A stretch of DNA of 64,000 nucleotides from Acidobacteria bacterium RIFCSPLOWO2_12_FULL_68_19. GTDB taxonomy: Bacteria > Acidobacteriota > Vicinamibacteria > Vicinamibacterales > UBA2999. The notes under the pieces were generated by a model. That model was not told where the DNA came from and ran no database searches. It worked only from the letters and a program-made list of their open reading frames with translations. The position numbers and the translations under genes were made by a program. Shown one piece after another: positions 1 through 64,000 of the stretch (position 1 is the stretch's first letter; each line of letters begins with the position of its first letter). Where the stretch lies: positions 1-64,000 of the forward strand of contig MELF01000035.1 of NCBI GenBank assembly GCA_001767525.1, given 5' to 3'.

Positions 1-63
1 AGCTTGCGCTACGATTCACCCACGTGTGGAGACCGAAATCGGCCCTTTCACGAATAATGCGGG

Positions 64-906
64 TTAGGACCTGAGCCTGCCGACGAGCGACTTGACCACG
101 GGCGGCGCGTCGTTCGGGATGTGCGCGCCCCAGTTGCGCGTGTTGAGCGGCACGAGGGTGAACCTGCCCGGCGCCGGCTTCCGGCGCTCTTCGGCAATCG
201 CCCGGGCGAGTTCGCCTGCCGGGGCCACGGAGGGACCCATCAGGAAGATGCACACCTCCCGCTGGTCGTCGTGCCGCAGGCGTGTGGCCATCGCCCAGCT
301 GTCGGCCACGGCGGCGGCATCGACATGCGCCACCACGCGCGCCAGGATGCGGGGCGGCAGCTTGCTCCAGAATCGTCCCTTCGGCGGCGCGCACGCCACG
401 TCGAACCCCTGGACCGACGCCTCCTCGCAGCGTCCGAACTCCTCGTCGAGCGCCTGCCGGAACCGCGCCAGCGCCGCCTTGCCCAGCAGGTCGCTCACGC
501 CCGCGCGGTCGGTCGCAAACGCGGAGCCGCCGCTCGGCCGCGGCCTGGCCGCGGGCGCCGCTTGGACGTTCCCGCGTTGCGGTGCTTCCTTGGCGGCGGA
601 CGCGGGCCAGCGCTCGCCCCCGGCGGCTGGCGCCGCAGTTTCCCCGTCCCGGCCCCTGGCTCCAGGCGCTCGGCCCTCGGCCGCCAGGCCGGCGTCGTAC
701 TCGGTGCGCAGCGACTCGTCGCAGAGCGTCTTGTAGGCCTGGGTCAGCTCCGCCGCCTTGACGGCGGCAATCTCCTGGAACTCTCGGCCGAGATGCTGAA
801 CCTTGTCAGGATGGTACTTGGCGATCTCGCGGCGGAAGGCGCGCTTGATCTCCTCGACCGGCGCGCTCGACGCCACGCCCAGCAGTTCGTAGTAGCTCCT
901 TGACAT
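64..906 (-). CDS. J-domain (DnaJ-like, class III) protein
   Basis: This 280-aa protein is probably an Hsp70 co-chaperone. The N-terminal 70 residues form a J domain with YYELLGV at the start and the HPD triad at residues 32-34, which in this family stimulates DnaK ATPase activity. Residues about 75-130 are an Ala/Pro/Gly-rich linker. The C-terminal 140 residues are a separate domain that I do not recognise. There is no G/F region and no CxxCxGxG zinc finger, so it is not canonical DnaJ. It lies 114 bp downstream of the GspE/PilB-type ATPase on the same strand and may serve assembly of that machine (inference). ATG start; the J domain begins at residue 5. Confidence 0.9.
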   Translation of the reverse strand: MSRSYYELLGVASSAPVEEIKRAFRREIAKYHPDKVQHLGREFQEIAAVKAAELTQAYKTLCDESLRTEYDAGLAAEGRAPGARGRDGETAAPAAGGERWPASAAKEAPQRGNVQAAPAARPRPSGGSAFATDRAGVSDLLGKAALARFRQALDEEFGRCEEASVQGFDVACAPPKGRFWSKLPPRILARVVAHVDAAAVADSWAMATRLRHDDQREVCIFLMGPSVAPAGELARAIAEERRKPAPGRFTLVPLNTRNWGAHIPNDAPPVVKSLVGRLRS

Positions 907-937
907 GAACGGTCTTCGATCTTAAGGCCTGATGCCC

Positions 938-1012
938 GTGGCCTGGTGACTGCGGCCTCGAACGGCCTTGACGGGGCTCAGGGCACGCCGGGCCGAGAGG
1001 TGAGGCCTGGCG
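938..1012. repeat. GGCC-rich word element between ATPase and J-protein genes
   Basis: This gap repeats AGGCCT/GGCCTGG words, for example three or more CAGGCC-type words on the minus strand, with partial self-complementarity. The same vocabulary appears at 12828-12862 and 25155-25195. No gene is visible here. Confidence 0.45.
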
Positions 1013-1020
1013 CTCGGGGC

Positions 1021-3027
1021 CTACTTCTTGAACTCCGCGACGTTGCGGGCGGGCGGCAGCTCGGCGACGGTGCGGCGCGACGCGATGCTGCGCGACGGGC
1101 TCTTCCGGGCTCCCGGCGCGCTCGTGCTCTTGGCGCAGTAGGGGCAGAACTTCCACTCTGCCTGGATCGGGCGGCGGCAGTAGGGGCAGCCGCCGCCGAC
1201 GCGGTGGCCGCACCCCGGGCAGGCGGAGAAGTCTGGCGCCACGCGAGTGCCGCACTCGGGACAGAGCGCGCGCGTCTCGCGCACCTCGGTCACGACGCGC
1301 AGCAGCTCCTGCGGCGTGGTCACGCCGGCCTTGACCTTCAGCAGGCCATCCTCGCCGAGCGACAGCATCCCCGAGGCGAGCGCCGCCTCGCGCAGCTGCG
1401 CCTCGGCGCCGCGCTGTGCGATGAGCCGCCGCAGGTCGTCGGTGACGGCCATGATCTCGTAGATGCCGACCCGGCCGCGGTAGCCGGTCTGATTGCACTT
1501 CTCGCAGCCGTCGGCGCGGTAGAACGTGAGGGTCGCCGCCTCGGCGTCCGACACGCGCATCGCCCGGAGGGTCTCGGGCTCCGGGGTGTACGGACGCCGG
1601 CAGTCCATGCAGAGGCGCCGCACGAGCCGCTGCGCGATGACGCCGATGAGGGCTGACGCGGTCACGTACGGCTCGATCCCGATGTCGGTCAGACGCGTGA
1701 CGCACGACGGCGCGTCGTCGGTGTGCAGCGTCGAGAGCACCAGGTGGCCGGTCTGCGCCGCCTGCATGGCGATTCGCGCCGTCTCCTGATCGCGGATCTC
1801 GCCGACGAGCACCACATCGGGGTCCTGCCGCAGGATCGACCGCAGCGCGCCGGCGAACGTGAGGTTGATCTTCGCGTTGATCTGCGTCTGGTTGACACCG
1901 GGAATCTGGTACTCGACGGGATCCTCGATGGTGATGATATTGGTCCGCTCCGATCGAATAGACGCCAGCGCGGAACTGAGCGTCGTGGTCTTGCCCGATC
2001 CGGTCGGGCCGACCACGAGGATCATCCCGTGCTGATGGTGCAGGAAGTAGCGGATCTGCTCCATCGACGCCGCCGAGAGGCCCAGCTCCTCGAGCGGCGG
2101 CACGCCCTTGCGATGATCGAGCACGCGCAGCACGATCTTCTCGCCGAAGATCGTCCGCAGCGTCGACACGCGGAGGTCGACCTCCTGCCCCTCTTCGCTC
2201 GTCGCGCGGATGCGGCCGTCCTGCGGCAGCCGCTTCTCCGCGATGTCCATTCCCGCCATGATCTTGACCCGCGCGACAACGCCGTCGTGCACCCACTTCG
2301 GCATCTCCATCGTCTGCTTGAGGAGGCCGTCCAGACGTTGTCGGACGACGACGTCCCCTTCGGTCGGCTCGATGTGAATGTCGCTGGCGCGGCTGTTCAG
2401 CGCGCTCCTGATGAGGAGGTCGACCATGTCGATGATCGGCGCCGTCTCCGCTGGCCCGGCCGGGGCGGCGGCTGACTGCTCGAACACGTCCTCTTCGCGC
2501 ACCCCGGACAGGCTGGTGGCGCCCGTCCGCGGGGCGAGCATGCCGCCCGGCGCCGTCTCGTCGCGGCCGTGGCGATCTTGCGGCGTCACGCGCGTCAGCG
2601 CCTTGTCCGGATACCATGCCTGGATCGCCTCGATGATCTCGGCGCGCGTCGCCACCACCTGCTTGATCCGGTAGCCGGTCTGGAACTCGAGGTCCTGAAC
2701 CAGCGTGAAGAGGAGCGGGTCGGACATGGCGACCGTCAGCGCGTTCTTCCGCACCGCAACCGCGATGCAGTTCCGCTTGAGCGCCACCTCTTTCGGGATC
2801 AGGACGACCGCGGACGGGTCGGGAGGACGCTCGACGAGATCGACGTACTCGAAGCCGAGCTGGGAGGCGAGCGCCTTGGCGATCTGGCGCTCGGTCGCGA
2901 GGCCCATGCGGATGAGCACGGCCCCGAGGCGTTCGCCGGATCGCTTGTGTTCGATGAGCGCTGTCTGCAGATCCTCTTCGGTCAGGATCCCCGACTGGCG
3001 GAGACACTCACCGATCATCGTGCGCAC
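1021..3027 (-). CDS. GspE/PilB-family secretion or pilus assembly ATPase with C-terminal zinc ribbons
   Basis: This 668-aa hexameric AAA-type ATPase would power type II secretion or type IV pilus assembly at the inner-membrane cytoplasmic face. Residues about 1-140 form a T2SSE_N/MshEN-like domain. The motor follows, with Walker A GPTGSGKTTT near residue 338, a Walker B region DPDVVLVGEIRD, a His box around STLHTDD, and a CxxC...CxxC metal site (CMDC, CEKC). The extra C-terminus (about 585-630) carries CPECG, CPGCG, CPYC and CPYC pairs, a double zinc ribbon not usual in GspE. The GTG start has a G-rich Shine-Dalgarno five nt upstream. A J-domain gene follows. No other pilus gene is in the window. 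Confidence 0.93.
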   Translation of the reverse strand: MRTMIGECLRQSGILTEEDLQTALIEHKRSGERLGAVLIRMGLATERQIAKALASQLGFEYVDLVERPPDPSAVVLIPKEVALKRNCIAVAVRKNALTVAMSDPLLFTLVQDLEFQTGYRIKQVVATRAEIIEAIQAWYPDKALTRVTPQDRHGRDETAPGGMLAPRTGATSLSGVREEDVFEQSAAAPAGPAETAPIIDMVDLLIRSALNSRASDIHIEPTEGDVVVRQRLDGLLKQTMEMPKWVHDGVVARVKIMAGMDIAEKRLPQDGRIRATSEEGQEVDLRVSTLRTIFGEKIVLRVLDHRKGVPPLEELGLSAASMEQIRYFLHHQHGMILVVGPTGSGKTTTLSSALASIRSERTNIITIEDPVEYQIPGVNQTQINAKINLTFAGALRSILRQDPDVVLVGEIRDQETARIAMQAAQTGHLVLSTLHTDDAPSCVTRLTDIGIEPYVTASALIGVIAQRLVRRLCMDCRRPYTPEPETLRAMRVSDAEAATLTFYRADGCEKCNQTGYRGRVGIYEIMAVTDDLRRLIAQRGAEAQLREAALASGMLSLGEDGLLKVKAGVTTPQELLRVVTEVRETRALCPECGTRVAPDFSACPGCGHRVGGGCPYCRRPIQAEWKFCPYCAKSTSAPGARKSPSRSIASRRTVAELPPARNVAEFKK

Positions 3028-3055
3028 GTCTGCCCCCCCTCGGATCTGTTAACAC

Positions 3056-3073
3056 ACATCCGTTTCTGGATGT
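3056..3073. promoter_or_regulatory. Inverted repeat ACATCC-N6-GGATGT in divergent promoter region
   Basis: Perfect 6-bp arms with a 6-nt spacer lie in the 115-bp gap between the divergent ATPase and GGDEF-like genes. It could be an operator or a leader hairpin. I do not recognise the binding protein. Confidence 0.35.
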
Positions 3074-3142
3074 CGGTCATTCTTCGTCTGTCCGGTAGGG
3101 ATCTCAAATTTGTAAGCGGCCAGTGACCGTGCGAAGATCCCG

Positions 3143-4171
3143 ATGATTGCCGGACTTGTCCTCCACAGCGCGCTGGTGCCCGCGCTCATGGTGACGGGTG
3201 ACGCAGGGACCGATACCGATCATATGCAGGAAGTCGGCGAGCCTCGTGCCCATGTCGCGCGCTCCCTGCACGCAGGCGCAGATGCCATTGTGAGCGACGC
3301 GGTCGCGCTCTACCCGTTTGCCGGGCTGGAGACGGTGGGGGCGGAGGACCGCGCGCCATTCGCCGAGCGGGCGCTCCAACTCATCATCGCCGCGATCCGC
3401 GACGGGGCGCTCGACACCGGCCATGTCCGGGTGTCGGAGTTGGCCGCGCTGGCCGAGCAGAAGAAGATGGGCGCCCGTCCGCTCTTCACCATCGTCTACC
3501 TGGTGGAACGGGCCGCCCTCGACGCGCTCGCGCTCGACGATTCCTTCGGCGCCTCCTCCGCGCCGTGGCCGGCGCTGGCGCAGACGATCCGGCGGGCCTC
3601 CTTCGACCTCTGCGCGGCGCTCGCCGAGCACCTGAGAGGCGGCGCCGTCGACGGCGGCGTTGTCGATGCGCTGACAACGCTCAACACGCGGGCGGTATTC
3701 CTCGCCGCGCTCGACAAGGAAATCCAACGCTCGGAACGCCTCGGCGAGCCGTTCGCGCTGATGGTGATCGACGTGGACCGCCTGGCCGATATCAATACGC
3801 GCTACGGCTACGGTGCCGGCGATCGCGTGCTGGAGCGCGTCGGGATCGTCGTCCGGAACTACTTTCGGGACACCGACTGGGTGGCGCGGCTCGGCGAGGA
3901 CGTGTTCGCGGTGCTGCTCCCGGCCATTGCGGGGCGCGACGCCGAGCGGCTGGCCGAGCGCATCCGTCTCACGGTCCAGGAACGGCTCGGCGTGCACGAC
4001 CACCGCTCGGACCAGAGCTCTCCGGTGACGATTTCGGTCGCTGTCTTCGCCGGCGACTCGGTCGAGCGCACCCTCAAGACCGAGCAGCTCATCGAGGCGG
4101 CGCAGCGCGCCATCGTCAGGGCCAAGCAGGCGGGCGGCAATCGTGTGGAGCGCAGCGAACTGACGGCCTAG
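3143..4171 (+). CDS. Degenerate GGDEF-domain protein
   Basis: This is a 342-aa protein. Residues about 175-335 have the fold signature of a diguanylate cyclase domain (ALMVIDVDRLADINTRYGYGAGDRVL, then a helix and FAVLLP). The signature loop near residue 250 reads RLGEDVF where active enzymes have R-Y-G-G-[DE]-E-F, so the glycine pair and the metal-binding acid are altered and cyclase activity is doubtful. No RxxD inhibitory site is seen. Residues about 45-170 are a helical domain reminiscent of RsbRD-type sensor N-termini (weak). The start is uncertain: ATG 3143 is used here, but ATG 3224 would remove an unconvincing N-terminus. Its 3' end overlaps the convergent membrane-protein gene by 4 bp. 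Confidence 0.8.
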   Translation: MIAGLVLHSALVPALMVTGDAGTDTDHMQEVGEPRAHVARSLHAGADAIVSDAVALYPFAGLETVGAEDRAPFAERALQLIIAAIRDGALDTGHVRVSELAALAEQKKMGARPLFTIVYLVERAALDALALDDSFGASSAPWPALAQTIRRASFDLCAALAEHLRGGAVDGGVVDALTTLNTRAVFLAALDKEIQRSERLGEPFALMVIDVDRLADINTRYGYGAGDRVLERVGIVVRNYFRDTDWVARLGEDVFAVLLPAIAGRDAERLAERIRLTVQERLGVHDHRSDQSSPVTISVAVFAGDSVERTLKTEQLIEAAQRAIVRAKQAGGNRVERSELTA

Positions 4172-4620
4172 GCGCGGCGGCCGAAGAAGACGACCGCGAG
4201 CAGGCCACCGACCGGGGCGAACGCGACCCCCGCCACCAACTGAAAGAGGAATCCGGCGGCGAGGCGGATCGGGGCGGACGCGCGATCGCCCGTCAGCTCC
4301 AGCCACTGGCGGACTTCGGGCGGCATGTCGGTGGCGTTCCGGATCATCTCCTCGACCATTCGCTCCTGCAGGGGCCCGATCACCGCATCGATCACCATCG
4401 TCGCCGCGAGCCACACGAACGCGCCGACGACGCCGGCGAGCAGGCCGGCGGCGGCGCCACGTCCGGCCGAGAGCGGCCCTTGCCGATCGTGCTGCGCCAG
4501 GTAGCCGGCAACGACGCCGCCGCCCGCAATCCACAGGCAGCAGCAGTTGGCGAGGTTGACGATCGGCAGCGCCGACAGGATCCCGATGAAGAGGCCGCCA
4601 AGGAGCGCTGGCTGGCTAAT
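4168..4620 (-). CDS. Small glycine-rich membrane protein, non-canonical start (ATT?)
   Basis: The open frame runs from a stop at 4684-4686 to TGA at 4168 and contains no ATG or TTG. Its only GTG is at 4416, which would give 82 aa. The codons upstream of that GTG clearly look like protein: a transmembrane segment (LLGGLFIGILSALPIV), a CCC cluster with LWIAGGGVVAGYL, then GLLAGVVGAFVW. I therefore place the start near ATT 4618-4620, which overlaps the TAG stop of the inositol-phosphate synthase gene (ATTAG) and suggests translational coupling, giving 150 aa. Three to four membrane segments are visible. The function is unknown. A sequencing error hiding a normal start is the main alternative. 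Confidence 0.6.
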   Translation of the reverse strand: MSQPALLGGLFIGILSALPIVNLANCCCLWIAGGGVVAGYLAQHDRQGPLSAGRGAAAGLLAGVVGAFVWLAATMVIDAVIGPLQERMVEEMIRNATDMPPEVRQWLELTGDRASAPIRLAAGFLFQLVAGVAFAPVGGLLAVVFFGRRA

Positions 4621-5929
4621 CGTAGTACTCGCGTCCGAGATGCGTGATGAGCTGCTCGCCGCGCATGTAGCGGAGCGTGTTCTTCAGCTTCATCAGCTGG
4701 ATGAACAGATCGTGCTCCGGGTAGACCTCGGGCGCGTGCATCGGCGCCTTGAAGTAGAACGACAGCCACTCCTGAATGCCCGACATGCCGGCGCGCCTGG
4801 CCAGGTCGAGGAACAGCGCGGAGTCGAGGACGATCGGCGCCGCCAGAATGCTGTCGCGGCACAGGAAGTTGATCTTCAGCTGCATCGGGTACCCGAGCCA
4901 GCCGACCAGATCGATGTTGTCCCACCCTTCCTTGTTGTCGCCCCGGGGAGGGTAGTAGTTGATGCGGACGACGTGGCACAGATCCTTGTACAGCTCGGGA
5001 TAGAGTTGCGGCTGGAAGATGTAGTCGAGCGCCGACTTCTTGCTCTCCTCCTTCGTCTTGAACGACTCCGGATCGTCGAGCACCTCGCCGTCGCGATTGC
5101 CGAGGATGTTCGTGGAGTACCAGCCGCGCACGCCGAGCAGCCGCGCCTTGAGTCCAGGCGCGATGATCGTCTTCATCAGCGTCTGCCCGGTCTTCATGTC
5201 GTTGCCGGCGAGGGGCGCCCGGGTGCGCGCGGCCAGCTGCAGGAGCGCGGGAATGTCGGCGGTCAGGTTCGGCGCGGCGTTGGCGAACGGAATCCCTTCG
5301 CGGATGGCCGCATACGCGTAGATCATGCTCGAGGGGATGGCCTCGTCGCTCGCGTCCAGCCCCTTCTCGAACGAGGCGATCGTGGCGTGCACGTCGGCCG
5401 GCTTCATGTAGACCTCGGTGCTGCCGCACCACACCATCACCAGCCGATCGCAGCCGTGCTTCTCCTTGAACCCACGGATGTCGGCGACGACCTGCTCCGC
5501 CAGATCGCGCTTGTTCTTGCCCTTCTTGACGTTCGGACCGTCGAGCCGCCGGACGTAGCGGCGATCGAAGACCGCGGGCATCGGGCGGACCGCCTCGAGC
5601 TCCGCCCGTACCTGCTCGAGCTGCCTCGCCTCGAGCACGCCCGCCGTGCGCGCGGCGGCGTAGCAGTCTTCCTCGAAGATGTCCCACCCGCCGAAGACGA
5701 TGTCGTTGAGATCGGCGAGTGGCACGAAGTCCCTGATGCGCGGCACGCGACCTTCCGAGCGCCGGCCGAGGCGGATCGTCCCCATCTGCGTGAGCGAGCC
5801 GATGGGCGGCGCCAGCCCCTTGCGAATCGCACACACGCCCGCGATCGTCGTCGTGCTGACGGCGCCGAGGCCGACCAGCAGCACGCCAAGCTTGCCGTGC
5901 GCGGGCGCGATTTCAAGTGGTGCAGTCAC
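4616..5929 (-). CDS. ino1: Inositol-3-phosphate synthase
   Basis: This 437-aa enzyme is of the NAD-dependent myo-inositol-1-phosphate synthase family, which converts glucose 6-phosphate to inositol 3-phosphate. Visible signatures are an N-terminal Rossmann motif LLVGLGAVSTTTIAG, the NDIVFGGWDIF segment, GNDMKTGQT, and the C-terminal catalytic block with SLFLDLA-like and LLKLKNTLRYMRGE-like text (here ALFLDLARRAG and LMKLKNTLRYMRG). The GTG start at 5929 lies 8 nt below a TATAGT hexamer, consistent with a leaderless mRNA. The stop overlaps the start region of the next membrane gene. It is divergent from the methyltransferase gene. Confidence 0.93.
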   Translation of the reverse strand: MTAPLEIAPAHGKLGVLLVGLGAVSTTTIAGVCAIRKGLAPPIGSLTQMGTIRLGRRSEGRVPRIRDFVPLADLNDIVFGGWDIFEEDCYAAARTAGVLEARQLEQVRAELEAVRPMPAVFDRRYVRRLDGPNVKKGKNKRDLAEQVVADIRGFKEKHGCDRLVMVWCGSTEVYMKPADVHATIASFEKGLDASDEAIPSSMIYAYAAIREGIPFANAAPNLTADIPALLQLAARTRAPLAGNDMKTGQTLMKTIIAPGLKARLLGVRGWYSTNILGNRDGEVLDDPESFKTKEESKKSALDYIFQPQLYPELYKDLCHVVRINYYPPRGDNKEGWDNIDLVGWLGYPMQLKINFLCRDSILAAPIVLDSALFLDLARRAGMSGIQEWLSFYFKAPMHAPEVYPEHDLFIQLMKLKNTLRYMRGEQLITHLGREYYD

Positions 5930-5937
5930 AGGCGGCC

Positions 5938-5943
5938 ACTATA
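5938..5943 (-). promoter_or_regulatory. -10 hexamer TATAGT, 8 nt before ino1 GTG
   Basis: On the minus strand TATAGT is followed by 8 nt and then GTG, so a transcript starting at the usual distance would begin at or next to the start codon. No convincing -35 element or Shine-Dalgarno is present. Confidence 0.5.
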
Positions 5944-5958
5944 TCATGGGCAAATTCG

Positions 5959-6498
5959 ATGTTCTTTCTGCGCAAGTCGACGCTCGAACGGTTGCCTGTG
6001 GCAATGAGCGGGGTGAAGATGGGCGAGCGTGCGCTGCAGATCGGCGTCGATGATGCGTCGCTCATCGGGGCGATCGCGGCCAAGGTCGGGTTGAGCGGCC
6101 ACGCGGCCATCGCCGTCACCGATGAGCGGCAGGCCGGCCGCGCGCGGGCCGCCGCCGCCGCCGCTGGCGCGTTCATCGACGTGCACATTGCCGCGCTCGA
6201 GTCGCTGCCGTTCGAACGCGACACGTTCGACGTCGTGGTGCTCCACGCGCGAGGGGTGTCGCACCCTCTCGACGACCCGGCGAGCGTGCCAATGCTGTGC
6301 GACGTGCTCCGCGTCCTCCGCGCGCACGGCCGCATCGTCATCATCGAGAGCGGCGCGCACGGCCTCCTCGACCGCGTGCGGCCGGCCCACCGTCCCGACG
6401 TGTCCGGTACGCTCGGGATGCTCGCAACCGCCGGCTTCAGAGCCGCCAGGCTGCTGGCCGAACGCGAGGGCGATCGATTCTTCGAGGCTGTCAAGTAA
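5959..6498 (+). CDS. Class I SAM-dependent methyltransferase-like protein
   Basis: This is a short (179-aa) protein with the Rossmann-type methyltransferase layout: motif I region GERALQIGVDDASLIGAIA, an acidic/Asp strand end (AIAVTDE), the LPFERDTFDVVVLH post-II motif typical of the family, and a motif IV-like region MLCDVLRVLRAHGRIVIIES. Motif I is not the consensus ExGxGxG, so SAM binding may be atypical. I chose ATG 5959 (MFFLRKST) over an upstream GTG, which would reach into the ino1 start. Substrate unknown. Confidence 0.75.
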   Translation: MFFLRKSTLERLPVAMSGVKMGERALQIGVDDASLIGAIAAKVGLSGHAAIAVTDERQAGRARAAAAAAGAFIDVHIAALESLPFERDTFDVVVLHARGVSHPLDDPASVPMLCDVLRVLRAHGRIVIIESGAHGLLDRVRPAHRPDVSGTLGMLATAGFRAARLLAEREGDRFFEAVK

Positions 6499-6817
6499 TC
6501 AGGACAGCCCCACCCGCTCCTACGAGAACAGGCGCAACTTCAGCCCGTGGAGACAGGCAAGCCTTTTGCTCCGCTTGCGGCGGCCCTTCGTGTCTCGACC
6601 GGCTCTCCGAGAAGTATTCGCGGCTGACGAGGTCGCACCACGCCCCGGGAGTTGGGAGTTGGGCGTTTGGAGTTGGCTGACGGGCAACCAGCCGCCCTTC
6701 GTCGTCACCCTGACCGAACTCGCGGAGGTCGGCCGCTCTCGGGTAAGCTTCCGGACGGAGACGGGCCTCGTCCGGCCCGGTCGATCGCCGGGCGCCGCCC
6801 CAGCTCGTGACAGCGCG
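6499..6817. other. Gene-free gap with word repeat
   Basis: This 319-bp gap has no credible ORF or tRNA. It contains the GGAGTTGGG word repeat (6646-6676) and otherwise nothing I recognise. Confidence 0.6.
6646..6676. repeat. GGAGTTGGG word element
   Basis: GGGAGTTGGGAGTTGGG is followed by TTTGGAGTTGG, a tandem of about 7-bp words. The 11-mer TTGGGAGTTGG (6652-6662) recurs exactly at 31825 and 31840, 25 kb away, where it also has an inverted partner. Confidence 0.6.
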
Positions 6818-7816
6818 ATGATGCTCACACCCCTCCGCGCGGCGCTCATCGTCGCGGCCGCCGTCGCGCCACTCGGGGCGCGGGGGCAGGAGGGCTTCAG
6901 CTTCCGCAGCGGCGTCGAACTCATCAACGTCACCGCCACGGTCACCGACAACGAAGGGCGCTTCGTCTCCGGCCTCCGGAAGGAGGATTTCTCCGTGTAC
7001 GAGGACGGTGAGCCGCAGGTCATCTCGCACTTCAGCAACGAGCGCGTGCCCGTGAGCCTCGGGATCGTGCTCGACGCCAGCGGCAGCATGACGCCGGACA
7101 AGATGTCGTCGGCGCGATCGGCGATCGATCGCTTCATCTACGACCTGCTCGGCGCCGACGACGAACTGTTCTTCATGGAATTTGCGAACCGGCCGGATCT
7201 CGTCCAGGAGTGGACGACGGATCGGCGCGCGATCAGTCGTGCCGTGGCGCGCGTGGCGCCCTCGGGCGGTACGTCGATGTACGACGCGATTGCCGACGCG
7301 CTGCCCGTGGCCGGTATCGGGCGGCACTCGAAGAAGGCGCTCCTCGTCGTTTCCGACGGCAACGACACGAACAGCCGGATCAGCGTCGGCGAGCTGCGGT
7401 ACCTCATTCGCGACAGCGAAGTGCTCGTCTACGCGCTCGGGGTGGACGGGACCGCCGTCGCGGCCCGCCGCCCGCCCACCATCCAGATCCCCGTACCGCT
7501 TCCCTTTCCGATCCCCGGCGGCCCCCGGCGCCGACTGCCGCCGATCGGCGGCGGCACCCGCGCGCGCACCAGCGAGCGCGTCAACGCGGACGCGCTGCGC
7601 CAGATCACCGACGACACCGGCGGGCGCACGGAGATCGTCCGCGGCTTCGGCGACCTCAACGGCGCGACCGCCCGTTTGGCCGATGAACTGAGCAAGCAGT
7701 ACTACCTTGGGTACGCCGCCGCCGGGAAGAAGGACGGCCGCTGGCACACGATCCGGGTGGACGTCAGAGACCGCCGTCTGGCCGTCCGCGCGCGCCGCGG
7801 GTACATCGCCTCCTGA
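6818..7816 (+). CDS. VWFA-related Acidobacterial-domain protein (exported VWA)
   Basis: This 332-aa protein begins with a Sec-type signal (MMLTPLRAALIVAAAVAPL...). A short beta domain follows, with the family phrase SGLRKEDFSVYEDGEPQ, and then a von Willebrand A domain with the MIDAS motif DASGS and a T/D pair (SGGTSMYDAI; VVSDGNDTN). The C-terminus GYAAAGKKDGRWHTIRV...ARRGYIAS is the hallmark of the Acidobacterial VWFA subfamily (TIGR03436-like). A Pro/Arg-rich insert lies at about 222-245. The function is not established; an extracytoplasmic protein-interaction role is inferred. A paralogue lies at 33371-34360. Confidence 0.9.
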   Translation: MMLTPLRAALIVAAAVAPLGARGQEGFSFRSGVELINVTATVTDNEGRFVSGLRKEDFSVYEDGEPQVISHFSNERVPVSLGIVLDASGSMTPDKMSSARSAIDRFIYDLLGADDELFFMEFANRPDLVQEWTTDRRAISRAVARVAPSGGTSMYDAIADALPVAGIGRHSKKALLVVSDGNDTNSRISVGELRYLIRDSEVLVYALGVDGTAVAARRPPTIQIPVPLPFPIPGGPRRRLPPIGGGTRARTSERVNADALRQITDDTGGRTEIVRGFGDLNGATARLADELSKQYYLGYAAAGKKDGRWHTIRVDVRDRRLAVRARRGYIAS

Positions 7817-7828
7817 CACGCCCCGGGC

Positions 7829-7834
7829 TATGAT
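7829..7834 (+). promoter_or_regulatory. -10 hexamer TATGAT, 8 nt before ZIP GTG
   Basis: TATGAT is followed by GCCCGTAC and GTG 7843. This spacing fits a leaderless transcript; there is no Shine-Dalgarno. Confidence 0.5.
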
Positions 7835-7842
7835 GCCCGTAC

Positions 7843-8574
7843 GTGTCGTCGCTTCTCATCGCCATCGGATTGAGCCTCGTCGGGGGCCTGGGCGGGTTGC
7901 TGCTCGCCTCGGGCGTCCTTCTCATCAGCGACACCGCGCGATCGAAGCTCGTTCCGTGGCTCGTCAGCTACGCGGTGGGCGCCCTGCTGGGCGTGTCGAT
8001 GCTGGCGCTGCTCCCCGAGACGCTCGAGCAGCTGCCGTCCGAGCGCGTCTTCACGACGCTGCTCTGGGGCATCCTCTTGTTCTTCGTCCTCGAGAAGCTC
8101 GTGCTGTGGCGCCACTGTCACATGCACGACTGCGAGGTCCACGAGAGCAGCATCGTGCTGGTGCTCGTTGGCGACGCGTTCCACAACTTCGTCGACGGCG
8201 CGGTCATCGCGGCTGCGGTGCTCACGTCGGTGCCGCTTGGCGTCAGCACGGCCTTTGCCGTGGCCGCCCACGAGATTCCACAGGAGCTCGGTGACTTCGC
8301 GCTCCTGCTCCACGCCGGGTACTCGCGCGGGAAGGCGCTGCTGCTGAACGTGCTGTCGGGCACGGCCAGCGCCGCCGGCGCGATCGCGGCATTTGCCGCC
8401 GTCGAGACGCTGCCGCGCGTCCTCCCCTACGTCCTCGCGCTGGCCGCAGCCAGCTTCCTCTACGTCGCGATGGCGGACCTGATTCCCGGCCTTCACCGCG
8501 GGCGCACCGATGCCGGCTCCATGCGCCAGATCCTGCTGATTGCGGCGGGGGTGGCCACGATCCTCGCGCTGTGA
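7843..8574 (+). CDS. ZIP-family divalent metal transporter
   Basis: This 243-aa inner-membrane protein has eight likely membrane segments. The paired metal-site helices are clear: TM4 contains HNFVDG (near residue 112) and TM5 contains HEIPQELGD (near 146), the ZIP binuclear metal centre. A His/Cys-rich loop, WRHCHMHDCEVH, sits between TM3 and TM4 as in other ZIPs. It probably imports zinc or iron. The GTG start at 7843 is supported by the -10 element 8 nt upstream and by the first membrane helix starting at residue 4. It follows the VWA gene by 26 bp. Confidence 0.93.
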   Translation: MSSLLIAIGLSLVGGLGGLLLASGVLLISDTARSKLVPWLVSYAVGALLGVSMLALLPETLEQLPSERVFTTLLWGILLFFVLEKLVLWRHCHMHDCEVHESSIVLVLVGDAFHNFVDGAVIAAAVLTSVPLGVSTAFAVAAHEIPQELGDFALLLHAGYSRGKALLLNVLSGTASAAGAIAAFAAVETLPRVLPYVLALAAASFLYVAMADLIPGLHRGRTDAGSMRQILLIAAGVATILAL

Positions 8575-8705
8575 GCGTGCTCCCGGGAGGACACCCGGGG
8601 ATTCTTCGAAGATCGGCGTGTTTCGAGCACGCCCCAGCCTGGCAAAGTCTTTGCCTCGCTCGTTGACGAGGGGGACGACCCCCAATCAGCCAGGAGGAGA
8701 GACTC

Positions 8706-9248
8706 ATGGGTGCCAGGGTTGTGGCCACGGTCATCGTCATCGTCGCGGTGAGCGCGCCAGCCTGGGCGGCGGATCGGGAAGATCTGCAGATCTTTCAGGA
8801 CGTTTCGCGGCAGGTTCTGCGGTATCCGCATTTCACCATCTTCGACAGCATCCACGCCCGGGTGGAGGACGGCGTCGTGACGCTCGGCGGAAAGGTCACG
8901 ATGCCCTACAAGCGCGCGGATCTGGCGGCGCGCGCGGCCCGGGTCAGCGGCGTCGCCGAGGTCCGTAACGAGATCGCCGTGCTGCCGGTGTCGTCATGGG
9001 ACGACGAGCTGCGATTCCGGATCGCCCGGGCGATCTACGGCAACTCCAGCTTCTGGACCTACGGAGCGATGGCGAACCCGCCGATCCACATCGTCGTGGA
9101 GAACGGCCGCGTCACGCTGGAAGGAGTGGTGAACAGCAACGTGGACCGGATGATCGCCCGCTCGATCGCGAGCTCGTTCGGCGCGTTCTCGGTGACGAAC
9201 AATCTGAAGACCGACGCCGAGATCAGCGCGGAGCTGGAGCGGCTGTAG
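8706..9248 (+). CDS. Exported two-BON-domain protein
   Basis: This 180-aa protein has a Sec signal peptide (ARVVATVIVIVAVSAPAWA) and two BON domains: about 30-95 (HFTIFDSIHARVEDGVVTLGGKVT) and about 105-175 (PPIHIVVENGRVTLEGVVNSNVDRMIA). BON proteins of the OsmY/Kon type bind membranes and act in envelope stress. It has a strong Shine-Dalgarno (GGAGGAG) before ATG 8706, unlike many genes nearby. Its 3' end overlaps the convergent lipoprotein gene by 26 bp. Confidence 0.9.
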   Translation: MGARVVATVIVIVAVSAPAWAADREDLQIFQDVSRQVLRYPHFTIFDSIHARVEDGVVTLGGKVTMPYKRADLAARAARVSGVAEVRNEIAVLPVSSWDDELRFRIARAIYGNSSFWTYGAMANPPIHIVVENGRVTLEGVVNSNVDRMIARSIASSFGAFSVTNNLKTDAEISAELERL

Positions 9249-9963
9249 GGCGCTGGCGGCCCCGGCGGCTGATCCACCAGATCGCCGCCGCGAGCGTCGC
9301 CAACGCGGCCACGGCCGTCGCCCCGAACAGCAGCAGCGTTCTGACGAGAATGGAGGTCGGTTCGAGATGGACCTGGATCTCGACCGGCCTCCCGGCCAGT
9401 CGATCCGCGAGCGACTGTTCCCACGCCAGGATGTTCCCCCGCTCGACCTCTCCGGACGGCGCGTTGTGAAACACGACCTCGCTCGGCAGGTGGACTCGGA
9501 ACGCGACGAGCTCGCTGCCGGTCCAGTCCCCGTCCGCGGCGGCTTCCGCCGGCGGCCCCACCGTCTGCCGGAACTCCAGCACGTCACCGCGGCGATCGAA
9601 CCGGTATGACGACCACGCAAACGGCGCGATCCGCGCCAACTGCCGCACGTCGTCCACCTGGACGCTCACGTTCACGAAGCGCCGCCCGTCGCGGCGCGAG
9701 AGGCTGACCGATACCGGCACCGCTGGAGCGCCGAAGAACCGGCGCACGCCGTCGGGATCGATGCGCGCGCGCCGGTCGGGATCGAGCGTCGCGCCGCGGA
9801 GCGCGACGAGCGACGCCACCGAGGCGTAGACGTTGAGCGTGGCCGAGCGGTCGAGCGCGAGATACAACTCTTCCTCGTACTCGTACTCGGGCTTGAAGAC
9901 GCCGCCGCAGCCGATCGCGGCCGCGCAGACGATCGCCAGCAGCAGAACCCTCACAAGTCCCAA
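9223..9963 (-). CDS. Lipoprotein with C-terminal membrane anchor, unknown function
   Basis: I place the start at TTG 9961-9963, preceded by AGAGG with 6-nt spacing, giving 246 aa. A longer frame to 10083 exists, but its N-terminus comes from the low-complexity word element. The first 19 residues form a lipoprotein signal ending AIGC. A beta-rich periplasmic domain follows, with an acidic YEYEEEL start. The C-terminus is a transmembrane helix (about 215-235, TLLLFGATAVAALATLAAAIWW) and an Arg-rich tail. I do not recognise the family. It is convergent with the BON gene and divergent from polA. Confidence 0.8.
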   Translation of the reverse strand: MGLVRVLLLAIVCAAAIGCGGVFKPEYEYEEELYLALDRSATLNVYASVASLVALRGATLDPDRRARIDPDGVRRFFGAPAVPVSVSLSRRDGRRFVNVSVQVDDVRQLARIAPFAWSSYRFDRRGDVLEFRQTVGPPAEAAADGDWTGSELVAFRVHLPSEVVFHNAPSGEVERGNILAWEQSLADRLAGRPVEIQVHLEPTSILVRTLLLFGATAVAALATLAAAIWWISRRGRQRPTAAPAPR

Positions 9964-10000
9964 TGATATCCTCTGGATGTTGACGGCTCTGGGCCGTGGG

Positions 10001-10047
10001 CTGTGGGCTTCAGGCAGAGGCGAGTTCATAGCCGGTCCAGCCCACAG
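10001..10047. repeat. Word element with 9-bp inverted repeat upstream of polA
   Basis: CTGTGGGCT (10001-10009) pairs with AGCCCACAG (10039-10047). The flank repeats TGGGC/GTGGGC words (9985-10010). GGGCTTCAGGC (10005-10015) recurs exactly at 51707-51717. Confidence 0.5.
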
Positions 10048-10069
10048 TCCGGAACCGAACGCCTGACGC

Positions 10070-12826
10070 ATGTCACGTCCCACGCTGTACCTGATCGACG
10101 GCAGCTCCCAGATGTATCGCGCCTACCATGCATTTCGCGGGCGGGGACTGTCGGATCAGGAAGGGCACAGCACGCACGCCGTCTACGTGTTCGTGACGAT
10201 GCTGCGGAAGCTGGTCAAGGAGCACGCCCCGCAGTTCATCGCCGCCTCGTTCGATCTCGCCGGGCCGACCTTTCGCGACGCGCTCGTGGCGGACTACAAG
10301 GCGACGCGCGCCGCCATGCCTGACGACCTCGCCGAGCAGATCAAGTGGGTCCACGAAGCGTGCGAAGCGCTCGGCGTGCCGATCGTCACCGCACCCGGCT
10401 ACGAAGCCGACGACGTCATCGGCACGATGGCGACGCGAGCGACGGCGGCGGGCTTCGACGTCGCGATCGTGTCGATCGACAAGGATTTCTTCCAGTTGGT
10501 GCAAGACGAACGGGCGGAGCCCCCGCCTGGCACGCCTGCGCCGCCGGGTGCCATACGCGTGTACGACCCGCGCGAGGACGGCGCGTGGTACGACGAGGCC
10601 GCCGTGCAGGAGAAGTTCGGCGTCGCCCCGACGCACGTCGTCGACGTGCTGGCGCTCGTGGGCGACGCGAGCGACAACGTCGCCGGCGTCCCCGGCGTCG
10701 GCAAGAAAGGCGCCATCGATCTGATCGGCGCCTTCGGCAGCCTCGACGCGCTGCTCGATCGGGCCGGGGAGCTGCCCCAGCGCAAGTACCGCGAGGCGCT
10801 GCTGGCGGGCCGGGAGGACGCGCTCCGAAGCCGCGAGCTCGTGACGATCCGGTGCGACGTGCCGCTCGAGATCGACTTCGAGTCGCTGCGATACCGCGGG
10901 GCGGCGCGGGAGCGCTGCTACGAGCTGTTCTCGCGGATGGCGTTCCGCTCGCTCGTCAACGAGTACGCCCCGACCGCCGACACGATCCAGAGAGACTACG
11001 CCCTGGTGAGGTCGATGGCGGAGCTCGGGCGGCTCGTCGCGGCCCTCCGCGAGGCCGGGGAGTTCGCGCTGCGGGTGATTCCCGACGACCCGTTCGCCAT
11101 GCGCGCGGCTATCGTGGGCATCGCCTTTTCAACCTCCGATCGACAGGCGCGGTACCTGCCGCTCGGGCACGCGGGCGGCGGCGGACACGATCTCCTGTCG
11201 GCGGCGATGGGTCCGCCACAGGCCGAGGGGAGGGCCTGGCTCGAACAGCTGAAGCCGCTCTTCGAGGACCGGGCGATCCGCAAGGTCGGACACGACCTCA
11301 AGTTCGACACGGTCGTGCTGCGAAACCACGGCATCGAGCTGCGCGGCGCGGCGTTCGACTCGATGCTGGCGAGCTACCTGCTCGACGCGACACGGCCGGG
11401 GCACCCGCTCGAGGAGACCGCGCTCGAGCACCTCGGCTACAAGGCCCTGACCGAGGAGGACGTGTGCGGCCGCGGGGCGAAGGCGGTGCGGCTCGCCTCG
11501 CTCGCGCCGGAAGCGGCGCTCACCTTCGCGGGCGAGCGCGCCGACCTGGCGCGGCAGCTCGTGCACCGCCTCGGCCCGCTCCTCGCGAGCGACCGGCTCG
11601 ACGGCGTGTTCCGCGATTTGGAGATGCCCCTCGTCCCGGTGCTGGCCGACATCGAGCGCGCCGGCATCCTCATCGACGGGCCTGCGCTCGCGGCGCAGTC
11701 GCAGCACATCGAGGGAGAGCTGGCGCGCGGCACCGCGCGGATCTACGAGCTCGCCGGCGGGCAGTTCAACATCAACTCGCCGAAGCAGCTGGGCGAGATC
11801 CTGTTCGAGAAACTGCAGCTCCCCTCGCTCAAGAAGACCGGCAAGACGCGCTCGGCCTCGACCGCGGTTGACGTGCTGGAGGAGCTCGCGCTCGTCCACG
11901 AGCTGCCGCGGCTGATTCTCGAGTGGCGGGCGCTGCACAAGCTGAAGAGCACGTACATCGACGCGCTGCCGCAGCTCGTTCACCCGGTGACCGGCCGGGT
12001 GCACACCTCGTTCAACCAGGCGGTCGCGGCCACGGGCCGGCTGAGCAGCTCCGATCCGAACCTGCAGAACATTCCTATTCGCACCGAGCTCGGGCGGCAG
12101 ATCCGACGGGCGTTCGTCGCCGCGCCCGGGCACGTGCTCGTCTCGGCCGACTATTCCCAGATCGAGCTGCGGGTGCTCGCGCACCTGGCCGACGAGGACG
12201 CGCTCATCGAGGCGTTCCGCGCGGGCGAGGACATCCACGACCGCACGGCCCTGAAGGTCTTCGGCCCGACGAGCGGCCTCGACCGCCACGAGCTCCGCCG
12301 CCGGGCGAAGATCGTCAACTACGCGCTCCTGTACGGAAAGACCGCCTTCACGCTCGCCAGGGACATTGGCGTCACAAAGGAAGCCGCGCAGGCGTTCATC
12401 GACGCCTATTTCGCCGGCTATCCGAAGGTGCGCGGCTTCATCGACGAGCTCCTCCTGCGGGCGCGGGACACCGGCGTCGTCAAGACGATGTTCGGGCGGC
12501 GGCGGCTGGTGCCGGAGCTGAACAGCCGCAACGGACAGATCCGCGCGGCCGCCGAGCGCGCCGCCGTCAACATGCCGATTCAGGGGACGGCGGCCGACAT
12601 CCTCAAGAAGGCGATGATCGCGGTGCACGCCGAACTGCCCCGCTGCGGTCTTCGCGCGCGGATGATCCTCACCGTCCACGACGAGCTGCTCTTCGAGGCG
12701 CCGAAGGAGGAAGCCGCCCGCACCGCCGAAACCGTCCGCGCGCAGATGGAGGGCGTGGTGGCACTCAAAGTCCCGCTCACGGTCGACGTGGGGATTGCGG
12801 AGAACTGGCGGGACGCCAAGCCGTAA
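10070..12826 (+). CDS. polA: DNA polymerase I
   Basis: This 918-aa family A polymerase serves repair and Okazaki-fragment maturation. Residues 1-300 are the 5'-3' exonuclease with its acidic clusters (GYEADDVIG, SIDKDFFQL, GDASDNVAGVPGVGKKGA). Residues about 310-500 occupy the 3'-5' exonuclease position, but Exo I (normally D-x-E) reads EFALRVIPDD near 330, and the Exo III Tyr is Phe (FAGERAD near 488). Exo II survives as KVGHDLKFD. Proofreading is therefore probably weak or absent, as in Taq-type enzymes. Polymerase motifs are intact: A DYSQIELR near 693, the O-helix KIVNYALLYGK near 747, and C VHDELLFE near 868. Confidence 0.96.
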   Translation: MSRPTLYLIDGSSQMYRAYHAFRGRGLSDQEGHSTHAVYVFVTMLRKLVKEHAPQFIAASFDLAGPTFRDALVADYKATRAAMPDDLAEQIKWVHEACEALGVPIVTAPGYEADDVIGTMATRATAAGFDVAIVSIDKDFFQLVQDERAEPPPGTPAPPGAIRVYDPREDGAWYDEAAVQEKFGVAPTHVVDVLALVGDASDNVAGVPGVGKKGAIDLIGAFGSLDALLDRAGELPQRKYREALLAGREDALRSRELVTIRCDVPLEIDFESLRYRGAARERCYELFSRMAFRSLVNEYAPTADTIQRDYALVRSMAELGRLVAALREAGEFALRVIPDDPFAMRAAIVGIAFSTSDRQARYLPLGHAGGGGHDLLSAAMGPPQAEGRAWLEQLKPLFEDRAIRKVGHDLKFDTVVLRNHGIELRGAAFDSMLASYLLDATRPGHPLEETALEHLGYKALTEEDVCGRGAKAVRLASLAPEAALTFAGERADLARQLVHRLGPLLASDRLDGVFRDLEMPLVPVLADIERAGILIDGPALAAQSQHIEGELARGTARIYELAGGQFNINSPKQLGEILFEKLQLPSLKKTGKTRSASTAVDVLEELALVHELPRLILEWRALHKLKSTYIDALPQLVHPVTGRVHTSFNQAVAATGRLSSSDPNLQNIPIRTELGRQIRRAFVAAPGHVLVSADYSQIELRVLAHLADEDALIEAFRAGEDIHDRTALKVFGPTSGLDRHELRRRAKIVNYALLYGKTAFTLARDIGVTKEAAQAFIDAYFAGYPKVRGFIDELLLRARDTGVVKTMFGRRRLVPELNSRNGQIRAAAERAAVNMPIQGTAADILKKAMIAVHAELPRCGLRARMILTVHDELLFEAPKEEAARTAETVRAQMEGVVALKVPLTVDVGIAENWRDAKP

Positions 12827-12827
12827 C

Positions 12828-12862
12828 CCTGCAGGCCAGGCCTCGGGCCTCCTGCTTCCAGC
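12828..12862. repeat. GGCC-rich word element after polA
   Basis: CAGGCCAGGCCTCGGGCC words immediately follow the polA stop and share vocabulary with 938-1012 and 25155-25195. It may act as a transcription end or spacer. Confidence 0.4.
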
Positions 12863-12962
12863 TCTCCTTCACCTCTATCCCGGATGCGAAGCTTCGCTGC
12901 CATGCGATCACTCCGGGCGCGGGGAGCGGACCGCGTCCTCGCATTCGGCCGATGGGCCGCAT

Positions 12963-12968
12963 TACAAT
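12963..12968 (+). promoter_or_regulatory. -10 hexamer TACAAT, 9 nt before pcnB ATG
   Basis: TACAAT plus 9 nt leads to ATG 12978, a near-leaderless arrangement. It also supports choosing this start over the longer open frame. Confidence 0.5.
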
Positions 12969-12977
12969 TCCCTCTGG

Positions 12978-14309
12978 ATGCGCACGCCGCTCGTCGTGCC
13001 CCGGGCGGGGCACACGATTTCGCGCAAGCAGATCGACCCCGACGCGCTCCGCGTCCTCTACCGGCTGCACGAGCACCAGTACGTCGCCTACCTCGTCGGC
13101 GGCAGCGTTCGCGATCTGCTCCTTGGGCTCCGGCCGAAGGATTTCGACATCGGCACCTCCGCGCACCCCTACCAGGTGAAGCGTCTGTTCCGGAACTGCT
13201 GGATCATCGGCCGGCGCTTCCGCCTGGCCCACGTCCGCTTCGGGTCGAAGACCGTCGAGGTGGCGACCTTCAGGCGACAGCTGACGCCGCAGGAGCTGGC
13301 GGGGGTCGATGCCCAGCCGCCGCACGGGATCCCGATCGGAGGCGCGGCAGACCATGGACACGTGCGGCTGCTCCACCGCGACAACACGTTCGGGACGCCG
13401 GAAGAAGACGCCTTCCGGCGTGATTTCACAATCAACGCGCTCTTCTACGACATCGGCTCCCTGTCGATCATCGACTACACGGGCGGGCTCGACGACCTGC
13501 GCAATCGCCTCATCCGGTCGATCGGCGATCCCGGCGAACGGTTCGTCGAGGACCCGGTGCGGATGCTGCGCGCCGTCGCCATGGCGGCGCGGCTCGAGTT
13601 CGCGATCGATCCGCCGATCGAGGCGGCCATCGCGACCTACCGCGCCGAGATTGCCAAGAGCGCGCCGGCCCGCCTGATCGAGGAGCTGTACAAGCTCCTG
13701 CGGTCGGGCGCCTCCGAGCGCGCATTCCGCATGCTGGCCGAGCGGCGGCTCCTCGAACAGGTCGCGGCGCCGCTGCAGAGGGGCGGCAGCGAGGCGCTCT
13801 GGCGCTCGCTCGCCGCGCTCGACGCCTACCGGCGGCGCTTCGCGGCGGCCCCCGACACACTGACCAATCCGGTCCTGCTCGGCTCGCTCCTCGTGCCGCT
13901 CGGCGGCGCCGGCGGCGTGCTCGCGCCGCATCGCGTGGCCGCCGGCGACCGCGAGCCGGCGCCCTCGATTGGTATGCTGCCGCTGGCGCGCCGCGACGTC
14001 GATCGCCTGCGACAGATCCTCGGCCTCGAGCGGCGGATGCTCGACATGGGCCTGTCGCCGCGAGCCCGCCGGGCGCTGACGCACCGCGGGCCGTTTCAGG
14101 AGACGCTCACCTGGCTCGACGTCCACGGACACGCGCCGGAGGTGGTGGAGCACTGGCGCGGCTTCATCGAGGCGGCGGGGACGTTCGAGGCGAAGGAGGA
14201 AGCGGAGGTCGCCGAGCCCCGGAAACGGCGCCGGCGACGCAGGGGGCGACGGCGGCGTCCGTTCATTGCCCACGACACACCCAGACACCGAGACACAGAA
14301 GAAAAGTAA
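12978..14309 (+). CDS. pcnB: Poly(A) polymerase / tRNA nucleotidyltransferase family (PcnB-type)
   Basis: This 443-aa class II nucleotidyltransferase has the active-site signature LVGGSVRDLLLGLRPKDFDIGTSA (two Asp) near 30-55, then RRDFTINALFYD and DP[VR]RMLRAVAMAARLEF. The RNA-binding helical domain follows. A basic RRRRRGRRRRPF-like tail (about 420-430) is typical of PcnB-type enzymes. The last residues (D-T-P-R-H-R-D-T-E-E-K) are encoded by the left arm of the 14283-14339 hairpin element, so the native C-terminus may have been replaced. Poly(A) versus CCA specificity cannot be told from sequence alone. Start chosen at ATG 12978. Confidence 0.88.
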   Translation: MRTPLVVPRAGHTISRKQIDPDALRVLYRLHEHQYVAYLVGGSVRDLLLGLRPKDFDIGTSAHPYQVKRLFRNCWIIGRRFRLAHVRFGSKTVEVATFRRQLTPQELAGVDAQPPHGIPIGGAADHGHVRLLHRDNTFGTPEEDAFRRDFTINALFYDIGSLSIIDYTGGLDDLRNRLIRSIGDPGERFVEDPVRMLRAVAMAARLEFAIDPPIEAAIATYRAEIAKSAPARLIEELYKLLRSGASERAFRMLAERRLLEQVAAPLQRGGSEALWRSLAALDAYRRRFAAAPDTLTNPVLLGSLLVPLGGAGGVLAPHRVAAGDREPAPSIGMLPLARRDVDRLRQILGLERRMLDMGLSPRARRALTHRGPFQETLTWLDVHGHAPEVVEHWRGFIEAAGTFEAKEEAEVAEPRKRRRRRRGRRRRPFIAHDTPRHRDTEEK

Positions 14310-14339
14310 GGATTCTCAGTGTCTCGGTGTCTCGGTGTT
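14283..14339. terminator. 14-bp perfect inverted repeat (CACCGAGACAC word), convergent terminator
   Basis: AGACACCGAGACAC (14283-14296) is repeated as its exact complement at 14319-14332 with a 22-nt loop, and CTCGGTGT occurs once more after it. It lies between the convergent pcnB and serC ends and could stop both transcripts. The left arm is inside pcnB coding. Confidence 0.65.
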
Positions 14340-14356
14340 CCGTGTGGAGCGGAGTC

Positions 14357-15448
14357 TCAGCCGTGCTTCCGCTCGAACTCCCGCATGAACCCGACCAGCG
14401 CGTCGACGCCCTCTTCCGGGAACGCGTTGTAGATTGACGCGCGCATGCCGCCGACGGAGCGGTGCCCCTTCAGGCCGTCGAGCCCGGCGGCGGTCGACTC
14501 TTTCACAAAGAGCTTCTCGAGCTCCTCGCTTGGCAGCCGGAACGTCGCGTTCATGAGCGACCGGCTCTCCTTCTGCGCGGTTCCGCGGTAGAACCCGGTT
14601 CGATCGACCTCCGCATAGAGCTTCGCCGCCTTGCGCTGATTGATCCGGGCAATCGCCGGCAGCCCGCCGAGCGAGCGCAGCCACTTCACGGTCAGCCCGA
14701 GGATGTAGACTCCGAATGTGTTCGGCGTGTTGTACAGCGAGTTGTTCTCCGCGTGGACGCGGTAGTTCAGCATGACCGGGAGCGAATCGACCGACCGCGA
14801 GAGCAGGTCCTCGCGGAGGATGACGAGCGTCACGCCCGACGGCCCGAGGTTCTTCTGGGCGCCCGCGTAGATCACGCCGAAGCGGCTGACGTCGATCGGA
14901 GCGCTGAACATATCCGACGACGTGTCGGCGGCGAGCGGCGCCCCGCCCGTCTCCGGCGGCGTCTTCCACGCGGTCCCCTCGATCGTGTTGTTCGTCGTGA
15001 TGTGCACGTAGGCGGCGCCCGGCGTCAACCGCAGCTCCTCCTGCCGCGGGATGCGCGTGTAGAGGTCGGCCTTGGTCGTGGCCGCGATGTTCACCGTGCC
15101 GACCTTCTTCGCCTCCTTCGCCGCCTTGTCCGCCCACGACCCGGTGTCGATGTAGTCGGCGGTGGCGCCCGGCGTCAGCAGGTTCATCGGCACCATCGAG
15201 AACTGCAGCGTGGCGCCTCCCTGCAGCATCAGGATCCGGTAATCGGCGGGAACGTCGGCCAGGGCACGGATGTCCGCAATCGCCGTGTTCAGCAGATCCT
15301 CGAACGTCTTCGAGCGGTGGCTGATCTCCATCACCGACATGCCGACGCCCGGCAGCGACACGAGGTCGCGCTGCGCTTCCTCGAGCACCGGCAGCGGGAG
15401 CACGGCAGGACCGGCGGAAAAATTGTAGATGCGCGTGGTGGTTGGCAT
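14357..15448 (-). CDS. serC: Phosphoserine aminotransferase
   Basis: This 363-aa PLP enzyme of serine synthesis converts 3-phosphohydroxypyruvate to O-phosphoserine. It has the N-terminal NFSAGPAVLP motif, ISHRSKTFEDLL, LQGGATLQFSMVPMN, and the PLP lysine in YAGAQKNLGPSGVT. Its ATG lies 4 bp after the serA stop, so the two are co-transcribed. Length matches the family. It ends at the pcnB/serC convergent hairpin. Confidence 0.97.
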   Translation of the reverse strand: MPTTTRIYNFSAGPAVLPLPVLEEAQRDLVSLPGVGMSVMEISHRSKTFEDLLNTAIADIRALADVPADYRILMLQGGATLQFSMVPMNLLTPGATADYIDTGSWADKAAKEAKKVGTVNIAATTKADLYTRIPRQEELRLTPGAAYVHITTNNTIEGTAWKTPPETGGAPLAADTSSDMFSAPIDVSRFGVIYAGAQKNLGPSGVTLVILREDLLSRSVDSLPVMLNYRVHAENNSLYNTPNTFGVYILGLTVKWLRSLGGLPAIARINQRKAAKLYAEVDRTGFYRGTAQKESRSLMNATFRLPSEELEKLFVKESTAAGLDGLKGHRSVGGMRASIYNAFPEEGVDALVGFMREFERKHG

Positions 15449-15452
15449 GTCC

Positions 15453-16676
15453 CTATATTTTCACAACATGGAGGCTCAGGATGTCCTGATTTCCCGCCTG
15501 GATCGCCCGCAGCAGATCGGGCGCCGGCTCGCCGTCGAGATTGATGCGCGCAACGGCCGCTTCGGCCCCCTCGAAGATCACGTTCTCGGTTTCCTGCGCG
15601 TTGAGATCGCGCGCGCGAAGCTCGGCGAACACGTGCGCCAGCACGCCGGGACGGTCGCGGTGGCGCACGACGAGCGTGTGCGTGGCGGGGGTGCGCCGCG
15701 CCAGATTGACCACGTTCGGCACCTTGCCGGTGTCCTTGTAGGTCCCGACGATGCGGACGACTTCGGCGGCGATGGCTTCCTGCGCCTGCTCGGTGGAGGC
15801 GCCGATGTGGTGCGTACCGTAGACGTGCGGACTCGCGGCGAGCGGCGGGAAAAATTCCGCGGGCGCCTCGGCCGGCTCTCCCCGGAACACGTCGGCGGCC
15901 GCGCGGACGCCGCGCGTGTCTATCGCCTGGCGGAGCGCTTCCTCGTCCACCAGCTCCGCCCGTGCCGTGTTCACGAAGAGCGCGCCCGGCTTCAGCCGGC
16001 TGAGAATCCCCGCGCCAACGAAGTTCTCCGTCTCGGGCGTGAGCGCCAGGTGCACGCTCAGCGCGTCGGACCGGCCGGCGACGTCCTCGGGTGAATCGAC
16101 GACGATGACATCGAGATCGTGCGGCAGCGCCGCCAACGCGGCGGCCCCCTCGCGCAGGAAGCGCGGGCTCCACACGACGACATCCATGCCGAGCGCCCGG
16201 GCGCGGCGCGCCACCTCCTGCCCGATGCTGCCGAATCCGAGCAGGCCGAGCGTGCGGCCGTACAGCCCGCGCGCCCTGGCGTACTCCTTCTTGTTCCAGC
16301 GTCCGGCGCGCAGGTCGGCCACGTTGTCCGGGATGCGCCGATCGAGTGCGATGAGCAGCCCGAGGGCGAGCTCGGCGACGGCGATGGCGTTGCGCCCGGG
16401 ACAGTTCGAGACGTAGATGCCGCGACGCGCGGCGGCGGCGACGTCGATCGTGTTGATGCCGGCGCCCGCCCGCACCACCAGCGACAGCTCGCCCGTATCG
16501 AGCATCGCCGCGGTCACGCGGGTCGAGCGGACCACCAGCACTTCGGCCGCAGACGAGGTGAGCGCGCCGACGAGCGCGTCGCCCGCGAGCTCCGGCTGGT
16601 AGAGCACGTCGCAGCCGGCGGCCCTCAGGCCGTCGAGCCCGGACTTCTCGAACGCGTCGGCAACGAGAACTTTCAT
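15453..16676 (-). CDS. serA: D-3-phosphoglycerate dehydrogenase with ACT domain
   Basis: This 407-aa enzyme catalyses the first step of serine synthesis. Residues 1-310 are the D-2-hydroxyacid dehydrogenase fold, with the NAD motif GLLGFGSIGQEVARRA near 145, catalytic Arg in VNTARAELVDE, and catalytic His in GTHHIGAST. The C-terminal ACT domain (about 330-407, HTLVVRHRDRPGVLAHVF) probably gives serine feedback. It is second in the DUF1015-serA-serC operon. The upstream 33-bp gap holds a perfect 9-bp hairpin. Confidence 0.95.
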   Translation of the reverse strand: MKVLVADAFEKSGLDGLRAAGCDVLYQPELAGDALVGALTSSAAEVLVVRSTRVTAAMLDTGELSLVVRAGAGINTIDVAAAARRGIYVSNCPGRNAIAVAELALGLLIALDRRIPDNVADLRAGRWNKKEYARARGLYGRTLGLLGFGSIGQEVARRARALGMDVVVWSPRFLREGAAALAALPHDLDVIVVDSPEDVAGRSDALSVHLALTPETENFVGAGILSRLKPGALFVNTARAELVDEEALRQAIDTRGVRAAADVFRGEPAEAPAEFFPPLAASPHVYGTHHIGASTEQAQEAIAAEVVRIVGTYKDTGKVPNVVNLARRTPATHTLVVRHRDRPGVLAHVFAELRARDLNAQETENVIFEGAEAAVARINLDGEPAPDLLRAIQAGNQDILSLHVVKI

Positions 16677-16682
16677 AGGCGC

Positions 16683-16704
16683 GGCGGGTCCGACAGGACC
16701 CGCC
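16683..16704. repeat. Perfect 9-bp hairpin between DUF1015 gene and serA
   Basis: GGCGGGTCC-GACA-GGACCCGCC occupies most of the 33-bp intra-operon gap. It could be an mRNA-processing or attenuation stem that changes the serA:DUF1015 ratio, or one of the word elements. The GGCGGGTCC word recurs inside the cupin gene near 28990-29015. Confidence 0.6.
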
Positions 16705-16709
16705 CTACG

Positions 16710-17927
16710 TCAGATCACGTGCGACAGGAGCCCGTCGCGCAGCTTCGGCTCGAACCAGGTGGATTTCGGCGGCATGATTCCGCCCGCGTCGCAGACGGCC
16801 ATCAGGTCGTCAACCTTCACCGGATACATCGAGAAGGCCACGGCCGCGCGGCCGGAGGCGACCAGCCGTTCGAGCTCCGCGACGCCGCGCGCCCCCCCGA
16901 CGAAGTCGATCCGCTTGTCCGTACGCACGTCGCCGATGCCGAGGAGCGGCGTCAAGACCAGGTCCTGCAGCCGGCTCACGTCGAGCCGGTCGGCCGGGGA
17001 CAGTCCCGGCTGCGGCGGTCCGAGCTCGATCGTGTGCCACCCTCCGTCGAGGAGCATCGCCACCTCGCCCTTCCTGGCAGGGCGCGCCGGCCCTGCTTTC
17101 ACGGTGACGCGCGCACCGAGCGCGTCGAGCAGCGATTCGGGCGAATAACCGCCGAGATCCCGGACGACGCGGTTGTAGGGGAGCACCTGCATCTGGTCGT
17201 CGGGAAAGGCGACGGCCAGGAAGCGGTCCCATTCGCCGGCCGCCCCGGCGGCGCCGCCGAGCTGCCGGCGGGCCCGGGCCGCGCTGGCCGCGCGATGATG
17301 GCCGTCGGCGATATAGAGCGCCGGCACCGCCGCGAACGCCCGCACGAGATGGTCCTGGTCGCGCGGATCGACCCGCCAGATCAGGTGCTGCACGCCGTCG
17401 GGCGCCACGACGTCGAAGAGCGGCGCGTGCCCGGTCGTTCGTGCGACGACCTCGTCGATTGCAGCCGACGCTCTGTGGACCAGGAACACCGGGCCGGTCT
17501 GGGCGCGCAGCTCGATGATGTGACGGGTCCGGTCGTCTTCCTTGTCGCGCCGCGTGTGCTCGTGCTTCTTGATGACGCCGCTCTCGTACTCCGCCACGCT
17601 ATAACAGGCGGCCACGCCGGTCTGCACGTGGTCGCCCATCCGCAGCCGGTATACGTATGTACTGGGCGCCTCCTCCAACACGAGCGGCGCGGCCTGCTTC
17701 AGCGCGCAGAAGTTCTCTGCCGCCTTGCGATACACCGCGTCCGAATACGGATCGATCGCCGGAGGCAAATCGATTTCCGCCCTCGAGACGTGGAGGAAGC
17801 TGAGCGCGTTGCCCGCGGCAAGCGATCGCGCCTCTTCGGTGTTGACCACGTCGTAGGGAACCGCCGCGACTCGCGGTGCAGCGTCAGGGGTGGGCCGGAG
17901 CGCACGGAAGGGAACGAGTGTGGCCAT
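16710..17927 (-). CDS. DUF1015-family protein, first gene of serine operon
   Basis: This is a 405-aa protein of the DUF1015 family. The recognisable phrases are VPFRALRPTPDAA, VAAVPYDVVNTEEA, LSFLHVSRAEIDLP, KKHEHTR...KEDDR, and LYIADGHHRAASAARA. The DGHHR motif looks catalytic or nucleotide-related (inference). The gene leads an operon with serA and serC, but no phosphoserine phosphatase (serB) is present here. A role in serine/phosphoserine conversion is therefore a reasonable hypothesis, not shown. ATG start; the N-terminus matches the family. Confidence 0.85.
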   Translation of the reverse strand: MATLVPFRALRPTPDAAPRVAAVPYDVVNTEEARSLAAGNALSFLHVSRAEIDLPPAIDPYSDAVYRKAAENFCALKQAAPLVLEEAPSTYVYRLRMGDHVQTGVAACYSVAEYESGVIKKHEHTRRDKEDDRTRHIIELRAQTGPVFLVHRASAAIDEVVARTTGHAPLFDVVAPDGVQHLIWRVDPRDQDHLVRAFAAVPALYIADGHHRAASAARARRQLGGAAGAAGEWDRFLAVAFPDDQMQVLPYNRVVRDLGGYSPESLLDALGARVTVKAGPARPARKGEVAMLLDGGWHTIELGPPQPGLSPADRLDVSRLQDLVLTPLLGIGDVRTDKRIDFVGGARGVAELERLVASGRAAVAFSMYPVKVDDLMAVCDAGGIMPPKSTWFEPKLRDGLLSHVI

Positions 17928-17979
17928 GAGGAACTTCCATTATGGATCGCGGGATTGACGCACGTGATATCAAAGGACC

Positions 17980-19155
17980 ATGGAAGTCGCCCTGGTCGCC
18001 GCGTCGGCGCTCGTCGCCGTCATCGTGACGGTGCTGCTGATGCGGGCACGAGCGCGGCGCGAGCTCGCAGAGGCGCGCGCGCAGGTGGCCGAGCAGTTGC
18101 TGGACACGGCGGAGCGGAAGTTGCGGGACGCGTTCCAGTCGCTCGCCGCCGACGCCCTGAAGGACAACCGCGCGGCGTTCCTCGATCTGGCGAAGACGTC
18201 GTTTGCCGGCTTCCAGCAGCCGATTGCCGACACGCTGAAGAAAGTGGACTCCCGGCTGGCCGAAGTGGAGCGCGAGCGGATTGCCGCGTACAGCCGCCTC
18301 AGCGAGCAGGTGGCGGCGCTCGACTCGACGACGACGACCCTGTCGCGCGCGCTGCGCACCCCGTCGGCTCGCGGCCGCTGGGGCGAAATGCAGCTCCGGC
18401 GCGTCGTCGAGATTGCGGGCATGCTGCAGCGATGCGACTTCGACGAGCAGCCGGCGCTCGAGAGCGACGGGACCCGGCTCCGGCCCGACCTGGTCGTCCA
18501 CTTGCCCGGCGGCAAGCGGATCGTCGTCGACGCCAAGACGCCGCTCGACGCGTTCCTCGACGCGCAGGAGGCCGCCACCGATGAGGAGCGCGCCGCGCGG
18601 CTGCAGGCGCACGCGCGCCAGGTGCGCGACCACATGGACAAGCTGGGAAGCAAGGCCTACTGGGAGGCGCTCGGCGACTCGCCGGAAATGGTGGTCCTCT
18701 TCCTCCCCGGCGAGACGCTCTTCAGCGCCGCGCTGCAGCACGACCTCACGCTCATCGAGCACGGCCTGCGCCAGCGCGTGCTGCTGGCGAGCCCGATCAC
18801 GCTCATTGCGCTCCTGACCACGGTGGCCCATACGTGGCGGCAGGAGGCGCTGGCCGAGAACTCCCGCGAAGTGGCGCGGCTCGGGCGAGAATTCTACGAG
18901 CGGCTCGCCACCTTCGCCGCTCACCTGGACGAGGTGCGGAAGAAGCTGGACGGGGCGGTCCAGGCGTACAACCAGGCGGCCGGGTCGTTCGAGTCGCGCG
19001 TGCTGGTGAGCGCGCGGCGCCTCAAGGAGCTGAAGGTCACGACCGACGAGGAGCTGCCGCCCGCCGAGCCGATCGACACGGTGCCGCGGGTGATGAAGCA
19101 GACGAACCTGCTCGGCCTGCCGGAGGAGGCAACCCGGGAGCCGGAGGCCACCTGA
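17980..19155 (+). CDS. rmuC: RmuC-type DNA recombination protein
   Basis: This 391-aa protein has an N-terminal membrane helix (VALVAASALVAVIVTVLL), a coiled coil (about 30-120), and the RmuC nuclease-like core with RGRWGEMQLRRVVEIAGM near 127-145, PDLVVHLPGGKRIVVDAKTPLDAFLDA near 170, and LFLPGETLFSAAL near 240. RmuC limits inversions at repeats in E. coli, which is notable given the many inverted repeats in this window. AAGGA precedes ATG 17980. It is followed 12 bp later by glnS. Confidence 0.93.
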   Translation: MEVALVAASALVAVIVTVLLMRARARRELAEARAQVAEQLLDTAERKLRDAFQSLAADALKDNRAAFLDLAKTSFAGFQQPIADTLKKVDSRLAEVERERIAAYSRLSEQVAALDSTTTTLSRALRTPSARGRWGEMQLRRVVEIAGMLQRCDFDEQPALESDGTRLRPDLVVHLPGGKRIVVDAKTPLDAFLDAQEAATDEERAARLQAHARQVRDHMDKLGSKAYWEALGDSPEMVVLFLPGETLFSAALQHDLTLIEHGLRQRVLLASPITLIALLTTVAHTWRQEALAENSREVARLGREFYERLATFAAHLDEVRKKLDGAVQAYNQAAGSFESRVLVSARRLKELKVTTDEELPPAEPIDTVPRVMKQTNLLGLPEEATREPEAT

Positions 19156-19167
19156 ATTTGGAATAAT

Positions 19168-20883
19168 GTGGGGATGGATCACCCCGCCGATGCTCCGGCG
19201 GCGCCTTCTGCCGCCGACTTCATCCGCGAGATCATCACAGAGGATCTGCGGACCGGCAAGCACAACGGTCGGGTGCACACGCGTTTTCCGCCCGAGCCGA
19301 ACGGCTACCTCCATGTGGGCCACGCGAAATCGATTTGCCTCAACTTCGGCGTCGCCGCCGAGTTCGCCGGCCTCTGCAACCTCCGGTACGACGACACGAA
19401 CCCCACCAAGGAGGACGTGGAGTACGTCGAGTCGATCGAAGAGGACGTGCGGTGGCTCGGCTTCGACTGGGGCGACCGGAAGTTCTACGCGTCCGACTAT
19501 TTCGAGCGGCTCTACCAGTACGCCGAGCAGCTCGTGCGCGACGGCAAGGCGTACGTCGACGACCTCTCGGCCGACCAGATCCGCACCTACCGCGGCACGC
19601 TGACCGAGCCGGGGCGGAACAGCCCCTACCGCGACCGTCCGGTGGAGGAGAGCCTCGATCTGTTTCGGCGGATGCGCGCGGGCGAGTTTCCCGACGGCAC
19701 CTACGTGCTGCGGGCGAAGATCGACATGGCGTCGCCCAACATCAACATGCGGGACCCGACGCTCTACCGGATCCGGCACGCGGCGCACCACCGCACGGGC
19801 GACGCCTGGTGCATCTATCCGACCTACGATTACGCGCATCCGATCTCGGACGCGCTCGAGGGGATCACGCACTCGCTCTGCACGCTCGAGTTCGAGGATC
19901 ACCGCCCGCTGTACGACTGGGTGATCGAGCACACGCACCCGCCCTATCGGCCGCGGCAGATCGAGTTCGCCCGGCTCAACCTCAACTACACCGTGATGAG
20001 CAAGCGGAAGCTCCTGCAACTGGTCGAGCAGCGGCTCGTCAGCGGCTGGGACGACCCGCGGATGCCGACGCTCGCCGGCATCCGCCGCCGCGGGTTCACG
20101 CCGGAAGCGGTTCGCGACTTCTGCACGCGGATCGGCATGGCCAAGAAGGAGAACGTCGTCGACGTGGCGCTCCTCGAGCACACGGTGCGGGAGGACCTCA
20201 ACCGTCGCGCGCTGCGCGCGCTGGCCGTGCTCCGGCCGCTCAAGGTCGTCATCGAGAACTATCCCGAGGGGCGCGAGGAACACGTCGAGGCGACCAACAA
20301 CCCGGAGGATGCGGCGGCAGGCACGCGCCGGCTGCCGTTTTCGCGCGAGCTCGTCATCGAACGCGACGACTTCATGGAGCAGCCGCCGAAGAAGTTCTTC
20401 CGGCTCGCGCCCGGCGCCGAGGTCCGGCTCCGGTATGGCTACATCCTGAAATGCGAGCGAGTCATCAAGGACGGCTCAGGCGCGATTACCGAGCTGAGAT
20501 GCACCTACGATCCCGAGTCGCTCTCGGGCCAGACGGCGGCACGCCGTGTGAAGGGGACGATTCACTGGGTCTCGGCGCGGCACGCGCGTGACGCGGAGGT
20601 CCGGCTCTACGACCGGCTGTTCCAGTCGCCGGATCCAGGCGAGGGCGACCGCGATCCGATCACAGACATCAACCCGCGGTCGCTCGAGCGCCTGACGGGC
20701 TGCAAGATCGAGCCAGGACTGGCGGACGCGCCCGCCGGCACGCGCTTCCAGTTCGAGCGGCTCGGCTATTTCTGCGTCGATCCCGACTCACGCCCGGGCG
20801 CTCCCGTGTTCAACCGGACGGTGACACTCAAGGACACGTGGGCGAAGATCGCCGGAAGGCAGGGGGAGAAAGTAGAAAAGTAG
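19168..20883 (+). CDS. glnS: Glutaminyl-tRNA synthetase
   Basis: This 571-aa class I synthetase charges tRNA-Gln directly. The HIGH motif is in [15 protein letters not shown] near residue 46, the KMSKS equivalent is VMSKRKL near 275, and the two C-terminal beta-barrel domains include [20 protein letters not shown] 19168 has GGA 5 nt upstream; ATG 19174 is the alternative. The C-terminal tail RQGEKVEK is encoded by the first units of the GTRGAAAA repeat array, so the stop codon itself lies in the repeat. Confidence 0.96.
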
Positions 20884-21022
20884 AAAAGTGGAAAAGTGGA
20901 AAAGTGGAAAAGTGGAAAAGTGGAAAAGTAGACTTGAAGTACATCGGGCGGCGGGCGCATTTCGAACTTACTTTTCCACTTTTCCACTTCTTCCATTTTT
21001 TCCACTTTTTCCACTTCTTCCG
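20868..21022. repeat. GTRGAAAA tandem array with inverted TTTTCCAC array
   Basis: Seven contiguous 8-bp units GTRGAAAA (20872-20927) are followed about 45 bp later by a degenerate reverse-complement array (20971-21021). Together they can fold into one long A/T-rich hairpin in otherwise GC-rich DNA. It spans the glnS and malQ 3' ends and encodes the last residues of both proteins. It may end transcription from both sides. Confidence 0.85.
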
Positions 21023-22599
21023 CTCGCCTTCCCCCACCTGCGAATCTGCGCCGCCTGGGCCATCGCGACTGGCTCCGTCAGCAGGCGATCCGACGGCCAC
21101 GGCAGCCGCCACGTCCAGTTGGCCGCGCTGACCGTGGCGGGTTGATTGATGCGATCGCGCCAGCCGAAGAGATCCTGGATCGGCACGATGAGGAGTCCGG
21201 CACCCGACGCGAACAGCACGTCGAGGAGCGCCTCCCGCACCGTATCGGCCAGACCCGGGTCGTCGAGCGCACGGGCGCGATCCTCCGGCGGCAACCGCGC
21301 GCAGACGGACGGGATCGCCAGGACCGCTTCCCGCTCCGCTCGCGGCGCCCTCTCCCACCAGACGACCATTGGCTCGGTGTCGTGGGTGCCGGAGGTCGCG
21401 ACCGCGACGGGCGGGTAGTCGAGCGGGTCCATGAACGGCTGCCCCTCCAGGCTCCAGTACCGCTCCCAGCGCAGCACCTTGTACCCGGGGATCCCGAGAC
21501 GCGACAGCGACTCCCGCACGAAGTCAGGGACGGTGCCGAGGTCCTCGGCCACGATCTCGGTCCCGGCCTCCCGCAGCGCCGCCAGCACCCGCTCGCCCAG
21601 GTGGGTCTGCGACTCCTGGTCGTCCGGGGTGAAGGCGGGCGCACTCCCGTCGTGCGGGCGGAAGTAGGTCCGGTAGAAGCCGACGAGGTGATCGACGCGA
21701 TAGCCGTCGAAGAGCGCCGCGTTGCGGCTGGCGCGATCGCGGAGCCACTGGAAGTCGCGCTCGGCGACCACGTCCCACAGGTACACCGGCACACCCCAGT
21801 CCTGGCCCGTGGGGCTGAAGGCGTCGGGCGGGACGCCGACCGAGGCGTCGAGCCGGAACTCGTCCTGCCGCGCCCACACGTCGGCGCTGTCGCCGCCCAC
21901 CATGAATGGCAGATCGCCGAAGAGCGCCACCTCGCCCGCCTCCCGGCGCGCGTCGGCCCACTGGTCGTCGGCAATCCACTGCAGGTACTGGCGATACAGG
22001 ATGTCCTCGGCCAGGTCGCGCCGGGCGGCCGCGAGCGCGTCGGCGTCGCGCGTCCGCAGCGGCGGCGGCCACGCTGTCCAGTGGCGTTCGCCGTGCCGCG
22101 CGTGGATCGCGCGGAAGAGCGCGTACTCGTCGAGCCACCACGTCTGGTCCCGAATGTAGGCGCGGAGCGCCGCCGCCCGCCGCGTGCCGCCCGTCCACTC
22201 GGTGTTGCGGAAGCGGGCGAACGATCGCCTGAGCGCGATCCGCTTCAGCTCCCGCACTGCCGTGTAGTCGATGAGGGGCGCGTTGCGGGCCGCCTCGAGC
22301 CGGGCGCGCAGGCGCGGCTCGAGCCCCGCTTCCCCGCCGAAGGCCGCGAAGTCCTCGAGCCAGTCGAGGCTGATGAACTGCGGATCGATGGCCATGGCGC
22401 TGAGCGCCGAGTACGGCGAGGTGTCTCCGGGCGCGATCTCGCTCGTCGGGAGCAGTTGCAGCACGCGAAGTCCGGCCGCGTCCAGCCATGACGCCATCCT
22501 GGGGATGTCGCCAATCTCGCCAATGCCCCAGCTTCGGGAAGAAGGCAGGGAGAAGAGCGGCACGAGCACGCCGGCGCGCCGGGCGGGATGGGTCGCCAT
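20968..22599 (-). CDS. malQ: 4-alpha-glucanotransferase (GH77)
   Basis: This 543-aa amylomaltase of glycogen/maltodextrin metabolism starts with GVLVPLFSLPSSRSWGIGEIGDI, has the catalytic Asp in FDGYRVDHLVGFYRTY, the acid/base Glu in IVAEDLG, and the third acid in TSGTHDTEPM. ATG 22597-22599 overlaps the TGA of the upstream aminotransferase gene (TGATG), so it is translationally coupled. The last about 20 residues (GKASGRSGKSGK, then NGRSGKVEK) are low-complexity and come from the inverted TTTTCCAC array, an unusual tail for this family. Confidence 0.95.
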   Translation of the reverse strand: MATHPARRAGVLVPLFSLPSSRSWGIGEIGDIPRMASWLDAAGLRVLQLLPTSEIAPGDTSPYSALSAMAIDPQFISLDWLEDFAAFGGEAGLEPRLRARLEAARNAPLIDYTAVRELKRIALRRSFARFRNTEWTGGTRRAAALRAYIRDQTWWLDEYALFRAIHARHGERHWTAWPPPLRTRDADALAAARRDLAEDILYRQYLQWIADDQWADARREAGEVALFGDLPFMVGGDSADVWARQDEFRLDASVGVPPDAFSPTGQDWGVPVYLWDVVAERDFQWLRDRASRNAALFDGYRVDHLVGFYRTYFRPHDGSAPAFTPDDQESQTHLGERVLAALREAGTEIVAEDLGTVPDFVRESLSRLGIPGYKVLRWERYWSLEGQPFMDPLDYPPVAVATSGTHDTEPMVVWWERAPRAEREAVLAIPSVCARLPPEDRARALDDPGLADTVREALLDVLFASGAGLLIVPIQDLFGWRDRINQPATVSAANWTWRLPWPSDRLLTEPVAMAQAAQIRRWGKASGRSGKSGKNGRSGKVEK

Positions 22600-23759
22600 C
22601 AGCCGCTCACGAAGCGCAGGAGGCGCGCGCAGGCGTCGGCAAAGAGCGCCGGTGGCGGGAGCAGGCTGACGACGAGGTATGCTTCCCGCGGAAAGTCGAA
22701 GAAATAGCCCGGGTGCGCCAGGACGGCCTCGCGCGCGAGCAGATCGAGGACGAGCTGCTCCTCGCGCCGCGTCGCCGGCACGCGGACCACGGCCGACCAC
22801 CCGCCTTCGGTACGCAGCACCTCGCACGCCGGGAACCCGCGCGCCGCCGCGCGGAGCGCGTCGAGGTTGTGCCGGATCCGCTGCTGGATGGCCCCGCGGA
22901 CGGCTCCGCCTGCGCGCAGCAGATGCGCTGCGGCGACCTGCACCGGCGTCGCCACCGACAAGTAACTGTCGGCAATCAACTCGAGCGCCGCAAGCGCCCG
23001 GTCGCGCGCGCCGGCAGGACCGCCGACAACCATCCACGCGAGCTTGAGCTGCGGCAGGCCGGCCGTCTTCGACAGCCCGGCGAGCGAGAACGCCAGGACG
23101 TCGGCGCGGGCGGCGATATCGGTGAGCGGGTCGCGCGTCTCGAGCGGATAGTCGGCGAACACCTCGTCGACAACGAGCGCCCACCCGCGTTCACGACAGA
23201 GCTCGACCGTCGCCGCGAGATCCTCGGCCGACAGGTACGATCCGGTTGGATTGTTCGGCGAGACGACCAGCACCGCGCGCGTGCCGGCGGGCGCCGCCAT
23301 CATCGAGGCCACGTCAACGGTCCAGCGGCCGTCCCATACCAGGTCGTATGGTCGCGCGCGCACGCCTTCGAGCGCCGTGAGGTGCTCGAACAGCGGGTAG
23401 CTCGGACGCGGCACGAGCACGCTGTCGCCGGCGTCGCATAGCAGCTTGAACAGCCAGCCGTACGCCTCGCTCGTGCTCGCGGTGAGCACCACGTGAGCCG
23501 GATCGACCAGGGCCCCGCGACGGGCATGGTCGGCCGCCACGGCCGCGCGGGCGGCGGGCAGTCCGAACGGATGCGGCTCGTACCGCAGCGCCGCCGCGTC
23601 GGCGAGCGGCGCGAGCAGGTCGTCCGCGTACGGGATACCGGCACGAGTGGGGTTCGAGTCGGTGAGGTCGGCGATGGCCGCTCCCCTCGTCCGCAGCGCG
23701 GCCACCGCGCGCGACAGCGCGTTCGGCTCGAGCTGGGGCGGAATGCGTCGGGAGAACAT
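22599..23759 (-). CDS. PLP-dependent aminotransferase, class I/II
   Basis: This 386-aa fold-type I aminotransferase has N-terminal LTDSNPTRAGIPY, TASTSEAYGWLFKLL, the VVSPNNPTGSYLS loop, the VVDEVFADYPL Asp/Tyr pair, the PLP lysine in FSLAGLSKTAGLPQLKLAWM, and a C-terminal Arg region (VVRVPATRREEQL). The substrate cannot be fixed from sequence; members act on aromatic, alanine or histidinol-type substrates. The gene starts 2 bp after the beta-CASP gene and overlaps malQ, so all three form one operon. Start chosen at ATG 23757-23759, since the longer frame adds Arg/Ala-rich non-protein-like text. Confidence 0.88.
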   Translation of the reverse strand: MFSRRIPPQLEPNALSRAVAALRTRGAAIADLTDSNPTRAGIPYADDLLAPLADAAALRYEPHPFGLPAARAAVAADHARRGALVDPAHVVLTASTSEAYGWLFKLLCDAGDSVLVPRPSYPLFEHLTALEGVRARPYDLVWDGRWTVDVASMMAAPAGTRAVLVVSPNNPTGSYLSAEDLAATVELCRERGWALVVDEVFADYPLETRDPLTDIAARADVLAFSLAGLSKTAGLPQLKLAWMVVGGPAGARDRALAALELIADSYLSVATPVQVAAAHLLRAGGAVRGAIQQRIRHNLDALRAAARGFPACEVLRTEGGWSAVVRVPATRREEQLVLDLLAREAVLAHPGYFFDFPREAYLVVSLLPPPALFADACARLLRFVSG

Positions 23760-23761
23760 CG

Positions 23762-25153
23762 TCAGAGAGAGATGCGCTCGCCGTGGGCGGGCGTGTGCGC
23801 GTCCCAGCCGAGCCGCGCGCCCACGAGCGCCGCGAACGCCTCCATCGGCGCGGGCTCGCCGTGCACCAGACACAGCTTTCCGGGCCGCCGCGGCAGCGTC
23901 CCGAGCCAGCGCAGCAGCTCGCCGCGATCGGCGTGCGCGGACATCGAGTCGATCTTCTGGACGCGCGCCGCCACCGGAACCAGCCGCCCGTGGATCTTCA
24001 CCTGGGTCGCCCCGTCGACGAGCTGCCGCCCGCGCGTGCCGGCGGCCTGATATCCGACGAAGAGCACCGTGTGCCTCGGATCGGGCAGCGCTGCCGCCAG
24101 GTGGTGCAGCACACGGCCTCCCGTCGCCATGCCGCTCGACGAGATGACGATGGCGCTCTGCTGCGAGGCTGTCAGCCGCTTCGACTGCTGGACCGACGCG
24201 ACCGTCTGGAAGCGGGTGGATGCGAAGGCCGACACCCCTTTCTCCGCCGGCCGCATGTCCGGGTCGAGCTCGGCCGCCCGGGCGGTATAGAACCGCAGCG
24301 CCTCGGTTGCCATCGGACTGTCGACGAACACCGGCAGCACCGGAATGCGCCGCTCGCCTTCGAGGCGCCGGACCCAGTACAGCAGCTCCCCGACGCGGCC
24401 GACGGCAAAGGCCGGAATGATCAGCTTGCCCCCGCGCCCGGCGGTGTCGCGAATCACCTCTGCCAGTGGTTCGCCGTTGTCCTCGGGCGGATGGTCCTTG
24501 TCGCCGTAGGTCGATTCGACGAGCACGACGTCGGCCTCCGCCGCGACCGCGGGATCCTGCAGGACCGGGCGTCCGTATCGTCCCAAGTCGCCGCCGAACA
24601 GAATCGTCGGCCCTCCAGTCAGCTCGGCGAGCACGTAGGCCGATCCCAGCAGGTGGCCGGCCGGCGTGAAGCGGACGGTTACACCCGGTGCAATCTCGAG
24701 CGGCCGGTCGTAGCCCACCGGCTGCAGCTGCGATATCGCGCGATAGGCGTCGGCCTCCGTGTACAACGGCAGCGCGGGGTGGTGTTTCGTGTAGCCGTGC
24801 TTGTTCGCCTGCCGCGCGTCCTCCTCCTGAATGCGCGCGGCATCGGGCAGGACGAGACGGCAGAGATCGGCGGTCCCGCCGGTGCAGAAGATCCGGCCGC
24901 GATAGCCGTGCGCCACGAGCCGGGGCAGGTAGCCGACGTGATCCAGATGTGCGTGCGTCAGGACCACGGCGTCGAGCGAATCGGGACTCCCCGGCAGCCC
25001 GTCCCAGTTGCGGAGCCGCAGCTCCTTGAGTCCCTGAAAGAGCCCGCAGTCGACGAGCACGCGGCTGCCGCCGTGCTCCAGCAGATACTTGGACCCCGTC
25101 ACCGTCCGGGCAGCGCCCAGGAACGTCAGTTCAGTCACGCGGTCTGCGAACAT
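23762..25153 (-). CDS. MBL-fold beta-CASP RNA-type metallohydrolase
   Basis: This 463-aa protein is of the metallo-beta-lactamase/beta-CASP family (RNA nucleases related to CPSF73/YSH1). Motifs: VDCGLFQG, HAHLDH near residue 66 (motif 2), PAGHLLGSA, GGDLGRYGRP, beta-CASP region VDSPMATEA, ISSSGMATGGRVLHHLA, and the final IDSMSAHADR and LVHGE. All metal ligands appear present. It is first in an operon with the aminotransferase and malQ. The ATG lies only 2 nt from a word element. Confidence 0.93.
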   Translation of the reverse strand: MFADRVTELTFLGAARTVTGSKYLLEHGGSRVLVDCGLFQGLKELRLRNWDGLPGSPDSLDAVVLTHAHLDHVGYLPRLVAHGYRGRIFCTGGTADLCRLVLPDAARIQEEDARQANKHGYTKHHPALPLYTEADAYRAISQLQPVGYDRPLEIAPGVTVRFTPAGHLLGSAYVLAELTGGPTILFGGDLGRYGRPVLQDPAVAAEADVVLVESTYGDKDHPPEDNGEPLAEVIRDTAGRGGKLIIPAFAVGRVGELLYWVRRLEGERRIPVLPVFVDSPMATEALRFYTARAAELDPDMRPAEKGVSAFASTRFQTVASVQQSKRLTASQQSAIVISSSGMATGGRVLHHLAAALPDPRHTVLFVGYQAAGTRGRQLVDGATQVKIHGRLVPVAARVQKIDSMSAHADRGELLRWLGTLPRRPGKLCLVHGEPAPMEAFAALVGARLGWDAHTPAHGERISL

Positions 25154-25154
25154 A

Positions 25155-25195
25155 TCAGGCCTTGGGCCTCAGGGCCCAGGCCTGAGCCTCTGGGC
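25155..25195. repeat. Near-perfect 13-14 bp inverted repeat of GGCCT words between divergent genes
   Basis: TCAGGCCTTGGGCC (25155-25168) pairs with GGCCCAGGCCTGA (25173-25185) with one unpaired base, and more GGCCT words follow. It sits between the beta-CASP start and the S9 peptidase start. Confidence 0.6.
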
Positions 25196-25199
25196 CTGC

Positions 25200-25205
25200 T
25201 ATTCT
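25200..25205 (+). promoter_or_regulatory. -10 hexamer TATTCT, 7 nt before S9 peptidase ATG
   Basis: TATTCT plus GTCCCGT leads directly to ATG 25213. There is no Shine-Dalgarno; leaderless geometry. Confidence 0.5.
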
Positions 25206-25212
25206 GTCCCGT

Positions 25213-27498
25213 ATGCGTGCTGCTTTCCGGCGCATGCTGGTGCTGGGACTGGCGGTCGCGGCGGCGATCCCGTCCGTCAGGGCCCAGTCATCGCTCCGAG
25301 CGCTCACGATCGACGCGATTTACGACCCGGAGCGGCGTGCCGACTTCAGCGGATCGCCCCCGACGAACCTGCGGTGGATCGACGACGAGACCGTGCTGCA
25401 CGCGCAACGGCCTCCTCGATCGGGCTCTGGGCAACCGGCGGCGGGAGTGGAATGGCTGAGGGTCGATGCGGCGTCCGGCCGGACGTCGCCGCTCTTCGAT
25501 CCGGCCCGGATGGAGGCCGCGCTCACCGCCGCCGGCGTGTCGGGCGATGACGCGGCGGCGGCCGCGCGGTCGAGCGGGTTGCAGTTCACGCCGGGCTACA
25601 CCGGCGCCCTGGCCACGATCGAGGACGACCTCTACTTCTACGACTTCGCGAGAGCTGCGGCCGTCCGCCTGACGACCGCACGCGGCACCGAGGAGGAGGC
25701 GACCTTCAGTCCGGACGGGACGCGTGTGGCGTTCGTGCGCGGCCACAACCTGCACGTGGTCGACGTCGCCACGCAGAAGGAAGTGGCGCTCACCGCCGAT
25801 GGCGGCCCTCAGCTTCTGAACGGGAAGCTCGACTGGCTGTACCAGGAAGAAATCTACGGCCGCGGGCGCTTCCGCGGCTACTGGTGGAGCCCGGATTCAC
25901 GCCGGCTTGCCTACCTGCAGCTCGACGAGCATCCCGTGCCCGAGTACACGGTCGTGGACGACCTGTCGTACCGCCCCGTCGTCGAGGTCACCGACTACCC
26001 GAAGGCAGGCGACCCCAACCCGCTCGTCAAGCTGGCCGTCGTCGAGACCGGCGGAGGGCCGCCGCAATGGGTGGCGCTCGATCGGTACACGACGGAGATC
26101 CTGATCGTGGACGTCGACTGGGCGCCGGACGCGCGCCGGCTGTCGTTCCAGGTGCAGGATCGGGAGCAGACGTGGCTCGATCTCGACCTCGCGGACGTCT
26201 CGTCCGGCCGCACGGCGCGCGTGCTTCGCGAAACGACGCCCGCGTGGGTGAACGCCAACGGCAGCCCAACCTGGCTGGCCGACGGCACGTTTCTCTGGCT
26301 CAGCGAGCGCAGCGGCTTCAAGCAGCTCTATCGCTACCGGATCGACGGGACGCTCGTCGGCCAGGTCACCGGCGGCCGATGGGACGTCCGCACGCTGTAC
26401 GGCGTCGACGCCGCGCGCAGCCTCGTCTATTTTTCGGCCGGCGCCCGCCGGAACATCGACACCGACATCTATCGGGTCGGCCTCGACGGGGCGCCTCTCA
26501 CGCGCCTGTCGCGCACGGACGGGTCGCACCGGGCGATCTTCAACCCCGCGTTCACGCAGTACGTGGACGTCTGGAGCGACGTCGCCACGCCCACGCAGGT
26601 GCGGCTGCACGGCGCCGACGGCACCGAGGTCCGCGTCATCGACGCGAATCCGGTTCGTGCGCTCTCGGAGTACCGGCTGTCGAAGCCGGAGTTCCTCGAG
26701 GTTCCCACGCGCGACGGGTTCGTCATGGACGCCATGATCATCAAGCCGCCGGATTTCGAGCCGTCGCGGCGGTATCCGGTCTTTCAACTGACCTACGCGG
26801 GGCCGGGGACGGCGTCGGTCCGCAACGCCTGGGGCGGGACGGCGTACATGTTCCATCAGCTGCTGGCGCAGCAGGGGATCGTCGTGTGGATGCTCGACAA
26901 CCGCAGCGCCGGCAAAGGGGCGGAGTCGCAGTGGCCGGTCTACGGCCGCCTGGGCGAGCTGGAGCTGCAGGACCTCGAGGACGGCATCGCGTGGCTCCGG
27001 CAGCAGCCCTACGTCGACCCGTCGCGGATCGTGCTGCACGGCTGGAGCTACGGTGGGTTCATGACCGCCTACGCGCTCACGCACAGCACGAGCTGGGCCG
27101 GCGGGATCGTCGGCGCGCCGGTGACCGACTGGCGGAACTACGACACGGTCTACACCGAGCGGTACATGAAGACGCCGCAGAACAACCCGGACGGCTACCG
27201 GCAGACGGCGCCCCGCTTCGCCGCCTCGAAGCTGCACGGGACGATGCTGCTCGTCCACGGCAGCATCGACGACAACGTCCACCAGCAGAACTCGGAGCAG
27301 TTCGCCTACGAGCTGCAGCGCGCCGGGAAATCGTTCGAGCTGATGGTCTATCCGAAGACGCGGCACGGCATCACCGATCCGCGCCTGAACAGGCACTTCC
27401 GCCAGACGATGCTCGATTTCATCCTTCGGGTGGTCGGCGCCCCCGGTTCCCGGACCCCGGATCCCGGATCCCGGCCCTCGGATCCCGTCTCACGCTGA
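25213..27498 (+). CDS. S9 family prolyl (dipeptidyl) peptidase
   Basis: This 761-aa exported serine peptidase is of the DPP-IV type. It has a Sec signal ending near residue 25 (RAQSS). An eight-blade propeller region (about 30-500) contains LYQEEIYGRGRFRGYWWSPD. The C-terminal alpha/beta-hydrolase has nucleophile GWSYGGF near residue 609, Asp in HGSIDDN near 688, and His in TRHGI near 717. It should cleave X-Pro dipeptides in the periplasm or outside. The last about 17 residues (SRTPDPGSRPSDPVSR-like) are encoded by a CCCGGATCCCGG word element. TGATG overlap couples it to the next gene. Confidence 0.94.
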   Translation: MRAAFRRMLVLGLAVAAAIPSVRAQSSLRALTIDAIYDPERRADFSGSPPTNLRWIDDETVLHAQRPPRSGSGQPAAGVEWLRVDAASGRTSPLFDPARMEAALTAAGVSGDDAAAAARSSGLQFTPGYTGALATIEDDLYFYDFARAAAVRLTTARGTEEEATFSPDGTRVAFVRGHNLHVVDVATQKEVALTADGGPQLLNGKLDWLYQEEIYGRGRFRGYWWSPDSRRLAYLQLDEHPVPEYTVVDDLSYRPVVEVTDYPKAGDPNPLVKLAVVETGGGPPQWVALDRYTTEILIVDVDWAPDARRLSFQVQDREQTWLDLDLADVSSGRTARVLRETTPAWVNANGSPTWLADGTFLWLSERSGFKQLYRYRIDGTLVGQVTGGRWDVRTLYGVDAARSLVYFSAGARRNIDTDIYRVGLDGAPLTRLSRTDGSHRAIFNPAFTQYVDVWSDVATPTQVRLHGADGTEVRVIDANPVRALSEYRLSKPEFLEVPTRDGFVMDAMIIKPPDFEPSRRYPVFQLTYAGPGTASVRNAWGGTAYMFHQLLAQQGIVVWMLDNRSAGKGAESQWPVYGRLGELELQDLEDGIAWLRQQPYVDPSRIVLHGWSYGGFMTAYALTHSTSWAGGIVGAPVTDWRNYDTVYTERYMKTPQNNPDGYRQTAPRFAASKLHGTMLLVHGSIDDNVHQQNSEQFAYELQRAGKSFELMVYPKTRHGITDPRLNRHFRQTMLDFILRVVGAPGSRTPDPGSRPSDPVSR
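27441..27491. repeat. CCCGGATCCCGG word element inside the S9 peptidase 3' end
   Basis: Words CCGGATC and TCCCGGA repeat and are partly palindromic. The 19-mer at 27450-27468 recurs exactly at 37852-37870 inside the GT-C protein gene. In frame it encodes PDPGS-type peptides. Confidence 0.65.
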
Positions 27499-28358
27499 TG
27501 GCCGCGGCGTTCCTCGATAGGCTTCGATCCGGCGCCGGTGTCATCGCCGCGGAGCTGCGCCCTCCTCGGGCGGAGCTCGACTCGGCGGCCGGGATGGACG
27601 CCTGGATCGACACGTACCACGCGGTGCGGACGCTGACGCGGCAGGACGCGGCGGTGTTCCTCACCGACAGCGCCGTCGGCACGCAGGAAGAGAACAACCT
27701 CCGGCACCTCGTCACGAATCTCGGGCGCGACGTTCCCCGCGACCGGGTTGTTCCATTCCTCACGAGCAAGCATTCGCTCGACTTCTGTCTGAGCTATGCC
27801 GAGCAGGCGTGGCAGCACGGGTTTCCCGCGCTCGTCGTGCTCGGCGGCGACAAGGCCGTGGGGCGCGCCCGATGCGTCGCGCACGCCTCGGACCTTCGCC
27901 GCGAGATCCGCCGGCGCGCGCCGCGGCTGGCCCTCGGCGGCTGGGCCAACCCGTACGCGGACAGCGCGCGGCAGGCCGACTACATCGCCGACGATCGGTT
28001 CATCGCCGAGTTCTATCTCACGCAGATCGTCAGCCACCTCGATGTCGCCCCGGTGGCGCGGTTCGTCGAGCAGATGCGGCGTCGCGGCCTCGGCCACATC
28101 CCTGGCGTCTTTGGCGTCTTCTTCTATCGGAGCGCGAACCTGCACACGCTCCAGATGCTGGGCCGCTTCCTGCCCGTGCCGGTCGATGCGCTGACGGCGG
28201 AGTTCGCCGCCGGCGCCTCTCCGATCGACGTCTGCGCGCGGACGCTGCGCGCGATGATGGACCTCGGCCTCCGCAACTTCTACGTCAGCAACCTGCCGCT
28301 CGCGCGCGCGTCGGCCACGCTCACCGCGATCCTCGATCGCGTCGGAGCCCTTGCCTAG
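27498..28358 (+). CDS. Methylenetetrahydrofolate reductase-like (MetF superfamily) protein
   Basis: This 286-aa TIM-barrel protein has text resembling FAD-linked 5,10-methylene-THF reductases: IAAELRPPRAELD at the first strand, FLTDSAVG, FPALVVLGGDKAVGRA (equivalent of the MetF LRGD strand), LGGWANPY, FIAEFYLTQIVSHL and GHIPGVFGVFFYR. The similarity is to the fold rather than to E. coli MetF at high identity. The usual PGILP phrase is changed to PGVFG. It may act in folate or a related one-carbon pathway (inference). ATG 27498 overlaps the S9 peptidase stop. It is followed by the largest word element. Confidence 0.65.
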   Translation: MAAAFLDRLRSGAGVIAAELRPPRAELDSAAGMDAWIDTYHAVRTLTRQDAAVFLTDSAVGTQEENNLRHLVTNLGRDVPRDRVVPFLTSKHSLDFCLSYAEQAWQHGFPALVVLGGDKAVGRARCVAHASDLRREIRRRAPRLALGGWANPYADSARQADYIADDRFIAEFYLTQIVSHLDVAPVARFVEQMRRRGLGHIPGVFGVFFYRSANLHTLQMLGRFLPVPVDALTAEFAAGASPIDVCARTLRAMMDLGLRNFYVSNLPLARASATLTAILDRVGALA

Positions 28359-28360
28359 GC

Positions 28361-28520
28361 GTTCACACTTCTCGCTTCTCGGTTCTCGGTTCGTGTTCAC
28401 GTTCGGTTCGGGGTTCGGGGTTCGGGTCCGGCTGATGCCTGGGCCGGGCCAGCGAACACCGAACCAGGAACCCGGAACAGAGCACCGAACGTGAACACGA
28501 ACCGAGAAGCCCAGAAGACA
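28361..28520. repeat. Long word hairpin (TTCTCGGTTCGTGTTCACG), 25-bp perfect arms
   Basis: The arm 28383-28407 is the exact reverse complement of 28484-28508. The 76-nt loop itself contains TTCGGGG words opposed by CCGAACC words. A 34-bp stretch (28374-28407) is identical to 38894-38927. It fills the gap between the convergent MetF-like and cupin genes, and there is no gene in it. Confidence 0.85.
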
Positions 28521-28589
28521 GAAGCGTGAACGACACGCTCCTCGGCACGCGTGAATCCCCGGGTCGGTCGGGAGGCCTGACGGCCGCAG

Positions 28590-29237
28590 CTACCGCTCGA
28601 GCCCCGGGTTCACGTAGCCGCGCTGCAGCACCTTCTTCACGTCTGGCCGCACGCTCAGATACGTGATGTGGTCCGGAATCGCCGAGAACCCGTGCGGCAC
28701 GTTCTCGGCAATGACGATGATGTCGCCTTCCTTGACCTCGCGGCTCGTGTAGCCCACCATCGTGCCGCTGCACGACGGACCGTTCAGGATCGTCGTCACC
28801 TCGCTGTCGCCCGCCGACCGCCGCCCGTTGACGATGGTGCCGCCGGTGATGAGCGTGCCGCGCCCCGAAATGACTATGTAGGTTTCCGCCGTGGCGTCGT
28901 GGAAGATGCCGTTCGGGCCCTTGGCGCCGGGACGTGCCTCGCCGCACGCCGGCTGCGACGCCGGGGCCGGCTGGACCCCTCCGCCGGCCCTACCCGCCTG
29001 GGCGGACCCGCCCAGCGCGCCACGGTGCACCACGCCGACCGCCAGGTGATAGGCGCCCATGTCGATCACACGAAGCTGATTGTCGGGAATCGTCCGCTTC
29101 GTCTCGGCGGCGTACTTCAGCACCGCCTGGATGTCCTCGGCGGTGATGGTCACGGCGTCCTTCGGCGCCTGCGCCAGACCGACCGACGGTCCCACCAGGA
29201 GTGCGAACACCAGGATCTGCAGGCTCTGCCTTCGCAT
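28590..29237 (-). CDS. Exported cupin-domain protein with low-complexity insert
   Basis: This 215-aa protein has a Sec signal (QILVFALLVGPSVGLAQ) and a cupin barrel in the C-terminal half: HDATAETYIVISGRGTLITGG, then VKEGDIIVIAENVPHGFSAIPD. Residues 73-107 are a Gly/Ala/Pro-rich stretch containing GGSAQAGRAGG that interrupts the barrel, and its DNA includes an 18-bp perfect palindrome. This looks like an inserted word element. GGGAGG precedes ATG 29237. It is third in an SDR-VOC-cupin operon. Substrate unknown. Confidence 0.83.
   Translation of the reverse strand: MRRQSLQILVFALLVGPSVGLAQAPKDAVTITAEDIQAVLKYAAETKRTIPDNQLRVIDMGAYHLAVGVVHRGALGGSAQAGRAGGGVQPAPASQPACGEARPGAKGPNGIFHDATAETYIVISGRGTLITGGTIVNGRRSAGDSEVTTILNGPSCSGTMVGYTSREVKEGDIIVIAENVPHGFSAIPDHITYLSVRPDVKKVLQRGYVNPGLER
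28998..29015. repeat. Palindrome CTGGGCGG-AC-CCGCCCAG inside cupin coding sequence
   Basis: Perfect 8-bp arms with a 2-nt centre lie within the segment encoding cupin residues 73-107, beside GGCGGGT/TAGGGCCGG words like those between the DUF1015 gene and serA. It reads as an in-frame repeat insertion. Confidence 0.55.
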
Positions 29238-29248
29238 GATTGCCTCCC

Positions 29249-30244
29249 TCACCTCACTTCGACGAGCTCGATGGCGACCCGATCGGGCCCCTCGATCATC
29301 GCCGCGCGCATGTTGCCCCATGGATGAATGTCTTCGAGAACCGTGACGCCTTCCGCCTTCAGACGCGCGACCTCCGCCATCAGATCGAACACGCTGAGCG
29401 CCCAGTGATCGACGATGTGGCCGCGGGTGCTGACGAGACCGCCTCCGGGCCACGGCCGGATCGAGATCGAAATGTCGTCGAAGAACACCGCGCCAGACGG
29501 ATCGCGGACGAACCCGGGGAACTTGAAGAACGACGGCCACGTCGGCGGCGAGTAGGGCCGCTTGCAGTCGCCGGTGATCGCCGCCGCATTGGGCGGCAGG
29601 CGCGCGCCGAGGTGCCGTAGATACCACTGCATCGCGCAGAGCGGATGCTCGTGGTACATGTGGATGTGATTGAAGCGCTCGACCTGCCCCGCCTGCGCAT
29701 TCTCGATGAGTGCGCCGTCGGGTCCGCGCAGGTAGCCGAAGCCGCCCTGTCGCGTCGGCTTCACCCCTTTCGCTCGCAGCTCCACGATCTGTTCCTGCGT
29801 GGGAAAGCCCGGCAACGCGTCGCTCGACAGATCGACGAGCCTGCCATCGGAGGCGTCCCACATCTGCGCGATCTCGAGGCCTATGGCGCGGAACCGCTCG
29901 TTGTACTTCCGCGAGTCGGGTGTGTTCCACCCGAAGTGCCACACCGAGGTCTGCGGTCCGGTCAGCTCGTTTCGCGGCGCGACGTTGACCTTCGTGAACA
30001 GCAGGTACAGGTCGCCGGTGCGGACCGCGTCGAGGCCGTTGAACGTCGTCGCCTGGGCCGAGGCCGGGAACGGTGTCGGGTAGTACTCGGAGGCGGCCTT
30101 CGGGTTGACCGAGTTCAGGTGCACGTGATGCACGTGCATCGGCGGGACCGCGGCCGCCGACTGCGCACGCAGGACATCGCCCGTGCGCAGCGGAAAGACG
30201 GCCACGGCCAGCAGCGCGAACGCGAACAGGATGCGTAATGTCAT
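29249..30244 (-). CDS. Exported VOC (glyoxalase/dioxygenase-like) protein
   Basis: This 331-aa protein has a signal peptide (about 1-28, ending RAQS) and two vicinal-oxygen-chelate modules: VHHVHLNSVNPKAASEYY opens the first, and FNHIHMYHEHPLCAMQWYLRHLG opens the second. His residues at module starts and the final IEGPDRVAIELVEV Glu fit a metal site. The reaction is unknown. It lies between the SDR (8 bp upstream) and cupin (11 bp downstream) genes, so the three are likely co-transcribed. Start at ATG 30242-30244, since the longer frame is not protein-like. Confidence 0.85.
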   Translation of the reverse strand: MTLRILFAFALLAVAVFPLRTGDVLRAQSAAAVPPMHVHHVHLNSVNPKAASEYYPTPFPASAQATTFNGLDAVRTGDLYLLFTKVNVAPRNELTGPQTSVWHFGWNTPDSRKYNERFRAIGLEIAQMWDASDGRLVDLSSDALPGFPTQEQIVELRAKGVKPTRQGGFGYLRGPDGALIENAQAGQVERFNHIHMYHEHPLCAMQWYLRHLGARLPPNAAAITGDCKRPYSPPTWPSFFKFPGFVRDPSGAVFFDDISISIRPWPGGGLVSTRGHIVDHWALSVFDLMAEVARLKAEGVTVLEDIHPWGNMRAAMIEGPDRVAIELVEVR

Positions 30245-30252
30245 ACAGAGAC

Positions 30253-30993
30253 CTATTTTAAGTGCCTGCCCCCGTCGACGCGGATGGTTTCGCCCGTGAT
30301 GAAGTCGGTCTCGACGAGCGCCACCACCGTCTTGGCCACCTCCAGCTCGCCGCCCCACCGCCCGAGCGGCGTGGCGCGCTCCACCTTCACGAACTCCTCA
30401 TCCGTCGTGCCTTCGGGGGCAACGATCGGTCCGGGCGCGACGACGTTGACCAGGATCTGATCCGAGGCGAGCTCGAGCGCCAGCGCCTCGGTCAGCGCGA
30501 CGACACCCGCCTTGGCCACGAAATACGGGAGGTACCCCAGATAGCGGGGCCGGCCGCTGGCGGAGGTCCAGTCGGCACAATTGATGATTCGTCCGCCCCG
30601 CACCCGGCGCATGTGCGGCACCGCCGCCCGGGAGCAGAGCCACGCCGCCCGCAGGTCGACGGCGAGCTGCTCGTCCCAGTCGGCAACGGTCACATCGTCG
30701 AACGCCTTCTGCTCGTAGCGCGACGCCATATTGACGAGCACATCCAGTCGCCCGAGCTCGGCCACGGTGTCGGCGATGACGCGCTCGCAGGCGTCCGCCA
30801 TCGTGAGATCCGCGCGCAGCACGACGGCACGCCGGCCGGCGTCGCGGACCGCGACCGCTGTCTCCTCGGCTTCGGCCTCCGACGTGCGGCAGACGAGCGC
30901 CACGTCGGCGCCGCGGCGCGCCAGTTCGACCGCCACGACGGCGCCGATGCGACGGCCGCCGGTGATGAGCGCCACACGATCGGCTAGATCCAT
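30253..30993 (-). CDS. Short-chain dehydrogenase/reductase
   Basis: This 246-aa SDR has an N-terminal cofactor motif TGGRRIGAVVAVELA. The TGGxRxIG form resembles pteridine-reductase-type SDRs. It also has RADLTM, the NMAS strand (usual NNAG), catalytic Ser region INCADWTS, Tyr-Lys in YFVAK, and the C-terminal VDGGRHL. NADPH use is suggested by the Arg pair after the glycine motif (inference). It is first in the SDR-VOC-cupin operon. ATG 30993 lies 9 nt after a TAGACT hexamer. Confidence 0.9.
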   Translation of the reverse strand: MDLADRVALITGGRRIGAVVAVELARRGADVALVCRTSEAEAEETAVAVRDAGRRAVVLRADLTMADACERVIADTVAELGRLDVLVNMASRYEQKAFDDVTVADWDEQLAVDLRAAWLCSRAAVPHMRRVRGGRIINCADWTSASGRPRYLGYLPYFVAKAGVVALTEALALELASDQILVNVVAPGPIVAPEGTTDEEFVKVERATPLGRWGGELEVAKTVVALVETDFITGETIRVDGGRHLK

Positions 30994-31002
30994 CGCGGTC
31001 CC

Positions 31003-31008
31003 AGTCTA
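31003..31008 (-). promoter_or_regulatory. -10 hexamer TAGACT, 9 nt before SDR ATG
   Basis: On the minus strand TAGACT is followed by GGGACCGCG and ATG 30993. Near-leaderless geometry. Confidence 0.45.
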
Positions 31009-31042
31009 TCCTCAACGCTTTCGCGAGCCGCGGAGGCGCAAC

Positions 31043-31080
31043 GGCACGGAGCATTCCACGTGCACGTCTGTTCCCGTGCC
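31043..31080. repeat. GGCACGG / CCGTGCC word pair between SDR and CHRD genes
   Basis: GGCACGG (31043-31049) pairs with CCGTGCC (31074-31080) in a stretch of related CGGAGGCG/CACGGAG words. The 243-bp gap holds no gene. It also carries the 31109-31120 palindrome. Confidence 0.4.
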
Positions 31081-31108
31081 TCTGTGACCCCCGGAGATCG
31101 CAAGGAGA

Positions 31109-31120
31109 GAAAGCGCTTTC
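31109..31120. promoter_or_regulatory. Perfect palindrome GAAAGCGCTTTC, LacI-family-like operator
   Basis: This 12-bp exact palindrome has a central CG, the layout of LacI/GalR-family operators, in the divergent gap between the SDR operon and the CHRD gene. No LacI-type regulator is in the window. Confidence 0.45.
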
Positions 31121-31236
31121 GTGCGCCGTAAGCCGCTCGCCCGTGGTGGACGCCGTATCCCGTTGATTCGAAAGGACGTGGGCGATGGCCTCGATCCTGC
31201 TGCCGGATCCGGTTCCATATTCCGAAGGAGATGCGC

Positions 31237-31782
31237 ATGGGGAAGACTGGATTCAGCGTGTTCGCTGTTGCCGCGCTGTGGGCGGTACTGTCGCCGGCGG
31301 GGTCCGCCCAGAGCAATACCCTTACTCTGTTCGGCAGCGGCTCCGGCGCATTCGAGACCCCGCCGCTCGCCAGCGCCGGCGTCGCGACGGCCACCTGCAC
31401 GCTCAACCGCGCGACGGTCGAAATTTCCTGCACGACGCGCGTGCACAACATCGTCAATCTGACGGCCGGCCACCTGCACGTGGGCGGTCCCGGCACGGCG
31501 GGACCTGTGGTCCTGGGCATCAACGGCCTGCCGCTCGGCAGCTCGGACGATTTCGTGCACTCGTGGACCTGGAGGGAAAGCGATCTGACGCTGCGGGCGG
31601 CCCAGGGCGTGCTGAAGATGGCCGACGTGTTCGAATCGTGCGCCAGCGGCAACTGCTATCTGAACTTCCACACGGCGGCCAATGCCAGCGGCGAGGTTCG
31701 CATCAACCTCTGTCCCCAGGGCGAGGACACCCGCTACGCCAATCAGTTCTACCTGATCAACGTCTGTCGTCCCGATCGCTAG
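31237..31782 (+). CDS. Exported CHRD-domain protein
   Basis: This 181-aa protein has a Sec signal (FSVFAVAALWAVLSPAGSA) and one CHRD domain. The CHRD phrases are GSGAFETPPLASAGVATATCTL, VHNIVNLTAGHLHVGGPGTAGPVV and LNFHTAANASGEVRINL. Four cysteines suggest disulfides outside the cytoplasm. CHRD domains occur in secreted bacterial proteins and chordin; function here is unknown. I chose ATG 31237 over ATG 31231 because GGAG lies 6 nt upstream of 31237. Confidence 0.88.
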   Translation: MGKTGFSVFAVAALWAVLSPAGSAQSNTLTLFGSGSGAFETPPLASAGVATATCTLNRATVEISCTTRVHNIVNLTAGHLHVGGPGTAGPVVLGINGLPLGSSDDFVHSWTWRESDLTLRAAQGVLKMADVFESCASGNCYLNFHTAANASGEVRINLCPQGEDTRYANQFYLINVCRPDR

Positions 31783-31788
31783 CAGCAA

Positions 31789-31856
31789 CTTCCAACTCCC
31801 AACCTCCAATTCCCAAACGCCACGTTGGGAGTTGGGGGCTTGGGAGTTGGGGGTTT
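31789..31856. repeat. CCAACTCCCAA / TTGGGAGTTGG inverted word element
   Basis: CCAACTCCCAA (31792-31802) is the exact complement of TTGGGAGTTGG, present twice (31825-31835, 31840-31850). The same 11-mer is at 6652-6662. It fills the gap after the CHRD gene. Confidence 0.75.
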
Positions 31857-31868
31857 GCACGTGTGCGC

Positions 31869-31874
31869 TACGAT
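31869..31874 (+). promoter_or_regulatory. -10 hexamer TACGAT, 6 nt before GTG 31881
   Basis: TACGAT plus GAGCTC leads to GTG 31881, supporting that start for the hypothetical gene. Confidence 0.45.
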
Positions 31875-31880
31875 GAGCTC

Positions 31881-32531
31881 GTGGCGCACACGGCCCTTCA
31901 CCCGTTCGCGGCGGCGCTGCTCACGGTTTCCGCCGCCACGGCGGCGTACGATCCGACGCTCGACTCGTCAGACATCGCCGGGGCGATTCGGATCGGCCAG
32001 TCGGCGACCGAGCGTGTTCGCGCCGACTACCACCGGCCGTATCGCATCGACATCGGTCGTCCTCCCGTCGACTACATCGAACTGGTGACGCCGTTCCGGC
32101 GCGTGGAGCTCGCGGTGGAGGAGCGCGCACGGATTGGCGAGCGCCGCTTCAGCCAGCGCGAGGCGCTCGAGGCCCTCGCCGAGCAGGGTGGGCGCCTGAC
32201 GCTGTTGGTCGAGCTCACCTTCCACCCGCAGAATGCGTACGTCGGTGTCCCGTCCTACGGGGTGGCCCTGGCAGAGGTCGAATCGGCGGATCGCGTCAGC
32301 CCTGTGGACGTGCAGCGGGTGCCGCGCTTCGGCGCCCGCGTCGCGGGGACGGCGCTGCCCTACCCGCGCGCTCCCGTGACGGCGGGCGGGAATCAGCCGA
32401 TGCTCGGGGGTACCGTCATCGCCGCCTTCGAGGGCGCGCGGCTGGATCCGCGCGGCGCGTACGACGTGGTGATCGAGGAAGCCGGGAAGGAACTGGCGCG
32501 AGCCCGGATCGATCTCGGGAGACTCCGATAA
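31881..32531 (+). CDS. Exported protein of unknown function
   Basis: This 216-aa protein has an N-terminal hydrophobic stretch (HPFAAALLTVSAATAAY) that looks like a signal peptide. The rest is probably beta-rich: IELVTPFRRVELAVEERARIGERRF, then LTLLVELTFHPQNAYVGVPSYGV and a final YDVVIEEAGKELARARIDL. I do not recognise the family. The start is GTG 31881 because a TACGAT -10 lies 6 nt upstream; GTG 31863 is the alternative. It converges on the OmpA-like lipoprotein gene. Confidence 0.75.
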   Translation: MAHTALHPFAAALLTVSAATAAYDPTLDSSDIAGAIRIGQSATERVRADYHRPYRIDIGRPPVDYIELVTPFRRVELAVEERARIGERRFSQREALEALAEQGGRLTLLVELTFHPQNAYVGVPSYGVALAEVESADRVSPVDVQRVPRFGARVAGTALPYPRAPVTAGGNQPMLGGTVIAAFEGARLDPRGAYDVVIEEAGKELARARIDLGRLR

Positions 32532-32552
32532 GTCGCCGCAATGGACCACCGG

Positions 32553-32586
32553 GGCGCCGAGACCTCTCGCAATGAGTCTCGGCGCC
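32553..32586. terminator. 11-bp hairpin GGCGCCGAGAC, convergent terminator
   Basis: GGCGCCGAGAC (32553-32563) pairs with GTCTCGGCGCC (32576-32586) across 12 nt. It lies between two convergent gene ends, with no T-tract. Its CCGAGAC core is shared with the 14283 element. Confidence 0.6.
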
Positions 32587-32615
32587 TCGGTGCTCCGTCG
32601 AAACGCCGGCGCCCG

Positions 32616-33311
32616 CTACGACAAGACTTTCACGACGACGCGGCGATTCTGAGCCCGACCCTCCCGCGTGTTGTTCGGCGCCACCGGCTTCTCCTCGCAG
32701 AAGCTGATGACGTTCATCCGGTGCAGCGGGATCTGATGCTGTTGGTAGAGGTACCGCTTGACAGCCTCGGCCCGCTCGAGACCGAGCCGCTCGTTGAGAT
32801 CGACCGACCCCACGTTGTCGGTGTGTCCTTCGATCTCGATGAAGAGGTTCTGCTGCTTCGACTTGAGCTGATTGACCACCGCATCGAGACGCTGTTTGGC
32901 CTCGTCGGGCAGATCGGCGGAGCCGAACTGGAAGTTCCCCTGGTCCTCGCTGAGGGTCACTTCGTAGATCAGCCGCCGCACCGCGGCAACCTCCGCGGCC
33001 ACCGTGTCGACGCGGCCGCCCACCGCGGTGGCCGTCGCCTGCGCCTTGTCGGCCGCGCTCCGCGCGTCGCTGGCTGCCGAGCGCGCCTCCGTCGCCGCCT
33101 TGCCGGCCGCCTCGGCCTTCTGGTCAACGGCGCCGATACGCTGCTCGTTCTGGCCGATCCGCTGCTGCGCCTGCTCGACGGTGCCGCCCAACGTGTCGAC
33201 CTTCGTGTTCACCGCGCCAACTTCCTCACGGACGAATCCCTTCGTGGCGCATGCAGGAGCGACCACCGCGACGAGCGCGATGATCAATCCTGCCAACAAC
33301 GTCTTCCGCAT
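32616..33311 (-). CDS. OmpA/Pal-like lipoprotein with coiled coil
   Basis: This 231-aa protein has a lipoprotein-type signal, with Cys 21 after VAPA. A long Ala/Gln/Asp-rich coiled coil covers about 30-110 (DTLGGTVEQAQQRIGQNEQ and similar). The C-terminal OmpA-like peptidoglycan-binding domain (about 120-231) contains IEIEGHTDNVGSVDLNERLGLERAEAVKRYL and ends GRAQNRRVVVKVLS. It should tether the outer membrane to peptidoglycan. GGAGGAGA precedes ATG 33311. Confidence 0.92.
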   Translation of the reverse strand: MRKTLLAGLIIALVAVVAPACATKGFVREEVGAVNTKVDTLGGTVEQAQQRIGQNEQRIGAVDQKAEAAGKAATEARSAASDARSAADKAQATATAVGGRVDTVAAEVAAVRRLIYEVTLSEDQGNFQFGSADLPDEAKQRLDAVVNQLKSKQQNLFIEIEGHTDNVGSVDLNERLGLERAEAVKRYLYQQHQIPLHRMNVISFCEEKPVAPNNTREGRAQNRRVVVKVLS

Positions 33312-33370
33312 GGTGTTTCTCTCCTCCCCGTTGCGCGCCGGCATGTGCCGGCGCGTCGTGCTCGTCTGTA

Positions 33371-34360
33371 CTAGTATTCCGATCGTGCCGGGCCAGACAG
33401 GTACCCGCCACGCGCGTGGACGGTCAAATCGTCTTGTCGAGTGCGAATCTCGAGCGGGTGCCAACCCGGACGTGGATCCGGCTCGAACGTGAGCAAGTAC
33501 TGATAGCGGAGCTCGCCCAACAGGTCGCGGGCGGCCGCCAGGGTGTGCGCGGGCGCGCTGGCGATGCGCATGTCGCCGCCGGTCCACCGCGCGAGATCCG
33601 CCAGTGTCGCCGTGCCGGTGGACGCGCCATCGGCGGAAACGACCGCCAGACGTTCGCCGGGATGGTCCACCGGCGCGACCACCACGAGCAAGTAGATCGG
33701 AACGTCGATCGACGCGGCAATGCCGGACACCTCGGGCGCCGTCAGGCGGCTGCCCGTGTCGATCCCGTCGGTGATCACGAGCAGCGCCCGGTGGCGATTC
33801 GCGCGGTCGGCCACCGCGCTCGCCGCCTGCGCCACCGCGTCGTAGAGCGATGTCAGCCCCCACGGTCGTCCTTCCAGGCTCACGCGCCGGAGGCGCTCCA
33901 AGTCCCCCGTGAACGAGACGACTTCCTGCAGCCGCGCGTCGAAGGTGAAGAGCGCCGCCTCGTCGGCGGAGCTGCCAAGCAGGCCCGTCACCACGTGGAC
34001 CGCGTGACGCGCCCGGTCCATGTTGCCGCCCACGGCCATGCTGCCGCTGATGTCGAGCAGGATCGCGAGGCTGATGGCGGCCTCGCCGGCGTAGAAGTCG
34101 CGGACCTCGCGGAGCCTGCCGCCGTCGATCACCTGGAAATCGCCCTTCCTGAGACCCCGCACCACCCGGCCTCGGCGATCCCGCACAGCCGCGGTGACCG
34201 ACACCGCCTCGACGCCCGTCCGGAACCGGGCGGCCGGCTGCTGCTCGACGCCCGGCGGGGTGGCCGGTTCGGCGTCCAAGACGCCGGCCAAAGAAGAAAC
34301 AACGAGCGCGGTCAGCATGAGCGAGGTGATCGGCCACCGCACGGCGGCACTGAAGTTCAA
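33371..34360 (-). CDS. VWFA-related Acidobacterial-domain protein (second copy)
   Basis: This 329-aa paralogue of the 6818-7816 protein shares FRTGVEAVSVTAAVRDRRGRVVRGLRKGDFQVIDGG, the MIDAS DISGS near residue 107, and a C-terminal YLLTFEPDPRPGWHPLEIRT...ARGGYLSG. An N-terminal signal is present (ITSLMLTALVVSSLAGVLDA). TTG 34360 is the longest start; the ATG at residue 15 is possible, since no good Shine-Dalgarno decides. It lies 59 bp after the OmpA-like gene start region on the same strand and may be co-transcribed with it. Confidence 0.88.
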   Translation of the reverse strand: MNFSAAVRWPITSLMLTALVVSSLAGVLDAEPATPPGVEQQPAARFRTGVEAVSVTAAVRDRRGRVVRGLRKGDFQVIDGGRLREVRDFYAGEAAISLAILLDISGSMAVGGNMDRARHAVHVVTGLLGSSADEAALFTFDARLQEVVSFTGDLERLRRVSLEGRPWGLTSLYDAVAQAASAVADRANRHRALLVITDGIDTGSRLTAPEVSGIAASIDVPIYLLVVVAPVDHPGERLAVVSADGASTGTATLADLARWTGGDMRIASAPAHTLAAARDLLGELRYQYLLTFEPDPRPGWHPLEIRTRQDDLTVHARGGYLSGPARSEY

Positions 34361-34443
34361 GCCTCTTGCCAGAAAAACTATCCTCGACGATTCAAAGGTT
34401 TACGGGGAATGCACGCCCCTGCCACTCCCCAAAAATCGCGAAC

Positions 34444-34463
34444 GTGTCACGTAATTGTGACAC
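34444..34463. promoter_or_regulatory. Perfect inverted repeat GTGTCAC-N6-GTGACAC
   Basis: Seven-bp arms separated by GTAATT lie in the 177-bp divergent gap between the VWA gene and the aminotransferase gene. The TGTCA-N8-TGACA core is the size of a dimeric activator or repressor site. The regulator is unknown. A TAAGAT hexamer (34521-34526) lies 11 nt before the aminotransferase ATG. Confidence 0.5.
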
Positions 34464-34537
34464 AGCGTGCGGCAGAGCCGTGCAGAAACGGGGATCCCGG
34501 GGACGCGGGAACGCGGCATGTAAGATGTGTGGTACGA

Positions 34538-35761
34538 ATGCCCACCTCAAGACTGGCGCAACCGATCCCTGTCGCCGCGCGCGTCGACCGATTCTCCTAT
34601 GCCATCCGCAACATCGTCGTGGCGGCTCAGGCGCTCGAGGCGCGAGGCACCCGCGTCCGGTACCTCAACATCGGTGACCCGGTGGCCTTCGGTTTCCAGA
34701 CGCCACCGCACCTCGTCGAGGCGGTCGTGCGCGCGATGCGCGAGGGACATAACGGCTATCTGCCGTCGGCCGGCATTGTCGAGGCGCGTGAAGCGGTGGC
34801 CGCCGACTGCGCCGCCCGGGGCGTCGGCGTGTCGCCCGATCGCGTCGTTATGACGACCGGCACGTCCGAAGGGATCGATCTCGCCCTCAACGCGCTGGCC
34901 GACGAGGGTGACGAGGTGCTGGTGCCGTCGCCGACGTATCCACTCTACACGGCCGTGCTGGCAACCATCAACGCGCGTCCGCGCTATTACCGGACCGATC
35001 CGAACCACGACTGGCTCCCCGATCTCGATCACCTCCGGAGCCTGGTCACGCCGCGCACACGCGTGCTGGTGGTGATCGATCCCAACAACCCGACCGGCGC
35101 CGTGTACCCGCCGGCGGTTCGGCGCGGGCTCATCGAGTTCGCCGAACGGCACGGCCTGACGATCCTGGCCGACGAGGTCTACGCGGACACGGCGTTCGAC
35201 GGGCCGACGCCGCTGCTCGCCACGCTCGATCGCGACGCGCCGATCATCTCGCTGTCGAGCCTGTCGAAGGCGTATCTCGCGCCGGGATGGCGCACCGGGT
35301 GGATGGTGCTCGGCGCCACCCCGCGGCTCGACAACGTGGTCGCAGCCGTGAAGAAGCTGGCCGACGGCCGCCTGTGCAGCCCGGCGCCGATGCAGCACGC
35401 CGTCGTGGCGGCGCTGACGGGCGACCGCTCGCATCAGGCGCGATTCCGGCGCGCGCTGGCCGAGCGGGCGCGGATCACCGCGGACTCGCTGAACGCCATC
35501 CCCGGTATCCGATGCGTCCCTCCACGTGCGGCGTTCTACGCCATGCCCGCCGTGTCGCTGCCGCCCGGGTGCACCGACGAGGACTACGTGCTCGCGCTGC
35601 TTGGCGCCACGGGGATCCTCTGCGTCTACGGCTCCGGGTTCGGCATGCGCCCCGAGGAGGGCACCTTCCGGATCGTCTTCCTCGCCGACCCGGACGAACT
35701 GCGCGCGGTCTACGCCGACATCGCCGCCTTCACGCGGAACTACCTAGAGCGGGCCGGATGA
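34538..35761 (+). CDS. PLP-dependent aminotransferase, class I (alanine/aspartate type)
   Basis: This 407-aa fold-type I aminotransferase resembles AlaA/AspC-type enzymes: RVRYLNIGDPVAFGFQTPPHL, GYLPSAGIVEAREAVA, TTGTSEGIDLALNAL, DPNNPTGAVYPP, LADEVYADTAFDG, the PLP lysine in SSLSKAYLAPGWRTGWM, and the C-terminal Arg in GTFRIVFLADPDEL. Pyruvate/alanine is the likeliest pair (inference). A TAAGAT hexamer lies 11 nt before ATG 34538. It is followed by a word element and a permease gene. Confidence 0.9.
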   Translation: MPTSRLAQPIPVAARVDRFSYAIRNIVVAAQALEARGTRVRYLNIGDPVAFGFQTPPHLVEAVVRAMREGHNGYLPSAGIVEAREAVAADCAARGVGVSPDRVVMTTGTSEGIDLALNALADEGDEVLVPSPTYPLYTAVLATINARPRYYRTDPNHDWLPDLDHLRSLVTPRTRVLVVIDPNNPTGAVYPPAVRRGLIEFAERHGLTILADEVYADTAFDGPTPLLATLDRDAPIISLSSLSKAYLAPGWRTGWMVLGATPRLDNVVAAVKKLADGRLCSPAPMQHAVVAALTGDRSHQARFRRALAERARITADSLNAIPGIRCVPPRAAFYAMPAVSLPPGCTDEDYVLALLGATGILCVYGSGFGMRPEEGTFRIVFLADPDELRAVYADIAAFTRNYLERAG

Positions 35762-35763
35762 AA

Positions 35764-35840
35764 CGGGCCACGGGGCCACGGAGGCGCGGAGATCTTGCGT
35801 TGGGATCGCGCCCCGTGTCTCCGGGGCTTCGCGGCTTGCA
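35764..35840. repeat. GGGCCACG word element
   Basis: GGGCCACG is repeated in tandem (35765-35780), and CACGGGG (35769-35775) pairs with CCCCGTG (35811-35817). It fills the gap before the permease gene. Confidence 0.5.
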
Positions 35841-35843
35841 GCC

Positions 35844-36881
35844 GTGACTCGCGACAATCCACGTGCGCTGATCCGGTACGCCCTTCTCGGGCTGGTCTTC
35901 ACGGTCGCCGTCGCCTGGATCCTGTACCTGGCCCGCAGCGCACTGCTGCTGGTCTATATCAGTGCGCTCGTGGCGATTGGGCTGGCGCCGCTCGTGGCGG
36001 CGATCGAGCGGCTGTCGCTCCACGGCAGCCGCCGTATGCCACGCTGGACGGCCATCCTGATCATCTACCTGTGCTTCCTTGCCATCCTGGTCGGACTCGG
36101 CATTCTCGTCATCCCGCCGCTCGTGTCGCAGGCCCGTGGGCTGTGGGCGGCGCTCCCGGAGATGGTGCAGCAGGCGCAGCAGTGGCTCGTCGAACGCGGG
36201 CTGCTCTCGCGTGACGTATCGATGCTCGAAGCCCTCGAGCAGGCGCCGGTCGGCGGGAGCGATGCGGTTGGCGCGCTCGTGACCGCGATCTGGGGCGTCG
36301 TGGGAGGCCTCTTCGGCATGGTGGCGATCGTGATTCTGGCGTTCTACCTGCTGCTCGACGCGGACAACCTCGTACGGGTGTTCGTGCGGCTCTTCCCGCG
36401 CGAGGAACGCCCGCGCGTGGAGAACGCCTGCCGCCGCGTGTCCGGCAAGGTGAGCGCCTGGCTCGGCGGCCAGCTCCTGCTGGCCGCCATCATCGGCGGG
36501 ACCGCCGCGCTCGGGCTCGTCCTCATGGGCGTGCCGTATTTCTACGTACTGGCGCTGATTGCGGGCATCGGCGAGCTCGTTCCGATCGTCGGGCCGCTCG
36601 TCGCGGCGGTGCCGGCCGTGGCGGTCGGCTTCACGGTGTCTCCGGCGCTCGCGATCGGCGTGGCGGTGTTCTTCTTTCTCCAGCAGCAGTTCGAGAACCA
36701 CGTCCTCGTGCCCAAGGTGATGGAGCGCCAGATGGGCGTGAGCGCCGCGTCGGTCATCGTGGCGCTGCTCATCGGCGGAACGCTGCTCGGGGTCGTCGGC
36801 GCCATCCTCGCGGTGCCGACGGCCGCCATCCTGCAGGTCGTCTTCACCGAACTCGTGCCCGAGGCGTCGCGCGGCGAATGA
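35844..36881 (+). CDS. AI-2E/PerM-family permease
   Basis: This 345-aa protein has about eight membrane segments. Family phrases are IYLCFLAILVGLGILVIPPLVSQA, a periplasmic helix (WAALPEMVQQAQQWLVERG), LGGQLLLAAIIGGTAALGLVLMG, IAGIGELVPIVGPLVAAVPA and QQQFENHVLVPKVM. The substrate is unknown; family members have been linked to AI-2 export or Na+/H+ exchange. The GTG start at 35844 is the first usable codon after the word element. Its end overlaps the next gene by ATGA. Confidence 0.92.
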   Translation: MTRDNPRALIRYALLGLVFTVAVAWILYLARSALLLVYISALVAIGLAPLVAAIERLSLHGSRRMPRWTAILIIYLCFLAILVGLGILVIPPLVSQARGLWAALPEMVQQAQQWLVERGLLSRDVSMLEALEQAPVGGSDAVGALVTAIWGVVGGLFGMVAIVILAFYLLLDADNLVRVFVRLFPREERPRVENACRRVSGKVSAWLGGQLLLAAIIGGTAALGLVLMGVPYFYVLALIAGIGELVPIVGPLVAAVPAVAVGFTVSPALAIGVAVFFFLQQQFENHVLVPKVMERQMGVSAASVIVALLIGGTLLGVVGAILAVPTAAILQVVFTELVPEASRGE

Positions 36882-38848
36882 CGCGCGCCCGGCACGCCCT
36901 CGCGGCGTACCTCGCCATCACGCTGGTCGCCACCTGGCCGCTCGCCGGCGGGCTCGCTCGCGACGTCGCCTGGGATCTCGGCGACTCGATCCTCAACATG
37001 TGGATCCTGGCCTGGGACGCCGAGCAGATCCGCGGAGTGCTCGTCGGCGAGTGGGGGCGCACCTGGAACTTCTTCGACGCCAACATCTTCTACCCGGCGC
37101 CGCTCACACTCGCCTACTCGGAGCACCTCCTTCCGCAGGCGCTTCAGATCCTGCCGGTGCTGCTCGTCAGTGACAACCCGATCCTTGCCTACAACCTCCT
37201 GTTCCTGTCGACGTTCGTCCTCTCCGGCCTCGGTATGTACCTCCTGGTCCGCGAGCTGACCGGTCAGCCCGCCGCGGGGCTCGTGGCCGGTCTCGTCTTC
37301 GCGTTCGCCCCATACCGGCTGGCCCAGGCGTCGCACGTGCAGGTGCTCTCGGCGCAGTGGATGCCGTTCGCGTTCTACGGGTTCGTGCGGTACTTCCGTT
37401 CGGCGGATCTGTCCGCGCTTGCCGGCGCCGCGGGGGCGCTGGCGCTCCAGGGGCTCTCGTCGGGCTACTACCTGCTGTATTTCACGCCGTTCGCCGCCGC
37501 GTTCGTCCTGTGGGAAATCGCGCAGCGCCGGCTGTGGCGGCAGTGGAGTGTCTGGCTCGCAACCGCGGGCGCAGCCGCGGTGGTCGCCGCGGTGACGCTT
37601 CCCTTCCTGCTGCCGTACGCGGCGCTCCGCGCGGAGGGCTTCGGCGTGCGGTCGCTGACGGAAACGTCGCGCTTCTCCGCCGACGTGTACTCGTACCTGA
37701 CCGCATTCCCCGAGCAGCGGATCTGGGGATCGCTCCTGCAGGTGATGCCGAAGCCCGAGGGTGAGTTGTTCCCAGGACTCGTGCCAATCATCCTCGCCAC
37801 GATTGGCATCGTCGCCGGGGTTGTCGGATCTCGAATCCCTGACCCGGGATTCCGGACCCCGGATCCCGGACCTGGGCGTGTTGGTCCTCGCTGGTTGACC
37901 TGGCTGCTCGCCGCGGGGACGGCCGGTCACCTGGCGGCGGCGGCGCTGGCGCTGCTGCTGCGACGGGTCAATCTGGACATGGGGCTGTTCGTGCTGCGCA
38001 TGAGCAATATCGATCGGCTGCTCGTGCGCGCGGCCGTGACATTCGGGCTCCTGCTCCTCGTCTCGCCGACGGCACGGAGACGAGTCGCCGCGTTCATGCG
38101 GGATCGCGGTTTCTTCGTGGTGGGTCTACTGACAGCCGCGTGGCTCTCGCTCGGCCCCGTACCTCAGTCGCTCGGCAGACCCCTCGAGGTGACCGCCCCA
38201 TACCGGCTGCTCTTCGACCACCTGCCCGGCTTCGACGGCCTTCGCGTCCCGGCGCGAATGGCCATGGTGGTCGTCTTCATGCTGTCGGTCGTCGCGGGCC
38301 ACGGCGCGGCGATTCTCGCGCGCGCGCGCGCCGGCCGACGGGCGCTCGTCGTGCTCGGCGCGATCTTCCTGCTCGAAGCGACGCACGTGCCCTTCATCGT
38401 CAACGGGATGACTCCGGTGCGTGAGTACAACACTCCCGAGGCGCGCCTCCATCCGCCTGATCGCGCGCCGGCGGTCTATCACGCGATGGCGCGGCAGCCG
38501 GCGGGCGGAGTCGTGGTCGAGCTCCCGCTCGGGCAGCCGGATTTCGACCTGCGCGCGATGTACTACTCGACCGTACACCGACGCCCCATGCTCAACGGCT
38601 ACAGCGGCTTCGTGCCGCCACACTACGGGCGTCTGACCGCGGCCCTGTCACAGATTCCGCGCCACCCCGATGTGTCGGTGCAGGCGCTCGGCGCGAGCGG
38701 CGCCACGCACGTCATCCTGCACGAAGGTGCGTACCGCGGCAACGAGGGAGCCGACACGGCCGCGGTGCTCCGTCAAGCGGGAGCGGTCGAGATCTTCCGC
38801 GACGGCGCGGATGTCTTGTACCGACTGGAGACAGGAGACAGGAGATAG
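36878..38848 (+). CDS. Polytopic GT-C/YfhO-like membrane protein
   Basis: This 656-aa protein has about 11 membrane segments and a C-terminal soluble domain (about 540-656). The early loop SILNMWILAWDAEQIRGVL...NIFYPAPLTLAYSEHLL resembles YfhO/GT-C lipid-linked glycosyltransferases. The signature Asp in the first loop (WDLGDS) may be catalytic (inference). Around residues 317-333 a SRIPDPGFRTPDPGPGR stretch interrupts a membrane segment boundary and is encoded by the CCCGGATCCCGG word element. Start ATG 36878 overlaps the permease stop. Confidence 0.75.
   Translation: MTRARHALAAYLAITLVATWPLAGGLARDVAWDLGDSILNMWILAWDAEQIRGVLVGEWGRTWNFFDANIFYPAPLTLAYSEHLLPQALQILPVLLVSDNPILAYNLLFLSTFVLSGLGMYLLVRELTGQPAAGLVAGLVFAFAPYRLAQASHVQVLSAQWMPFAFYGFVRYFRSADLSALAGAAGALALQGLSSGYYLLYFTPFAAAFVLWEIAQRRLWRQWSVWLATAGAAAVVAAVTLPFLLPYAALRAEGFGVRSLTETSRFSADVYSYLTAFPEQRIWGSLLQVMPKPEGELFPGLVPIILATIGIVAGVVGSRIPDPGFRTPDPGPGRVGPRWLTWLLAAGTAGHLAAAALALLLRRVNLDMGLFVLRMSNIDRLLVRAAVTFGLLLLVSPTARRRVAAFMRDRGFFVVGLLTAAWLSLGPVPQSLGRPLEVTAPYRLLFDHLPGFDGLRVPARMAMVVVFMLSVVAGHGAAILARARAGRRALVVLGAIFLLEATHVPFIVNGMTPVREYNTPEARLHPPDRAPAVYHAMARQPAGGVVVELPLGQPDFDLRAMYYSTVHRRPMLNGYSGFVPPHYGRLTAALSQIPRHPDVSVQALGASGATHVILHEGAYRGNEGADTAAVLRQAGAVEIFRDGADVLYRLETGDRR
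37826..37876. repeat. CCCGGATCCCGG word element inserted in coding sequence
   Basis: The 19-mer at 37852-37870 is identical to 27450-27468. Here it lies in the middle of the GT-C/YfhO-like gene and keeps the reading frame, encoding repeated PDPG. Confidence 0.65.
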
Positions 38849-38869
38849 GAGGCGCCGACTCGCGCCGTG

Positions 38870-39060
38870 GAGATCTTGTCGTTCGCGCTTCTTGCTTCTC
38901 GGTTCTCGGTTCGTGTTCACGTTCGGTGCCGACTTCACGTTCGAGGTGTCCGGATTCTACGGAGTCACAGCCGTGAAGCCGGGAACGCCGAACGCTCGAA
39001 CCCCGAACCGAACATGAACATGAACATGAACACGAACCGAGAACCGAGAACCGAGAAGTG
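38870..39060. repeat. Long word hairpin, 24-bp perfect arms, shares 34 bp with 28374
   Basis: Arm 38896-38919 is the exact complement of 39027-39050. The right side adds extra CCGAGAA copies and a hexamer run ATGAAC (39013-39030). The stretch 38894-38927 is identical to 28374-28407. No gene in it. Confidence 0.85.
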
Positions 39061-39068
39061 TGAACGAC

Positions 39069-39074
39069 TATACT
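39069..39074 (+). promoter_or_regulatory. -10 hexamer TATACT, 6 nt before KBL-type ATG
   Basis: TATACT plus TCCGCC leads to ATG 39081. It decides the start: the upstream in-frame GTG 39060 would place the promoter inside the gene. Confidence 0.6.
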
Positions 39075-39080
39075 TCCGCC

Positions 39081-40265
39081 ATGCGCCGCGATCCGCTCGG
39101 CTATCTCTCCACGGATCTGCAGGCGCTGCGCGATCAGGGCCTCTACCGCCGACTGCGCGTCCTCGACGACGAGCAGAAGCCGCGCACGTCGATCGATCAC
39201 CGCGTCGTCGTCAATTTGTCGTCGAACAATTATCTCGGCCTCACGACGCACCCGAAGCTCCGGGAACGCGCGCTCGACGCCATCCGGCGGCTCGGCGTCG
39301 GCTCGGGATCGGTCCGCACGATCGCCGGCACGATGGCGATCCACGTGGAGCTCGAGCGGCGGCTGGCGGCGTTCAAGCGGACCGAGGCGGCGGTCGTCTT
39401 TCAGAGCGGCTTCACGGCGAACGCGGGGACCGTCGCCTCGATTCTCGGCCGTGACGACGTCATCGTCTCGGACGAGCTCAATCACGCCAGTATCATCGAC
39501 GGCGCGCGCCTGAGCCGCGCCGCCATCAAGGTGTTTCCGCACCGGGACGTCGCCGCGGCGCGGCGGATTGTCGAGGGGCTGCCGCCGGGTCAGCGGACAC
39601 TCCTCATCACCGACGGCGTCTTCAGCATGGACGGCGACCTGGGCGCGCTGCCCGCGCTCTCGGACCTGGCCGAGGAGTTCGGCTGCATCATGATGGTCGA
39701 TGACGCGCACGCCAGCGGCGTGTTCGGAGAACACGGCCGTGGCACGGTCGACCACTTCGGTCTGCACGGCCGCGTCGACGTGCAGGTCGGCACGCTGTCG
39801 AAGGCGGTTGGGGTGCTTGGCGGGTACGTCGCCGGCTCGCGTGGGCTCATCGAGTTCCTCTGCCACCGCGCGCGGCCGTTCCTCTTCTCGACATCGCATC
39901 CGCCGGCGGTGGCCGCCGCCTGCCTGGCGGCGCTCGACGTGCTGGAATCGGAGCCGGAGCTCATCGCGCGTCTGTGGGAGAACACGCGGTTCTTCAAGGC
40001 CGGCCTGGTCAGGCTGGGCTTCGACACGGGCGCCAGCGAGAGCCCGATTACGCCCGTCATCGTCGGCGACGCCGCGCTCGCGATGCGGCTGTCGGATCGC
40101 CTCTTCGACAAGGGCGTGTTCGCCCAGGGAATCGGCTTTCCGACGGTGCCGCGCGGCACGGCGCGGGTGCGGACGATCGTGACCGCCACGCACACCCGCG
40201 AGGAGCTCGAGTTCGCGCTCGACGCCTTCACGGCGGTGGGGACCGAGCTCGGGATTCTAGGATAG
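39081..40265 (+). CDS. Alpha-oxoamine synthase (glycine C-acetyltransferase / AONS family)
   Basis: This 394-aa PLP enzyme condenses an acyl-CoA with an amino acid. Motifs: NLSSNNYLGLTTHPKL, GVGSGSVRTIAGT, TDGVFSMDGDLGALPAL, MVDDAHASGVFGEHGRGT, the PLP lysine in VQVGTLSKAVGVLGGYVAG, and a C-terminal GTARVRTIVTATHTREEL. The TLSKAVGV form is closer to 2-amino-3-ketobutyrate CoA ligase (Kbl) than to BioF, but substrate choice is not certain. Start chosen by the -10 element. There are no biotin or threonine-dehydrogenase genes nearby. Confidence 0.88.
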   Translation: MRRDPLGYLSTDLQALRDQGLYRRLRVLDDEQKPRTSIDHRVVVNLSSNNYLGLTTHPKLRERALDAIRRLGVGSGSVRTIAGTMAIHVELERRLAAFKRTEAAVVFQSGFTANAGTVASILGRDDVIVSDELNHASIIDGARLSRAAIKVFPHRDVAAARRIVEGLPPGQRTLLITDGVFSMDGDLGALPALSDLAEEFGCIMMVDDAHASGVFGEHGRGTVDHFGLHGRVDVQVGTLSKAVGVLGGYVAGSRGLIEFLCHRARPFLFSTSHPPAVAAACLAALDVLESEPELIARLWENTRFFKAGLVRLGFDTGASESPITPVIVGDAALAMRLSDRLFDKGVFAQGIGFPTVPRGTARVRTIVTATHTREELEFALDAFTAVGTELGILG

Positions 40266-40286
40266 CATCAATGCGTAGAGCCTCGA

Positions 40287-42953
40287 ATGGGTCGCCGCCT
40301 GGCTGTCTTGCTCGCGTGCGCCATTGCCTGCCACGGCTCCGCCTCTGCCCAGACCCCGGCGCCAGACGGTGTCGAGCTGCTGCTGGATCGATTCGAAGCG
40401 CTGCTCCAGGCCGGGCGCGCCTCCGACTTCCCGTCGCTCGTCGCCTCGTCGAATCCGACCGAGCAGATTGACGAGTTCACGAGCGGCCTCTTCGCGCCCG
40501 ACACGCGCCGCGCCGTCGTCGTCGAACGTGACCGCGTGCCGCTCGACGGCGTGCTCCCCGGGAACGGCTACCGGGTCATCGCGGAGCTGTTCCTCGAGAC
40601 GGCGGACCGCGCGCGCATCGTCACCACGCTGCTCGACGTGCGGCGCCCCACGGGCGGCGCCCCGGACAGCTGGCGCATCAGCGCGGCGCAGGCCGCCACC
40701 TCCGTCGACGGCCTCTTCCGTCTGCGCGTGAACGCCTCGCGGCAGTTCTCCGCGCGGAACCTGACGATCACCGCGGAGGACCTGCGGCTGACACTCGCCG
40801 ATGGATCCGTGTTCCTCGTCGAGAGCGAGCCGGGCGTCACCGGCCTGATCCTGTTCGGCAACGGCGTGATGCGGTTCGCCCCCGGTCCTGAGACCGAACA
40901 GGGGCAGATGCGGATCTTCGCGGGCGCCGACGTCCTGACCGCGCCCTTCGATACGGCCTTCGTCCGGCTGAACCCGGTCGAGTACGAGGAGCGCGTCAGC
41001 GGCGCGAGCCTCACACCCGCGACCCTCAATCCACGCGAACTGAAGCGCGCGCAGGAACTGCTCGTCCGGGCGGGACCGAAATCGTTCAGCCTCGATCTGC
41101 CGGAGCTGAGCGGCGACACCTGGTACCTGCTGCCCCCGCCGGGCGACTTCCTCGCGGAGGTGCGCACGCGGCGGCACGGAACGCTCACCTACTCGCGCGC
41201 CGCCATGCAGGTGGAGGACATCACGTTGATCGACCGCGAACGGCGGCGCACGATCGCGCTCTACCCGTCGGCCGAGCGGCGAGCGGCGCAGGGCCTCTCG
41301 TTCAACGAGGACGAGCAGCGCGACTACGACGTGCTCGACTACGACATCGAGGCAACCATCCAGCCGCAGACCGATTTCCTCGAAGGGCGCGCGCGGCTGC
41401 GCCTGCGGATGCGGTCGACCGGCGCCACTTCGCTGACGCTCCGGCTGGCCGATGATCTGGCCGTGCGGGGGATCGTGAGCGCCGAGTACGGGCGTCTGCT
41501 GCACCTCCGCGTCCGCGATCAGGACACCGTCATCGTGAACTTTCCGGCGGCACTGTCGGCGGGAACCGACGTGACGCTGGTCGTCTCGTACGCCGGGCGC
41601 ATCACGTGGCAGGACATCGAAGACGAGGCCGTCCAGGCAGGCGAAGACCGGGTGCAGGAAGAACCGGTCGTCATCCCGGCCGAGCCGAGCTTCCTGCTGA
41701 GCAACCGGTCGTACTGGTATCCGCAGAATCCGATTGGGGATTACGCCACCGCCACGCTGCGCGTGACCGTGCCCGAAGGGTACGCCTGCGTGGCGAGCGG
41801 CCAGCCGCGAACCGGCCCCGAGGTCACGCTGCGCGACTTGCTGACGCTCGCCGAGGGGTCCGCGCACGTGTTCACGGCGCGCGATCCGCTGCGGTACTTC
41901 GCCGTGATCGTGAGCAGGTTCGTCCGCGCGGCCGAGTCGACGATCACGCTCGACCCGGGGCTGGGCGATCCGACCGGCGGCGCCGGGGTGAGCGTCGCGG
42001 TCGAGGCGAACCCGCGCCAGCAGGGGCGCGGCAAGACGCTCATCGGCGACGTCGAGGCGATCATGCGGTTCTACGCGGGGCTGCTCGGCGAGGTGCCGTA
42101 CTCGTCGCTGACCGTGGCGCTCGTCGAGAACGAGCTGCCGGGCGGCCACAGTCCCGGCTATGTCGCCGTGCTGAACAACCCGCTGCCCGGCTCGCGGCTG
42201 ACGTGGCGGAACGATCCCGCCTCGTTCTCGGGCTTCCCCGAGTTCTTCCTGGCCCACGAGCTGGCGCACCAGTGGTGGGGTCAGGCGGTCGGGTGGCGCA
42301 ACTACCACGAGCAGTGGCTGAGCGAGGGGTTCGCGCAGTACTTCGCGGCGCTTTACGCGCAGCGCGCCCGCGGCGAGCGGACGTTCGTCGACATGCTGCG
42401 GCAGTTCCGGCGGTGGGCGGTGGCGGAGTCGGACGAGGGCCCCATTTCGCTCGGCTCGCGGCTCGGCCACCTCCGCAGCCAGCCGCGCGTCTTCCGCGCG
42501 CTCGTCTACAACAAGGCGGCCGCCGTGCTGCACATGCTGCGGCGCCTGGTCGGCGACGAGCAGTTCTTCCGCGGGCTCCGGCAGTTCTATGCGGCGCAGA
42601 AATTCCGCAAGGCTGGGACCGACGACCTGCGCGCCGCATTCGAAGAGGTGTCGGGGCGACCGCTCGAACGGTTCTTCGACCAGTGGATCTACAGCGCCGA
42701 GGTGCCCCGCCTCCGCTACAGCTCCGCCCTCGGCGCCGGCACGGTGACCGTTCGGTTCGAGCAGATCGGGGGCGCGCTGTTCGACGTGCCGGTCACCGTC
42801 ACGATCGTGTACACCGACGGTCGGAGGCACGAGGAGGTCGTGCCGGTCACCGACCGGCGAGTCGAGCGGACGATCGCGGCCGACGGTCCGGTCAAGCAGG
42901 TGCAGGTCAATCGCGACTACGCGGCCGTGGCGATTTTCGAGCGTTCGCCGTAG
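40287..42953 (+). CDS. Exported M1 family zinc aminopeptidase
   Basis: This 888-aa protein has a Sec signal ending near residue 22 (SASAQ). An extended N-terminal region (about 25-345) without clear homology precedes the M1 N-terminal beta domain. The catalytic domain has the zinc site HELAHQWWGQ near residue 655 with the third ligand Glu in SEGFAQYF 18 residues later. The GxMEN exopeptidase motif is altered to ENELPGGHSPGY, so specificity may be unusual. The C-terminal beta domain follows. It should act on peptides outside the cytoplasm. Confidence 0.92.
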   Translation: MGRRLAVLLACAIACHGSASAQTPAPDGVELLLDRFEALLQAGRASDFPSLVASSNPTEQIDEFTSGLFAPDTRRAVVVERDRVPLDGVLPGNGYRVIAELFLETADRARIVTTLLDVRRPTGGAPDSWRISAAQAATSVDGLFRLRVNASRQFSARNLTITAEDLRLTLADGSVFLVESEPGVTGLILFGNGVMRFAPGPETEQGQMRIFAGADVLTAPFDTAFVRLNPVEYEERVSGASLTPATLNPRELKRAQELLVRAGPKSFSLDLPELSGDTWYLLPPPGDFLAEVRTRRHGTLTYSRAAMQVEDITLIDRERRRTIALYPSAERRAAQGLSFNEDEQRDYDVLDYDIEATIQPQTDFLEGRARLRLRMRSTGATSLTLRLADDLAVRGIVSAEYGRLLHLRVRDQDTVIVNFPAALSAGTDVTLVVSYAGRITWQDIEDEAVQAGEDRVQEEPVVIPAEPSFLLSNRSYWYPQNPIGDYATATLRVTVPEGYACVASGQPRTGPEVTLRDLLTLAEGSAHVFTARDPLRYFAVIVSRFVRAAESTITLDPGLGDPTGGAGVSVAVEANPRQQGRGKTLIGDVEAIMRFYAGLLGEVPYSSLTVALVENELPGGHSPGYVAVLNNPLPGSRLTWRNDPASFSGFPEFFLAHELAHQWWGQAVGWRNYHEQWLSEGFAQYFAALYAQRARGERTFVDMLRQFRRWAVAESDEGPISLGSRLGHLRSQPRVFRALVYNKAAAVLHMLRRLVGDEQFFRGLRQFYAAQKFRKAGTDDLRAAFEEVSGRPLERFFDQWIYSAEVPRLRYSSALGAGTVTVRFEQIGGALFDVPVTVTIVYTDGRRHEEVVPVTDRRVERTIAADGPVKQVQVNRDYAAVAIFERSP

Positions 42954-42957
42954 TTGA

Positions 42958-42963
42958 TATGAT
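42958..42963 (+). promoter_or_regulatory. -10 hexamer TATGAT, 9 nt before nuoG ATG
   Basis: TATGAT plus CGGCCGGAT leads to ATG 42973. A weak TTTCGA at -35 lies 17 nt upstream. Confidence 0.5.
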
Positions 42964-42972
42964 CGGCCGGAT

Positions 42973-44772
42973 ATGGAAACGGTGACGCTGACCATAGACG
43001 GGCGCACGGTCACGGTGGCCAAGGGAAGGACGGTCCTCCAGGCCGCGATCGAAGCCGGCATCTCCATCCCGTACTACTGCTACCACCCGGGCATCAGCGT
43101 CGACGGCTCGTGCCGCGTCTGCGTCGTGAAGATCGAGAAGATGCCGAAGCTGCAGACGTCGTGCTCGACCGCCTGCACCGACGGGATGGTGGTTTCGACC
43201 CGGGATCCCGAAGTAGTGGACGCACGGGCGGGCGTCTTCGAGTTCCTGCTGATCAACCATCCGCTCGACTGCCCCGTCTGCGACAAGGGCGGCGAGTGCC
43301 CGCTCCAGGATTTCTCGTACACGTTCGGTCCCTCCGAGAGCCGCATGGACTTTCCGCGGCGCGTCTTCGACGGCGCAGGCGTCAAGGGGGACGTCGACTT
43401 CGGGCCGACGCTCATGCTCAACCGCCAGCGGTGCATCCTCTGCACACGCTGCGTCCGCTTCATGCGGGAGATCGATGGCGACGCGCAGATCGGAATCGTC
43501 GATCGCGGCTACGGGAGCGAGATTGCCACCTTCGAGGAACGCGGCGTGCACTCGCTGCTCTCGGGCAACCTGATGGACATCTGCCCGGTCGGGGCGATCC
43601 TGACGAAGGACTACCGGTTCAAGAGCCGGCCCTGGGACAACCCCGGGGTGGTCGACACCCTCTGCACGCTCTGCTCCAAGGGCTGTAATACGAGCGCGTG
43701 GTTGAAGGGAAAGCCGGAGTGGGCGCGCGGATCGCGCCTCATCCGGATGACGCCCCGCTTCAACCCCGAGGTCAACGGCTACTGGATGTGCGACATCGGC
43801 CGCTTCAACTACCACTGGATCGAAGGGGACGCGCGGTTGCGCCGTCCCCTGCTGCGCCGCGGCACGACGCTCGAACCAGCGGCCTGGCACGACGTGCAGC
43901 CGCGCCTGCGCGACCGCCTGCAGGAAGCGGCGGCCGGCGGCGGCGTGCGCTTCCTCGTGTCCGCCCACGCGTCGACCGAAGAGCTCTTCGTCCTCAGGGA
44001 GATGCTGCAGGGCCTGGTCGGCGCCGACGCGCTGCAGGCCGTGACGGTGGCGTGGACGCGCAGCGAGAAGGCGCAGCCGGAACGCACCACGGTCCGTGTA
44101 GCGGCCACGAATGCGCCGAATGTCAACGGCGCGCGCGATCTCGGCTACGACGTCGGGCAGGGCACCGACGGGCCGGCGGATCTCGGCGAGCTGCGCCGCG
44201 CGGTGGAAGCAGGCCGGATAACGGCTGTCTATGTGATCGATTCTGGGCCCGCCGGCGCCCTCGGCGACGTCGGCTGGCTGTCCGCCGCCCGCCAGAGCGG
44301 CACGCTCCCGCTGCTCGTTGTCCAAGCCGTCGTCGAGAGCGAGCTCACCGCGGTGGCGGACTTCGTGCTGCCCGGCGCCACCTCCATGGAGAAGGATGCC
44401 ATCTATACCAACGACCAGGGGCACGTGCAGGCGGCCTCGCGGGCAATCGCCCCACCCGGCGAGGCGCTCGAGGACTGGCAGATCCTGGTCGATCTCGCGC
44501 GGGCGCTCGGCCTGACGATGAGCTACGAGTCGGCCGGCGACGTGCGGCGGGCGCTCGGCGCGGCGATGCCTGGCACGCCGTACGCCGAGGCGGAACGGCT
44601 GCCGTTCACCCAGCCGGTTCCGGCGCGCAACTGGCTCCAGGCGTCGAATCCGTCGGAACGCTGGAAGTGGGACTTCCTCTACCAGGATCTGCCGCCGGTC
44701 AAGGGGCATTCCGTGCAGATGGAGGGCGTGCCGCTCCGTGGCGCCGTGATTCCGCTGAAGCCGGTCGGGTAG
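42973..44772 (+). CDS. nuoG: NADH-quinone oxidoreductase subunit G (NuoG-like)
   Basis: This 599-aa iron-sulfur subunit of respiratory complex I belongs to the peripheral arm. The 2Fe-2S domain has CYHPGISVDGSCRVC. The His-Cys3 cluster is in HPLDCPVCDKGGECPLQDF. The 4Fe-4S domain has RCILCTRCVRFMREI and later CPVGA. The molybdopterin-type domain begins with CTLCSKGCN. The C-terminal part is short compared with E. coli (908 aa) but normal for the shorter NuoG class. No other nuo gene is adjacent, so it is encoded apart from the rest of the complex, or serves a different NAD(P)-linked enzyme. Confidence 0.88.
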   Translation: METVTLTIDGRTVTVAKGRTVLQAAIEAGISIPYYCYHPGISVDGSCRVCVVKIEKMPKLQTSCSTACTDGMVVSTRDPEVVDARAGVFEFLLINHPLDCPVCDKGGECPLQDFSYTFGPSESRMDFPRRVFDGAGVKGDVDFGPTLMLNRQRCILCTRCVRFMREIDGDAQIGIVDRGYGSEIATFEERGVHSLLSGNLMDICPVGAILTKDYRFKSRPWDNPGVVDTLCTLCSKGCNTSAWLKGKPEWARGSRLIRMTPRFNPEVNGYWMCDIGRFNYHWIEGDARLRRPLLRRGTTLEPAAWHDVQPRLRDRLQEAAAGGGVRFLVSAHASTEELFVLREMLQGLVGADALQAVTVAWTRSEKAQPERTTVRVAATNAPNVNGARDLGYDVGQGTDGPADLGELRRAVEAGRITAVYVIDSGPAGALGDVGWLSAARQSGTLPLLVVQAVVESELTAVADFVLPGATSMEKDAIYTNDQGHVQAASRAIAPPGEALEDWQILVDLARALGLTMSYESAGDVRRALGAAMPGTPYAEAERLPFTQPVPARNWLQASNPSERWKWDFLYQDLPPVKGHSVQMEGVPLRGAVIPLKPVG

Positions 44773-44784
44773 TATTGAAGGGGG

Positions 44785-45558
44785 ATGGCAGAGAACGTCA
44801 CGCTGCTCGCGGCGTTCGGGGCGGGACTCCTGTCATTCATCTCGCCGTGTGTCCTTCCGCTGATTCCCGGCTACCTCTCCTACGTGTCCGGCGTGACCGT
44901 CGACGAGATGCGCGGCGGCACCGGACCGCTGACGACGCCGGGGGGCAGTGCCGCCGCGGCGGTGGCCCTCGCGGGGCCCGTGGCCCGGCGCCGGGTCGTC
45001 TTCGCGTCGCTCGCCTTCATCCTCGGATTCTCGATCGTCTTCGTGTCGCTGGGCGCGTCGGCGAGCGCGATCGGCCGCCTGCTGCTGTCGCGTCTGACGA
45101 TCCTCAGCAAGGTGGCGGGCGCCATCATCATCGTCTTCGGGCTGCACACGATGGGCGTGTTTCGCATCGAGTGGCTGTACCAGGAGAAACGCGTGCAGAC
45201 GACGCGCCAGCCGGCCGGGCCCGTCGGCGCGCTCCTAGTCGGAATTGCGTTCGCGTTCGGGTGGACGCCGTGCATCGGGCCGATCCTCGCGGGAATCCTC
45301 GCCATCGCCGCGGCCCAGGACACGGTCGGCGACGGCGTGCGGCTGCTGTCGGCCTATTCGCTCGGCCTCGGCGTGCCGTTCCTGGCGACGGCGCTCGCCA
45401 TCGACCGGTTCTTCGCCGCCTTCGCGCATATCCGCCGGCACTATCACAAGGTCGAAGTCGCCTCTGGCGCGCTGCTCGTCGTCATCGGGGCGCTGATCTT
45501 CACGAACCGGTTCACGGTCATCGCGCAATGGCTCACGCCGTATCTGCCGGTGTATTAG
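44785..45558 (+). CDS. ccdA: CcdA/DsbD-type thiol-disulfide membrane transporter
   Basis: This 257-aa protein has six membrane helices. The redox cysteines are in SFISPCVLPLIPGYLSYVSG (TM1) and FGWTPCIGPILAGIL (TM4), the paired pseudo-symmetric motif of CcdA. It moves electrons across the membrane for cytochrome c maturation. AAGGGGG precedes ATG 44785, which lies 12 bp after nuoG. Possibly co-transcribed with nuoG, which links it to respiration. Confidence 0.93.
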   Translation: MAENVTLLAAFGAGLLSFISPCVLPLIPGYLSYVSGVTVDEMRGGTGPLTTPGGSAAAAVALAGPVARRRVVFASLAFILGFSIVFVSLGASASAIGRLLLSRLTILSKVAGAIIIVFGLHTMGVFRIEWLYQEKRVQTTRQPAGPVGALLVGIAFAFGWTPCIGPILAGILAIAAAQDTVGDGVRLLSAYSLGLGVPFLATALAIDRFFAAFAHIRRHYHKVEVASGALLVVIGALIFTNRFTVIAQWLTPYLPVY

Positions 45559-45612
45559 GCTGCCGTTACCCAGAGTTAACCTTCGGGACATTCGCCGGAA
45601 ATCCGCACGTCG

Positions 45613-45618
45613 TACAAC
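45613..45618 (+). promoter_or_regulatory. -10-like hexamer TACAAC, 7 nt before porin ATG
   Basis: TACAAC plus TGACGGC leads to ATG 45626. The last base departs from the consensus, so this is weaker than the other cases. Confidence 0.35.
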
Positions 45619-45625
45619 TGACGGC

Positions 45626-46750
45626 ATGAATCGATTCCTTCAGGCCGCCGGCCTGCTGCTGGCGTGCGCCTCGCCGGCCGGCGCGCAGACGGCGCCCGCG
45701 CCGGAATCGACCTACGACCGCATCTGGCGCCAGTTCAGCACCATCTACGACGACCGCTCGAACAGCGTGGTGCAGCGCATCCAGCTGAGCGGCCGGTTTC
45801 AGCACGAGTTCGCCACGCTCGACGCGGATCAGGGCGACCACGACGAGTGGAACACGCGCCGGTTCCGAATCGGACCCCGGGTCACGCTGTTCCGCACGTT
45901 CACGGTCTCGGCTGAAGCGGAACTCAACCCTCAGGAGATGGATCCGCTGTACCTGCGATTGACCGACGTCTACGTGCAGTGGAGCCGGAGCGCACGGCTG
46001 GCGGTCACGGTCGGCAAGCAGGGGATGCCGTTCACGATGGACGGCGCGACCTCGTCCAAGGAGCTCCTGACGATCGATCGCAGCAACCTGGCGAACAACA
46101 TCTGGTTCCCGCAGGAGTATCTGCCGGGCGCGAGCCTGTCGGGACGCGTGGCGCCGTGGACCTACCGCGTCGGCGTGTACTCCGCGGGCGAGGCGAACAA
46201 GGAGTTCGGCGGGTTCGACGGCAGCGTCGCGACGCTTGTCGTGCTCGGCTACGACTTCGCGAGCGTGCTCGCAGTGAAGGACGCGCTCCTCTCGGCCAAC
46301 TACGTCTACCAGAACCCGGATACCGACAACACCTTCACGCGGCAGCTCGAGCACGTCCTGTCGATCAATCTCAGGCTGGAAGCGGGTCGGTGGGGGATGC
46401 GCACCGATGTATCAGGCGCAACGGGGTATTTCGGGCAGAGCGACCTGTGGGCGCTCACCGCCATGCCGTATTACAAGGCGACCGACAAGCTGCAGCTCAT
46501 CGGCCGCTACACGTTCCTGGGCAGTGCCGGCCCGAACGGCATCCGCCTCTCGACGTACGAAAACCGCCTCGTCGGCGGCCGCGGCGACGAGTACCACGAG
46601 GTGTATCTTGGCGCCAACTACTTCTTCTACGGCCACAAGCTGAAACTGCAGAGCGGCGTGCAGATGGCGGAGATGCAGGACCGCGCGAACGACGGCGGCG
46701 CGTACTCGGGCGTCTCGTGGATCACGGGGCTCCGCATCGGCTGGCCCTGA
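45626..46750 (+). CDS. OprO/OprP-type porin
   Basis: This 374-aa outer-membrane beta-barrel has a Sec signal (FLQAAGLLLACASPAGAQ) and alternating amphipathic strands throughout. Family phrases are LSGRFQHEFATLDADQGDHDEWNTRRFRIGPRV-type start text, LRLTDVYVQWSRSARLAVTVGKQGMPFTMDG, and a C-terminal YHEVYLGANYFFYGHKLKLQSGVQMAEM. It ends in Trp-Pro rather than the usual Phe/Trp terminus. Probably an anion-selective channel. It is convergent with vapC; the two stops abut. Confidence 0.88.
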   Translation: MNRFLQAAGLLLACASPAGAQTAPAPESTYDRIWRQFSTIYDDRSNSVVQRIQLSGRFQHEFATLDADQGDHDEWNTRRFRIGPRVTLFRTFTVSAEAELNPQEMDPLYLRLTDVYVQWSRSARLAVTVGKQGMPFTMDGATSSKELLTIDRSNLANNIWFPQEYLPGASLSGRVAPWTYRVGVYSAGEANKEFGGFDGSVATLVVLGYDFASVLAVKDALLSANYVYQNPDTDNTFTRQLEHVLSINLRLEAGRWGMRTDVSGATGYFGQSDLWALTAMPYYKATDKLQLIGRYTFLGSAGPNGIRLSTYENRLVGGRGDEYHEVYLGANYFFYGHKLKLQSGVQMAEMQDRANDGGAYSGVSWITGLRIGWP

Positions 46751-47158
46751 TCAGCGGCTCCAGTCTTCGAGGCGAAGCCCGGGGCCGCGCGCCATGTGAT
46801 CGACATTCGCCGTCACCAGGGTCGCGTCCAGAGCAAGAGCGTGCGCCGCGATAGCGGCGTCGACGTCCTCGATGCGAGTTCCCCGCCGCTCCAGCATCGC
46901 CTTGATACGGCCGTACATCTGGCTGACGACATCGGTCCACTCGGCGCGGGGGAGCTCGGTACAGAGGAGATCGAAGCGCGCCTGGAGTGCCGTCCGTCGC
47001 TTCGAGCGCGGCAGCCGCTCGATGCCGAACGCGATCTCCGCCAGCACCGGATGCGGGACGGACACCTCAGGCGGTTCAGTTGCCGCCAGTCGCTCGACGA
47101 CCACCGCGTCGCCCTTCATCAGCGCCGAGATCGCGTTCGTGTCCAGGATGTAGGTCAC
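46751..47158 (-). CDS. vapC: PIN-domain ribonuclease toxin (VapC type), no antitoxin visible
   Basis: This 135-aa PIN nuclease starts at GTG 47158 (VTYILDTNAISALMKG). The four acidic positions are in place: LDTN near 6, AEIAFG near 43, EDVDAAIAAHAL near 98, and TANVDHM near 116. It should cleave RNA. A VapB antitoxin gene would normally sit just upstream, but that space holds the TauE/SafE remnant, which reads straight into vapC in the same frame. It is therefore an orphan, silenced, or controlled by a distant antitoxin. Confidence 0.85.
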   Translation of the reverse strand: MTYILDTNAISALMKGDAVVVERLAATEPPEVSVPHPVLAEIAFGIERLPRSKRRTALQARFDLLCTELPRAEWTDVVSQMYGRIKAMLERRGTRIEDVDAAIAAHALALDATLVTANVDHMARGPGLRLEDWSR

Positions 47159-47389
47159 AGCTCGCGCGGCCGATCGGATCCCGCCCTGATTGCCCACGAG
47201 GCCGCCCAGCAGCCCTGACGCGGCGCCGGCCACCCACGCCACCCAGCCCCGAAACCGCAACTCTGTACCGACAACGTGCGGGATCGAGACGGCGGCCACG
47301 GCGAGCCGTGTGTCGACCTGCAGCGCCAACAGCGGCGTCAGGAGACTGCCGATCCCGAAGCCGGTGACCGCCGCACTCGCCGGCGCCAC
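47159..47389 (-). pseudogene. TauE/SafE sulfite exporter remnant with internal deletion
   Basis: Seventy-seven codons keep two separated pieces of a TauE/SafE permease: TGFGIGSLLTPLLALQVDTRLAVAAVSIPHVV from the N-terminal half, joined directly to RGWVAWVAGAASGLLGGLVGNQGGIRSAA from the C-terminal half. About half of the usual 250 residues are missing between and after them. The frame stays open and continues into vapC without a stop. It is too short to be a working transporter. Confidence 0.75.
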
Positions 47390-47395
47390 GTCGGC

Positions 47396-48526
47396 TCAGC
47401 CCTTGGTCGTCACCGGTGTGCCCGGCCGAATCTCGTCGCTCCCTCGCCGCACAACGATGTCGCCCTCGCGAAGATTGCCGAACACCTCGACCGTGTCGCC
47501 GTTCACCTCGCCGCGCCTGACATCCACCCACTCCGCAATCCCGTTGCGCACCCGGACGACGAACTGGCGCTCGGAGGTGCGGACGACGGCCGTCGCCGGC
47601 ACGAAAAGGCTCGTCTGGGCGCGCGCGATGGGCCATCGCACCTCGGCGTACATCCCCGGGGCGAGCGTGAGCCTGGGATTGGCCACCTCCAGCTCCACCA
47701 GCATGCTGCGGGTCTTCACGTCGAGCGAATACGCCGGGCGCGCGATGGCGCCCTGGAACGTCCGATCGGGAAACGCCGACACGCGGAAGTCCGCTTTCGT
47801 CCCGCGCATGATGGCGCCGACGTACGCTTCGGGGACGGGCACCGTGAGGCGGAGCCGTGACACCTGCTCGATTCGGACCATCGACCCCGCAGAGGGCCCG
47901 ACGAGGCTGCCCGGATGCACGCTCCGCTCCGTGATCACCCCGTCGAACGGCGCCACGATCTCCAGATAGGCTTCCAGCTCCGAGACGGCTTTAGCGCCGG
48001 CTTCTGCGGCCATCCCGCTCTTCATCAGCGAGTCGACCTGCGCCTGTGCCGCCTCGAACGTGCGCGCGGCGATGTCGAGATCGTTGCCGGCCACCACCCC
48101 GGGCGTGGAGCTCGCGGCCTTCAGGCGATCGAACGTGCTCTGGGCCGAGACCATCCGGGCCTGCGCCTCGGCCTGCTGGGCGTGAACGGCCTGCAGCTTC
48201 GCTTCGGCCTCTGCGCGCTGCGCCCGCAGTTCCGGCGCGGACAGCCGCGCCAGGATCTGTCCCTGCTTGACCCACGTGCCCCGGTCGACCGCGATCGACT
48301 CGACGAACCCCTCGACCCTGGCGCGAATGTCGACGGCCTGATACGGCGTCAGGTCGCCGGGCAGCGTCACCGCCTTGTCAAGCCGCTGCGCGACGACCTT
48401 CGTCGTCTCGAGAACCTCCCCCGAACCCGACCGCGCGCCTGGGCTCGCGCTCTGACCTGCAACGGCCGCGCCGCCCACGCACATCACGACGGCAACCGGG
48501 ACGATGACCGCGCGGACGCCCTTCAT
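47396..48526 (-). CDS. RND efflux membrane-fusion (periplasmic adaptor) protein
   Basis: This 376-aa HlyD/AcrA-family adaptor has a signal peptide ([19 protein letters not shown]), a lipoyl/barrel-sandwich half near 60-90 ([25 protein letters not shown]), a helical hairpin (about 95-170), the second lipoyl half ([21 protein letters not shown]), and beta-barrel and membrane-proximal domains to the end. It connects the RND pump with TolC. ATG overlaps the pump stop (ATGA), and it is last in the padR-tolC-RND-MFP cluster. Confidence 0.94.
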
Positions 48527-51500
48527 GCCCGCTCTCCTGAGTAGTGGCGGCTCATGAGGTCGTCCGGGTCGAGCGAAGGAGACACCACGCCGGCGCGGCG
48601 CTGCACGAGCGCGAACAGCGCGGGCAGGACCAGCAGCGTGGTAATTGTCGATGCCGCCAGTCCTCCGATCACCGCGCGGCCGAGCGGCGCCAGTTGCTCG
48701 GCGCCCATGGCGACCGGAATCATTCCCGCGATCATCGCGAACGTCGTCATGAGGATGGGCCGCAGGCGGCTCGTGGCGCCGCGGACCGCCGCCGCGTCCG
48801 CCGCCGCGTCCGCCGCCGCGCCCTCCTGCCGGTACTGCTCGGCGAAGGTCGCGAGCAGGATCGCGTTGGCGACCGCCACGCCGATCGCCATGATCGCCCC
48901 CATGAAGGACTGCACGTTCAGCGTGCTTCCCGTCAGGAGCAGGCCGAGCGCGACGCCGGCCATCACCGCCGGGATCGTGCCGATGACAATGAGTGCGATC
49001 TTGAGAGACTGGAAGTAGGCTGCCAGCAGCAGGAAGATCGCCACAATCGCCAGCGCCAGTCCGACTCGGAGGCCGTCGAGCGTCTGCTGCATCGGCGCCA
49101 CCTGGCCGCGCACGCTGACGGTGACGCCGGCGGGCGGATCGCCGGCCCGGGACACCGCGGCCAGCACCTCGTTCGACGCGGTGCCGAGATCCGCGCGGTG
49201 CACGTTGGCGGTCAGCGTGATCATGCGCTGCTGGTTGTAGCGGGTGTATTCGCCGACGGCCGTGCCCTGCGACACCGTCGCCACGTCGCCGAGCAAGGGC
49301 CGCGGGGCGCCGTTCTGCATGACGGGCACGTTGATGACGTCTTCGACCGATGACATCACGTGCTGCGGGACTTCCACCTGCACCTGATAGGCGATGCCCG
49401 TACTGGGATCGGCCCAGTAGTTGGGGGTCACGAACCGGCTCGACGAGGTGGCGGCCACGAGCGAGCGGCCAACGTCCTCGACGGTGACGCCCAACTGGCC
49501 CGCTCGTTCCCGGTCGATCTGGACCTGGAGCACCGGATAATCGAGCGCCTGCCCGAACTGGAGATCCCGCAGGGCCGGAATCTTCGCCATCTCGACCCTG
49601 AGCGTATCCGCGTAGGCGCGGCTGGCGGTGAGATCCGCACCGGTCACCGCCACCTCGATCGGGGTAGGCGACCCGAAGCTCATGACCTGGTTGACCAGAT
49701 CGGCCGCCTCGAACGACACGACCGCGCCCGGGGCGATCTCGTCGATCCGGGTCCGCAGCCGCTCCTGGAGGGCTTCGATGGAGACGTTCCGATCGGGTCT
49801 CAACGACATCAGGAGCACGGCTTCGTGTGGACCGCTGGTCCAAAGATGAATGAGGTTTACCGGATAGCTCGACGGCTGCGAGCCGACGAAGCCGAGGCTG
49901 GCCTGCACGTTCTCGGGGCCCACCTCCCCGGCGATCGCGTCGAGCACGTCGAGGGCCATTCCTTCCGTTCGCTCGACGCGCGTGCCGGTGGGCGCCCGGA
50001 GGCGGAGCTGGATCTGCGCCGAGTCGGCGCTCGGGAAGATTTCCGTCCCCAGCGCGCCACCGACGAAGTACACCACGGCCGCTGACACAACGAGGTACAC
50101 CGCCAGGACCGCCCAGCGCAGGCGCACGCCGGCGCTCACGACCCGGCCATACAGGTCTCGAAACCGCTCGAACAGGCCGCCAGCCGTGGATCCATGATGC
50201 TCGCCGCCGATCCACGTGTAGAGAATGGGCACGAACGTGAGCGCCAGGAAGTACGAGGCGGCCATGGCAAAGCCGACCGACAGCGCCAGCGGGACGAAGA
50301 GCGCCCGCCCGACCCCCACCATGAAGAACGACGGCGCAAACACCGCCAGCACGCAGAGCATCGCGAGCATCATCGGGACGGCCACTTCCCCGACCGCATC
50401 GAAGACGGCCCGCGCCCGCGGCTTGCCGCACGCCAGGTGGGTGTGGATGTTCTCGATGGCCACCGTCGATTCATCGACCAGAATCCCGATGGCCAGCGTC
50501 AGCCCCCCGAGCGTCATGATGTTGATCGTCTGCCCCGCGCCCCAGAGCGCGACGACCGCCGCCAGCAGCGCGAGTGGAATCGTGAGCACCACGATGACGG
50601 CGCTCCTGACGTGCCCCAGGAACAGCAGCACCATCAGACCCGTGAGCAACGCCCCCAGCGCGCCCTCGGTGACGAGCGAGCGAATGGCGCCGGTCACGTA
50701 CCCGGACTGATCGAACGCGAGGTTCACGTCGATGTCGTCGGGAATCGCCGCACGCATGCGCGGCAGGTCCGCGGTCACGGCCTGGACGACGGCCAGCGTG
50801 GATGCGTCGGCCCGCTTCGTCACGGGAATGTAGACGCTGCGCTTGCCGTTGATGAGCGCGTAGCTGGTCAGGATGTCGGAGGCGTCTTCGACGTACCCGA
50901 CGTCGCGCAGGAACACGGTCGGGCCGGCGCCGACGCGGACCGGGATCTCCATTAGCTCCTGCACGTTCGGGACGACCGAGTTGACCGGCACCATCCGCGT
51001 GAAGTCGCCGATGCGCACGTTGCCGGAGGGCGTCACGAGGTTGCCCCGCGTCAGCGATTGGACGACTTCGTCGCCCGACATGCGATAGGCGCGCAGCCGA
51101 TCCGGATCGACACGCACCACGATGGTGCGTTGATTGCCCCCGAACGGCGGCGGGGCCGACACGCCGGGCAGCGTGCCGAACATCGGGCGGATGCGGTTGA
51201 GGGCGAGATCCTGAATCTCCCCCAGCGCCCGCGTCTCGCTCGAAAAGACGAGATAGCCCACCGGGACGCTCCCCCCGTCGAAGCGCATGACGAACGGCGG
51301 CACGGTGCCCGGCGGCATGAAGGCCCGGGCCCGATTGACGTAGCCGACCGTCTCGGCCATCGCCTGGCTCATGTCGACGTCTTCGTGGAAGAAGAGCTTG
51401 AGGAGCGTCGCCCCCTGAATCGATTTCGACTCGACATGCTCGATGCCGGTGACGTACAGGAAGTGGTACTCGTAGTAGAAGGCGATGTAGCCTTCCATCT

Positions 51501-51672
51501 GCGCCGGATCCATTCCACCGTACGGCTGGGCGACGTAGATCACCGGCGTCCCGAGATCCGGGAAGATGTCGATCTTCATCCGCTGCACGGCCAGCAACGA
51601 CATCAGGGCGACGCCGATGATGGCGATGAGGATCGTGACGGGTCGTCGCAGTGCCGCGCGGATCAACCACAT
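48523..51672 (-). CDS. RND-family efflux pump permease (HAE/CusA-like)
   Basis: This 1049-aa inner-membrane transporter has 12 membrane helices with two large periplasmic loops. The N-terminus [34 protein letters not shown] is typical. TM4 carries [21 protein letters not shown], where the usual DD/DG pair is DE. A run [11 protein letters not shown] near residues 950-962 is a short imperfect repeat in a cytoplasmic loop (48787-48822). Substrate unknown; proton-driven export with the adjacent adaptor and TolC is expected. 55 bp separate it from tolC, a gap filled by a word element. Confidence 0.95.
48787..48822. repeat. 12-bp tandem GCCGCCGCGTCC within RND gene
   Basis: About three copies in frame encode alternating Ala/Asp ([10 protein letters not shown]) in a loop before a membrane helix. 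Probably replication slippage. Confidence 0.5.
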
Positions 51673-51683
51673 GGGATGATCCC

Positions 51684-51720
51684 TCCGGCTTCTGGCTTTG
51701 GGCTTCGGGCTTCAGGCGGC
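51684..51720. repeat. GGCTTCGGGCTTCAGGC word element between tolC and RND genes
   Basis: GGCTTCTGG, GGCTTTGGG, CTTCGGG and CTTCAGGC words lie in tandem in the 55-bp intra-operon gap. The 11-mer 51707-51717 is identical to 10005-10015. Confidence 0.5.
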
Positions 51721-51727
51721 ATTGGTC

Positions 51728-53170
51728 CTATTTCAACAACTCGGAAATATCGCCGCGGGCGGCGGCGACGGCGGCGAGCGCACGCCACACCCCGAGCCGT
51801 GCCACGGCATCCCCGACTTCCGACTGCAACAGCAGCCGCTGGGCATCCGCCACTTCGATGATCGTCGTCAGGCCCGCCTCGTATCTGGCGCGCGACTGCT
51901 GTTCCAGCACCCGCGCCGCCGTCAACTGAATCGGCGTGTTCTGGGCAACGCGGCGCGCCCCGTCCATCTCGGCGCGGGCCTGCTCCGACTGGGACGACAA
52001 TTCCTGGACGAGGCGGTCGTAGCTGGCGAGCTCGGCGCGCTCGTTCTGCGCCTCCATGCGCGTCCGCTCGCGCACCGCAAACCAGTCGAAGAGAGGAACC
52101 GTCGCCGTCAGGCCGGCGGCCCAGTTCGGCGTGTCGAAATCAAGCCCGCGTCCACCTCCGAGTGTGGCTCCGTTGGCCAGGGCACCGCTGCCGCGCACCG
52201 AGTAGGCCGTCTGGAAATGGATGCGTGGCACAGACGACCGGCCGAGCACGCTCTGCAGGGCACGGCTCGACGCGACCGCCGCCATCTGCGTCTCGGCCAG
52301 CGGATGCGCCGCCACGACGGGCGGGGCGATGGGCGGCGACGGCGCCGTTTCCAGCAGAGGCGCTGCCGCGATCTGGACTCCGGATGGAGCGACGCCGAGC
52401 CACTGCGCCAGATTCGCCCGGGCGATCTGCTCGGCCTGTTCGGCCTGGATCAGCTGGATCCGGGCCAACGCCAGCTCCGCCTGGGCTCGAGAATCGTCGG
52501 CGCCGGGACGCAGCTCGTTCCTGACGAGCACGGTCACAGCGCCGGCGAACACCTGCTGCCGTTCCACGTTCGCGCCCGCGGCGCGGACCGTCTCCTGAGC
52601 GACCGCGAGCCGGAGGAAGGCGTCCGCCGTCCTGACCCCCACCTCCAGCCGCGTCGCGGCGGCGCCCGCGCGGGCGCGTGTGACCTCCGAGTGCGCGAGT
52701 CCGACCGTGGCGCCGCGCAACCCGAAATCGAAGGCTTCCCATGAGAGCAGCAGGCCGGTGGCACTGCCCCAGATACTGGACGACGACACCGAGTCGGACA
52801 CCGGGCCCGAGATCGAAGGAACGGGCGTTCCCGGGAGCAGCAACCCGACGACGTTGTTCCGGGTCGCCCGGTTGATCTGGATTCCATAGTCGAGGCGCGG
52901 CAGATACGTCGTGCGCGCCAGGTCCACACCCGCCTGCTGCGCCGAGACCCGGGCCAGCGACGCCTGAATCGCCGGATAGCGCTCGATGGCGTACTGAACC
53001 GCCTGCTGCAGGGTCAGCGGGGACGGCGGCGCCTGCGCGTGGACGCGCGAGAGCGCCCCGGCAAGGACCAGCGCGAGGCAGAGCGCGAAGGAGCGGGCGA
53101 CGGGCGCCAGAGCGAGCCGTGGCGAGAATCGAATATCGCCACCGCGTGACGATATCGAACTTCGATACAC
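51728..53170 (-). CDS. TolC-family outer-membrane efflux protein
   Basis: This 480-aa protein has a signal peptide ending near residue 45 (RVHAQA), two internally repeated helical segments (SPLTLQQAVQYAIERYPAIQAS; RTADAFLRLAVAQETVRAAG; then the second half from about 260) and coiled-coil Ala/Gln-rich hairpins typical of TolC. It is the outer-membrane channel for the RND pump. GTG 53170 is the only usual start in frame before the signal. It lies 6 nt after the TAGAGT -10 hexamer, so the mRNA would be leaderless. The PadR operator covers the first codons. Confidence 0.9.
   Translation of the reverse strand: MYRSSISSRGGDIRFSPRLALAPVARSFALCLALVLAGALSRVHAQAPPSPLTLQQAVQYAIERYPAIQASLARVSAQQAGVDLARTTYLPRLDYGIQINRATRNNVVGLLLPGTPVPSISGPVSDSVSSSSIWGSATGLLLSWEAFDFGLRGATVGLAHSEVTRARAGAAATRLEVGVRTADAFLRLAVAQETVRAAGANVERQQVFAGAVTVLVRNELRPGADDSRAQAELALARIQLIQAEQAEQIARANLAQWLGVAPSGVQIAAAPLLETAPSPPIAPPVVAAHPLAETQMAAVASSRALQSVLGRSSVPRIHFQTAYSVRGSGALANGATLGGGRGLDFDTPNWAAGLTATVPLFDWFAVRERTRMEAQNERAELASYDRLVQELSSQSEQARAEMDGARRVAQNTPIQLTAARVLEQQSRARYEAGLTTIIEVADAQRLLLQSEVGDAVARLGVWRALAAVAAARGDISELLK
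53153..53167. promoter_or_regulatory. Perfect palindrome TATCGAACTTCGATA, probable PadR operator
   Basis: Seven-bp arms around a single C lie 9 bp inside the -10 box, over the first tolC codons. An imperfect related site (CGATATTCGATT on the minus strand) lies at about 53126-53141. The adjacent padR gene is the obvious candidate ligand. Confidence 0.7.
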
Positions 53171-53176
53171 TCGCGC

Positions 53177-53205
53177 ACTCTACTGCGGCGCCAGCAAACG
53201 GTCAA
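53177..53205 (-). promoter_or_regulatory. tolC-RND-MFP promoter TTGACC-17-TAGAGT
   Basis: -35 TTGACC (53200-53205) and -10 TAGAGT (53177-53182) are separated by 17 bp, the best sigma-70 match in the window. GTG of tolC follows 6 nt later. Confidence 0.75.
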
Positions 53206-53233
53206 GAGCTTTGGCGGAACGAAGAAGCGGGGG

Positions 53234-53545
53234 CTACTCGACCTCGAACAATTCGCCGAAGAGTTCCCGGACCTTGGCCTTGGCGGCGATCAGGGCGCGC
53301 CGGCCGGCCGGGGTCAGCCGGTAGAGGCGGCGCGTGTGGCGGCCGTTCCGTTGCTCGGTGGCCCGGAGATACCCCTTGGCCTCGAGTCCGTGGAGGATGG
53401 GGTAGAGGGTGCCTGCGCTCGGGCGATAGCCGTGCCGCGACAGTTCTTCGATCATGCCGAGGCCAAAAATCGTCCCTTTCTCGGCATGGTGGAGGATATG
53501 CAGGCGAATGAGGCCGGAATAGAGATCCCGATCGTCCCTCGGCAT
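53234..53545 (-). CDS. PadR-family transcriptional regulator
   Basis: This is a 103-aa winged-helix regulator. Signatures: LYSGLIRLHILHHAEKGTIFGLGMIEELSRHGYRPSAGTLYPILHGLEAKGYLR, then RLYRLTPAGRRAL. It lacks a long C-terminal dimerisation helix beyond KVRELFGELFEVE, as in subfamily 2. It probably represses the efflux operon that starts 60 bp downstream, with ligand release by a pump substrate (inference). ATG 53543-53545 begins the conserved text MPRDDRDLYSG. Its upstream gap contains the OmpR-type direct repeat. Confidence 0.93.
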   Translation of the reverse strand: MPRDDRDLYSGLIRLHILHHAEKGTIFGLGMIEELSRHGYRPSAGTLYPILHGLEAKGYLRATEQRNGRHTRRLYRLTPAGRRALIAAKAKVRELFGELFEVE

Positions 53546-53621
53546 GGGCAATGGCTCGGCGGCCCGGACAGCAATTGCCAACGGCACGTTCGGAAGCCTA
53601 CTCCCGCCGGGCCTGCGGAGT

Positions 53622-53640
53622 TGTAAGGATCCTGTAAAAA
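53622..53640. promoter_or_regulatory. Direct repeat TGTAAGGA-N3-TGTAAAAA upstream of padR
   Basis: Two TGTAA boxes are 11 bp apart, the geometry of OmpR/PhoB-family dimers. It lies between the TonB-receptor stop and padR. The same arrangement is at 56957-56975. Confidence 0.6.
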
Positions 53641-53649
53641 CTTCCCTGA

Positions 53650-56600
53650 TCAGAACGTCAGCCGCAGGCCGAACTGCATCTCCCGGGGATTCCTGGCGCT
53701 GAAGATGCGCCCGAAGTTCGGCGTGCCGAAGATGCGGTTCGGCAGATCGAAGTTCGCACGGTTGAAGAGGTTGAACACCTCCCAGCGGAACTCGAGCTCC
53801 GACGCTCCACGGACCGCCCAGGTCTTCGCCAGCGCGATGTCCATGGTGGCATGGCCCGGCCCGATCACGCTGTTCCGGCGGGCGCTGCCGAATCCGAACG
53901 GCGCCGGCAGCGCGAACGCACCGGTGTCGAACCAGCGGTCGGGAGTCCGTTGACCTCGTGGCAGGTTCGGGCTGCGGAGCTGGTCGGGCCGCTGCGCCGG
54001 GCCGGCGCCGATATTCGCGTGATCGACGCCGAGGTTTACGGTGAACGGTGCGCCCGATTGCGCAATGAAGACGCCGTTGACACGCCATCGCCCGAGCACG
54101 CTCTCGACCAGCCCTCCCGCACCGGCGAAGAACGGGAGCTGATACACGCCGCTGGCAACGAACTGATGGCGATGGTTGAAGCTCGATGTCGCCCACTCGC
54201 CGGTTTCATCGAAGATGTTGCGGACGTCCTGGGGCACGTTGGCTTCCGACTCCGTCGGGCCCGGGCTGGACGCGTCGTCGGTGGAATCGGAGAGCGTATA
54301 GCTGGCCGTGTACGCGAAATCCTGGCGGAACCGGCGCTCCGCCTTCAACGTGAGCGCGTGATAGATCGACTTGCCATCGAACCTGATGGCGTTGATGCGG
54401 CTCAACGCGGGGATCGGCCGGCGGAGCTGGATCGGGCCCGGGCCCGGTTCCGGGATATTGCGAAGCGTCGCGTTGTCGGCGCCGACCGTCCACGTGCCCA
54501 TGTAGGACGTCTCGATCATCGTGCCCGGCAGGATCTCGTACTGCAGGCCGCCGCTCCACGTCTGGCTGTACTCGACGTTGTATTCGTAATCCATAATGCC
54601 GGCGCCCACGGTCCCCATGGCGGGACTGGTGAGGATGTCGCGCGTGGTGTCCGTCGGCACCCGCGCATCGACGGGCACGTCCACCTGTCTGGTGAAGAAG
54701 AACGGCAGGTTGCGGGCGAAGGCGGTCTGGACGCTGTAGGCCCACTGATTCAGGAAGATCCCGTAGCCGCCGCGGATCACGGCGCGCGAATCGTCCAGCG
54801 TCAGCGCGAATCCGGCCCGCGGCGCCAGCCGCACGGCGCTTGGGTCGAGCAACCCGCGCCCCCACCCGATTTCTTCCGCCGTGACATACGGAATCGGCAG
54901 CAGCGGCAGCAGCGGCTGTGCGCCCGGATGGACGGCGTGACCGGCGATGACGAATCGTCCGCCCGGCGCAGACACGTCGACCGACGACAGCCGATCGTCC
55001 ACATCGTACATGTGCTGATTGAACTCGTAGCGGACCCCGACGTTCACGGTCAGGTTGCTCCGCGGCTGCCAATCGTCTTGCGCATAGAGGTGGAGCCAGT
55101 TCGTGCGCCCGTTCTCGTCGCCGCGACCGATGCCCGCTGTCGCCGAGGTCGGATACCCGAGCAGGAAGTCCGCGAATGCGTTGCCGGTGAACTGACCCGT
55201 GTAGGTGAACGCGCCGCGGGCGTACTCGGGCTGCTCGGGACGCAGTCGGAGGTGGAAGTAGTAGGCGCCGAACTTGAGGCGGTGCGCGCCTCGATCCAGC
55301 GTTACGTTGTCGTACAACTCGAAATGCCGGTTGTCACGATAGACGAACGACGTCGGGTCTCCGATGGTGCTGTACTGGCCTCCGAACGAGACCTGCGGGA
55401 AGCCCGCGTCCCGAGGGTCGCGCGTGATCCCAAGCAGTCCGGTCGCGCCGGCGAAATCGACGCCCCGGTTCACGCTGGTCTGCCCACCCGCGACCGACAT
55501 CCAGCCGAACCGCAGCTCGTTCAGCAGCGCCGTGCCGAACACGTGCGTATGGCTGAGCATCATGTTGCGCGTCCGGGTGGTCAGCGATCGGCCGAAGCCT
55601 GGCACCAGCGCCTCCTGCAGGGCGCCGGCCCCGAACGGCTGGACCTCCTCGGCGTCGAACGTGCTGACCCGGCCGAAGATCTGGCCGGCGTTTCCGATCC
55701 TGTGATCGATGCGGAGGCTGATCTGATCGACCCCGCGGTCCTGCTCCTCCACGGACGTCAGGTTCTGCACGGCTCCCGCCGACGTCGGCATCGGCACGCG
55801 CGCCAGCAGCGCCGCCGCGATCGGATCGATGCGATTGGCAGGAATGCGATTGCCGGGAAACGGCGCGCAGGCGCCCGTCGAGGGGATGGTCAGCGGGTCG
55901 CAGGTGGGCGCGAAGGAGGAGAAATCACCGGCTCGAACCTCTGGCGGCGGCACCGAGAACGTCCGGGTCAGGGAACGCCGCATCCGCTGTCCTTCGTAGC
56001 TGCCGAAGAAGAACGTGCGATTCTGCATCACCGGCCCGCCGAGCGCGCCGCCGAACTGATTCTGGCGCAGCGCCCGGATCGGCTCACCGGGCGGATGGAA
56101 GTAGTTCGGCGAGTCGAACGCCTCGTTCCGGTGGAATTCGAACGCGCTGCCGCGCACGACGTTCGATCCGGCCCTGGTGGCCACATTGATCAGCGCCGAC
56201 GCCTTCCCGCCGAATTCTGCCGGGTACATTGATTTCTGGATCTTGAACTCCTGGATGGAATCGACCGACGGATTGATCACGAGATTGTTGAAGAGCTCGT
56301 CGGTGACCTTGGTGCCGTCCAGAAGGTAGATGTTGTGGCCTGAGCGCTGCCCGCCGACGTTCGGCAGCGGCCCCGCCTGCTGCAGCGCGTCGCCCCGGGT
56401 GCCGCCTGGCGGGATCACGACAGCGTCGCTCAATTGCGCCAGGGAAAGGAAGTTCCGCCCGTTGAGCGGGATCTGGACGACTTCGCGGTTCTCGATGACG
56501 TCGCTGATCTCGGCGGTGGCCGTCTGGAGCAGCGGCGGCCGGCTTTCCACGACCACCCGCTCGGCAAGACCCTCGACGCCGAGCGTGAATTCGAGCGCCA

Positions 56601-56907
56601 GCGTGCGACCGATCTCCAGGGTCACCTTCTGTATGCGGGGGGCGAACCCCGGCAGCCCCACGGTGATGTCCCACGCGCCGACACGAAGCGCCGGGAGGAA
56701 GAAGCGTCCTTCGCTGTCGGTGACGCGTTCGACGACGGCGCCGCTCTCGGCGTGCGTCGCCGTGACCGCGGCGCCGGGGAGAACACCTCCGGACATGTCC
56801 CTGACCACTCCGCCAATTTCGCCCGTGTTGGTCTGGGCGCCGGCCGGGCCACCAGCGAAGAAGGCAAGAAAGAGAACACCAACCAGATCGCAACGCCGGA
56901 TGCGCAG
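53650..56907 (-). CDS. TonB-dependent receptor (Oar-like) with carboxypeptidase-regulatory-like domain, CTG start
   Basis: This outer-membrane receptor is about 1085 aa. After the signal comes a CarboxypepD_reg-like Ig domain (GEIGGVVRDMSGGVLPGAAVTA to RTLALEFTLGV), a plug domain (EVVQIPLNGRNF; NIYLLDGTKV; AEFGGKASALINVATRAGSN), and a 22-strand barrel ending ARNPREMQFGLRLTF with terminal Phe. GTG 56808 would drop the whole signal peptide and the first beta strand. The frame upstream encodes RIRRCDLVGVLFLAFF...PAGAQ, a clear Sec signal, preceded only by CTG 56905-56907 with AGGGGGG 7 nt before it. It is third in an operon with the response regulator and kinase. Confidence 0.85.
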   Translation of the reverse strand: MRIRRCDLVGVLFLAFFAGGPAGAQTNTGEIGGVVRDMSGGVLPGAAVTATHAESGAVVERVTDSEGRFFLPALRVGAWDITVGLPGFAPRIQKVTLEIGRTLALEFTLGVEGLAERVVVESRPPLLQTATAEISDVIENREVVQIPLNGRNFLSLAQLSDAVVIPPGGTRGDALQQAGPLPNVGGQRSGHNIYLLDGTKVTDELFNNLVINPSVDSIQEFKIQKSMYPAEFGGKASALINVATRAGSNVVRGSAFEFHRNEAFDSPNYFHPPGEPIRALRQNQFGGALGGPVMQNRTFFFGSYEGQRMRRSLTRTFSVPPPEVRAGDFSSFAPTCDPLTIPSTGACAPFPGNRIPANRIDPIAAALLARVPMPTSAGAVQNLTSVEEQDRGVDQISLRIDHRIGNAGQIFGRVSTFDAEEVQPFGAGALQEALVPGFGRSLTTRTRNMMLSHTHVFGTALLNELRFGWMSVAGGQTSVNRGVDFAGATGLLGITRDPRDAGFPQVSFGGQYSTIGDPTSFVYRDNRHFELYDNVTLDRGAHRLKFGAYYFHLRLRPEQPEYARGAFTYTGQFTGNAFADFLLGYPTSATAGIGRGDENGRTNWLHLYAQDDWQPRSNLTVNVGVRYEFNQHMYDVDDRLSSVDVSAPGGRFVIAGHAVHPGAQPLLPLLPIPYVTAEEIGWGRGLLDPSAVRLAPRAGFALTLDDSRAVIRGGYGIFLNQWAYSVQTAFARNLPFFFTRQVDVPVDARVPTDTTRDILTSPAMGTVGAGIMDYEYNVEYSQTWSGGLQYEILPGTMIETSYMGTWTVGADNATLRNIPEPGPGPIQLRRPIPALSRINAIRFDGKSIYHALTLKAERRFRQDFAYTASYTLSDSTDDASSPGPTESEANVPQDVRNIFDETGEWATSSFNHRHQFVASGVYQLPFFAGAGGLVESVLGRWRVNGVFIAQSGAPFTVNLGVDHANIGAGPAQRPDQLRSPNLPRGQRTPDRWFDTGAFALPAPFGFGSARRNSVIGPGHATMDIALAKTWAVRGASELEFRWEVFNLFNRANFDLPNRIFGTPNFGRIFSARNPREMQFGLRLTF

Positions 56908-56914
56908 ACGAAGG

Positions 56915-56921
56915 CCCCCCT
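56915..56921 (-). promoter_or_regulatory. Shine-Dalgarno AGGGGGG placing the CTG start
   Basis: AGGGGGG lies 7 nt before CTG 56907 in the 24-bp gap after the kinase stop. It is the best ribosome-binding site for the receptor gene and decides the start. Confidence 0.55.
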
Positions 56922-56931
56922 GATCCGGAGG

Positions 56932-58785
56932 TTAGCGCGCGGTTGGGCGAGCAGGGTGTAAGGAGGTTGTAAAAAGAGGGGCGCCGGCACAGCGCAGCGT
57001 GAGGGTGAACGTGCTGCCCCGGCCGGGCTCGCTCGTCACGGACAGGCTGCCGCCCATCGACTCGGCCACCTGCCTGGCGAGCGCCAGTCCGAGGCCGGTC
57101 CCATGGATCTGCGAGCGCCGGACCGAGGGACTCCGGTAGAACGGCTCGAAGATGTGCGGGAGGTCTTCCGGGGCGATGCCGATCCCGCGGTCCGAGACGC
57201 TGATCTGCACCTGCGTCTCGCCTCTCGGGTCGTCGATGCTCCGCGCGCGAATGCCGATCCAGCGCTCGTCGCGGCTGTACTTGAGCGCGTTCGTGATGAG
57301 ATTCTCCACGCACTGCGCCACCGCCATCCGTTCGCCGAGGATCGGCGGCAGGTCGGGCGGGACGTCGCGATCGATCGTGAACTGCGCGGCGCGAATGAGC
57401 CCTTCGGCGCTGGCGAGCGCGGTGTCGATGATCTCCGCTGGAGGCAGCGCCTGCACGACGTACCGCTGCTGGCCGTCGCGCGTGGCGGCAAACAGCAGGA
57501 CGCGTTCGACGAGACCGGAGAGCCGGTTCGCTTGCTCGCCAATCACCGACCCGTACTCCTGCAGCTGCGCCGGGCTCTCGACAACCCCGTTGGCGATGTT
57601 GTCGGCCGCCGATCCGATGATGGTGAGCGGCGTGCGCAACTCGTGCGACACGGCCGTGACGAAGTCCATCTGGAGGCGCGCGAGCCGCTGCGCTCGGACG
57701 CTCGTGATCACCAGCATCGACAGGCTGAGGACAAGGAGGAACAGCGCGCCGAAGCTCAGCGCCAGCCCGCGTCGCTGCATGTCGGCCACGAACGCGCCGA
57801 GCGGGCCGCCGCGCCGGTGCCGCACCACGAGCTGCCAGTCGTCCGAGGTCGGCATCTCGCGCAGCAGCGGAAACCAGCTGATGCCGACGGCGGCTGTCGG
57901 GCCGCTGTTCTCCGATGGCCGGTGGAAGATCGAGATCGGCGACGACTGATCCGCCGCGCGGCCGAAGACGTCCATCCGTCCGTCGGCGTCGACCACCTCC
58001 GTCTCGCCGAAGCCGGCATCCGACGCGTAGATCACGCGCTGCGGCGGCGAGCCGCCGACCACGGCGACTTCGTAGTCGAGACCGTCGGTGCCCTGGAAGT
58101 AGCGATGCGCCAGGTCGGGCAGGATGCGGGAGCGAAGGACCTGTTCGTCGAGCTCGATGACGAGCCACTGCACCGCGCGCCCGCCCGCCGCGGCGCGCGA
58201 GGCGGCGGAGTCGAGGCCGAGCGGCCGGATGAGCGCCGGAATCGCCGGCTCGAACCGCCAGTCGCGCAGCGCCGCGCCGATGTTGTAGAAGCTCTCGGTG
58301 AGTTGACGTCCGGCCGGCGGCGCCGACTCCGGCGCCTCCGGGATCGACGCCTGGAGGTCGACGGCCAGCGTGCCGAGCGACGCGGGCCATTCCACCCGCG
58401 AAAAGATGCCGCTGTCGGCGTGAAGCCTGAACGTCTGCAGGCGTCCATCGCCGGGCGTGCGGTCGATCACGTGGACGTTCGCCACCAGCTCCGGATATCG
58501 GGCGATTGACCGCCACTCGGCGAACCGGCCGGCAAACTGGTTGACGTCGTTCTCGGGCGAGAACTCGGCGGCCATGCGGATGGTCAGGCACACCTCGGAG
58601 AGGTTGCGGAACAGATCCAGGTGCCAGTTGACCATCGACAGCTGCAAGGCGTCGGCGAGCCGCACGCCGGTCGCCTCGCTCGCCTGGCGATTCCCGCGGT
58701 ACTGCAGTACTGCCAGTCCGACGATGGCCGCGGCGGTGAGAGCGAGGACCGCCGCCAGCCCGGCCCGTTCCCGGAGGAGCTTCAT
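56932..58785 (-). CDS. Membrane sensor histidine kinase
   Basis: This is a 617-aa kinase. TM1 is at about 8-28, a large extracytoplasmic domain (about 30-330) has no family that I recognise, and TM2 is at about 340-360. HisKA has the phospho-His in VSHELRTP near 380. HATPase has the N box QCVENLITNALKYS, G1 SDRGIGIAPEDLP, F box IFEPFYRS, and G2 GTGLGLALAR. It starts 10 bp after its response regulator and precedes the TonB receptor by 24 bp. Its last codons overlap the second TGTAAGGA repeat. Confidence 0.94.
   Translation of the reverse strand: MKLLRERAGLAAVLALTAAAIVGLAVLQYRGNRQASEATGVRLADALQLSMVNWHLDLFRNLSEVCLTIRMAAEFSPENDVNQFAGRFAEWRSIARYPELVANVHVIDRTPGDGRLQTFRLHADSGIFSRVEWPASLGTLAVDLQASIPEAPESAPPAGRQLTESFYNIGAALRDWRFEPAIPALIRPLGLDSAASRAAAGGRAVQWLVIELDEQVLRSRILPDLAHRYFQGTDGLDYEVAVVGGSPPQRVIYASDAGFGETEVVDADGRMDVFGRAADQSSPISIFHRPSENSGPTAAVGISWFPLLREMPTSDDWQLVVRHRRGGPLGAFVADMQRRGLALSFGALFLLVLSLSMLVITSVRAQRLARLQMDFVTAVSHELRTPLTIIGSAADNIANGVVESPAQLQEYGSVIGEQANRLSGLVERVLLFAATRDGQQRYVVQALPPAEIIDTALASAEGLIRAAQFTIDRDVPPDLPPILGERMAVAQCVENLITNALKYSRDERWIGIRARSIDDPRGETQVQISVSDRGIGIAPEDLPHIFEPFYRSPSVRRSQIHGTGLGLALARQVAESMGGSLSVTSEPGRGSTFTLTLRCAGAPLFTTSLHPARPTAR
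56957..56975. promoter_or_regulatory. Direct repeat TGTAAGGA-N3-TGTAAAAA upstream of TonB receptor
   Basis: It has the same boxes and the same 11-bp period as 53622-53640. It lies within the kinase 3' end, about 50 bp before the receptor start. The adjacent OmpR-type regulator is the likely ligand. Confidence 0.6.
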
Positions 58786-58795
58786 CGACCCCTGC

Positions 58796-59479
58796 CTATG
58801 CCTTGAACTTGTACCCGATCCCCTGCACCGTGAGGAAGAATCTCGGCTGCCGCGGGTCCTCTTCGAGCTTCTGCCGCAGGCTGGCGACGTGGACGTCGAC
58901 GGTCCGCGTGAACGTGGCGGCGCTGTAGCCCCAGACCCGGGTCAGGAGATCCTCTCGCGAGAGCGTGGTCCCCTGGTTCTCGAGAAAGAAACGCAGGAGC
59001 TGGAACTCGCGCGCCGACAGGCTGACGACCTTGCCGTCGCGCACGACCTCCGTGCCGCGAACGTCAACTCGGACCCGTCCGAACTCGTAGACCGCCTGCG
59101 GCACCGACGGCCGCGTCGGCGCGCGGCGGAGCAGCGCTTCGATACGCGCCAGCAGCTCCGGCACCTTGAACGGTTTGGTCACATAGTCGTCGGCGCCGAT
59201 CTTCAACCCGGCGACCTTGTCGGGCGTCCGGCCGCGCGCGGTGAGCATCAGGATCGGCGTAATCACGCCCGACCCGCGGATGCCGCTGCACACATCGAGG
59301 CCGTCGCGGCGCGGCAGCATGATGTCGAGGATGATCAGATCGAACGGCAGCTGGGTCGCCTTGGCGAATCCTTCCTCGCCGTCGGCCGCGCAGTCGACGA
59401 GGTACCCCTCCTTGCGCAGGCGGTCGCCAAGCGTCATGCGCAGCGCGTGCTCGTCTTCGACGAGCAGGATGCTGTCCAT
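58796..59479 (-). CDS. OmpR/PhoB-family response regulator
   Basis: This 227-aa protein has a receiver domain with acidic pocket VEDE, phospho-Asp in LIILDIMLP near residue 51, Thr in MLTAR and Lys in VTKPF. The C-terminal winged helix (about 125-227) has VVSLSAREFQLLRFFLENQGTTLSREDLLTRVWG and RTVDVHVASLRQKLEEDP. It pairs with the kinase 10 bp downstream and is the candidate binder of the two TGTAAGGA repeats. Start at ATG 59477-59479 (MDSILLVEDE). Confidence 0.95.
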   Translation of the reverse strand: MDSILLVEDEHALRMTLGDRLRKEGYLVDCAADGEEGFAKATQLPFDLIILDIMLPRRDGLDVCSGIRGSGVITPILMLTARGRTPDKVAGLKIGADDYVTKPFKVPELLARIEALLRRAPTRPSVPQAVYEFGRVRVDVRGTEVVRDGKVVSLSAREFQLLRFFLENQGTTLSREDLLTRVWGYSAATFTRTVDVHVASLRQKLEEDPRQPRFFLTVQGIGYKFKA

Positions 59480-59517
59480 ACCGTGCGTTGACACGTCAGC
59501 ATAACGCGGTTCGGTGT

Positions 59518-59523
59518 TATTCT
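59518..59523 (+). promoter_or_regulatory. -10 hexamer TATTCT, 8 nt before GAF-protein ATG
   Basis: TATTCT plus GTGGCGAC leads to ATG 59532. Leaderless geometry; it supports this start over GTG 59514. Confidence 0.5.
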
Positions 59524-59531
59524 GTGGCGAC

Positions 59532-60713
59532 ATGCAGAAGCGATCGGGTCCAGTCACGGTACTGACGCTGCTGCTTGCCACCTTCCTGGCCGCAGCCTTG
59601 CTCTTCTGGACCATCGACCGGCGCAGCGCGGGCGCGTTGGCCGCCGCGGAGGCCGTCACGACGCACCTCGACCGGATGCGCGACGCGATTGCCGAGATCG
59701 GCGCCGCGCAGCAGAGCTACGTCGCGCCGGGGCAGCTCGACGAGCCGTGGTTCGAGCGCACGGCGACGCTCGTCGGCGAACTGCGCGGCGGGATCGCGGC
59801 CGTCCAGCCGCGCCTTCGATCGGAGGCGGCGGCCGCCGCGCTGCAGGGCCTTGCCGAGTCGCTCGACGCGCTCGAAGCAGCCGACGCGCGCACGCGCCAG
59901 AACCTGAGCCTCGGACAGGAGCTGATGGCGGCGGATGTGATCTTCAGCGACGGCCGCAACCTCCTGGACGGCATGGCCGGACGACTGCGCGACCTGCGGC
60001 ACGCCGAGCGCGGCGCATCCAGCGCAGCGCTGGCGACCGACGCGCGCGCGCGATGGGCCACCTTGGCCCTGCTCGCGCTGACGTGGGTGGGCGCGGCGGG
60101 CGCCTTCTGGCGCGCGAGGCCCGGCTCCGCCGCTGTGCCCGAGATGCCTCGCGGGCCCAGGGTGCCGAAGGCGTCTGAGGTGCGACCCGACACTGCAGGC
60201 ACTCCAGGCAGCCGAGGCACCCTCGAGATCGATCTGTCCGCCGCCGCCGCGCTCTGCACGGATCTCTCGCGCGTCACCGATACGGCGGCGCTGGCGGCGC
60301 TCCTGGGACGGACGGCGTCGGTCCTCGACGCCTCAGGAGTGCTGCTCTGGATGAGCGCGGGCGAGCAGCTCTTCGCCGTCCTCGGTCACGGCTACGCGCC
60401 GGAGCATCTGGGTCGCTTTGGTCCGATCGCCTGCATCGCCGACAACGCCGCGGCAGCGGCGTGGCGGACGGGGCGGCTCAGCGTGGTTGCCGGCGACGGC
60501 ACGACGTCGGGAGGGCTGGTGGCGCCGATGTTCGGCCCCTCCGGCTGCATCGGCGTCCTGGCACTCGAGATTCGTCACGGCCGCGAACAGGAGCCGGCGG
60601 CGCAGGCGGTGGCGGCAATGGTGGCCGCCCAATTGGCGACCGCGGTGGCCGCGTGGCCCGCCGCGAGCGTCCCGCCGGCGGGCGTGAAGGAACCTGCGGC
60701 CCGGACGGCGTAG
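59532..60713 (+). CDS. Membrane protein with four-helix sensor-like region and GAF-like domain
   Basis: This is a 393-aa protein. TM1 (about 9-28) and TM2 (about 178-197) enclose an Ala-rich helical extracytoplasmic region (EAVTTHLDRMRDAIAEIGAAQQSYV...), like CHASE3 or chemoreceptor bundles. A Pro-rich linker follows. Residues about 235-375 look like a GAF domain (LCTDLSRVTDTAALAALLGRTASVLDASGVLLWM...GVLALEIRHG). No kinase, GGDEF or HAMP domain is visible, so the output is unknown. It is divergent from the response-regulator gene and may belong to the same signalling unit. Confidence 0.75.
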   Translation: MQKRSGPVTVLTLLLATFLAAALLFWTIDRRSAGALAAAEAVTTHLDRMRDAIAEIGAAQQSYVAPGQLDEPWFERTATLVGELRGGIAAVQPRLRSEAAAAALQGLAESLDALEAADARTRQNLSLGQELMAADVIFSDGRNLLDGMAGRLRDLRHAERGASSAALATDARARWATLALLALTWVGAAGAFWRARPGSAAVPEMPRGPRVPKASEVRPDTAGTPGSRGTLEIDLSAAAALCTDLSRVTDTAALAALLGRTASVLDASGVLLWMSAGEQLFAVLGHGYAPEHLGRFGPIACIADNAAAAAWRTGRLSVVAGDGTTSGGLVAPMFGPSGCIGVLALEIRHGREQEPAAQAVAAMVAAQLATAVAAWPAASVPPAGVKEPAARTA

Positions 60714-60774
60714 GCGTTGCCGTCCGCCGATCTTCCTACAGCGCAGGCGATCCCGAGCCGACATCTAGATCGAC

Positions 60775-61992
60775 ATGCTCTTCCCACTTCTGCTCGCTGT
60801 GGTGCTCCTCGTCCCCGCGGCCGGATCCGCCTTTGCGCAGGTCGGCCCGACGTCGGCAGAGGCGATCCAGCTGGCCAACGACGGCAGAAGCGCGGAGGCG
60901 CTCGCCTCCTTCCAGCGCCTGGCCGCGGCGAACCCGAACGATCACGAGGCGCGGCTCTGGATCGCCCGCCTGCACGATCGTCTGGGGCATCCCGACGAGG
61001 CCGAGTCGGTCTATCGCAGCGTGCTGCTGGAGGATCCGGCCAACCTCGACGCGGCGCTCGGCGTGGCCTCGACCCTGCTCGCGCGCGAGGAAGCCGCCGA
61101 GACGATCGAGCTGCTGGAGGCCATCGAAGAACGGGCGCCCCGGAACGCGGAGGTGCTGGCGCTGCTCGGACGGGCGCACCGGCTGGCCGGGCGCACCGAT
61201 CGGGCGATCGCGTACTTCCGACGCGCCGTCGCGATCGCGCCGACCGCGGAGCATCGTCTTCGCCTGGAGGACGCGCGGCTGTCGTACCTTCATCGCATCG
61301 AGACCCGCGGCTTCACCGAGCAGTTCAGCGGCAGCGCCCCGGACAGCCGGAACGGCGACCTGACGGTGAACGTTCGCCTCTCCGAGCGGCTCCGGATCCT
61401 CGGCCGCGGACAGGTGCAGCGCAAGTTCGCGGTGTCCGAGCAGCGCGGCGGCGGCGGCGTCGAATGGCGCTGGCGGAGGGCGACTTCGCTGCGGGGACAC
61501 GTGCTGGTGGGGCCCGATAACCTCGTCATGCCCGAGGGCGACGTGCTCGGAGAGCTGGACTACACGTTCGGGCAGGCGACATGGACGGCTACGGTCCGCT
61601 ACTTCGATTTCGCCGGCGCGCGGACGACGTTCGTCTCGCCGGCGGTGTCGTGGCGGGCGTCCGCGCGCGCCACGTGGGCACTCCGCTACGCCATGTCGTT
61701 CACTGATTCGAACCGCCAGACGTCATACGAGATCGGCCACACCGCGCACGTGCGCGCCGCGTACCGGCTCCACCGGCGGCTCTGGTTGCAGACGGGTTAT
61801 GCGGCCGGTGTCGAGGATTTCGACAACTTCTCGAGCGACCGGATCGGCGACTTCCGGGCGAGCACGGTGTCCGGCGGCTTCCGGCTGGATCTGCCGACGT
61901 TGACGACCGTTGTGGGCGGCTACGAGCACCAGTGGCGGCGCCGAAACATCGACATGGGCCGTATGACCGTCGGGCTGCAGCAGCGCTTCTGA
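60775..61992 (+). CDS. TPR protein with C-terminal outer-membrane beta-barrel (YaiO-like)
   Basis: This 405-aa protein has a signal peptide (FPLLLAVVLLVPAAGSAFAQ). Tetratricopeptide repeats cover about 25-165 (GRSAEALASFQRLAAANPNDHEARLWIARLHDRLGHPDEA and two to three more). The remaining 220 residues alternate hydrophobic and polar residues and end VGLQQRF with a terminal Phe, as in outer-membrane barrels. The TPR-plus-barrel order recalls YaiO and surface-assembly proteins. Cargo unknown. Confidence 0.82.
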   Translation: MLFPLLLAVVLLVPAAGSAFAQVGPTSAEAIQLANDGRSAEALASFQRLAAANPNDHEARLWIARLHDRLGHPDEAESVYRSVLLEDPANLDAALGVASTLLAREEAAETIELLEAIEERAPRNAEVLALLGRAHRLAGRTDRAIAYFRRAVAIAPTAEHRLRLEDARLSYLHRIETRGFTEQFSGSAPDSRNGDLTVNVRLSERLRILGRGQVQRKFAVSEQRGGGGVEWRWRRATSLRGHVLVGPDNLVMPEGDVLGELDYTFGQATWTATVRYFDFAGARTTFVSPAVSWRASARATWALRYAMSFTDSNRQTSYEIGHTAHVRAAYRLHRRLWLQTGYAAGVEDFDNFSSDRIGDFRASTVSGGFRLDLPTLTTVVGGYEHQWRRRNIDMGRMTVGLQQRF

Positions 61993-62124
61993 TCGCCCAT
62001 CGTCTGTCAGCGCTGTGAGTCCCGCCGAGCCGCGCCCGGGGCCACGTGACGGGTCAGATGAACGCTCGTGCCGTCTTCGGCGGACGATCGATCAGGATGG
62101 ACTCGCCCGAAGACAACCGGCAGA
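61993..62124. other. Convergent intergenic gap
   Basis: 132 bp lie between convergent gene ends. I see no clear hairpin, word element or gene. Confidence 0.5.
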
Positions 62125-63888
62125 TCACATCGTGATCCGGACCGCGACCGCGGTCATGTCATCGTACTGGGGTGCGGGGCCGCGAAAAGCGGTGACCGCG
62201 TCGAAGATGGCGTCGACGATCATCCGGGCGGGCTCGCGCCGGTGGGCACTGACGATCTCGCACACGCGCTTCGAGCCGAACTCGGCGCCCTGCTCGTTCA
62301 CCGCTTCGTAGATCCCGTCCGTGCAGAACACGTACACGTCGCCGCCTTCGAGCGGCATCGTCACCTCGTCGTAGACGACGTCCGGAAACGACCCGAGCGG
62401 CACGCCGGGAAGGGCGATCTGGCCGCATTCCTCCCCGGTGCTGCGGATCGGGTAGGGCAGCCCGGAGTTCGAGATGGTGAGCGTCCGCCGCTTCAGGTCG
62501 AACAGGGCGTAGCACAGCGTGCAGTAGTACGCCTCGAGCTGGCGCTCGTGCAGGATGGTGTTCATCGCCTGCAGCACGCCGGACGCGCTGAACCGCTCCG
62601 GCGCGTAGCGGCGGCGGAAGGTTCGCGACCGGACCAGCTCGGCCGCGAACGCGGCGTACAGCGCCGCCGGGACTCCCTTTCCGGAGACGTCGCCGACGGC
62701 GACGACCAGGCTGTTCGGCTCCGGTGTGAGGAAATCGTGGATGTCGCCGCCGAGCTCGCGCGCCGCCGCAAAACGGCCGGCGACGTCGGCGTGCCGAAGC
62801 CGCGCCGGCGGCCCCGTCGGTAACAGCGCCCGCTGCACGCGCTGGGCGAACTCAAGCTCGCGCTCGATGCGCTCCTCGTTCCGCCGCACTTCCTCGTAGA
62901 GGCGTGCGTTCTCGATCGCCACCGCCGCCTGGCTCGCCAGCAGCGTGACCAGCTCCTTGTGCTCCTTGGTGAAGGCGTCGAGCTCAGGGCTTTCGAGATC
63001 GATCACGCCGATGCAGCGCTCCTTGAGGAGCATCGGCGCCACGAGCTCGGAGCGGACGTCGGGGACCAGATTGAGGTAGCGCGGATCCTGCGACACGTCG
63101 GAGACGAGGACCGCCTCCTTGTGGAGCGCCGCCCAGCCGACGAGGCCGCTGCCGAGCTTCACGCGCTTCGACGTCGGATCCTCGCCGTAGCTGACGGCGA
63201 ACTTCATCTCGAGCTCGCCGGTCGCCTCGTTGAGGAGGAGGATGCCGAACGTCCGATAGTCGATCAGGCGCTTGGTGAGGTTTGCGATGCGCGTCAGCAG
63301 GACTTCGGGGTCGAGGATGGACGATATCTCGCGGCCGATTTCCGCCAGCGTCTCCAGCGTCTCGACGTACTGCCGCTCCGCCTTGAAGAGGCGCGCGTTC
63401 TCGATCGCCACGGCCACGTGCGCGGCGAACTGGCGCAGCAGCGCCTCGTCCTGCGGCGAGAACGCGTCGGTCGTTTCCGCCAGCAGGTTGAGCGCGCCAA
63501 TGACCTTGCCCTTGCGCCGGATCGGCACAGCGAGCTGCGACAGCATGTTCCTCAGCGGGCCGGCGTACCGCGGTTCGCGGCGGATGTCGTTGACGAGAAT
63601 CGGCCGGCCTTCCTCCACCGCCGCGCCGACCACGCCCTGGCCGAGGCGCAGCCGCTGCTTCAGGATCGCGTCGTCGGGATAGCCCGTGGCATAGGCGATG
63701 CGCAGCTCCTGCCGCGCCCCCTCGAGCAGATAGACCGAAAAGGCGTTGAACCGCGTGAGCCTGGCGATGAGCTGCGGAATCTTCGCGAGCAGCTCCTCGA
63801 GATCGAGCACCGCCGTGACTTCGCGCCCGAGTTCGAACAGCGTCGACAGCAGTTCGGTGTCGCTCGGAGGGCGGGGTTGCACGTGCAT
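62125..63888 (-). CDS. GAF-GAF-PP2C (SpoIIE/RsbU-type) serine phosphatase
   Basis: This is a 587-aa soluble protein. Two GAF domains occupy about 20-165 (FNAFSVYLLEGARQELRIA...) and about 185-345 (YRTFGILLLNEATGELEMK...GVIDLESP). A coiled coil (NEERIERELEFAQRVQRALLPTGPP) leads into the PP2C/SpoIIE domain (about 365-587) with metal motifs LGGDIHDF, AVGDVSGKGVPAAL, FCTDGIYEAVNEQG and QYDDMTAVAVRI. It would act in a partner-switching pathway by dephosphorylating an anti-anti-sigma factor. No such partner is in the window. ATG 63886-63888 chosen; TATAAT lies 19 nt upstream. Confidence 0.94.
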   Translation of the reverse strand: MHVQPRPPSDTELLSTLFELGREVTAVLDLEELLAKIPQLIARLTRFNAFSVYLLEGARQELRIAYATGYPDDAILKQRLRLGQGVVGAAVEEGRPILVNDIRREPRYAGPLRNMLSQLAVPIRRKGKVIGALNLLAETTDAFSPQDEALLRQFAAHVAVAIENARLFKAERQYVETLETLAEIGREISSILDPEVLLTRIANLTKRLIDYRTFGILLLNEATGELEMKFAVSYGEDPTSKRVKLGSGLVGWAALHKEAVLVSDVSQDPRYLNLVPDVRSELVAPMLLKERCIGVIDLESPELDAFTKEHKELVTLLASQAAVAIENARLYEEVRRNEERIERELEFAQRVQRALLPTGPPARLRHADVAGRFAAARELGGDIHDFLTPEPNSLVVAVGDVSGKGVPAALYAAFAAELVRSRTFRRRYAPERFSASGVLQAMNTILHERQLEAYYCTLCYALFDLKRRTLTISNSGLPYPIRSTGEECGQIALPGVPLGSFPDVVYDEVTMPLEGGDVYVFCTDGIYEAVNEQGAEFGSKRVCEIVSAHRREPARMIVDAIFDAVTAFRGPAPQYDDMTAVAVRITM

Positions 63889-63907
63889 GGCTGGACGGGT
63901 CGTTCGA

Positions 63908-63913
63908 ATTATA
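63908..63913 (-). promoter_or_regulatory. -10 TATAAT of phosphatase gene, overlapping fabZ -10
   Basis: Exact consensus TATAAT on the minus strand, 19 nt before the phosphatase ATG. It shares four bases with TATACT (63910-63915) on the plus strand. Confidence 0.55.
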
Positions 63914-63915
63914 CT
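63910..63915 (+). promoter_or_regulatory. -10 TATACT of fabZ, overlapping phosphatase -10
   Basis: TATACT lies 9 nt before GTG 63925. The two RNA polymerases could not bind at once, so the divergent genes would exclude each other at this site. Confidence 0.5.
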
Positions 63916-63924
63916 GGAGGCTTC

Positions 63925-64000
63925 GTGGCCACCTCCCTCACGCTGCCGCTCGACCACGCCGCGATCGAGCGGATCCTCCCGCACCGGTATCCCTTCTTGC
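63925..64000 (+). CDS. fabZ: 3-hydroxyacyl-ACP dehydratase FabZ, 5' end only
   Basis: The window ends inside this gene. The 25 visible residues (ATSLTLPLDHAAIERI, then LPHRYPFL) contain the FabZ hallmark I-x-x-I-L-P-H-R-Y-P-F-L, with His as the catalytic base. FabZ dehydrates 3-hydroxyacyl-ACP in fatty acid synthesis and is often next to lpxA/lpxD. GGAGG lies 4 nt before GTG 63925, a clear start. Confidence 0.88.
   Translation, partial: MATSLTLPLDHAAIERILPHRYPFL

What the first reader, a model, noticed from the sequence alone, without database searches (positions are those of the whole stretch)
46751..47389. Orphan VapC toxin reading out of a collapsed TauE/SafE gene
The PIN nuclease keeps all four acidic residues, but the usual vapB position is filled by a sulfite-exporter remnant with a large internal deletion, and the two are in one open frame of 212 codons. 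Either a membrane-tethered fusion nuclease is made from GTG 47389, or a recombination event removed the antitoxin and left vapC.
Basis: partly seen in the sequence, partly recalled or inferred. Interest (0 to 1): 0.55.

Follow-up and report, generated by a model that had tools for sequence, protein, structure and literature searches.

The report
Toxin gene stranded by deletion scar
A bacterial RNA-cutting toxin gene has lost its antidote gene through a patchwork of deletions that joined it to scraps of a membrane-transporter gene; it is most likely a recent rearrangement scar rather than a new kind of fused protein.

Summary
On the minus strand at 46751-47389 one open frame of 212 codons joins two pieces of a TauE/SafE transporter gene to a complete VapC-type PIN nuclease. 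The one same-genus genome held has the whole tauE at the corresponding place. Of 22 other copies of this vapC in the order, 20 keep a vapB that overlaps it by 4 nt, one has intact vapB with frameshifted vapC, one a deletion through both. In the window only the last codons of vapB (PREL-stop) remain, joined to tauE. No cognate VapB was found elsewhere in the genome. The tauE pieces diverge almost only silently (26 silent, 6 replacement changes), so the deletions are probably recent. Best reading: illegitimate deletions brought the end of an RND-pump operon, tauE fragments and vapC together, removed vapB, and left a vapC with intact catalytic residues, probably silent or weakly expressed. A membrane-tethered fusion nuclease is not excluded, but open frames of this length are common in this 69% GC sequence and no second genome with the fusion was found. 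Orphan toxins are a known, common kind.

The parts
46751..47158 (-). vapC: complete PIN-domain toxin gene, 135 codons plus stop, native start GTG 47156-47158
   Evidence: PF01850 E 3e-12 on 46751-47161; best NCBIfam model NF047863 tRNA(fMet)-specific VapC E 9.1e-23, 81 bits, below its cut-off of 140; same length as in G020, G007 and L027, one codon longer than in L026
47155..47169 (-). remnant of the vapB 3' end (PREL and stop TGA); its stop overlaps the vapC start (4 nt)
   Evidence: CCGCGCGAGCTGTGA is identical to the vapB end of L027 and G007
47164..47259 (-). tauE fragment 2 (about codons 120-150 of 243)
   Evidence: 90% identical DNA to G035 tauE, L071 1243-1338
47256..47390 (-). tauE fragment 1 (about codons 13-56); the join to fragment 2 has 4 nt (TGCG) common to both sides in G035, 189 nt deleted
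   Evidence: 84% identical DNA to L071 923-1057
46751..47389 (-). the 212-codon open frame that spans tauE fragments and vapC
47396..48526 (-). HlyD/CusB-type membrane fusion protein of an RND pump; 6 nt lie between its stop and GTG 47389
   Evidence: PF16576 E 2.8e-31; orthologue in G035 C103
48523..51672 (-). RND pump, AcrB family
   Evidence: PF00873 E 4.1e-184
45626..46750 (+). convergent porin (PF07396); its stop abuts the vapC stop with no base between
   Evidence: orthologue in G035 C58, on the contig that holds the intact tauE

Best explanation
The locus is a rearrangement scar. The ancestor shared with G035 had tauE between the RND-HlyD operon and the convergent porin, perhaps with the neighbours it has in G035 (doxX before it; DUF1554, cytochrome b561 and molybdopterin-oxidoreductase genes after it). 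A vapBC module with RHH-type vapB came to lie there. Several illegitimate joins then removed the start of tauE and whatever lay before it, 63 codons inside tauE, and everything from tauE codon ~150 to the last four codons of vapB. vapC is left whole but without antitoxin and without its usual overlap with a translated vapB. Shown: the pieces, the joins, the loss of the vapB body, no other cognate VapB found. Inferred: the former presence of vapBC at this very site, the order of events, that vapC is silent or only weakly made (possibly by restart after HlyD as a 212-aa chimera), and that no working toxin-antitoxin system remains.
For: Window 31097-46750 and 47510-59509 align block by block, in order, with G035 contigs C58 and C103; between them lies the scrambled stretch (1-31 kb was not compared). 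G035 C58 has intact tauE 888-1619 with part of a SAM-HAT gene and doxX before it and DUF1554, cyt b561 and Oxidored_molyb after it. 20 of 22 other vapC copies have a vapB frame ending 4 nt into vapC; G152 has intact vapB with frameshifted vapC, G147 a deletion joining the first ~43 codons of vapB to vapC near codon 31. No cognate VapB in G000: best E 0.23 with one sequence, 0.0043 with profile A1; the same profile gives E 1.5e-40 or better in 5 of 5 genomes chosen because they have the module, though four of those five VapBs are rows of the profile and only G155 is not. tauE scraps against G035: 26 silent, 6 replacement changes, dN/dS 0.07; if they evolved freely since the deletion, this lasted at most about 28% of the window's own branch (95% bound, equal branches assumed). 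No sigma-70-like promoter or terminator-like site in 46600-47600.
Against: vapC shows no clear decay: pairwise dN/dS 0.09-0.14 against four close relatives, within their own range; 8 private residues against 6, 3, 1 and 2 in G020, G007, L026 and L027, the highest count but with fewer private bases than G020 (27 against 31). An orphan toxin that is expressed should be costly. Both the tauE-tauE and tauE-vapC joins are in frame (1 in 9 by chance). No genome with an intermediate state was found. doxX adjoins tauE in 3 of 12 tauE loci compared (G035 itself, L029, L030) and the downstream genes only in G035, so those neighbours may never have been here; in G034 a paralogous RND-HlyD pair lies directly convergent with the porin.
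Confidence: 0.75

Rival explanations
1. A membrane-tethered fusion nuclease: translation restarts at GTG 47389 after the HlyD stop and makes TauE hydrophobic segments joined to an active PIN domain, held at the membrane or restrained in cis by the N-terminal part.
For: One open frame; AAGGG 10 nt before GTG 47389; mean Kyte-Doolittle up to 1.57 over 19 residues within residues 1-40, close to the usual limit of 1.6 (recalled); both joins in frame; dN/dS of the tauE part is low; EzeT is a solitary toxin restrained in cis (PMC4803016, passages).
Against: Open frames this long are common here; the fusion was not seen in the other 161 genomes of the order or among 18 genome-contig loci; low dN/dS is equally explained by recency; no stretch passes the recalled 1.6 limit; structure prediction uninformative, mean pLDDT 46.7.
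Confidence: 0.07
2. Assembly artefact: pieces of strains with and without tauE/vapBC were joined wrongly. Whether the genome is a metagenome assembly is not stated.
For: Up to four joins within about 650 bp; no reads can be seen; the genome is in 52 contigs; the named close relatives are MAGs.
Against: Read against relatives, not the true parents, the tauE-tauE join shares 4 nt, tauE-vapB 1 nt (about 6 if the lost tauE base differed from G035) and vapC-porin none, shorter than the k-mers assemblers use (recalled); the HlyD-tauE join could not be read. Flanks align with G035 over about 15.6 and 12 kb and the contig is 143 kb.
Confidence: 0.08
3. A solitary vapC kept in use, translated from its own GTG 47156-47158 and neutralised in trans by an unrelated antitoxin.
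For: vapC intact, dN/dS like that of paired relatives; the genome has other, distant VapC-like genes with upstream frames that I read as antitoxins (L002, L003, L005, L006); solitary MazF of Myxococcus is a precedent (PMC4803016, passages).
Against: No VapB of this group found elsewhere; overlap with vapB and its upstream context lost, no promoter-like site.
Confidence: 0.1

Closest known systems
VapBC type II toxin-antitoxin module with RHH (CopG-type) VapB
   Same: vapC of the same length, 84% identical to the closest paired relative (L026) and 44-81% to the other full-length copies translated; the 4-nt vapB/vapC overlap is still visible
   Different: vapB deleted except its last codons
Orphan (solitary) type II toxins in MAGs, survey PMC12654330 (passages: 4386 orphan toxins in one marine set, 72 in Acidobacteriota)
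   Same: toxin gene without neighbouring antitoxin
   Different: here the deletion that orphaned it can be read base by base; the survey's authors allow that partners escaped detection
EzeT-type single-chain toxin with cis antitoxin (PMC4803016, passages)
   Same: solitary toxin with an N-terminal extension in one chain
   Different: the extension here is a transporter scrap with no evidence of an inhibitory role

Membership tests
VapC PIN toxin | PIN domain with conserved acidic residues | tested here: met
   PF01850 E 3e-12; D83, E118, D177 invariant in 9 rows, D197 present
VapC PIN toxin | member of the tRNA(fMet)-specific VapC equivalog | tested here: inconclusive
   NF047863 81 bits, cut-off 140; ten PDB sequences matched, best E 2.3e-13, several named tRNA(fMet)-specific VapC
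VapBC toxin-antitoxin system | adjacent cognate VapB antitoxin | tested here: not met
   only PREL-stop left; no cognate found elsewhere, with partly circular positive controls
VapBC toxin-antitoxin system | toxicity neutralised by partner | not testable with these tools
   needs expression tests
TauE/SafE transporter | full-length membrane domain (243 aa in G035) | tested here: not met
   about 75 of 243 codons left; Pfam 12.1 bits, cut-off 32.6
membrane-tethered fusion nuclease | fusion conserved in more than one genome | tested here: not met
   22 of 162 genomes of the order have this vapC at E <= 1e-25; the window alone has the tauE part

The most novel reading that the evidence does not exclude
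The in-frame chimera is made and used: transporter membrane segments anchor a PIN ribonuclease at the membrane and hold it in check in cis, replacing the lost antitoxin.
Probability: 0.04. Interest if true: 0.6.

Novelty: new member of a known kind. Interest (0 to 1): 0.2.

Why it matters
It is a legible, probably recent case of how a toxin becomes orphaned: the antitoxin is removed by deletion while the toxin keeps its catalytic residues. The two damaged copies seen in relatives went the other way: the toxin is broken and the antitoxin kept wholly (G152) or in part (G147). It warns annotators not to call such a frame a fusion protein. If the toxin proves active and expressed, the locus would be a simple test of how cells tolerate antitoxin loss.

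Tried and rejected
Unlinked VapB: searched with one sequence and with an 11-row profile. Of the four weak profile matches two were looked at (L108, L109): small RHH-like ORFs each followed by an ORF that I read as an unrelated toxin partner (no family search made). L107 and L110, and the two matches (L086, L087), were not looked at.

Structure prediction of the fusion on a 9-row alignment was too poor to use (mean pLDDT 46.7). No fold search was run; the second job was not used.

One search used a VapB query translated in a wrong frame (its translation holds stops), so its VapB20 rows are meaningless and were dropped. In one search the tblastn step with VapB gave no hit for any locus, also where VapB is plain to see, so it too was disregarded; the VapB reading rests on the frame translations printed there. 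Only one of these VapBs was tested against Pfam (G007, RHH_1); 11 were aligned; the rest are read by their likeness.

Rows merged before the count of 22: L026 = L088 and L027 = L091, L028 = G007 (identical vapC). G136 has two copies. In one search the first look scored at most 19 candidates per genome.

The DNA search of G000 with the G035 stretch scored 40 of 252 first-look candidates, so genes diverged beyond DNA similarity may be missed.

Papers: five searches. No paper held all of 'PIN domain', 'membrane-anchored', 'VapC', 'transmembrane'. Two papers were seen in passages only; OrtT (PMC4344625) only in a listing with the start of its abstract.

Full report
What is there. The minus-strand frame 46751-47389 is open for 212 codons from GTG 47389. 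Residues 78-212 are a complete VapC-type PIN protein with its own GTG at 47156-47158. Ten PDB sequences match it, all VapC or toxin chains, several named tRNA(fMet)-specific; NCBIfam NF047863 matches at 81 bits, under the cut-off of 140.

The upstream half is transporter debris. The 189 nt between the parts are missing, as are the first 12 and last 93 of 243 codons. The first join has TGCG in common between both sides; the second, tauE to vapB, one certain base, or about six if the lost tauE base differed from G035; the vapC-porin join none. These were read against relatives, not the true parents. The HlyD-tauE join could not be placed. The vapC stop abuts the porin stop with no base between.

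Comparison with relatives. The window aligns in blocks, in order, with G035 contig C58 from 31097 to 46750 and with C103 from 47510 to 59509. That the two contigs are neighbours in G035 is inferred from this; the gap between them is not seen. The end of C58 has part of SAM-HAT, then doxX, tauE, DUF1554, cytochrome b561 and a molybdopterin oxidoreductase. doxX adjoins tauE in 3 of 12 tauE-bearing loci compared, G035 included; the downstream genes were seen beside tauE only in G035, so they may be gains of G035. A DNA search of the window's genome with this G035 stretch recovers only the tauE scraps, a tauE paralogue on C49 and DUF1554-like matches on C47, C4 and C51 (DNA likeness only). In G034 a paralogous RND-HlyD pair lies directly convergent with the porin, so the older history of the spot is not settled; but the tauE scraps themselves show that tauE was here.

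The antitoxin. In the order, 22 of 162 genomes (own included) have this vapC at E <= 1e-25, 23 copies in all. Leaving out the window, 20 of 22 copies have a VapB frame ending 4 nt into vapC; one (G152) has intact vapB and a frameshifted vapC; one (G147) has a deletion that joins about 43 codons of vapB, out of frame, to vapC around codon 31. The VapB of G007 matches RHH_1 (PF01402, E 3.3e-6). The window keeps CCGCGCGAGCTGTGA, identical to the vapB end of G007 and L027. So a vapB stood upstream of this vapC and was removed. No other copy was found in the genome: best E 0.0043 by profile, against E 1.5e-40 or better in 5 of 5 genomes known to have the module; four of these five VapBs are rows of the profile, G155 is not.

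Timing and constraint. The tauE scraps differ from G035 by 26 silent and 6 replacement changes (dN/dS 0.07; porin 0.14, CcdA 0.19, part of HlyD 0.14). Had they evolved freely since the deletion, this could have lasted at most about 0.28 of the window's own branch (95% Poisson bound, equal branches assumed). vapC dN/dS to four close relatives is 0.09-0.14, among those relatives 0.09-0.17; the window has 8 private residues against 6, 3, 1 and 2, and 27 private bases against 31 in G020. One of them, F99V, lies next to a conserved aspartate. This fits either recent orphaning or continued use; it cannot tell them apart.

Is the fusion a gene? The window has 108 ORFs of 212 aa or more, 72 of them mostly inside a longer one, so the open frame alone says little. 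Two in-frame joins have a 1 in 9 chance. AAGGG lies 10 nt before GTG 47389 and the HlyD stop 6 nt before it, so restart after HlyD is possible. No promoter-like site was found in 46600-47600, though only the sigma-70 type is scanned. The fusion was seen in no other genome. The predicted structure was unusable.

Verdict. Orphan type II toxins in MAGs, including Acidobacteriota, are already reported as abundant (PMC12654330, passages).

Noticed in passing
L104 (G147:C112), about 1370-1800: vapBC remnant in which a deletion joins the first ~43 codons of vapB to vapC around codon 31, out of frame: the first catalytic residue of the toxin is lost.
   Followed up: partly
L105 (G152:C252): Intact vapB followed by a frameshifted vapC.
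   Followed up: partly
L074 (G034:C56:45000-60000) 4292-9749: A paralogous RND-HlyD operon (57% and 51%) directly convergent with the porin orthologue, while the closer HlyD orthologue sits on C60 beside a PadR-like frame (my reading) and a SAM-HAT gene.
   Followed up: no
G000 C25, C6, C29 (L002, L003, L005): Distant VapC paralogues in the same genome; upstream frames read like AbrB-type, not RHH, antitoxins (my reading, no family search).
   Followed up: partly
window 46748-46753: Porin and vapC stop codons abut back to back (TGATCA) with no terminator-like site found in 46600-47600.
   Followed up: partly

Follow-up and report, generated by a model that had tools for sequence, protein, structure and literature searches.

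Two copies of an 11-bp direct repeat as predicted activator boxes of a receptor promoter and an efflux promoter in an Acidobacteria genome

The locus described here raises the question of why one short direct repeat occurs on both sides of an outer-membrane receptor gene, and of which protein reads it. The window, meaning the whole stretch of DNA that was analysed (64,000 nucleotides of Acidobacteria bacterium RIFCSPLOWO2_12_FULL_68_19, MELF01000035.1:1-64000), carries on its minus strand, in this order, genes for a response regulator and a histidine kinase, repeat site 1, an Oar-like receptor gene, repeat site 2, and genes for a PadR-type regulator, a TolC-type protein, an RND permease and a membrane-fusion protein. 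The response regulator (58796-59479, minus strand) matches the Pfam families Response_reg (1.3e-28) and Trans_reg_C (1.4e-26), as expected for the OmpR/PhoB family, and is the proposed binder of both sites; its phospho-acceptor D52 and its K102 are invariant across eight orthologues. The sensor histidine kinase (56932-58785, minus strand) has HisKA and HATPase_c domains and a periplasmic sensor domain that appears dCACHE-like. The receptor gene (53650-56907, minus strand, start uncertain) encodes an outer-membrane beta-barrel of the TonB-dependent-receptor type. It is followed on the same strand by padR (53234-53587; Pfam PadR 1.1e-18, with a match to a 117-aa orthologue), the gene for the TolC-type outer-membrane efflux protein (51728-53170; OEP 2.2e-36), that for the RND efflux permease (48523-51672; ACR_tran 4e-184), and that for a membrane-fusion protein of the HlyD/CusB type (47396-48526; HlyD_D23 2.8e-31), which overlaps the RND stop codon.

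On the plus strand, the pattern TGTAAGGA-N3-TGTAAAAA is present with no mismatches at 53622-53640 (site 2), which reads TGTAAGGATCCTGTAAAAA, and at 56957-56975 (site 1), which reads TGTAAGGAGGTTGTAAAAA. The repeat period is 11 bp (TGTAA..TGTAA). Because the minus strand carries the receptor, padR, kinase and regulator genes alike, the sense reading, TTTTTACA-N3-TCCTTACA, is taken as the functional one; the spacer is ACC in site 1 and GGA in site 2. Site 1 precedes the receptor gene and overlaps the kinase frame at its 3' end; site 2 precedes padR. The sequence-only reading had reported this repeat at both places, in the same orientation, with the same period, bracketing the receptor gene and accompanied by an OmpR-family regulator, and it was accurate in each respect. 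At up to three mismatches, the window contains these two sites only, with 0.01 expected from dinucleotide shuffles. The genome scan that the same reading had proposed was carried out, and over 4.2 Mb in 52 contigs the same two places alone were found at up to three mismatches (reversed control pattern, one). The two sites share 16 specified bases, and their flanks are unrelated. A search of five genomes, this one included, for additional regulon members, using TTTTACA-N5-CTTACA at up to two mismatches, gave extra matches at about the level of the reversed control and no common pattern among them.

The explanation that we favour, with a probability of about 0.85, is that the two repeats serve as activator boxes, each in a promoter dependent on the adjacent two-component system. 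Downstream of each site is a candidate -10 box: TAACCT at 56929-56934, 22 nt after site 1 (promoter 1), and TAGGCT at 53595-53600, 21 nt after site 2 (promoter 2), both on the minus strand. The kinase stop codon, at 56932-56934, is the TAA that opens the promoter 1 box, and a kinase stop inside the receptor promoter's -10 box is likewise seen in the closest genomes. An alignment of 11 sites from eight genomes reads TTTTACA-N5-cTTACa, then 21-22 nt, then TANNCT, with both the 11-bp repeat and TANNCT present in all 11. The nearly invariant columns are the two half-sites and, in the -10 box, the four specified bases T, A, C and T; the positions between and around them vary. No conserved -35 hexamer is present in the 11-promoter alignment, and we infer that each site belongs to an activator-dependent promoter that has no separate -35 box.

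The -10 assignment can be compared with the start codons. An in-frame ATG or GTG occurs 7-8 nt past the -10 box in six of the 11 promoters, those of padR in G000 and G035 and of the receptor genes in G015, G016, G030 and G037, and leaderless mRNAs are therefore implied, including that of padR. Leaderless genes are marked by TANNNT about 12 bp before the start codon, and such genes have been predicted in all three of the Acidobacteria genomes analysed for them (PMC3160421). In the present genome the padR GTG (53585-53587) is 7 nt past the -10 box, and G035 has an ATG at the same place; padR thus likely starts leaderless at this GTG, and an ATG-based call would probably make it 14 codons too short (53546-53587). 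The start-codon spacing independently marks the -10 box and sets the transcription start, predicted at about 56921 for promoter 1 and about 53587 for promoter 2, and it places the repeat at approximately -53 to -35. This is the zone in which OmpR/PhoB-type activators act. In G037, a run of short CCCAATGC-like repeats is located just upstream of the receptor promoter (L018 11280-11527).

It may instead be that the regulator represses both promoters rather than activating them. Proteins of the OmpR family can repress, and streptococcal VicR sites overlap the -35 and -10 regions of promoters (PMC4168254), a point in favour of this reading. Against it, the box at this locus is upstream of the -10 box, at about -53 to -35, with no -35 consensus in between. 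Such a layout is usual for activation by PhoB-type regulators. Repression consequently appears improbable, and it is from this geometry alone that we infer activation as the direction of control.

The case for this particular regulator comes from its distribution. The composite pattern TTTACA-N6-TTAC-N21..23-TANNCT occurs at 11 places in eight of 193 genomes of the class, and its reversed control in none. Orthologues of the regulator, defined by at least 72% identity (a cut-off chosen after the gap in identities had been seen), are present in eight of the 43 family genomes, the next best proteins having about 62% identity and occupying a different locus. Across the 162 genomes of the order, the orthologue is found in the same eight as the composite, and neither is found in the other 154. 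Within the family, the exact overlap of site and regulator has p ~7e-9 if genomes are treated as independent, which is optimistic since they are related and the composite was itself fitted on most of the sites. A stricter form of the composite was not found in the phylum genomes sampled outside the family. The composite was fitted on ten of the 11 sites, drawn from seven genomes. The remaining site, in G030, was missed by the original motif at two mismatches and found by the composite between a kinase orthologue and a receptor orthologue; it is an independent, true prediction of the pattern. The half-sites and their spacing to the -10 box are conserved across seven genera. Matches in three genomes were set aside as chance: those in G018 and G024, at two mismatches, lack both the -10 spacing and the regulator, and a composite match in G005 disappeared once TANNCT was required at 21-23 nt.

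These data also bear on the idea that a different protein reads the boxes, either another shared regulator or an OmpR-family paralogue, and that the adjacent pair is only linked to them. Many OmpR-family regulators are encoded in these genomes, and in three of them, G015, G030 and G037, the site and the best orthologue of the regulator are on separate contigs; the regulator found in G030 and G037 stands apart from the site, beside a more distant kinase. Because the kinase and the receptor have much of the same distribution, the regulator is not picked out by co-occurrence alone. The same three genomes nevertheless count on the other side, since the exact co-occurrence with this regulator includes them and linkage alone therefore does not account for the association. 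The site is, moreover, missing from 35 family genomes that hold many other response regulators. A different binder seems improbable. A group of paralogues of the regulator, with 55-62% identity and found in genera g2, g3 and g24 among others, occurs at a different kinase-then-regulator locus that is without the site.

PadR itself is a still less probable candidate. The repeats would then be PadR operators, through which PadR would autoregulate its own operon and control the neighbouring receptor gene. One site does lie directly upstream of padR in G000 and G035, and PadR regulators often adjoin efflux genes and repress them. No PadR orthologue (E up to 1e-10) was detected, though, in G015, G016, G030, G031 or G037, five of the eight site-bearing genomes, and this rules PadR out as a universal binder. 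In a sixth, G034, site 2 stands directly before a TolC-RND-MFP operon, and padR closes a second efflux operon on another contig. The element is also an 11-bp direct repeat, whereas PadR operators are usually palindromic. Given that padR is undetected in five genomes and elsewhere in a sixth, the likely binder is the OmpR-family response regulator and not PadR, and what stays constant downstream of site 2 is the TolC-RND-MFP efflux operon rather than padR. The sequence-only reading had predicted that one two-component system governs the receptor together with a padR-efflux branch; the exact eight-genome co-occurrence and the exclusion of PadR as universal binder support this well in silico, but padR is not a constant part of the branch. 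The two efflux operons of G034 are at L189 5503-11600 and L016 11751-17468. The closer orthologue operon (RND permease 87%) carries padR at its end, on contig C60, and its promoter probably lies beyond the contig end; the diverged operon (RND permease 57%) is the one directly after site 2.

Least probable of all is a chance similarity or a small segment duplicated between the two intergenic regions: the motif is short, the DNA AT-poor, and the TTTTT of site 1 comes after a weak terminator-like stem, but against this stand the shuffle expectation, the unrelated flanks and the conservation of half-sites and -10 spacing over seven genera, and the chance part is already refuted by the uniqueness of the pair in the genome and by the composite scans across genomes. 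A role for site 1 as part of a terminator, considered because of the weak stem before its T-run, was rejected, as site 2 has no stem.

Among known systems, the WalR/VicR box, TGTWAH-N5-TGTWAH (PMC4168254), is the closest to the 11-bp TGTWA repeat found here, one position off. The WalR/YycF/VicR systems of Firmicutes likewise have two TGTWA hexamers in an 11-bp direct repeat bound by an OmpR/PhoB-family protein, and the plus-strand reading here, TGTAAG-N5-TGTAAA, agrees at 11 of 12 positions, failing at the H of the first hexamer, which ends in G. The differences are that the sense strand here reads TTACA and not TGTAA, that the targets are a receptor and an efflux operon with only two sites per genome, and that the regulator scores 190.5 bits against a YycF cut-off of 340 (NCBIfam). 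The HLR1 element of cyanobacterial RpaB, (G/T)TTACA(T/A)(T/A) repeated with 2 nt between and a 10-bp period (PMC9241938), shares the TTACA direct repeats, and among NCBIfam models the regulator scores highest with RpaB, at 217 bits. That score compares with a cut-off of 330, however, the period here is 11 rather than 10, and the RpaB regulon is unrelated. The pho box of PhoB/PhoP is similar in having a PhoB-type regulator and an 11-bp direct repeat by a -10 box that lacks a good -35, but its half-site is TGTCA in Escherichia coli, there are no phosphate genes at this locus, and the regulator scores 196 against a PhoB cut-off of 296. Control of RND pumps of the BaeSR/AdeRS type also involves a local kinase-regulator pair adjoining a TolC-RND-MFP operon; here, unlike in those systems, an Oar-like receptor is joined in via a second, near-identical promoter, and the kinase scores 92 against a BaeS equivalog cut-off of 500. 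The regulator is thus akin to RpaB, MtrA, PhoB and YycF, with no equivalog cut-off reached among its best 25 NCBIfam models. The predicted regulon is a separate lineage-specific system with an activator box of the PhoB/WalR class, outside the systems named above.

The signal may be a small molecule. The kinase sensor (about 300 residues) has no Pfam family match, and its AlphaFold model, of moderate confidence (pLDDT 71), matches many dCACHE domains at Z ~8-10 over residues 32-336; this resemblance suggests a small extracellular ligand. In the proposed mechanism, a small ligand in the periplasm would probably be sensed by the dCACHE-like domain, and the kinase, judging from the conserved His and Asp domains, would phosphorylate the OmpR-family regulator. 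A dimer of the regulator would bind the TTACA direct repeat with its 11-bp spacing, at about -53 to -35, and stand in for the -35 contact that RNA polymerase otherwise lacks when it acts at the TANNCT -10 box. Promoter 1 would then drive the Oar-like outer-membrane receptor, and promoter 2 the padR and TolC-RND-MFP efflux operon, with padR translated from a leaderless mRNA. One sensed signal would probably turn on both the receptor and the efflux operon.

The cargo of the receptor need not be a nutrient. Nutrient uptake had been assigned to this gene by the sequence-only reading, and the receptor type on which the assignment was based is indeed found; the uptake itself came from the label only, and the protein is Oar-like. 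It matches PF25183 (8e-220) and CarboxypepD_reg (1.6e-16), a combination that we take to mark the Oar type, and no plug-domain match was seen in Pfam. In one account of Myxococcus xanthus, Oar is described as required for export of the protease PopC (PMC6434023), and uptake is therefore not to be assumed. A more speculative extension, which we hold to be unlikely, is a private two-promoter regulon that couples an Oar-like transporter, maybe for export and not import, to the RND pump as a detoxification or secretion module, in which the kinase stop codon within the -10 box could tie transcription or translation of the kinase to firing of the receptor promoter.

As predicted, this is a new small regulon whose regulation is of a clear but ordinary and well-known kind, and the underlying biological principle is already well known. 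Literature searches found no earlier report of it. Its value lies in giving an uncharacterised two-component system of a poorly studied lineage a concrete predicted regulon, one that comprises a defined predicted site, predicted transcription starts and a full list of two targets in this genome. If true, the link between an Oar-like receptor and an efflux pump under one signal would be a clue to the role of such receptors.

Two further features of the locus concern its gene boundaries. The receptor frame opens straight after the kinase stop and contains no ATG, GTG or TTG before the signal peptide (interval 56808-56934), while the G035 orthologue has a normal ATG. The start codon is possibly the CTG at 56905-56907, and the missing usual start could mean that translation begins at a non-standard codon or that the sequence contains a small error. 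At the other end, the divergent genes that adjoin the regulator (59532-61989) encode a membrane GAF-like protein and a TPR protein.
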